Below, in pieces: positions 1-20,349 of a stretch of 20,349 nucleotides of DNA. Positions within the stretch are counted from its first letter, which is position 1. Every line of letters starts with the position of its first letter. Made by a program: the position numbers and the translations under genes. Source of the stretch: a virus. Location of the stretch: IMG/VR virus record IMGVR_UViG_3300037165_000025, positions 1 to 20,349 of that record; one strand, written 5' to 3'. The notes beneath the pieces were generated by a model. That model saw only the letters and a list, made by a program, of their open reading frames with translations. It did no database searches and was not told the origin of the DNA.

Positions 1-214
1 GCTGTTTAATGACAACGCTATAACCTGTATATCCTTTATACAAGGCGTTAGCTGTCAATACCCAGTTAACTAGGTTTGATTGGGAAGACATAAAATCTTG
101 ACCAAAAATTGTATCATCTAGAGTACCTGCGGTATCTGTGAAATCTGCAGTATTACCTGGCAAAGTGTAGAAAGTGGTATTGTCGGTAGATACTGATACT
201 GTTTTAGCGCCCAT
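1..214 (-). CDS. Major tail (tube) protein, N-terminal part only
   Basis: The gene starts at the ATG at 214 and runs off the left edge, leaving 71 residues beginning MGAKTVSVSTDNTTFYTLPG. A strong Shine-Dalgarno (AAGGAG) lies about seven bases upstream of the start. The N-terminus, with a short threonine-rich beta segment followed by an acidic DTAGTLDDTIFGQDF stretch, resembles tail tube proteins of siphophages, which polymerise into the tail tube through which DNA passes. Position supports this: it directly follows the tail terminator gene, as in HK97-like gene orders. Only the first part of the protein is visible, so the family call is inferred from the start of the sequence and the synteny. 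Confidence 0.6.
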   Translation of the reverse strand, partial: MGAKTVSVSTDNTTFYTLPGNTADFTDTAGTLDDTIFGQDFMSSQSNLVNWVLTANALYKGYTGYSVVIKQ

Positions 215-235
215 TGTTGTTCTCCTTGTTATTTG

Positions 236-667
236 TTATAATGGTGATCTATTATCACCAGTTGCTTGTGCTGGCAAAATAATTAATCTATAATTAGTAC
301 TTAATTTAATTCTATTCTTTTGATCTCTACCCATATTGCCGATATCACCGACTGCGGTTATGCTATACCAGCCATCTCCGTTTACGGTTCCCGGATACTT
401 ACCTAAAAGAGCTACGCGACAAGCAATAATTGTATTGTAGGCAGTTAGATAATCCAAAGACCTTACCTGTACTGTTGCCCCTGGAAAGTTTAATAACCAT
501 CTAGGATCTGGTGCGAGTCCACCACTATCATAAATACAAATTGCTGTATCCGGCTTATCTGGCATAGTAGAAATAACTATAGGCGGCAGATTACCTGAGG
601 GGGTTTCATAATATCCCACACCCGCTGCTACCAATAAATCTTTTATTCCGACTGAGGGGGCTGTCAT
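236..667 (-). CDS. Tail terminator / minor capsid family protein
   Basis: This 143-residue protein resembles the phage minor capsid / tail terminator family that caps the tail tube and docks it onto the head connector. Visible features are an N-terminal helix (VGIKDLLVAAGVGYY), a PDTAICIYDSGG strand-turn typical of this family, an aromatic, basic middle segment VQVRSLDY, and a C-terminal strand NRIKLSTNYRLIIL. Its ATG overlaps the stop of the upstream gene in the form TAATG, so translation is probably coupled. It lies between a gp10-like protein and the tail tube gene, exactly where a terminator is expected. The call rests on motif resemblance and order. Confidence 0.6.
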   Translation of the reverse strand: MTAPSVGIKDLLVAAGVGYYETPSGNLPPIVISTMPDKPDTAICIYDSGGLAPDPRWLLNFPGATVQVRSLDYLTAYNTIIACRVALLGKYPGTVNGDGWYSITAVGDIGNMGRDQKNRIKLSTNYRLIILPAQATGDNRSPL

Positions 668-1119
668 TATGTACTAGATGCCTCCTTCAGACCTTTAATT
701 ATTCGTTGCTCTATTTCTTCATTTTGTTCCTCAAGAGCATCTTGTAGGAATTTAGCGCGAGTTGGCGGTTCGTGATGCCATTCAAGATTTTCATGTACCA
801 CAGATGCATATTCTGGATTACCGCTATATCCGTATCCAATGTAAACCCTATCCTCTACTTGCTCTAGAAATCCGCTGTCTTTTAAGGCACCAGTTAATAC
901 AGGTACGTACTCTTGGGATAATTCAAAAGTGGGTTGGAGTGCCTCATATATAACTTCCGGGGCAATATTTTTCAGCTGCTCTACGAAAGAGTTCAGGTTA
1001 TCTGTTATACCCCTCATTTGGGCTTTTATAGACGAGATATATGCACCTTCACTAGCCGGGGTGAGTGCTGTGAAGTTTTGACGGCCTACGCTTGCTTTTA
1101 TGGTTATTTTCTCTGTCAT
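667..1119 (-). CDS. HK97 gp10-like tail completion protein
   Basis: The 150-residue product carries the hallmark pattern of HK97 gp10-like / minor capsid 2 proteins: a leading amphipathic helix, then YVPVLTGALKDS (the usual 'P-x-x-T-G-x-L' core around residues 71-82), a short beta segment VYIGYGYSG, YASVVHE, and a C-terminal PPTRAKFLQDALEE helix. These proteins complete the head-tail interface in siphophages. The start ATG overlaps the previous stop by four bases (ATGA) and its own stop overlaps the next start, giving tight translational coupling inside the connector cluster. Alternative annotation would be a generic minor capsid protein. Confidence 0.65.
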   Translation of the reverse strand: MTEKITIKASVGRQNFTALTPASEGAYISSIKAQMRGITDNLNSFVEQLKNIAPEVIYEALQPTFELSQEYVPVLTGALKDSGFLEQVEDRVYIGYGYSGNPEYASVVHENLEWHHEPPTRAKFLQDALEEQNEEIEQRIIKGLKEASST

Positions 1120-1457
1120 ACCGCTAACATCACCTTTTTAAGGCTTGGATTACCTGATATGCCGCGGGAGTCTTGGTAGGATTTTACTATATAAGCCGCG
1201 GATAGTGTTGTTGGGTCACTTACGGATGTTTGATCACCTAGTGCGAGGTATCCGCCAAGGCTCATTGAGCATTGAACGTAGACAACCGCTTTACTGGGAA
1301 TTTCCTCACCCTCTGATTGGATAATTAAATCGGTACGATCTTCCCAGCGCACGTATACTAATTGTGGTGCGGCAAAGGTTTTGCTTCCAGTACCATCTGT
1401 TGCAGAAGGGGCCCAATATGTAGCTTTCTGATTATAAACACCCTTCTGAAAAATCAT
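1116..1457 (-). CDS. Head closure / head-tail joining protein
   Basis: This 113-residue beta-rich protein has the size and place of the head closure (stopper) protein, which binds below the adaptor ring and keeps DNA in the capsid. The sequence opens MIFQKGVYNQKATYWAP and includes LVYVRWEDRTDLIIQSEGEEI, a segment seen in phage head-tail joining proteins where a strand is followed by 'E...G'. The ORF starts inside the upstream adaptor gene (26-base overlap), with AGGA about six bases before the ATG. The assignment is mainly from order: adaptor, this gene, gp10-like, terminator. Confidence 0.5.
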   Translation of the reverse strand: MIFQKGVYNQKATYWAPSATDGTGSKTFAAPQLVYVRWEDRTDLIIQSEGEEIPSKAVVYVQCSMSLGGYLALGDQTSVSDPTTLSAAYIVKSYQDSRGISGNPSLKKVMLAV

Positions 1458-1833
1458 TGCGGTTCCTACTTACTACTCTAAATTGTGCCTTTACTGGTTT
1501 GACTGAAAGAGCCGCCAAAACGCCCGATGTATCTAATACTAATGCTTGTTGTCCGAATCTTGTTGTGGATAAACCAGCCGCACTTTGTTCTATTGGCTGA
1601 TACCAGTCTTCTCCATCACCTATTTTTTGCCTCTGTAATCCACCTTTCTCTAATGATATTGCCGCATAGTGGGCGGCTAAATATAATTCGATAAGGCGTA
1701 GCCTGTCACTTGAAAAACCTTGCCCTAGTAACGTTTCATTGACTAATACATCCGCAGTCACTATGAAAGGACTATAATCCTCACCCGGATTGGGATATAT
1801 CTGTTGTACGTCATCTGAAGTTACTAGAGCCAT
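1432..1833 (-). CDS. Head-tail connector (adaptor) protein
   Basis: The 133-residue product has a mostly helical N-terminal half: MALVTSDDVQQIYPNP, then LLGQGFSSDRLRLIELYLAAHYAAI, the amphipathic helix pair found in gp6-like adaptor proteins that form a ring under the portal. The DRLRLIELYLAAHYA pattern is especially typical of this group. An AAAGG ribosome binding site lies about six bases before the ATG. It is the first of four consecutive connector genes downstream of the capsid gene, the usual order in HK97-like phages. A basic tail (RVVSRNRNDF) ends the protein. Confidence 0.6.
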   Translation of the reverse strand: MALVTSDDVQQIYPNPGEDYSPFIVTADVLVNETLLGQGFSSDRLRLIELYLAAHYAAISLEKGGLQRQKIGDGEDWYQPIEQSAAGLSTTRFGQQALVLDTSGVLAALSVKPVKAQFRVVSRNRNDFSEGCL

Positions 1834-1850
1834 AGGTTACCTTTCCAAGG

Positions 1851-2231
1851 TTATTTCGCTTTTGCAACAACAGCTGGTTTAGTTGCTGGTTTTGCTTTAG
1901 TGTCTTCTTCCTCGTCTTCATCTTCGTCCTCATCCTTACCATCAGCAAGTTTTGCCTGCGCGTCTGCTTCCTCAGAAGCAATTTTTGCTTTTTCAGCAGC
2001 AATTACTGCGGCAATACGTTTACTGTGTTTTTGTTCTGCAACAAATTCAGTATGGGATTTAATTTTATCTTTAAATGCCTTAGCTTGGGCTAAAGTAAGT
2101 TCTACAAGGTCGCCCGCTTTTTTCCAGATGATTTCACCTGTTTTAGGGTCAGCCGTGTGGTGGTTTCCAGAAACGAGTACATACGTATCTGTAGGTACGG
2201 GTGCTGGAGTAGTTGAGGCATCTGTTGCCAT
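1851..2231 (-). CDS. Small acidic/lysine-rich virion-cluster protein, unknown
   Basis: I do not recognise a named family. The 126-residue protein has a folded-looking N-terminal part (TDTYVLVSGNHHTADPKTGE, then IIWKKAGDLVELT), an alanine/lysine-rich helix around residues 68-95, a run of aspartate/glutamate at about 99-111, and a low-complexity Lys-Ala-Pro tail. It has AGGAG ten bases upstream of the start and lies between the major capsid gene and the connector genes, where small head-associated proteins are often encoded. The beta segment and 'GDLVELT' suggest a small head or connector accessory domain. The Asp/Glu tract makes a strongly charged linker. Function is unknown. Confidence 0.5.
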   Translation of the reverse strand: MATDASTTPAPVPTDTYVLVSGNHHTADPKTGEIIWKKAGDLVELTLAQAKAFKDKIKSHTEFVAEQKHSKRIAAVIAAEKAKIASEEADAQAKLADGKDEDEDEDEEEDTKAKPATKPAVVAKAK

Positions 2232-2282
2232 ATAGTCTCCTATCCTGTTGGTTTATTATTGTAGAGCCGATATCCGAATGGG

Positions 2283-2314
2283 CTCAGGACAACCATATTT
2301 CAGATTGTCCCGAG
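2283..2314 (-). other. RNA hairpin after the capsid gene
   Basis: Arms CTCAGGACAA (2283-2292) and TTGTCCCGAG (2305-2314) pair across a 12-base loop. In the minus-strand transcript the single mismatch becomes a G-U wobble, so the ten-pair stem is complete in the RNA of the virion operon but not in the opposite strand. It starts 14 bases past the capsid stop codon and has no U tract, so it looks like an RNA stability or processing element rather than an intrinsic terminator. Confidence 0.45.
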
Positions 2315-2327
2315 TCATTCAGGTTTA

Positions 2328-3350
2328 TTAAGAGTAGTGTACGATACCGCACTGAGCTGTTTTATCAGACTTCAGACGTGGAACTAAGATTGCCATAACT
2401 TTGAAGTTAACTTGCATACCGCCATGGGAATCCCATTGAACAGTAGTTGGTTGGATACCGTCGATGATATCAACTACATCAGAGGTCATCTGCACTAATA
2501 TAACGTTTGAAGTTGTCAAGTTAGCAGTAGGTTTAACATCGATGATGCCTGGGATCTCTTTGATACGTTGCAAGATAGTCAAGGCACTATTTGCTTTGAA
2601 ATCGTTACCGAATGCTGTAAACGTAGCAACCGGTACATACAACATAAATGGACCAAACATATTCTTAGCAGCTGCTGCCGCAATCATCGCCAAAATGTCG
2701 GTGACAATTGTGCCTGCAGTTGTTACGGAAGTAGCTTGTGTTGCCCAAGACGCAGTAGTGACAGAGCCAGTAATACGATCTGAGAAGTTAGTATAACCTT
2801 GAATTGTATTGCTTGCAGAACCTACAGTTGTACCACTGAACAAGATTGATTCAATTTTTTCTGAAACAATTCTTGAGGCAAGCTGTGCTTGTGTGGTATC
2901 AATAGGTTGGCCTAAGTTACGATAAGCCTCTAACTGACGAATTGAAACTTGGAAATCTTTATGCACGATTGGCAATGGGATAGATTTCAAGTCAAGTTCA
3001 AAACGATCGTTTCCGCCTACAGACAGGCCGTTCATTGAAACGTCTGCACCAGTGATGTCAGAAAAACGTTCCCATTGAACTTGCATAATACCTAAAGCAT
3101 TAGGTACGCTGTAAGTTAAACCAGCTGCAAATAAATCGCCGACAGCAACTAAACGCTGACGAGCAACCATAATTACGGCTTGATCGAATTGGATCCACTC
3201 ACGAAGACGGAGTACGTCTTGTGTTCTGAGGGAATTTACGTTAAAGTTGCTAGCGAGCAGCCGTGAAGCCACTGAACCACTACCAACTAAACCATTGTCG
3301 CCTTGGCTAATCGAATCGATTTGCGCCGCGGCGGAGTTTGATTTGGGCAT
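2328..3350 (-). CDS. Major capsid protein, HK97 fold, encapsulin-like phage family
   Basis: This 340-residue protein forms the capsid shell. It matches the phage capsid family related to encapsulins: LREWIQFDQAVIMVARQRL near residue 50, DLFAAGLTYSVPNALG, a WERFSDITGADVSMNG segment, RFELDLKSIPLPIVHKDF, the REASRRxG-like stretch LEAYRNLGQPIDTTQA, and VSEKIESILFSG. The C-terminal half (GPFMLYVPVATF, LTILQRIKEIPGI, VILVQMTSDVVDI, TVQWDSHGGM, ILVPRL) also fits. A strong AAAGGAG site precedes the ATG. There is no long N-terminal delta domain, so the separate scaffold domain encoded upstream probably guides assembly. It follows the decoration gene, as expected in this lineage. Confidence 0.85.
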   Translation of the reverse strand: MPKSNSAAAQIDSISQGDNGLVGSGSVASRLLASNFNVNSLRTQDVLRLREWIQFDQAVIMVARQRLVAVGDLFAAGLTYSVPNALGIMQVQWERFSDITGADVSMNGLSVGGNDRFELDLKSIPLPIVHKDFQVSIRQLEAYRNLGQPIDTTQAQLASRIVSEKIESILFSGTTVGSASNTIQGYTNFSDRITGSVTTASWATQATSVTTAGTIVTDILAMIAAAAAKNMFGPFMLYVPVATFTAFGNDFKANSALTILQRIKEIPGIIDVKPTANLTTSNVILVQMTSDVVDIIDGIQPTTVQWDSHGGMQVNFKVMAILVPRLKSDKTAQCGIVHYS

Positions 3351-3398
3351 TTTAGTCTCCTTTGTTATTCGTTATATTGATGTTGGTTGGGCTTATTA

Positions 3399-3959
3399 TT
3401 AGTATAGAATCACGCGGATAAATACCTCACTAGCACCTGCTGAGTTATCTACTGTTTCGAGTGCTTGACCAATCGCGCCTGGGAAGTCTAATACAGCAGC
3501 AATAGTTGCCATATCATTGTTTACCAGAGCTTGTGTAGGTGTTGCGGTAACGTCGGCAAGAATGCGTGTAGTAATAGCAGTACCTGCAGCGGCAGTAATA
3601 TCTACGCACTTGCGGAGAGTACCATCACCTGCTGATTCAAGCTTATCACCTTGGGTAATAGCTGTTGCAGATGCTGCAAGTTTTGCCAACACTTCATCGC
3701 CTGATGTAAAGATACCAGCTTGAACTGTATCAGCAATAGCATATTGGGTGTTCTTATCTTTACCAATATAATCTTGCTCAAGTGCAAATATTTTGAGAGC
3801 TTTACCGCCCGCAACTGAGTGGGGTTTGTAGTTAAGTGCTGAGCTGTTGTTGTACAACTCTAACAAGTAACCTGGATTGATTGCTACGCCAGCAGGAAGC
3901 TCGCTATTGCGAGTGTTATAATTCCGTTTGAGCGAAATTGTGTTAGGACTATTAGTCAT
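3399..3959 (-). CDS. Capsid decoration (cement) protein
   Basis: The 186-residue, beta-rich and serine/alanine/threonine-rich protein resembles DUF2190-type capsid cement proteins, which bind the outside of the shell. Supporting segments are VAINPGYLLELYN and GGKALKIFALEQDYIG near the N-terminus, FTSGDEVLAKLAASATAI, the 'Gd.L...gdG' signature GDKLESAGDGTLRKC, and the C-terminal AIGQALETVDNSAG followed by VFIRVILY, which is the classic ending of the family. It sits between the protease-scaffold gene and the major capsid gene with an AAAGGAG ribosome binding site eight bases upstream. Confidence 0.7.
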   Translation of the reverse strand: MTNSPNTISLKRNYNTRNSELPAGVAINPGYLLELYNNSSALNYKPHSVAGGKALKIFALEQDYIGKDKNTQYAIADTVQAGIFTSGDEVLAKLAASATAITQGDKLESAGDGTLRKCVDITAAAGTAITTRILADVTATPTQALVNNDMATIAAVLDFPGAIGQALETVDNSAGASEVFIRVILY

Positions 3960-3988
3960 CGTAGGACTCCTTTGTTATATTTTTGTTT

Positions 3989-4002
3989 AGGTTACGTAAC
4001 CT
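3989..4002. repeat. 14-bp perfect palindrome between scaffold and decoration genes
   Basis: AGGTTACGTAACCT reads the same on both strands. In the virion mRNA it could form a five-pair stem with an ACGT loop between the protease-scaffold stop and the decoration gene start; read on the plus strand it is followed by a T-rich run (TGTTTTTC), so it could stop antisense transcription. It may equally be a protein-binding site. Confidence 0.35.
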
Positions 4003-4017
4003 TGTTTTTCTTTAAAA

Positions 4018-4470
4018 TTAGGCAGTTTTTACTTCAAAAACTTTAGGTGCGGCTTGAACTGCAACTTCAGATTCTTGAGCACGTGGTCCAGAACCAGCTG
4101 CGGCAATGCCGGCATAGTTTTGTGGAACTTGTGCGAGTGCGGCAAGATTTTCAAGAACTTCAATTGGCTGCGCTTTAAGGAATACTTCACCGAGTTGGCA
4201 ACGATTAGTCGCTTTCAAATTGGCAATGATTTCGTCCTTACGTTTTTGCATCATATTAAGACTTGCTTTCAAAACTTCGGCAATACCTTCTGGGGCATTA
4301 TCGATGTATTCTTGTGCTGTCAAAGTTTTTGCAGCTTGGGTTTCAACTTTTGTTTCAGCAGCAGGTGTTTCTGTTTTTACTTCAGCGGCAGCGGGTGCTG
4401 CAGTTTCAGTTGTTGCTGGTGCAGCAGCTTTTGGATCAGCAGCGGCAGCTTCGTTTTGTACTTTAGTCAT
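4018..4470 (-). CDS. Nested scaffold protein from an internal start
   Basis: Within the protease-scaffold gene, in the same frame, ATG at 4470 (residue 328, MTKVQNEAAAADPK) is preceded by a perfect AAGGAG with a six-base spacer (AACGAT). This is a better ribosome binding site than the one of the full gene. It would yield a free 150-residue scaffold: an Ala/Pro/Thr/Glu-rich linker, a helical core (YIDNAPEGIAEVLKASLNMM, MQKRKDEIIANLKA, PIEVLENLAALAQV) and a basic-ended tail. The arrangement parallels lambda C/Nu3, where the scaffold is translated in excess of the protease fusion. Expression is inferred, not shown. Confidence 0.65.
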   Translation of the reverse strand: MTKVQNEAAAADPKAAAPATTETAAPAAAEVKTETPAAETKVETQAAKTLTAQEYIDNAPEGIAEVLKASLNMMQKRKDEIIANLKATNRCQLGEVFLKAQPIEVLENLAALAQVPQNYAGIAAAGSGPRAQESEVAVQAAPKVFEVKTA

Positions 4471-5451
4471 ATCGTTCTCCTTAGATTGGTTAGTAGTTAC
4501 ATTGTCTGTATCCGCAGCCGGTACTATTTTAGTTATTAGTCGAACTTCTTGAGGTTCGCCGGTTAAGGTTACTGCTCCATTGGCATCAATATCAAAAGTT
4601 TGTTGATAAGAATCCCAATCACTTCCATCATATGCACTGTATATTACAACAGTGTTTGTATATCCAATTACCCAGCACCAATCCCACATATCACCTAAAG
4701 CATCATTCAGGGAACTCATAATATCGCCGGACAATAATTCATCGGCAATACTTTGGGAAACAAACTCACGAACTGCTTTCTGTACTTCTATCGCAGGTAT
4801 TGTGGGATCTGTGCATTCACAATTCGCAACTAATTTACCTTTTTCTTGGGTCTTCTTTTTCTTTTTAAACATTTTGGTCCCTTTGTTTACACGTGGTGTG
4901 CCGCATCCATCTTCGACAGAGCAAGCACCAATAGTTCCTTCTTCTAAGAAGGCAAGATGATCTGGCATCACATTACGCCAAATACCTGTATACTCTAATC
5001 CTTTGAATTCACCGTCCTCTTCTTCCACCTCGGTAAAGAAGCCAACAGATACTTCAATCAATTCTTCCGCCTCAACCCGTTCAAATACCCTTTTTATGGT
5101 ATCTGATTTAGAAGCCATAGCTTTATTAAGCCACGCCTCCATCTTTAATTTCTTCCCGTCCAGATGCGTATTGAAGATAGAACCAAACTGGTACTTCTCT
5201 AATACTTTAGGCTGGCCTGCTGAAACAAAGTTATCCCCATCTTTGGGGTGGTTCATAACTACTGGCTTAGTATTCCATCCTTCTGGAAACTTACCGAATT
5301 CAGTTGCCAAACCTAGCTCACCACTATCTTGTGCGGCACCTAGTCTGACACCTTCGATCATTGCAATTACTGGAACGACAAGATATTCAATGCCATCCAA
5401 GGATTGCGTTTTAAATGTTCCGGCCGTTTGTCCGCGTAATGTTTTTCGCAT
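4018..5451 (-). CDS. DUF2213-type prohead protease fused to scaffold domain
   Basis: A 477-residue polyprotein. Residues 1 to about 190 are a prohead protease of the DUF2213/U35 type: VVMNHPKDGDNF with His68, LIEVSVGFF with Ser135, and MPDHLAFL with His165. A Ser plus two His in this spacing recalls the assemblin-like triad. Residues about 207-310 hold a separate alpha/beta domain (MWDWCWVIGY, VVIYSAYDG, FDIDANGAVTL, EVRLITKIVP) that I have seen associated with phage proteases of this kind. Residues 328-477 are an Ala/Glu/Lys-rich, mostly helical scaffold region. The protease should cut the scaffold and itself after prohead assembly. Its ATG at 5451 has only a weak AGGG site, and a promoter lies just upstream. 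Two internal starts (residues 194 and 328) have Shine-Dalgarno-like sequences. Confidence 0.75.
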   Translation of the reverse strand: MRKTLRGQTAGTFKTQSLDGIEYLVVPVIAMIEGVRLGAAQDSGELGLATEFGKFPEGWNTKPVVMNHPKDGDNFVSAGQPKVLEKYQFGSIFNTHLDGKKLKMEAWLNKAMASKSDTIKRVFERVEAEELIEVSVGFFTEVEEEDGEFKGLEYTGIWRNVMPDHLAFLEEGTIGACSVEDGCGTPRVNKGTKMFKKKKKTQEKGKLVANCECTDPTIPAIEVQKAVREFVSQSIADELLSGDIMSSLNDALGDMWDWCWVIGYTNTVVIYSAYDGSDWDSYQQTFDIDANGAVTLTGEPQEVRLITKIVPAADTDNVTTNQSKENDMTKVQNEAAAADPKAAAPATTETAAPAAAEVKTETPAAETKVETQAAKTLTAQEYIDNAPEGIAEVLKASLNMMQKRKDEIIANLKATNRCQLGEVFLKAQPIEVLENLAALAQVPQNYAGIAAAGSGPRAQESEVAVQAAPKVFEVKTA

Positions 5452-5472
5452 GGTCTGCCCTGGTCTCTCTGT

Positions 5473-5502
5473 ATTATAATCTTTATTCTAAGATAAAATC
5501 AA
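5473..5502 (-). promoter_or_regulatory. Sigma70-like promoter for the capsid genes
   Basis: On the minus strand TTGATT (5502-5497) and a perfect TATAAT (5478-5473) are separated by 18 bases, placing the start of transcription about 15 bases before the protease-scaffold ATG at 5451. The surrounding sequence is very AT-rich. It would let the protease, scaffold, decoration and capsid genes be transcribed separately from the upstream packaging and fibre genes. Confidence 0.6.
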
Positions 5503-5573
5503 CATAAATTTTCGATAAAGTGAAAATATTTTTAATTTATGCAAACCTGCATCTCGGACGGGAAGTAATAATG

Positions 5574-5972
5574 TTATTTGGCGGCTTTTAGTTTCTTGGG
5601 ATTAGTTGCCTTAATTGGAGGAGCTTCAAATGCAGAGAACGTCATGATATCCTGTGCGGATAAAGAAATCCCGTCGAGATCATCAATTAGTAACGGTTTA
5701 AAATCTACATCAATTTCTGTCTCTAAGAATGCCTTCCAGTCCTTTAAAAAACCTTCAAATTCAGGATCATCTTCCGCCAATGATAAATTGTTACCCGCCT
5801 GTTTTGCGTTATGTTTTTTTAATAACTCAACACGTTTCTCGGCAAGCAATTTAAGATCAACTTCAAGACTCTTAATTAACTGTGCGATTGTTCTTGCTGC
5901 CTTAAACGAACAGTTTACAGTAGAAAGTTTAGAAAGCGTTTGCTCAGCATTTGCAATATTTAATAATTTCAT
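5574..5972 (-). CDS. DUF1617-like small phage protein
   Basis: The 132-residue, charged and mostly helical protein resembles DUF1617 phage proteins: MKLLNIANAEQTLSKL at the start, an AARTIAQLIKSLEVDL helix, a coiled-coil-like LLAEKRVELLKKH, then FEGFLKDWKAFLETEIDVDF followed by PLLIDDLDGISLSAQDIM. Members have no established function that I know; they are commonly encoded among tail or virion genes. A good AGGAG site precedes the ATG. It is the last gene before the internal promoter, so it ends the fibre sub-cluster. Confidence in the family name is modest. Confidence 0.5.
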   Translation of the reverse strand: MKLLNIANAEQTLSKLSTVNCSFKAARTIAQLIKSLEVDLKLLAEKRVELLKKHNAKQAGNNLSLAEDDPEFEGFLKDWKAFLETEIDVDFKPLLIDDLDGISLSAQDIMTFSAFEAPPIKATNPKKLKAAK

Positions 5973-5993
5973 CGGGAACTCCTATTTAGTTAG

Positions 5994-6137
5994 TTATACG
6001 GTTAGTGTTACTGTGCCATCAGTATTGGCAGTATATGCTGGCAATGGTACCAAATCAGCAGCACCATTGGCAGTAAGAAAGGCGTTTAGTTGTCTGGCAG
6101 CTTTATAAAGATTGTCTAATGCAACTTTCGGTTCCAT
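5994..6137 (-). CDS. Small protein (47 aa), unknown, fibre cluster
   Basis: A short ORF starting MEPKVALDNLYKAARQLNAF and ending TDGTVTLTV. AGGA eleven bases upstream of the ATG lies inside the end of the previous small gene, giving a near-contiguous arrangement (two bases between stop and start). The N-terminal half should be a helix with a YKAARQLNAFL face; the C-terminal half is short beta-like sequence. Coding status rests on ribosome binding site, spacing and strand agreement with its neighbours. No family recognised. Confidence 0.5.
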   Translation of the reverse strand: MEPKVALDNLYKAARQLNAFLTANGAADLVPLPAYTANTDGTVTLTV

Positions 6138-6139
6138 GG

Positions 6140-6316
6140 TTATTGTCCTGTTGGAGTTAGAGCTTCTGCTGCCGCTGTTTGATCTGCAAGCAAAGCATTT
6201 TGATATGCTGCAATAGCTGAATTTAATGAGACTACTGCCGCGTCCATTGCGGCAAAAGCCGTAATTGTTGCAGGTGACGCGCCTCTTTGCGGTGAGTTAG
6301 GTGTGTTGATGTTCAT
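6140..6316 (-). CDS. Small Ala-rich protein (58 aa), unknown, fibre cluster
   Basis: A 58-residue ORF beginning MNINTPNSPQRGASPATI and followed by an alanine-rich amphipathic helix (AAMDAAVVSLNSAIAAYQNA) and a short tail. AGGAG with a nine-base spacer precedes the ATG, and the start is three bases after the stop of the 89-residue gene upstream. It sits in a row of three tiny genes behind the large fibre, where phages may encode fibre chaperones or attachment proteins. The role is unknown. Confidence 0.5.
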   Translation of the reverse strand: MNINTPNSPQRGASPATITAFAAMDAAVVSLNSAIAAYQNALLADQTAAAEALTPTGQ

Positions 6317-6319
6317 AGT

Positions 6320-6589
6320 CTATTCTCCTGTTTGAGTTTCAAGTGCTTGTAACGCCGCTACAGCCGGAGCATAAGCGGTGTAAAGGTTTAAATTAGCAGT
6401 CATATTAGCAACTTCTTGAGTTTTTGTCACCACAGCATTTTGCGTTGCCGGAATTAGCTGGACTAGCCATGCGGTCAACTCGCTTTGGGCAAATGTATCG
6501 CTTGCGTTTAGTTGATCGGCATATCCAGCGGTGTAGCCTTTAGATTGCAGCATGGTTTGGATTAGTTGTTTTTCTTGTGTTGATAACAT
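6320..6589 (-). CDS. Small helical protein (89 aa) coupled to the fibre gene
   Basis: I place the start at the ATG at 6589, where it overlaps the fibre stop codon as TAATG, rather than at an in-frame codon at 6652 that lies inside the fibre gene. The product, starting MLSTQEKQLIQTMLQSKGYT, is predicted largely helical with long hydrophobic-polar heptads (AWLVQLIPATQNAVVTKTQE, LNLYTAYAPAVAALQALE). Coupling to the fibre suggests a fibre assembly or attachment role. No named family recognised. Confidence 0.55.
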   Translation of the reverse strand: MLSTQEKQLIQTMLQSKGYTAGYADQLNASDTFAQSELTAWLVQLIPATQNAVVTKTQEVANMTANLNLYTAYAPAVAALQALETQTGE

Positions 6590-9500
6590 TACGCGAGCGC
6601 TCCTATATTCCGCAAGGCTTGAACTACTTGGCCAATAGTGTAACCGCCCCAAGTTGCGGTGTCATTTAAAGTTCCTGATGTGTTGGTAACAAAAGTAGCT
6701 GCCGATATAGCTGTTGTCGGCTGAACAATTGGAGTTGCGTTCCATAAGCTAAGTTTCTGACTGGTTGCTGTTCCGAATTTAGTTCCGGTAGAGGTGCCGA
6801 GAACTATATTTACGGCATTGCCGATTTGTATATTACCAAGCGTTGTACCACTAGAATTTTGACCGAGGAATATATTGCCAGCGGTGCCGGATGGAGAGCC
6901 TGCGCCGGGGATAAAATATATATTTCCACCAGTGTTAGTATAGCCGGTAGAACTTGTCGCTGCACCAGCCGTGAAATTAATATTGCCGCCATTTTTACCT
7001 GTAAAACCAGTTGTAGGTAATGTACCGCTAGCACCAGCAATAAATGTTAGAGATCCACCTTGTCCTGCGTTGACTGTAGAACCACCTGTACCTGTAACAG
7101 AACCGCCAGCACCAGCGGTGAAGGTAAACGAACCGCCCGCGCCACCTGATGTAGTGCTACCGCTTGCCATGACACCAGCACCACCAGCACCTAGTGTTGC
7201 ATTAAGGCTCGATCCAGCGCCACCAGTCGCAGTATTAGCTCCAGACGATGTTCCCTGACCACCAACGGCACCGAGAATTGTTATATTACCGCTTGCGCCG
7301 CCAGTTGCATTAGTTGTGGCAGCGCCGATGCCGATTAAAAATTCTAATTGTCCCGATCCACCGCCGTTTTTACCAGATGCCGCTGCGCCGCCATTACCAG
7401 TAATAAACGCAATCGGCCCACCTGTGCCGCCAAAAGAAGGGCCAGTAGCGCCACTACCACCATCACCGGAAATAAAATTAACCTGACCACCTTGACCCCC
7501 AGCATTTTGAATTACTCCGCCGCTTGCGGTATTCGTTCCAGTTGCGCCACCATTACCACTAGTAAAGAAAACCGAGCCGCCAACTCCGCCTCGGTTAGTA
7601 CTACCTGACCCACCAGCAGCCCGACCACCGTTAGCACCTGTGAAATTTACATCGCCACCCGGGCCGCCCACTACTGGGTCAGAAGTAGTTCCTGTAATGT
7701 TATCCGCACCATTACCAGTAGTGAAATTAATCAGGCCACCTTGATTACCAAAGCCATAATCATTAGGTACAGCACTAGAATTACCAGCAGTAAATCCTAA
7801 ATTTCCGCCTGTGAACCCCCCCGTAAAGCCATTGGAAGCGGTAAGTTGTATATTATCGCCATTACCAACCCCAGAAGTAGCGCTGTATATTGTGTAAGTT
7901 GCCCCACCGCCAGAACTTGCGGGAAAAGCTAGATTGCCTTTTAATGTGAGTTTCTCTATTGAAGTAGCTGTGCCCAAACACAGTCTATGATTCGTACTAT
8001 CATAAAAGAAATTGCTATCATAAGTATAAACACCCGATGCGCCAGCAAAAACTACAGACCCAGTAGTAAACGCCGTACTTGTTCCCGAACCACCATTTGC
8101 TACTGGTAAAATCCCTGTAACGCCCGAAGTTAAACTTATAGATGGGAAAGCTTGCCACGCTGGTACACCGCCAGCATTACCCATTATTTGGCCAGCACTT
8201 CCTGCGAACCCACTAATGTCCTTTAATATTGAGGCATCAACTTCTCCCCCAAACTTTCCGTAAAACTCTGTGTAATAATCCACACCGATTGAAACAACGC
8301 CTCCACTACTTTCTACCCAAGGATTGCCATTTATATATACTACATTCTGGTCGGAACCCGATGGGTTTAGAATAAGTGTTACATTATCAGGGAAAGTTGT
8401 TGGTTTATAAATCGTGAGTGCGCCAGCATTACCATTATATCCGATTGCAATATTGTCACTTGAGTCAAGAACTGAAAGTACTTGATTACCTGTATAAGAG
8501 CTTGATACGCTAAAGACACGTGTATCATCTATATATCCGATACCAGAATTAAGTGAATTTGCTGTGAAGTCGCCGTTGAAATAGGCAGTTGTACCACTTA
8601 AAGTTAAAGCCGTATTTATATTCGCATCAGCTTGTAAAATTAACTGCGATAACCCACCATCGTTATAAGTGCCATAAATATATGTTGAATCACCAGCCCA
8701 CACCATGCCATTGCCATAGTTGGTAGTATCGCCGCTTAGAGAAAAAGCGGTTGCTTCATTACCGCCAGTTGGTGCAAAGCTTGGTATGTCGTAAATGGTT
8801 GCTTTAGTTCCGGTAGTGCTATTATAGGCAACCGTTAATGCACCAGAGCCGTCAATTCTACCATCCGCGGCGGTTAGGTTGATGTTACCTGATGCACCCG
8901 GAGTATCAGTTATGCTGCCGCCGTAGAGATTAACAATCGCGCCTGTCACCCCGGCAAATATCATCTGGGAGTTGTTATCGGAAAAGCCAACATTAAAAAA
9001 CCCGCCAAGGCCACTAACACCACCTTGAAAGAGAATATTACCTGTGGGGTCAACACTAAAACCTACATAGCTGGAAGTAGTTGGTGGAGAACCTGCCGTA
9101 GTCGCCGTTCCCGTGTCAGTATAATATTGTTGCTGGGCATAATTGGTATTGGGTATACTGATTAAAAGGGAATTTGCCCCATACGAACCACTTGTTGTTG
9201 AGCGGTAGATTTTTACCCCACCATCAGTAGAGTAAAACAAGTTCAAAAACATACTGGCTGATTTATTGACAGTATTGGTCGTTATGGACATTTCACCGGA
9301 GGGAAGCGATTCATTCCCCATCGGGTCAAGAACTGTGTAAACGTAATAGTAAGTAGTGTTGGCAGCTAGAGTTCCCCCAGAACCTAAACCGACTCCCCAA
9401 TTAGACCCTTGAGATTGCGAAACATGCTGCGTTAGTGTGTTGCCGAAAAACAGGCTTGTGGAAGTTAAGTTTCCGGCGGAATCTAAAGTGGCGTTGCTTG

Positions 9501-10857
9501 TTCCTGCCAAATTTTTACTAGCATCAACAAATAAAATTGAATTTGCGGCGGCGGTATTAAAAACTGGCGCAACCGTGCTAAATGTTTGTTTTCCAGTGAA
9601 AGTTCCGGCAGTAGCATAATTGAAACCTATTGCACCAGTGCCGGAATTGTATGTAATTGGGGCTACAGCAGAAAATGAAGCAAGAGTAGCTTTGCCGTTA
9701 AAGGTGTTCCAATCGGTTGAGCTTAAATAACCGTTGGTTGATGTAGTGGCTTGCGATATTGAAATAATACCGGTGGAGTTATTATAACCGATAGGAGAAG
9801 TCGCCGATATGGCTGCTCTTGCGCGAGTATTAGTAAACCATAAATTAGTTGGACTTCCGCTTTCAGCAATGTTATCGGTGTTAAGGGTAATTACTCCGGT
9901 AAGGCTATTTACCGAAGTTACTGAATCGGTATTATCTACTTTATTCCAAGCAGTTCCATTATAAATTGCCCAATCCCCGACTTTCCAATCGGTAATTCCA
10001 TCCAAGTTAGTCGAACCTGGTGTAGTGACAATATAATAATAGCCTTTTGTTCCTGTGCCCGATGCTAAACTAGGAGAATTTGAAGTAGCATTCCATGTGC
10101 CTTGATAAGCTACATCCCCGATAACTGATGCCGGTAAATAACTTGTAGATATTTTACCGCCAGAATCAAGAGGTGCAATTCCATTTGCCGCTCCTGATAT
10201 ACTGGCAATAGCGGCGTTAAATCTTGATTGCGTCCAATACAGATTACTATTCTCAGGTACAACACTTGTATCTAATGTTTGAAAGGTCTTATCACCGCGC
10301 CAGTATTGTGAGGTTGTACCCGCAGTTATGGCTGCTTGCTTATTATTGAAAGTATTCCAATCAGTATGGCCTAAGTACCCATCAACTGAGGCACTAGCTT
10401 GCTGGACTCCTAGGTGGGTACCATCCCAAGTTAAAGGTCCGGCAATTACTGCAACAACAGCTGCAACCGCTAAAGCATTGGTGAAATATTTATTGGTAGT
10501 GCCCTCCGCAACCATATCAGTAGTATAATCACCAGATTGGGTAACTACTATACCCGTTCGTGGAACCCCAGCCGGACCAAAACTGCTCACACCTGATCCG
10601 CCACCACCGCCTTGCTGGATTATCTGAATAACCGATGATATGGTATTTTGCAGAGTAATGGTACATTCAGTTGTAGTAACTACTATACCCGTTCGTGGAA
10701 CAAAACTGCTCACACCTGATCCGCCACCACCGCCTTGCTGGATTATCTGAATAACCGATGATATGGTATTTTGCAGAGTAATGGTACATTCAGTTGTAGT
10801 AACTTGAATCGCATTAGTCTGCTCAATAATCTCTAGTTGTGGATCGTCACAAGCCAT
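6589..10857 (-). CDS. Large fibre protein with duplicated N-terminus and glycine-rich repeats
   Basis: A 1422-residue fibre. Residues 19-52 and 60-93 are a duplicated segment (TECTITLQNTISSVIQIIQQ plus GGGGGSGVSSF). Next come shaft motifs common in phage fibres: NKYFTNALAVAAV, LYWTQSRFNAAI and LWFTNTRARAAI, and DGYLGHTDWNTFNNK and NGYLSSTDWNTFNGK. A middle region (about residues 480-1000) is beta-rich, ending with LTSGVTGILPVANGGSG. Residues about 1017-1336 hold some 13 glycine-rich repeats of the form GGxhxFhxGxGG. The C-terminus GTKFGTATSQKLSLWNATPI then VVQALRNIGAL is a tail-end domain shared by many phage fibres. It probably trimerises and contacts the host. It lies between portal and protease genes, so a head-attached fibre is possible. 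The start has an AAAGG site. Confidence 0.8.
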   Translation of the reverse strand: MACDDPQLEIIEQTNAIQVTTTECTITLQNTISSVIQIIQQGGGGGSGVSSFVPRTGIVVTTTECTITLQNTISSVIQIIQQGGGGGSGVSSFGPAGVPRTGIVVTQSGDYTTDMVAEGTTNKYFTNALAVAAVVAVIAGPLTWDGTHLGVQQASASVDGYLGHTDWNTFNNKQAAITAGTTSQYWRGDKTFQTLDTSVVPENSNLYWTQSRFNAAIASISGAANGIAPLDSGGKISTSYLPASVIGDVAYQGTWNATSNSPSLASGTGTKGYYYIVTTPGSTNLDGITDWKVGDWAIYNGTAWNKVDNTDSVTSVNSLTGVITLNTDNIAESGSPTNLWFTNTRARAAISATSPIGYNNSTGIISISQATTSTNGYLSSTDWNTFNGKATLASFSAVAPITYNSGTGAIGFNYATAGTFTGKQTFSTVAPVFNTAAANSILFVDASKNLAGTSNATLDSAGNLTSTSLFFGNTLTQHVSQSQGSNWGVGLGSGGTLAANTTYYYVYTVLDPMGNESLPSGEMSITTNTVNKSASMFLNLFYSTDGGVKIYRSTTSGSYGANSLLISIPNTNYAQQQYYTDTGTATTAGSPPTTSSYVGFSVDPTGNILFQGGVSGLGGFFNVGFSDNNSQMIFAGVTGAIVNLYGGSITDTPGASGNINLTAADGRIDGSGALTVAYNSTTGTKATIYDIPSFAPTGGNEATAFSLSGDTTNYGNGMVWAGDSTYIYGTYNDGGLSQLILQADANINTALTLSGTTAYFNGDFTANSLNSGIGYIDDTRVFSVSSSYTGNQVLSVLDSSDNIAIGYNGNAGALTIYKPTTFPDNVTLILNPSGSDQNVVYINGNPWVESSGGVVSIGVDYYTEFYGKFGGEVDASILKDISGFAGSAGQIMGNAGGVPAWQAFPSISLTSGVTGILPVANGGSGTSTAFTTGSVVFAGASGVYTYDSNFFYDSTNHRLCLGTATSIEKLTLKGNLAFPASSGGGATYTIYSATSGVGNGDNIQLTASNGFTGGFTGGNLGFTAGNSSAVPNDYGFGNQGGLINFTTGNGADNITGTTSDPVVGGPGGDVNFTGANGGRAAGGSGSTNRGGVGGSVFFTSGNGGATGTNTASGGVIQNAGGQGGQVNFISGDGGSGATGPSFGGTGGPIAFITGNGGAAASGKNGGGSGQLEFLIGIGAATTNATGGASGNITILGAVGGQGTSSGANTATGGAGSSLNATLGAGGAGVMASGSTTSGGAGGSFTFTAGAGGSVTGTGGSTVNAGQGGSLTFIAGASGTLPTTGFTGKNGGNINFTAGAATSSTGYTNTGGNIYFIPGAGSPSGTAGNIFLGQNSSGTTLGNIQIGNAVNIVLGTSTGTKFGTATSQKLSLWNATPIVQPTTAISAATFVTNTSGTLNDTATWGGYTIGQVVQALRNIGALA
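6850..7809 (-). repeat. Glycine-rich repeat array within the fibre
   Basis: This part of the fibre gene encodes about 13 imperfect repeats, 17-30 residues each, with consensus GG-x-(V/I/L)-x-F-x-x-G-x-G-G and variable Gly/Ser/Thr/Ala spacers. Examples are GGDVNFTGANGG, GGSVFFTSGNGG, GGQVNFISGDGG, GGPIAFITGNGG and GGSFTFTAGAGG. One beta strand per repeat suggests a stacked beta or polyglycine-type fold. The DNA is correspondingly CCACC/CCGCC-rich on the plus strand. Confidence 0.7.
10541..10803 (-). repeat. Tandem duplication in the fibre N-terminus
   Basis: Two copies, 10541-10675 and 10676-10803. A 26-base stretch (10541-10566 and 10676-10701) and a 102-base stretch (10579-10680 and 10702-10803) appear identical by eye. 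The left copy carries 12 extra bases (10567-10578) that add Gly-Pro-Ala-Gly. The offset is 123 bases over the long block, i.e. 41 codons, so the frame is kept. Confidence 0.85.
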
Positions 10858-10858
10858 T

Positions 10859-11209
10859 TTATACCTTTGGATCTACACGTATGTTGCCTTCCATTCTACG
10901 AACAATTTTACCGCCCGTATCTGTGGTAGTGATATTATATAAATACTTACCCGCAGGTAGTGTATTAGTTAAACTGCCTGGTAGTGTAACAGTAAACTGC
11001 TTATTCGTCGAATCAATAGTAATATTACCACTACCAACGGATACGTTTACTAGATAGCTGGTCGCTGTGCCATTTACTTTTATAGTGAAAGTAATCGCCC
11101 AACCAGTTGGATCAACTGCAACATTATTTGCAAGTACGCCTAACGTGGTTATAAAATCAGCACCCTGATAGATAACAAAGTCATTATAGGTTACGGGAGG
11201 TATTGTCAT
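10859..11209 (-). CDS. BppU-like beta-sandwich virion protein, fibre partner
   Basis: The 116-residue protein has the layout of the N-terminal domain of BppU-type phage baseplate proteins and similar fibre adaptors: VIYQGADFITTLGV, DPTGWAITFTIKVNGT, a GNITIDSTNKQFTVTLP pair of strands, LPAGKYLYNITTTD and a closing RRMEGNIRVDP. All predicted segments are beta strands. Its ATG overlaps the portal stop (ATGA) and it ends one base before the fibre start codon. Such proteins typically link a fibre to the virion, so it may anchor the large fibre. It is a stand-alone domain here. Confidence 0.5.
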   Translation of the reverse strand: MTIPPVTYNDFVIYQGADFITTLGVLANNVAVDPTGWAITFTIKVNGTATSYLVNVSVGSGNITIDSTNKQFTVTLPGSLTNTLPAGKYLYNITTTDTGGKIVRRMEGNIRVDPKV

Positions 11210-12498
11210 ATGCCTGTATCCTCAGTTAGAGTTACCGATTCCACCATAGTAGGCACCGGATCCAATCCCAATATCTTACGTGCCTCAGGTACTGTCATAA
11301 TTCCCGGCTTTTGTTGCATAGCTTTAGTCAGGTTATTTGCTGCCAAACCTGTTTGTGTGCTAGCTTGGGCTATTTCTAAAGGTGTTAGCTGGAATGCATC
11401 TGGCCAAGATATAGTGATATTTAAACCAGCTTTACTTGGTAAAACACCGGCTTCGGTCAAATTGCGAATTAATGGCCATAAAACCATAGGTTCACCGAAA
11501 TTTTTCCGGCGTTCGATAATACGTTCTGCCCAGTTATTACGATCTTGGGAACTCGCAAGTTGTCCCATTTCACTTCCTAACAGGATACGCTGCGGAATTC
11601 CTGTTGCACCCGACATTAGGGAGATAATCATATTAAACACTTGCTGTGGACTAGGTGAGGTAGAGCCTAAATTATTGACTTTTACGCCACGTGTTCTGAT
11701 TACCCGCTGAATATTGTCAATATAATCCTGAACTTCCTCTGTAAGATTCTTTTCATCCTCAGGTGTAAGCTCCATTTCCTTATCAACATCGATTTGCATG
11801 CCGCGATTGGCAGTTAACCAGAAGGTTTCAGCCGTACCACCACATACTTTAAGCAAATCATCGAGTAAGTTCCATACACGTTCAATACGGGGATTGCCGA
11901 ATATAGTATCATTCAAGATATTTTCGGCAATATGGAGCACACGCGAGTAGTGTACATTAAATGGCTGTACATTTATCCCGGCGGTTGGTCTAACTTGATC
12001 AAAAATTGGTTGCACATGATACAGTTCTGGCTGCATATAACGAGAATTACCTGGATCACTCACAATCTTGTTTATTAAGGTTGCACCATAATCATAGGGT
12101 TGGAAGTATAGAACTTTTCGTCCTGGAACAGACCCAGCAGGTAAATCTAATTTAGATGTATTTTCAAAACCCAACAATAATATTGAATAATCACCTAATC
12201 CCGCCATTTTATCGGCACGAGCTATAGCACCCCACAGACCGCGATTAATAACTAAATCATTCCAAGCAGCATCCCAAGTCGCATCACCCGAACTAACAGT
12301 AGGAGGTGATGACCATAATGCGTTAACTGGTGCATCAATAATACGAGAGGCAATATCTTGACGGCGATATCTTGCCCAAGCAGCACGATATAATATAGTA
12401 TGAGTATACCCGAACGTCTTATACAGATCGCGGGTACCTCCAAATAGTTTTCCTAGCATTGATGCCCAGGAAAAACGCTGATTTAAAACACTAGGCAT
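11206..12498 (-). CDS. Portal protein, DUF1073 family
   Basis: The 430-residue product is the ring through which DNA enters the capsid, and the docking site of terminase and connectors. It matches DUF1073-type portals: LYKTFGYTHTILYRAAWARYRRQDIASRIIDAPVNALW (read in two parts), RADKMAGLGDYSILLLGFE, VHYSRVLHIAENIL, the long stem helix region LTPEDEKNLTEEVQDYIDNI, and the signature GIPQRILLGSEMGQLASSQD with NWAERIIERR. A strong AAGGAG lies within the end of the terminase gene, with which it overlaps by eight bases. Databases sometimes give this family an Acb1-related name; nothing here suggests nuclease activity. Confidence 0.85.
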   Translation of the reverse strand: MPSVLNQRFSWASMLGKLFGGTRDLYKTFGYTHTILYRAAWARYRRQDIASRIIDAPVNALWSSPPTVSSGDATWDAAWNDLVINRGLWGAIARADKMAGLGDYSILLLGFENTSKLDLPAGSVPGRKVLYFQPYDYGATLINKIVSDPGNSRYMQPELYHVQPIFDQVRPTAGINVQPFNVHYSRVLHIAENILNDTIFGNPRIERVWNLLDDLLKVCGGTAETFWLTANRGMQIDVDKEMELTPEDEKNLTEEVQDYIDNIQRVIRTRGVKVNNLGSTSPSPQQVFNMIISLMSGATGIPQRILLGSEMGQLASSQDRNNWAERIIERRKNFGEPMVLWPLIRNLTEAGVLPSKAGLNITISWPDAFQLTPLEIAQASTQTGLAANNLTKAMQQKPGIMTVPEARKILGLDPVPTMVESVTLTEDTGI

Positions 12499-13981
12499 TT
12501 AAAGGGCTCCTTCCAAATATTACTCCGGCTTTACCGGTTACAGTTACTTTTTGTCTTCCATCTTGAACAGTTGCAGGTAAACCTCTACCGATGCTGGCAG
12601 TTAAAGTTTTTCTACCTGCAAGCTTAGTATAACCAACGGAGGCGGTATCAATTTGATCGTCGTGCCCCCCACCTGGGAAATCTTTGAACTCGTCAATGAA
12701 TAATTGATTCCAGTGACCTTTTATCAAGTAAATATTTCCTGCCTCCGCTGCGGCGAGGAAAGGTTGGGCCCTTGTTAACTTGCCATCTGTAGAGGGTACA
12801 GCAACTACTTTAAATTCTGGCAATACATTCTTCTGGTAATGCTCAACTAAAGCTTTACCAGAACTTCCCGGCTCTTGTTCGATATAAATTTCGGTTTCAG
12901 TACCATCAGCGATTGCGGTAGTGCGTACGAGCGTTTCAACACCCGATGGACTTAGTCTGTCCCGTACTATATTAAATATGTAAGTAGAGTTCGACAATTT
13001 AATATGGCCCATTAAATTACCAACAGTGTAATCTCCGCCATCCTCTGTTGCAGCTAAATCCCAAATACGTGCTTTTTTAATACGCGTCATATCTGGCATT
13101 TGTTCGGTAATTTTTAACCAAGCAGGATCAGTTAAATCGCCGACATCTGATTTCGGATTTTGCTGATACAAGGAATTAAAGAAGAAAGATCCTGTGGTTT
13201 CTTTGATATCCTTTAAAGTTTGTTCGTTGTAGCGTTCAGGAAATAAAGCCTCACCTGGTACTCTACCCAATGGATCTTCATAATAGCCATTTTCTTTACA
13301 AGGCGCCTCCGCAATTGCGGGTAAGCGAATATATTCCCAATGCCCGCCTGGATTCTCCGCAACTATACGTCCAATAAGATCATCTGGCGCCCATCTTGTG
13401 GCGATAATAATACAAGATCCGCCTGGCTCAATACGAGTATAGGCAACAGTTCTAAACCAGCGCCAAATATCTTCATTGTGCTTCTTAGACATTGCTTCTT
13501 TAATTTCTTTGATATAATCATCGATTAAAAGGACGTTTGCACCTCTACCGGTTATTGGACCACCGATACCGACTGCCGCCATCCCACCGCCCTCAGTAGT
13601 TTTCCAGTTTGCGGCACGAGCTCTATCGGCAGAAAGCCTAACGTTAAGCTTATCTTGGTTATTATCGATAATATCGCGGACATCTTTACCAAAGTCGGCA
13701 GAAAGTTCTGCACCATAAGTTGCAAGGATTGTATTCCAGTTCGGGAACATCTCTAGGCACCAAGCGGTGGTATATTTCGTAATTAATTCGGACTTACCGT
13801 GACGAGGCGGGACACTTATACAAATACGTGCATTGCCTTTTCTAATTGCGGTGGCAATCTTTTGGCTTATATACAGTAAGTGGGGTGCTGCAATCCAACG
13901 AGGATTCAGTTTGTGGGCAAGAGTTGCCGGTGTCAGCTTATATGAATTGCTTAATTGCTTAAGACGGGCTTCATCTAACAC
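12491..13981 (-). CDS. terL: Terminase large subunit
   Basis: The 496-residue motor and nuclease that pumps DNA into the prohead. The ATPase domain shows Walker A VPPRHGKSE (about residues 57-65), Walker B VLLIDDY (150-156) and the coupling motif ATRWAPDD (194-201). The nuclease domain shows RIWDLA with Asp308, IYIEQEPGSSG with Glu368/Glu370, and GGGHDDQIDTAS with Asp441/Asp442. All catalytic acids expected are present. The start is GTG at 13981, preceded by AGGAGG four bases away; an ATG nearby is out of frame. It overlaps the portal gene. Confidence 0.92.
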   Translation of the reverse strand: MLDEARLKQLSNSYKLTPATLAHKLNPRWIAAPHLLYISQKIATAIRKGNARICISVPPRHGKSELITKYTTAWCLEMFPNWNTILATYGAELSADFGKDVRDIIDNNQDKLNVRLSADRARAANWKTTEGGGMAAVGIGGPITGRGANVLLIDDYIKEIKEAMSKKHNEDIWRWFRTVAYTRIEPGGSCIIIATRWAPDDLIGRIVAENPGGHWEYIRLPAIAEAPCKENGYYEDPLGRVPGEALFPERYNEQTLKDIKETTGSFFFNSLYQQNPKSDVGDLTDPAWLKITEQMPDMTRIKKARIWDLAATEDGGDYTVGNLMGHIKLSNSTYIFNIVRDRLSPSGVETLVRTTAIADGTETEIYIEQEPGSSGKALVEHYQKNVLPEFKVVAVPSTDGKLTRAQPFLAAAEAGNIYLIKGHWNQLFIDEFKDFPGGGHDDQIDTASVGYTKLAGRKTLTASIGRGLPATVQDGRQKVTVTGKAGVIFGRSPLNA

Positions 13982-14029
13982 GAAACCTCCTGCAAAATTG
14001 CATCTGAATGGGCGAAGACAATTTGGTGT

Positions 14030-14395
14030 TCAAATACATGTTGCCTCGCCATTAGTAATATAGCCGTGATAGCATTCAGGTGTATGAACACTAGGTGTCA
14101 AAGTCAGATTACTTAAGTTTGATCCTTTGGCTTCCCATCTTCCCGGGCCAGGAGTCGCATCTGTAGGTACTGCTTCGTTACCGATAGGATTGGTAAACCA
14201 ACATATAGTATAGTGCACACCTCGAACAAATCTACGAGGTATGTCATCTTCGATTTCTTCTTCAACTTCTTTTCCTCTAGCACATCCTGGACACTGGAAC
14301 ATAACACCTTGTGCGCCAAACATGCTATCTTGCTTTCTGCGGCCTTTTTCTGTGTATTCACTTAGAAACCTTGCATCTAAATCAGTTATTTTCAT
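14030..14395 (-). CDS. DUF6527-like small phage protein
   Basis: The 121-residue protein has MFQCPGCA (a CxxC zinc-knuckle-like pair), HYTICWFTNP, PGPGRWEAKGSNLSNLTLTP, then SVHTPECYHGYITNGEATC. This series ('WF...P..pGPGRW...G..l.dLTL.PSv...C..HGfI.nGe') is a well-conserved phage pattern now grouped as DUF6527 and formerly mislabelled ammonia monooxygenase. Cysteines and histidines suggest a metal site. It begins one base after the upstream stop and precedes the large terminase, a position often seen for this family. The biochemical role is unknown. Confidence 0.65.
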   Translation of the reverse strand: MKITDLDARFLSEYTEKGRRKQDSMFGAQGVMFQCPGCARGKEVEEEIEDDIPRRFVRGVHYTICWFTNPIGNEAVPTDATPGPGRWEAKGSNLSNLTLTPSVHTPECYHGYITNGEATCI

Positions 14396-14396
14396 T

Positions 14397-15353
14397 TTAC
14401 ACTCCTGTATCTCTGTGGTCTATAACCTCAGAGTTAAAAGTATTAATACGTGGATTCTTATTTTTGTCGACTCGAATAATTAATTCTTGTGCCATTTTCA
14501 TGGTATCAGGATCACTTTCAAGAGCAAGCAATAATTCTTGATCGGAATCACCTTTTGCGGAACCGGCTAGTCCGGCTTTGCTTGCAATAGTACGCAATAT
14601 AACTTCTAATGAGGCATTTGGCGGCAATGAGTTCGGATCTTTACTTGAAGGTACACTCGAACCGAATGGTGTAGCCCCTGAACTGACACGCTGCATTTGC
14701 ATCATAAGCTTCATCAGCTCGATAACCTCTTTAGGCTTGAATTCTTGCTGCGGTCTGCCGGTTTCTAGATCGGTTTCAAACATTTGTTCCAATACTGCAT
14801 CGGCAAAAGCAATATACTTTTTGGATAGTTCATAGTGTTGCTCTTCAACATCCATGATACGTATCTCTTTACGTTTGGCATGGCTGGCGGTGACAAAAAG
14901 ATCGTAAGCCTGAGCACGAGAAATCCAATAGTACAAATGGCAGCAACTGATTAGCTCCTCAGTACTCATGCTTACGATGGTCCTAAGAAGGTGGAGCTGT
15001 CTTACAGGTGCTGCAGCTACTTCCTTCTCTGACGGACGGGGTAAATCAAGATATTGCTTGAAAGCTCGGTATGCTTCCATTGGTTCGTTCTGAAGTTGCC
15101 CCCAAAACGGTTCGGCATTCTCTTGAACAGGGTATCCTTGGGAATAATCTAATGTAGTTTTGGCAATTGCGGTATGATCTGCCTGTTCTTCGGTCGGCAT
15201 TAGACTTAAATTGCCCGGTATAAGGTCTGCGCGGTATATAAACTCAGGAAGGCCAAAATCGTTGATGGGAATCCGGCGGTTTAGGTCTTTCATGACCAAA
15301 GCCTTAGCGCTCATGGGTAGCGCAATGCTATTTTCCGCGACAGTTGTTGCCAT
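14397..15353 (-). CDS. terS: Putative terminase small subunit
   Basis: The 318-residue protein looks like a large small-terminase/DNA-recognition protein. EPFWGQLQNEPMEAYRAFKQYLDLPR, read as an 'EP..AY.AF..YL' segment, is followed by LHLLRTIVSMSTEELISCCHLYYWISRAQAYD, a helix-turn-helix pattern ending in W-x-x-R-A-x-A-Y-D typical of terminase small subunits. A long helix (MDVEEQHYELSKKYIAF) and a Pro/Ser-rich linker follow. The order TerS, DUF6527, TerL, portal supports the call. The ATG at 15353 lacks a Shine-Dalgarno and sits at the predicted transcription start; ATG at 15293 (MKDLNRRIP), with TAAGG eight bases upstream, is a real alternative. Confidence 0.6.
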   Translation of the reverse strand: MATTVAENSIALPMSAKALVMKDLNRRIPINDFGLPEFIYRADLIPGNLSLMPTEEQADHTAIAKTTLDYSQGYPVQENAEPFWGQLQNEPMEAYRAFKQYLDLPRPSEKEVAAAPVRQLHLLRTIVSMSTEELISCCHLYYWISRAQAYDLFVTASHAKRKEIRIMDVEEQHYELSKKYIAFADAVLEQMFETDLETGRPQQEFKPKEVIELMKLMMQMQRVSSGATPFGSSVPSSKDPNSLPPNASLEVILRTIASKAGLAGSAKGDSDQELLLALESDPDTMKMAQELIIRVDKNKNPRINTFNSEVIDHRDTGV

Positions 15354-15359
15354 ACGACC

Positions 15360-15389
15360 ATTATAATATAATTAAGTAAAAATTGTCAA
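15360..15389 (-). promoter_or_regulatory. Consensus sigma70 promoter of the virion operon
   Basis: On the minus strand a perfect TTGACA (15389-15384) and a perfect TATAAT (15365-15360) are 18 bases apart. The expected start of transcription, six to seven bases downstream, falls on the first ATG at 15353. Either the mRNA is leaderless or translation begins at the ATG at 15293, which has a Shine-Dalgarno. Confidence 0.75.
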
Positions 15390-15434
15390 CGGAAATTTTG
15401 GGCATTCTATAAAATAATTTGGTAGCCGTGATTT

Positions 15435-15470
15435 TTGACCTTGAAATGCTATTTTTATGCTATATTATAT
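15435..15470 (+). promoter_or_regulatory. Promoter of the rightward operon
   Basis: TTGAAA (15441-15446) and TATTAT (15463-15468) are 16 bases apart; overlapping TTGACC (15435-15440) with TATATT or TATGCT boxes offers weaker alternatives. Transcription should begin near 15475, just before the first long stem of the leader. It is divergent from the virion promoter about 50 bases away, so the two could share control. Confidence 0.5.
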
Positions 15471-15479
15471 TGTAATCAG

Positions 15480-15731
15480 TTGAGCATTTTCTCCAGCTGG
15501 TTTTAAAAGTGAGAGCCTTACTTCTGTTTCGCTGTATACGGCCGATAGATAAGCTAGCATTTGAAAGACGCTACTAGGTGACCACCGCGGGTTCACTCAG
15601 TCTGCCAGCTGGAGAAAGTTCTTACAAGCTAAAGGCCTTAGTTTAGTAGCCGAGGTCTTGAGGAGTGTCGATACTACGTGTCTGTATTATCCCAATAGTT
15701 ATGCACTGCGACACTTCTCGAATAATTTTAA
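15480..15731 (+). ncRNA. Highly structured leader or non-coding RNA
   Basis: No convincing ORF covers this stretch. A perfect 13-bp stem joins TTTCTCCAGCTGG (15488-15500) to CCAGCTGGAGAAA (15605-15617). Inside it are hairpins at 15507-15523 (AAGTGAG/CTTACTT), 15531-15542 (GCTG/CGGC), 15555-15573 (TAGC/GCTA) and 15578-15596 (GTGACC/GGTTCAC with a bulge). A further hairpin follows at 15626-15644 (AAGCTAA/TTAGTTT), then a 13-pair stem with two G-U wobbles, 15658-15670 with 15709-15721, ending 11 bases before the ribosome binding site of the first gene. I do not match it to a known RNA class. It may be a cis-regulatory leader, an attenuator or a separate RNA. Pairings were found by eye. Confidence 0.5.
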
Positions 15732-15744
15732 AAGAAGGTTAAAT

Positions 15745-16035
15745 ATGAAACGAATATTCAAATATACTCTAGAGGTTGCCGAGGAGCAGGTAATAAATCT
15801 CCCATTCGGTTTTAAGATTCTAAGTATTCAAGTGCAAGCAGGAAAACCTTGCATATGGGTTCTTATAGATGATGCACACGATGGAACAGAGGAAGTGTAT
15901 TTCTATACTATAGGAACCGGACATTCTGCAGATCTCATGCCAAATAACTTTGTAGGAACATACCAATACGGTCCACTAGTATTCCATGTTTTTTATAGGA
16001 ATGGGCAGCAAAGTAATCCTATTCCGAGGAGATAA
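15745..16035 (+). CDS. DUF7352-like phage protein, first gene of the operon
   Basis: I place the start at the ATG at 15745, with AAGAAGG six bases upstream, rather than at the TTG at 15658 that lies in the leader stem. The 96-residue product, starting MKRIFKYTLEVAEEQVINLP, has the pattern of a small phage family (DUF7352): 'IFKY.L......i.LP.g..iL.iq.Q.g.p.iWvL.D', then YTIGTGH, NNFVGTYQYG and LVFHVFY. It is all-beta by eye. No biochemical role is known to me. It is four bases... in practice one base from the next start and heads the operon, so the structured leader controls it first. Confidence 0.65.
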   Translation: MKRIFKYTLEVAEEQVINLPFGFKILSIQVQAGKPCIWVLIDDAHDGTEEVYFYTIGTGHSADLMPNNFVGTYQYGPLVFHVFYRNGQQSNPIPRR

Positions 16036-16036
16036 C

Positions 16037-16297
16037 ATGAACGCAGTAAAAATATTATACGCAGATGGTAGAGTCGAGGATTGCATTAAAAAGCTATCTC
16101 TTGGCCAAATGCAAGAGATTGTTGGCGGCTATATAGAAGTAGTCAAAACCACCGTAAAAAATAGAGCCTTAATAGTCAATGAAGAAGGTAATCTGAAAAA
16201 TCTACCTGAAAATCACAATGCAACAGAATTTGTTCATCCAGATGTTTGGCGTCAAGGTGAAATTAAGGGTAATGCTATTTTGGTGAGGTCAGTGTGA
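16037..16297 (+). CDS. DUF3846-like phage protein
   Basis: The start at 16037 has GAGGAG just upstream (about five bases), and is one base after the previous stop; longer in-frame starts lie inside the previous gene. The 86-residue product begins MNAVKILYADGRVEDCIKKL and contains LGQMQEIVGGYIEVVKT, ALIVNEEGNLKNLPEN, HNATEF and IKGNAILV. 'GyiE.v', 'vNEeGkl..lp.N..At' and a final 'i.GnAil' are the marks of DUF3846, a family spread across phages and mobile elements with unknown function. Confidence 0.7.
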   Translation: MNAVKILYADGRVEDCIKKLSLGQMQEIVGGYIEVVKTTVKNRALIVNEEGNLKNLPENHNATEFVHPDVWRQGEIKGNAILVRSV

Positions 16298-16725
16298 AAG
16301 TACTTGAAAAGGGGCATATTTATAACCTAGAGGTTCGCAAATCTGGCGAACGCGATTCAGGTCAATTACAGCAGCGACTGACATTTATCAACAAGGAGCC
16401 TGGTAATGAGCATAGCGGGACAACTACTCAAGAAGTACTTCGTGTATTGATTGACAGAACTCGTCATTGTGCTAATTGCATGCCGCATAGAAATAATGAG
16501 CAAGCTATTTACCATCTTAGGATGGCATTGATTATGCACGAAGCAAGAGCTTTAGAGCGTAAGTGTGAAAAAGGTGATTATGCGCCTGAGTACGCAACAG
16601 TAGGTACTGACGGACATTTTAGTATATTTGAAAATATGCCAGAAAAACTTGATACTCCCATATTAGATCCGCATCGTAATGATTGGGATCGTGAATGCAA
16701 TCATCTTGTTAAGGAGGAAGTGTAG
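16294..16725 (+). CDS. Acb2/Tad1-hairpin-like protein, possible anti-defence sponge
   Basis: The GTG start at 16294 overlaps the previous stop (GTGTGA). The 143-residue product carries LQQRLTFINKEPGNEHSGTT, TQEVLRVLIDRTRHCANCMP, NNEQAIYHLRMALIMHEARA and LERKCEKG. This matches the pattern of small phage proteins grouped with the Acb2/Tad1 helical-hairpin domain ('Q.I.F..ke.......GTTnEeVL.vLidR......p..eN..Ai..le.AL..l..R...R..rg'). Characterised members bind cyclic dinucleotides (CBASS) or gcADPR (Thoeris). The usual RGVEG ending is replaced by CEKG, two extra cysteines occur at 59 and 62, and about 50 residues follow the hairpin. Homology is by pattern memory; activity is inference. Confidence 0.55.
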   Translation: MKVLEKGHIYNLEVRKSGERDSGQLQQRLTFINKEPGNEHSGTTTQEVLRVLIDRTRHCANCMPHRNNEQAIYHLRMALIMHEARALERKCEKGDYAPEYATVGTDGHFSIFENMPEKLDTPILDPHRNDWDRECNHLVKEEV

Positions 16726-16961
16726 TGGCACATAATAAGAATCTAGTATGTATAGGTAAGGATATTTGGGTTCATCCTAAATGGCTTGTTAGTATAACAC
16801 CTACTACTGAGTATACTCATCCCGATAAAAACAAAGCACCTGTTGAAGTGGTTAGTGGTTCTGTAATTAAGATGATGGATGGCACCCATTATCTTGTTAA
16901 GGGTCAAACACCTAATGAGCTAATTAAGAATACAGATTGGAAATCGTATGAAAGTAGGTAA
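16725..16961 (+). CDS. Small FlbD-like protein, function unknown
   Basis: A GTG start at 16725 overlaps the previous TAG (TAGTG), with a strong AAGGAGG seven to eight bases upstream. The 78-residue product has IWVHPKWLVSITPTT, SVIKMMDGTHYLVKGQTPNE and LIKNT. The pattern 'x-H/N-P-x-x-(L/I)-x-x-I...T-x-I-x-(L/M)-x-x-G-x-x-Y-x-V-x-x-x-x-x-E-(L/V)-I' is like the FlbD/FlgD-type small beta domain found in flagellar operons and also in phage hypotheticals. A flagellar role is unlikely; shared fold is the safer inference. Confidence 0.55.
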   Translation: MAHNKNLVCIGKDIWVHPKWLVSITPTTEYTHPDKNKAPVEVVSGSVIKMMDGTHYLVKGQTPNELIKNTDWKSYESR

Positions 16962-17115
16962 AATTACAATCGTTTTGGAAAAAGTACCTTCAGATTCTAC
17001 ATGCTGGCTGTTACCTGAATATTATTACTTTGCATCCGTAGAACCTGGACATGCCGAGATCGGTTATACGCCTTTGCAAGCGATTAAAAAGCTACTTAAA
17101 AAAGAGAAGATATAA
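16948..17115 (+). CDS. Small protein (55 aa), unknown
   Basis: An ORF filling the space between its neighbours: the ATG at 16948 overlaps the previous gene by 14 bases, and its TAA shares bases with the next ATG (TAATG). The product begins MKVGKITIVLEKVPSDSTCW, continues with an aromatic strand (LLPEYYYFASVEPG) and ends in a basic helix (TPLQAIKKLLKKEKI). The 'beta strand pair plus C-terminal helix' outline is like small phage proteins that adopt an antitoxin-like fold, but I cannot name a family. No clear Shine-Dalgarno; coupling is likely. Confidence 0.5.
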   Translation: MKVGKITIVLEKVPSDSTCWLLPEYYYFASVEPGHAEIGYTPLQAIKKLLKKEKI

Positions 17116-17387
17116 TGACAAAAGATGAAAGCAAACCCGCATCTGTATGGGTGCTGTTAAGTGTGGCGAATAATTACGACCAGCCTGCCGGTGCGTTTGA
17201 AGGTTGGTGGTCTAGGAAGCCTACATTCGATATGCTTCTGGACCTATTCGCAGTTACGACCACCAATGAGAAAGGTGTAATAGCTATTGCAGGATTACTT
17301 AACGGCAACTCTGTGAGATTTCCTTCGGACGATACCGACTATTACTTATCTGAAGTTCCGGAGGGTTCATGGCCGACAGAGAAATAA
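17115..17387 (+). CDS. Small protein (90 aa), unknown
   Basis: The product starts MTKDESKPASVWVLLSVANN, a segment like small phage proteins in which a strand 'vwvl.s..n.YdQp' precedes an acidic or aromatic turn. It continues AGAFEGWWSRKPTFDMLLDL and ends SEVPEGSWPTEK. Tryptophan content is high for its size. It is coupled to both neighbours: TAATG at its start and a 19-base overlap with the deaminase gene at its end. The ribosome binding site is AAAGAGAAG in the tail of the upstream gene. Function unknown. Confidence 0.55.
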   Translation: MTKDESKPASVWVLLSVANNYDQPAGAFEGWWSRKPTFDMLLDLFAVTTTNEKGVIAIAGLLNGNSVRFPSDDTDYYLSEVPEGSWPTEK

Positions 17388-17824
17388 GTATGGAATGGGA
17401 TAAGCGTTTCTTAGAAGTTGCAAAGCTGGTGGCTGAGTGGTCGAAAGATCCTTCTACTAAGGTAGGTGCTGTACTCGTAAATGATGATCGCCGCATTGTG
17501 GGAACTGGTTATAACGGCTTTCCTAAGGGTATTCTAGATACGCACGATAGGTTGAGTAATCGTGAGGTAAAGCTAGAAATGGTTGTACATGCTGAAATAA
17601 ATGCGGTACTGAATTCGGTTGCTAAAACTAAAGATACCATTCTTTACTGTACATTCTTTCCCTGCCCTAAATGTGCTAGCATGCTTATTCAGGCGGGAAT
17701 AAAACGAGTGGTAACCTTACCTAGTCCATCCGACGATAGATACAAAGACCAAAGAAAAATATCTGAGGAAATGTTTAATGAGGTAGGAATTCAAATCAAC
17801 AATAACTATAGAGGAACAATATGA
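17369..17824 (+). CDS. Deoxycytidylate (dCMP) deaminase
   Basis: Converts dCMP to dUMP, feeding dTTP synthesis during phage replication. The zinc-dependent deaminase signature is complete: HAE at residues 74-76 (zinc His and catalytic Glu) and PCPKC at 98-102 (zinc Cys99 and Cys102). DPSTKVGAVLV and GTGYNGFPKG are also typical. At 151 residues it has normal length. I keep the ATG at 17369 because GGAGG lies close upstream, inside the preceding gene. The ATG at 17390 (MEWDKRF) matches the usual family N-terminus better and would avoid overlap, but has only a weak GAGA site. Confidence 0.9.
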   Translation: MADREISMEWDKRFLEVAKLVAEWSKDPSTKVGAVLVNDDRRIVGTGYNGFPKGILDTHDRLSNREVKLEMVVHAEINAVLNSVAKTKDTILYCTFFPCPKCASMLIQAGIKRVVTLPSPSDDRYKDQRKISEEMFNEVGIQINNNYRGTI

Positions 17825-18030
17825 AAGTAGACGAAGCAAAAGTACACGGCAGAATAAATAATGCATTAGTAGAATTGGGTGCGATTAATACTATTACTAA
17901 GAAGGCAACCATAAAAGATAAAGATGTTGAAAAAGAAATCACAGTTCCTGTTGCTTCAGCAGAAGTTATTGGCATGATTTTAGATGCAACAACTAAATTA
18001 AAAGCAGCTCAGGCAATTTTAGAGGCGTAG
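17821..18030 (+). CDS. Small protein (69 aa), unknown
   Basis: Starts MKVDEAKVHGRINNALVELG and overlaps the deaminase stop as ATGA, with GAGGAAC a few bases upstream. The sequence reads as a helix, a short strand-turn with many charges (KKATIKDKDVEKEITVPV) and a C-terminal helix (VIGMILDATTKLKAAQAIL). It directly precedes the second protease gene, seven bases away, so the two are probably cotranslated. No family recognised; it is not obviously a scaffold. Confidence 0.55.
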   Translation: MKVDEAKVHGRINNALVELGAINTITKKATIKDKDVEKEITVPVASAEVIGMILDATTKLKAAQAILEA

Positions 18031-18037
18031 GTCAGCT

Positions 18038-18445
18038 ATGTTATTCACTGGTTATGCATGCGTATTCGGACACGTCGATAATCAGCTTGATATGGTTGTG
18101 CAAGGAGCATTCGAAGGAACTCTCAAAGAACTCGGTGCGCACCCGCTACCGCTATTATGGTCACATGATGAGACAGAACAGATTGGTTGGATAACACACT
18201 TTCGTGAAACCGAATATGGCTTGTATATTGAGGGTGAGATTTGGGAACACACAGTTAGAAATACTACTTTGAGTAAGCGGTTGAAAAGTAAAAAAGTGAA
18301 GGGTTTGAGTATAGGTTATAAGGTGAGAGATTACACGTTAGATATATCCGGTGTGAGAATTATCACTAGGTTAGATCTATACGAAATATCAATAGTGATG
18401 TATCCGGCAAATACTATGGCAACAATAGTTAAGTGCAGTATATGA
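18038..18445 (+). CDS. HK97-type (S78) prohead protease, outside the head cluster
   Basis: The 135-residue product is a compact HK97 family protease. LFTGYACVFGHVDNQLDMVV is the standard start. LLWSHDETEQIGW gives the catalytic His43, VKGLSIGYKV gives Ser91, and LDLYEISIVMYPAN gives Glu116; together these make the His-Ser-Glu triad expected of S78 proteases. The family normally has about 200 residues with a C-terminal extension, so this is close to a bare catalytic core. It lies on the plus strand between a 69-residue and a 61-residue unknown protein, far from the capsid genes, while another protease is fused to the scaffold in the virion operon. Its ribosome binding site is weak (TAGG). Confidence 0.85.
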   Translation: MLFTGYACVFGHVDNQLDMVVQGAFEGTLKELGAHPLPLLWSHDETEQIGWITHFRETEYGLYIEGEIWEHTVRNTTLSKRLKSKKVKGLSIGYKVRDYTLDISGVRIITRLDLYEISIVMYPANTMATIVKCSI

Positions 18446-18627
18446 CCGATAAGCTTGATGAAGTCATACGTGATATGGAACGGCTAGAGAAAGTTGAAAG
18501 GATAATCGGTATGCTGGAAAGAATAAAGTTTAGAAAAGATAGCCCTTCAGGACTTTTTGGTTCACACATTGCTAAGTCTTTGGAGCATCTTGATCAGGCA
18601 AAGAAAGTTCTAATAAGAAGATTATGA
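18442..18627 (+). CDS. Small coiled-coil-like protein (61 aa), unknown
   Basis: I choose the ATG at 18442, which overlaps the protease stop as ATGA; an in-frame GTG at 18433 lies within the protease gene. The product begins MTDKLDEVIRDMERLEKVER and is nearly all charged helix with hydrophobic positions at heptad-like spacing, continuing IIGMLERIKFRKD and ending HLDQAKKVLIRRL. Direct coupling to the S78 protease makes a partner or substrate possible, but nothing in the sequence shows it. Confidence 0.5.
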   Translation: MTDKLDEVIRDMERLEKVERIIGMLERIKFRKDSPSGLFGSHIAKSLEHLDQAKKVLIRRL

Positions 18628-18645
18628 TAACCCACATTTCGACAC

Positions 18646-18673
18646 TTGCTTGAATACTTAACTGCATTATAAT
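18646..18673 (+). promoter_or_regulatory. Possible internal promoter
   Basis: A perfect TATAAT (18668-18673) lies 16 bases after TTGCTT (18646-18651), in the only sizeable gap of this operon, with transcription expected to start near 18680 and an AAAGGAGAG ribosome binding site at 18686-18694. The upstream box matches only half of the consensus. Confidence 0.4.
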
Positions 18674-18696
18674 AACTTAACAACAAAGGAGAGACT

Positions 18697-18893
18697 ATGA
18701 TTACCAAACAACAAGCCGGAACTGATACGCATTGGCGGAGCTTGTTGCAGCGTTGGAGGACAGTGCGGTTAGGTTCGCGCAGATAGAGCAATTTCAAGAG
18801 AAATATCTGGGGAGATTTTATCTATCTGTAACGGCGGTTCACGAAGCTGTTGATAAGGCCATTGCAAAAGCCAAATCACATCTAAAACAATAA
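18697..18893 (+). pseudogene. Small gene split by a frameshift
   Basis: The ATG at 18697 has a strong AAAGGAG site and reads MITKQQAGTD, but its frame ends at TAG after 29 codons. A second frame, open from about 18733 to TAA at 18891, encodes ALAELVAALEDSAVRFAQIE and then FQEKYLGRFYLSVTAVHEAV plus a lysine-rich end. Joining them by a minus-one shift (or one added base) gives a coherent 65-residue helical protein. No slippery heptamer is visible in the window where a shift must occur, so an indel or a sequence error is more likely than programmed frameshifting. Confidence 0.5.
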
Positions 18894-18909
18894 GAACAGG
18901 AATAGGGAT

Positions 18910-19173
18910 ATGAGCGAATGGCAACCGATAGAAACAGCGCCGAAAGATGAAACTGAGGTTTTCTTATGGATACCGGGTGTTTCTAATTATCCAATAGCCG
19001 GACATTACACTAGCGCAGAACGCGTTGAGGAAGATTACGGCGATCCTGAGTATATGGAGGAAGGCTGGTACTTAGGCTATGGCTATCCCGGTGATTTAGG
19101 GGAAGAAACCTACGAACCAACCCACTGGATGCCACTACCTAACCCACCCAAAAGCGAGTCTAATCATGAATAA
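18910..19173 (+). CDS. DUF551 domain protein
   Basis: The 87-residue product is a clear DUF551 member: MSEWQPIETAPKDETEVFLW at the start, then IAGHYTS, a variable acidic middle segment, and the signature PTHWMPLPNPP at the end. Members are common in phages and prophages of Pseudomonadota; they have no known function. An AGGAATAGGG stretch provides the ribosome binding site. It overlaps the next gene by the octamer ATGAATAA. Confidence 0.8.
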   Translation: MSEWQPIETAPKDETEVFLWIPGVSNYPIAGHYTSAERVEEDYGDPEYMEEGWYLGYGYPGDLGEETYEPTHWMPLPNPPKSESNHE

Positions 19174-19375
19174 CAACCACTCGGAATTAATAGTATCTTT
19201 TGGTAAAACTGAAATAGTTACCAATTTTGTTCACCCGCCTATTCCCGACAGAAGATTTGATTACCAAGCTTATCGGGATGGCTATGATGAAGGGAATCTA
19301 ATGGGCTGGGGCGAAACTAAAGATCTGGCAATCGCGGATTTATTAGAACAAGAGTATGAGGCTTTGTATGAATAA
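19166..19375 (+). CDS. Small conserved phage protein (69 aa), unknown
   Basis: The product begins MNNNHSELIVSFGKTEIVTN and contains FVHPPIPDRRFDYQAYRDGY, then EGNLMGWGETKDLAIADLLE. 'HPPIP.R.fDw.A...gy..g...GwG.T..eAiaDL' is a recurring motif of small phage proteins that I recognise but cannot name by function. It overlaps the genes on both sides by eight bases (ATGAATAA), with each start inside the end of its neighbour, so translation should be coupled. Confidence 0.6.
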   Translation: MNNNHSELIVSFGKTEIVTNFVHPPIPDRRFDYQAYRDGYDEGNLMGWGETKDLAIADLLEQEYEALYE

Positions 19376-19811
19376 TAACCAGACAACACAGGCTGAGTAT
19401 CCGGCAATTGAAGCAGTTAAGCGCATACCTATTAGCGATGCCAAAACCTACGCCTTAAAAAATGGACAAGTTCAAGTTTTGATTTTATCTCGCGGTTCTG
19501 ATGGTACAGATCATTGCGTTACATGGGGTAAATCTGTTGAACAGTGCGCCGAAGCTGCTGAAATGGGCAACAGACTCAAAGCAATGTTAAAATGGCCGCA
19601 ACGTTGCCAACAAGAGCCTTCAAGGGTTAAGAATCTCCAAGCTCGGTTAAAACAGGCCGATTTATTGGTGGATGCCGCTAAAGAGGCGCTGAAGATTATT
19701 GATAATGGCTGCACCACAAACGCGACTCAATCAAATAAACAGCGCATTGCTCAGGCATTAAAACAAGCACTAGCAAACTACCAAGCCAATAAGGAACAAA
19801 CAAATGAGTAA
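19368..19811 (+). CDS. Conserved phage protein (147 aa), two-part, unknown
   Basis: I prefer the ATG at 19368 (MNNNQTTQAEY), which has GAGG six bases upstream, over the in-frame ATG at 19356. The first half, AIEAVKRIPISDAKTYALKN then QVQVLILSRGSDGTDHCVTW and GKSVEQCAEAAEMGNRLKAM, resembles a widespread phage domain ('A..iA..ygy.qVii..r......H.tt.G....hc..Aa..g..lk'). The second half is helical, with a charged region LQARLKQADLLVDAAKEALK and a C-terminal helix RIAQALKQALANY common in accessory phage proteins. Function unknown. Confidence 0.55.
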   Translation: MNNNQTTQAEYPAIEAVKRIPISDAKTYALKNGQVQVLILSRGSDGTDHCVTWGKSVEQCAEAAEMGNRLKAMLKWPQRCQQEPSRVKNLQARLKQADLLVDAAKEALKIIDNGCTTNATQSNKQRIAQALKQALANYQANKEQTNE

Positions 19812-20124
19812 TGTGATTGAGAAATGTGCTAGGGCTATTGATAAGGCACTAACTAAAGCTGATAAGTTTGGCGTGCCGGAAAGAGAGGCATGTCAAGAAG
19901 CAGCCAAAGCGTGTTTAGCCGCATTAGCTGATGGCGAATTGGACGGAAACGCGCTTAGCAAAGCGGCCAGAACTTATCATATTGGTAGAACGTCCTATCC
20001 AATGCAAGAAAATGGATATACGGAATTTGATAACAATCGTGCCGAATCTATCGTCCGCGCATATCTTCAAGCACTAACTAAAGGGAGTGGGGGGTATGAG
20101 TCGGGGAATGAGTGTTACTTATAG
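19804..20124 (+). CDS. Small helical phage protein (106 aa), unknown
   Basis: The product begins MSNVIEKCARAIDKALTKAD and includes EREACQEAAKACLAALAD, an alanine-rich helical repeat typical of small phage early proteins, then a Tyr-rich middle (ARTYHIGRTSYPMQENGY) and a second helix (ESIVRAYLQALTKG). It is joined to the upstream gene through ATGAGTAA, the third such eight-base overlap in a row. Its 3' end overlaps the next reading frame by 29 bases. No named family recognised. Confidence 0.5.
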   Translation: MSNVIEKCARAIDKALTKADKFGVPEREACQEAAKACLAALADGELDGNALSKAARTYHIGRTSYPMQENGYTEFDNNRAESIVRAYLQALTKGSGGYESGNECYL

Positions 20125-20339
20125 TTTAGTATGTCCCGAAACTAAAATAAGGCTTTGGGTCGGACAACGGGGAGCTGGCGAAGATATTCCTTGGTTATAT
20201 GAAGGTGAGATAGCTATGAAACAATTAACTGATTTTTTTTAATTTTCACATAGATAAGCCTATCTTATACGTTTCAGATTTCTGGTTTGAAGATAAAGAG
20301 GAATATTATAAGGAATTTGAAACTGAGGTAAAGAAATGA
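20096..20339 (+). pseudogene. Small gene interrupted at a T8 run
   Basis: The ATG at 20096 (MSRGMSVTYSLVCPETKIRL) is read for 48 codons to a stop created right after a run of eight T (20233-20240). Removing one T joins the frame to 32 further codons (NFHIDKPILYVSDFWFEDKE and more) ending at TGA 20337-20339, which overlaps the next ATG as ATGA. The joined 80-residue product is hydrophobic-acidic with aromatic strands. The perfect coupling at the end argues the full frame is or recently was the real gene. GGAGTGGGGGGT precedes the ATG. Confidence 0.55.
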
Positions 20340-20349
20340 GCGATATAAT
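20336..20349 (+). CDS. Next gene, first codons only
   Basis: An ATG at 20336 overlapping the previous stop (ATGA) begins MSDI before the window ends. An AAAGAA stretch lies just upstream. Too short for any identification. Confidence 0.4.

Follow-up and report, generated by a model that had tools for sequence, protein, structure and literature searches.

Layout of the locus

The DNA analyzed here, referred to as the window, comprises 20,349 bases of virus sequence (record IMGVR_UViG_3300037165_000025). The left part of the window carries leftward head genes, encoding a major capsid-like protein, the portal, and the large (TerL) and small (TerS) terminase subunits, and the right part carries rightward small genes of an early type, including those for DUF7352, DUF3846, dCMP deaminase, and an S78 protease domain. 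A structured region is located between the leftward head genes and the rightward small-gene operon, with the following features at and around it:

14397 to 15353, − strand: terminase small subunit (phrog_6299), the divergent neighbor of the leader
15360 to 15389, − strand: sigma-70-like promoter on the terminase strand (12/12 consensus, 18-nt spacer)
15441 to 15468, + strand: sigma-70-like promoter of the rightward operon (10/12 consensus, 16-nt spacer), with a probable start near 15475
15475 to 15744, + strand: putative structured untranslated leader of the rightward operon (from folding, shuffle tests, and tile ranking)
15733 to 15739, + strand: ribosome binding site (RBS) of the DUF7352 gene (GAAGG), with the ATG at 15745
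15745 to 16035, + strand: DUF7352 gene (PF24043, phrog_3848), the first gene of the operon

The original prediction described a structured leader between divergent promoters, with a transcript start about 13 bases before the first stem. Both promoters were recovered; the start is an inferred position near 15475, because sites of the 10/12 type are as frequent as expected by chance (2 sigma-70-like sites observed in the region versus 2.5 expected). The match to the DUF7352 HMM starts at the ATG at 15745, and the leader is therefore untranslated. Inspection by eye revealed no short leader peptide with a good ribosome site in the leader. Together with the fold and the tile ranking described below, the promoter calls support the view that the region between the divergent promoters is a leader that is structured and untranslated. 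An imperfect 21-nt direct repeat (76%) has one copy upstream of the rightward promoter (15415 to 15435) and the other in a leader hairpin (15639 to 15659); it may be due to chance.

Elsewhere in the window, the S78 prohead-protease domain (135 aa; 18038 to 18445, + strand) lies within the rightward small-gene operon, and the late operon encodes a DUF2213 protein (4018 to 5451, − strand) upstream of its capsid gene. A 123-bp tandem duplication (99% identical; 10574 to 10804) near the start of a 1422-aa tail-fiber-like open reading frame (ORF) is either a genuine recent duplication or an assembly artifact. ARAGORN identified no tRNA or tmRNA genes in the window.

Predicted fold of the leader and the source of its stability

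The MFE of 15475 to 15744 was −88.6 kcal/mol (z = −3.95), and none of 200 shuffled sequences folded as well; for 15475 to 15731, the z score was −4.6, with 0/400 shuffles as good. When 257-nt tiles on both strands of the window were ranked, 15475 to 15731 on the + strand came first of 160 (z = −5.9, 40 shuffles). Relative to shuffles, the leader folds better on the + strand than on the − strand (z = −4.6 versus −1.65), which agrees with a role as RNA. Among 130-nt windows the leader was not top-ranked, because stem 1 spans at least 130 nt. The second most structured tile is a strong hairpin at 2240 to 2330 (− strand; −27.9 kcal/mol, z = −4.6) that lacks a U run and lies in the late operon, where it separates the major capsid gene from the gene that follows.

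The predicted elements of the leader, all on the + strand, are as follows:

15475 to 15501, + strand: hairpin that the nascent transcript may form early at its 5' end (−7.6 kcal/mol, z = −2.4), with the 5' arm of stem 1 taking part in it
15481 to 15499, + strand: stem 1, 5' arm (mean pair probability, 0.96), which contains the repeat 15488 to 15500
15500 to 15569, + strand: long irregular arm of a three-way junction (MFE and centroid; interior not above shuffles)
15570 to 15605, + strand: second arm of the three-way junction, a hairpin (MFE)
15606 to 15624, + strand: stem 1, 3' arm, which contains most of the repeat copy 15605 to 15617
15632 to 15659, + strand: hairpin immediately adjacent to stem 2, without an intervening unpaired base (mean pair probability, 0.93)
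15660 to 15719, + strand: stem 2, formed by 15660 to 15670 with 15709 to 15719 (11 pairs, 38-nt loop; mean pair probability, 1.0)

Two details of this architecture had been proposed differently. Domain 1, closed by stem 1, had been given four small hairpins; the MFE and centroid structures show a three-way junction with one irregular arm and one hairpin, followed in the MFE structure by the two abutting stems. The second long stem had been assigned 13 pairs, and 11 of these were recovered; the two outer pairs are possible, but 15658 and 15659 belong to the neighboring hairpin in the MFE structure.

Domain 1 as a whole had z scores of −4.24 on the + strand and −3.28 on the − strand, and its interior alone was no better than shuffles. 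For the stem 2 domain the z score was −3.65, and for its loop it was −0.22. When the stem arms were held fixed, the remainder gave a z score of −1.44, with 35 of 400 shuffles as good. These data trace the excess stability to the two long stems. Comparison with shuffled sequence had been preset as one of two refutation tests of the prediction: the whole leader passed it and the interior of domain 1 did not (z = −0.48). The fold is real as sequence, in the sense of a statistically unusual predicted structure.

The perfect 13-bp inverted repeat from which the prediction started (15488 to 15500 with 15605 to 15617) was confirmed. The arms are separated by 104 nt, and this is the sole exact pair of at least 13 bp within 150 nt in the whole window. 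Of 200 random first-order windows matched in length and composition, 13 contained such a pair (mean, 0.085), so that the pair alone is unusual, not extraordinary; hand scaling from the random windows gives an expectation of about 0.001 exact pairs of at least 13 bp per 257-nt region. Stem 1 extends past the repeat, since 15481 to 15487 pairs with 15618 to 15624. In folds of the growing transcript, pairing in the early 5' hairpin begins at the first presumed base, and the long stem later takes the place of this hairpin. Given the presumed start, the number of free bases at the 5' end is about 3 to 6 in the final fold and 0 in the early hairpin.

The 13-bp arms contain an 8-bp self-palindrome, CCAGCTGG, inside TTTCTCCAGCTGG, and the repeat could be a DNA feature, in which a repressor or other protein binds two palindrome-centered sites 117 bp apart and the RNA stem is a by-product. 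The perfection of the arms, the palindrome within them, and the location of both copies just downstream of the promoter are in keeping with such sites, as is the finding that domain 1 is nearly as foldable on the − strand. Only two copies of the site are present in the window, however, with the next best matches having 3 mismatches; the pairing of stem 1 goes past the repeat, and stem 2 and its abutting hairpin would be left unexplained. We give protein-binding DNA sites a modest chance of being the explanation.

Searches for related sequences and known RNA classes

The original prediction had matched the leader to no known phage RNA class, and covariance searches agree. No match in the window reached the gathering cutoff of Rfam 15, and at relaxed thresholds the best overlapping match scored 12.9 bits against a cutoff of 49. 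Searches of phages and plasmids for DNA similarity found no nucleotide relative, single-protein scans with TerS, TerL, and DUF7352 found no close relatives, and genome scans found nothing close. Pattern scans of IMG/VR returned 2 matches to the stem pair and 4 matches to a 17-mer of the hairpin. On inspection, the former look repeat-like or protein coding and the latter fall within ORFs, and all were therefore judged to be due to chance.

Related loci were collected by two TerL-profile scans of IMG/VR (TerL identity, 38 to 70%). When these loci and 19 whole records were searched with nhmmer and with single-sequence covariance models of the leader halves (R1 and R2), only the window itself was found; this is weak evidence of absence, because such models reach only fairly close relatives. 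Phages with 38 to 60% identical TerL have other content at this position, not the leader. The closest relative (L040; TerL 70% and TerS 42% identical) has a record that ends inside TerS. Brevundimonas phages MaInes and StAshley share the layout, with TerS divergent to small genes, and have no strongly folded leader (z = −1.1). No long leader was found in L010, and L012 has a leader of about 260 nt, but with a z score of −0.23. DUF7352 genes elsewhere lie inside operons, without a leader.

In the relatives, the divergent gap is about 300 to 800 bp, usually precedes an HTH gene, and is mostly unstructured or contains operator-like inverted repeats; a positional equivalent of the leader was rejected for these phages. 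The inverted repeats found in such gaps (L013, z = −5.5; L017, z = −3.3; L025, z of about −3.8) differ from the window in sequence and layout. In many relatives, the gap is followed by a gene for a small HTH protein with the motif YQHVRNVL; no such gene occupies this position in the window. This protein is encoded divergently from TerS across a gap of about 450 to 800 bp in L041, L042, L043, L044, L045, L067, L070, L075, and others. A GTAGCAGTAGTAG-like stretch is common to some TerS/HTH gaps (by eye, L044 and L045), and L013 (870 to 1250) and L017 (800 to 1195, − strand) form a related pair with a hairpin-rich TerS/HTH gap (z = −5.5 and −3.3, respectively, in 180-nt windows). Across all sets searched (phages, plasmids, IMG/VR patterns, and related loci), the leader appears as an orphan with no homologue.

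The lack of conservation in relatives, the ordinary interior of domain 1, and the presence of a perfect 13-bp pair in 13 of 200 random windows would all fit a leader with no selected function, in which a noncoding spacer of recent acquisition contains two long inverted repeats that arose by chance or are relics. Against this, two independent long stems and an abutting hairpin fall within a single 250-nt spacer bounded by a promoter and an RBS, and the leader is the best of 160 tiles. Phages also rarely retain long useless spacers. Absence of function therefore seems to us quite improbable.

Possible roles of the leader

The second stem had been suggested to act as a weak terminator and the leader to be an attenuator, a riboswitch-like sensor, or a stand-alone RNA. 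Stem 2 has a 38-nt loop, is followed only by UUUU, and was not called by the terminator scan; no intrinsic-terminator attenuator (a GC-rich, short-loop hairpin and a U run before the gene) was called anywhere in the leader. Attenuation is unlikely because no terminator follows stem 2. The mean unpaired probability of the RBS at 15733 to 15739 was 0.39 with the leader and 0.34 without it. As the site is about equally accessible in both cases, a simple RBS-sequestering switch is unlikely, and nothing in the leader points to an aptamer or to ligand logic. In ligand-free predicted folds, an RBS-sequestering riboswitch or thermosensor is thus disfavored. A noncoding RNA processed from the operon transcript and acting, for example, on host factors would suit the compact fold, the lack of an Rfam match, and the fact that the leader is not required for ribosome access. 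Such an RNA is very doubtful, given that no terminator follows the leader, that the first RBS comes within 11 to 16 nt, and that no homologue was found in any set searched.

The leader RNA might instead modify RNA polymerase in cis, by put-like or nut-like processive antitermination, so that the operon is read through. In putRNA, two stem-loops lie side by side downstream of an early promoter (PMC9378689). Here, the hairpin at 15632 to 15659 and stem 2 at 15660 to 15719 are directly contiguous, downstream of the operon promoter. The leader shares with the HK022 putRNA this pair of abutting stem-loops and the placement of a structured RNA immediately after the promoter of a phage operon. The likeness is one of predicted layout: the HK022 putRNA is about 70 nt, the leader is 3 to 4 times that length with an extra 150-nt junction before the stems, and the loop of stem 2 is large. 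The abutting stems (15632 to 15719) begin about 157 nt after the presumed start, compared with a distance of about 270 nt between putR and the start of its transcript (PMC9378689). A put-like RNA is defined by factor-independent read-through via binding of the beta' zinc-binding domain.

With lambda-type nut sites (boxA and boxB), the leader shares a boxA-like GTTCTTACA at 15618 to 15626 and a hairpin that comes after it, from 15632. The boxA-like word has 1 mismatch to GCTCTTACA, and 0.14 such matches would be expected per 270 nt. This boxA match is weak, being one core base off and within a partly paired stretch; boxB is far smaller than the hairpin, and no N-like protein was identified here. 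The operon contains two terminator-like sites on the + strand, no more than expected by chance, and there would therefore be little to read through. Polymerase modification thus has a modest chance of being the role of the leader. It is far more speculative that the 5' three-way junction and two abutting stems make the leader the first known member of a class of phage RNAs modifying host RNA polymerase, or some other host factor, in cis.

Our preferred reading, held tentatively, is that the structured 5' leader acts in cis on the rightward operon, with protection of the mRNA 5' end as its most likely effect. This role is favored because few 5'-terminal bases are left free in either the early or the final predicted fold. 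Transcription from the promoter at 15441 to 15468 would start near 15475, and the first 27 nt or so would form a hairpin at once. The 13-bp long-range stem would draw in these nucleotides once its 3' arm was made, leaving the 5' end largely paired throughout. The two further abutting stems would end just before the RBS, which would stay about as open as it is without the leader. The paired 5' end would then protect against pyrophosphohydrolase and against entry of 5'-end-dependent ribonucleases, giving a longer-lived polycistronic mRNA.

Stabilizing 5' stem-loops are marked by few unpaired 5' bases, and the leader has few, given the presumed start. In E. coli, 5'-terminal stem-loops are established stabilizers of the ompA and papA mRNAs (cited in PMC3997798, references 92 to 95). 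The leader shares with the ompA and papA leaders a stem at or near the 5' end, an open RBS downstream, and predicted action in cis on its own mRNA. It differs from them in being much larger, at about 250 nt with a three-way junction and two stems. This amount of structure exceeds what 5' protection needs, because a short hairpin would suffice. The stabilizing role is inferred from position and predicted fold.

The leader is thus an unclassified example, ordinary in kind, and a candidate of one sequence. If confirmed, it would provide an unclassified structured leader for a phage group that has received little study and in which small-gene operons run divergently from terminase. It would also offer a testable case of a phage keeping the message of such an operon stable or readable.

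Follow-up and report, generated by a model that had tools for sequence, protein, structure and literature searches.

The window analysed here (IMG/VR record IMGVR_UViG_3300037165_000025) is a fragment of viral DNA, 20,349 bases long and classed as linear, and more genes of this phage therefore lie outside the view. Positions 18038–18445 of its plus strand contain an ORF of 135 amino acids, counted from the ATG, that matched the S78 (HK97-type) prohead protease family far above the curated cut-offs in the profile search that had been put forward as a test of its identity: 87 bits (E 2e-24) for Pfam PF04586, with a cut-off of 21, and 94.3 bits for the NCBIfam equivalog TIGR01543, with a cut-off of 59. 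It also matched phrog_80 (head maturation protease; 2.5e-31). The match covered positions 3–136 of the 142 positions of the TIGR01543 model, so the ORF corresponds to the core only. In an alignment with HK97 gp4 and about 90 homologues, H43, S91 and E116 of the ORF, equivalent to H65, S114 and E141 of gp4, were invariant, and the ORF kept every fully invariant column. It departs from highly conserved positions at C8, S42, Q48, T58, M121 and Y122; the number of conserved columns at which HK97 gp4 differs is just as large (5/27). The profiles and this alignment bear out the preliminary description of a protease reduced to its catalytic core, with an intact His43-Ser91-Glu116 set. Structure prediction, which had also been recommended, gave a prohead protease fold (AlphaFold2, alignment of 46 rows, pLDDT 95), and a Foldseek search with this model retrieved viral prohead proteases with TM values of up to 0.93 and indicated an assemblin-like fold. 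The same predicted fold is found in T4 gp21 (TM 0.70) and in the herpesvirus assemblins/proteases (TM ~0.6), which have 12–16% identity to the S78 protein and are all capsid maturation enzymes. Assemblin-class cores may require a high local concentration or a partner for activity. A chance ORF at 18038–18445 was ruled out by the profile matches and the structure model. Judged from its sequence, this stretch encodes a genuine S78 catalytic core with an intact triad.

The S78 gene belongs to an accessory operon on the plus strand (15742–20242), in which the genes are small and for the most part overlap. It is preceded by a dCMP deaminase gene (17369–17824, plus strand; PF00383, 2.5e-25; phrog_174, 6.3e-48) and a 69-aa ORF of unassigned function (17821–18030, plus strand), the stop codon of which lies 7 bases upstream of the S78 start. 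The S78 reading frame opens just five codons ahead of its ATG, and its stop codon overlaps the ATG of a 61-aa ORF, also of unassigned function (18442–18627, plus strand), in an ATGA arrangement that suggests translational coupling. With this 7-base gap on one side and the overlap on the other, the gene is tightly set. Its codon usage is native (z −0.85, the other genes ranging from −3.3 to 2.5), with no signal of a recent foreign insertion. Native codon usage, the ATGA overlap and the retention of the invariant residues make recent debris unlikely, and the relic of recombination envisaged in the preliminary description is disfavoured as a recent event. The 61-aa ORF had no match in family (NCBIfam) or phage searches, and no relatives of the 69-aa ORF and no DNA-level relatives of the operon were found. 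A defence-family search returned only a dCTPase-type match, for the deaminase, and Rfam and tRNA searches yielded nothing informative.

The head module lies on the minus strand, opposite to the S78 gene, as had been stated. It encodes the terminase small subunit (14397–15353; phrog_6299, 4e-8), the terminase large subunit (12491–13981), the portal protein (11206–12498), a DUF2213 protease fused to the scaffold (4018–5451), a major capsid protein of the DUF6260 type (2328–3350) and a decoration-like protein. The DUF2213 fusion, the presence of which among the capsid genes was correctly recognized from the start (PF09979, E 1.6e-10, 41.6 bits versus a cut-off of 22), is the phage's own head protease. 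Its residues H68, S135 and D164 are present and are 94–100% conserved among 34 relatives, and nothing in the sequence appears to indicate that this protease is failing. An internal ATG at 4470 on the minus strand (codon 328 of the ORF), behind TCTAAGGAGAACGAT (AAGGAG site), probably gives a separately made scaffold. DUF2213 protease-scaffold fusions (PF09979, phrog_760) likewise belong to the head maturation protease class but, unlike the S78 ORF of the same phage, they are fused to the scaffold and conserved in relatives, and the S78 profile gives no match to them. The portal gene is separated from the DUF2213 gene by a 1422-aa fibre-like ORF, for which there was no PHROGs match, and small ORFs (5452–11205); at loci L011 and L012, the corresponding distance is ~390 bases. 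A near-perfect tandem duplication of 123 bases (99%; 10574–10804), real or an assembly artefact, lies at the start of the fibre-like ORF.

The S78 and capsid genes had also been described as being under different promoters. This follows from their location on opposite strands and stands to that extent, but the promoter sites themselves are consensus matches only, with 12 in the window versus 14.4 expected in shuffles. One site on the minus strand (15360–15389) is a perfect 12/12 sigma-70 consensus, TTGACA-18-TATAAT, and ends 7 bases before the annotated ATG of the terminase small subunit gene (15353); either the message is leaderless or the true start of this gene lies downstream.

Location between the portal and major capsid genes and the possession of a C-terminal tail are usual, but not strictly defining, features of S78 proteases, and both were present in the HK97 gp4/S78 proteases examined. 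The S78 loci compared came from the relatives that, among the matches listed, resemble the window protein most. Portal and/or capsid genes were found within ~3.5 kb at all of the best 80 viral loci (80/80), and likewise beside the S78 genes of 10 further viral loci obtained in a second alignment search (90/90 in total among the matches listed), whereas the S78 gene of the window has no such neighbours. In 60 phage records sampled along the match list, the names were those of head or capsid proteins wherever a specific name was given. The core was followed by at least 15 residues in all the viral relatives listed, except one cut by the contig end, and the tail had a median length of 59 residues in relatives, versus 0 in the window protein. 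The ORF has profile score, fold and catalytic His-Ser-Glu positions in common with HK97 gp4 and the other S78 proteases (PF04586, TIGR01543), but differs from these HK97-type relatives in consisting of the core alone and in being encoded in an accessory operon, in a phage with another head protease. Elsewhere, S78 genes with no capsid gene detected nearby were observed at L256 (5911–6480), L257 (5944–6480), L301 and L304 (both near 6001–6400), among housekeeping genes on Rickettsiales/Ehrlichia chromosomes; these are perhaps remnants of gene transfer agents (GTAs).

Searches of 50,697 phage records, 72,556 plasmids, IMG/VR and the GTDB representatives revealed no close relative of the S78 protein, the best matches being at 43–46%, and a search of bacterial genomes for exact 8-mers of the protein gave no lead. 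The orphan core is known from one contig, and no orthologue was found. In the inferred trees, the protein had a long branch and was placed, with weak support (90/77 and 81/45), as sister to a Rickettsiaceae clade; as the starred set includes phage rows too, this is at most a tentative grouping with the alphaproteobacterial GTA g4 proteases. Alphaproteobacterial GTA-like proteases (Rickettsiaceae L233 and L249) were among the nearest sequences by identity (40–46%) and, weakly, by tree. These proteins are also short, but they have tails of ~20–40 residues, the window protein having none, and they are encoded on the chromosome, with GTA-type tail genes (TIGR02217, TIGR02218) and a capsid gene of the HK97 type as neighbours. 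Capture of the S78 gene from an alphaproteobacterial HK97-type phage or GTA is, on these comparisons, moderately likely, and most of its divergence may predate the capture. L059, a contig listed as "viral" in IMG/VR, has the same S78 core, without a difference, as L247, a Rickettsiales genome contig carrying terminase, portal, protease, capsid and connector genes, so L059 may represent a prophage or GTA region.

The preliminary description had called for a check on whether the two protease genes are conserved as a pair. We gathered 38 related viral contigs by capsid-protein search. A search for the S78 family covered 39 whole records, made up of 33 of the 38 contigs, five contigs found through DUF2213 and the complete genome of MaInes, a related Brevundimonas phage. 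Nine of the records exceeded 40 kb, and none contained S78 (0/39). DUF2213 was present in 32 of the 39 records, the remainder including short or incomplete ones. S78 was also absent from StAshley, the other related Brevundimonas phage, and from 11 more named phages with DUF2213, and DUF2213 was absent from all 33 S78 records checked. A locally built S78 model, used unfiltered on the stretches analysed from all 38 contigs and on 80 loci surrounding related dCMP deaminase genes, matched the window only. A conserved pair is ruled out: the S78 gene occurred in no sampled relative, and DUF2213 in no sampled S78 record. The view that two protease types in one phage are unusual holds good, as the combination was found nowhere else; the pairing is exceptional within the sample. 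Its absence from the relatives sampled also implies that heads of this kind can be made without S78. Salmonella phage 118970_sal3 was considered as a two-protease precedent and rejected: its two S78 copies score equally, and both reading frames are as long as is usual for a prohead protease, so that neither is an orphan core. No paper was found that speaks of a "second" prohead protease, or of "two", with this meaning, and a terminase-based search of viral contigs provided no lead.

The enzymatic parts of the S78 core are intact, the features associated with head assembly (position, tail and partner capsid) are missing, and another protease is present, which together make a use outside the phage's own head the likeliest. 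We tentatively favour the reading that a captured S78 core is kept as an accessory gene and acts outside the maturation of the phage's own head, on proteins of the host or of another element. An S78 protease would have been captured horizontally, pared down to the bare catalytic domain and retained, and maturation of the capsid would be the task of the DUF2213 protein. As the phage has its own head protease and no sampled relative has S78, the core was probably captured and now serves another purpose. Lacking a C-terminal tail, and with no capsid partner of the HK97 type encoded nearby, it would most likely act free in the cytoplasm, outside the phage's own head assembly. Its target would be a host protein, or the HK97-type head proteins of a resident prophage or GTA, and the outcome would be host take-over, counter-defence or interference. 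We infer the expression and activity of the core, its role outside head assembly and any target. Retention of the invariant residues cannot in itself distinguish a long-kept function from a recent capture that has yet to decay, but the former is favoured by the native codon usage and by the failure to find any close donor. According to a review, the prohead protease of Bas13 interacts with a CBASS sensor (PMC12409349), indicating that such enzymes can matter outside heads. That the core, taken by a phage with a DUF2213-type head from an HK97-type phage or a host GTA, is an unpackaged weapon, causing premature scaffold or capsid cleavage in rival HK97-type prophages or GTAs or blunting a defence that senses prohead proteases, is a conjecture to which we attach rather little probability.

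Two other explanations are credible. The S78 core may be a non-functional or nearly neutral passenger left by recombination, with decay yet to come, as its absence from all sampled relatives, its single occurrence and its divergence at conserved positions would suggest. We consider this possible, but doubtful, given that the open frame is neatly trimmed to the domain, all invariant residues are kept, codon usage is native and the gene overlaps its downstream neighbour; the divergence, moreover, is matched by that of HK97 gp4. The second, that the core helps the maturation of the phage's own head, being co-packaged or cutting a substrate that DUF2213 leaves, accords with the function of the S78 family in capsid maturation and with the making of heads by this phage. 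It seems unlikely, as the gene is not part of the head operon, sampled phages that build a similar head manage without it and the protein, unlike its relatives, has no tail.

A chimeric contig, with the accessory half, including S78, derived from another phage, is very improbable. This junction is seen in no other contig, but the tetranucleotide and codon profiles of the accessory half and the terminase-portal half agree (r 0.857) as well as those of two structural blocks compared with each other (r 0.854), which argues against a chimera, and the S78 gene would in any case remain an orphan core in a non-head operon. Least probable of all is a replacement in progress, with S78 succeeding DUF2213 as the head protease, as the preliminary description had suggested: both types are present on one contig, and prohead protease gene displacement has reportedly been described in other phages by Liu and Mushegian (2004), but H68, S135 and D164 of the DUF2213 protein are intact and conserved in 34 relatives, and the S78 gene is in the wrong operon.

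The protein described here belongs to the S78 family, but its architecture and its genomic setting are new for that family. The prevailing view of prohead proteases is that they are dedicated to assembly and encoded in the head gene cluster. An intact bare core retained by an accessory operon, in a phage with a complete head protease of an unrelated type, would be a rare example of a prohead protease freed from capsid assembly. It provides a small construct for asking what an unpackaged S78 enzyme cleaves, and it links to the report of prohead proteases seen by CBASS immunity (PMC12409349).
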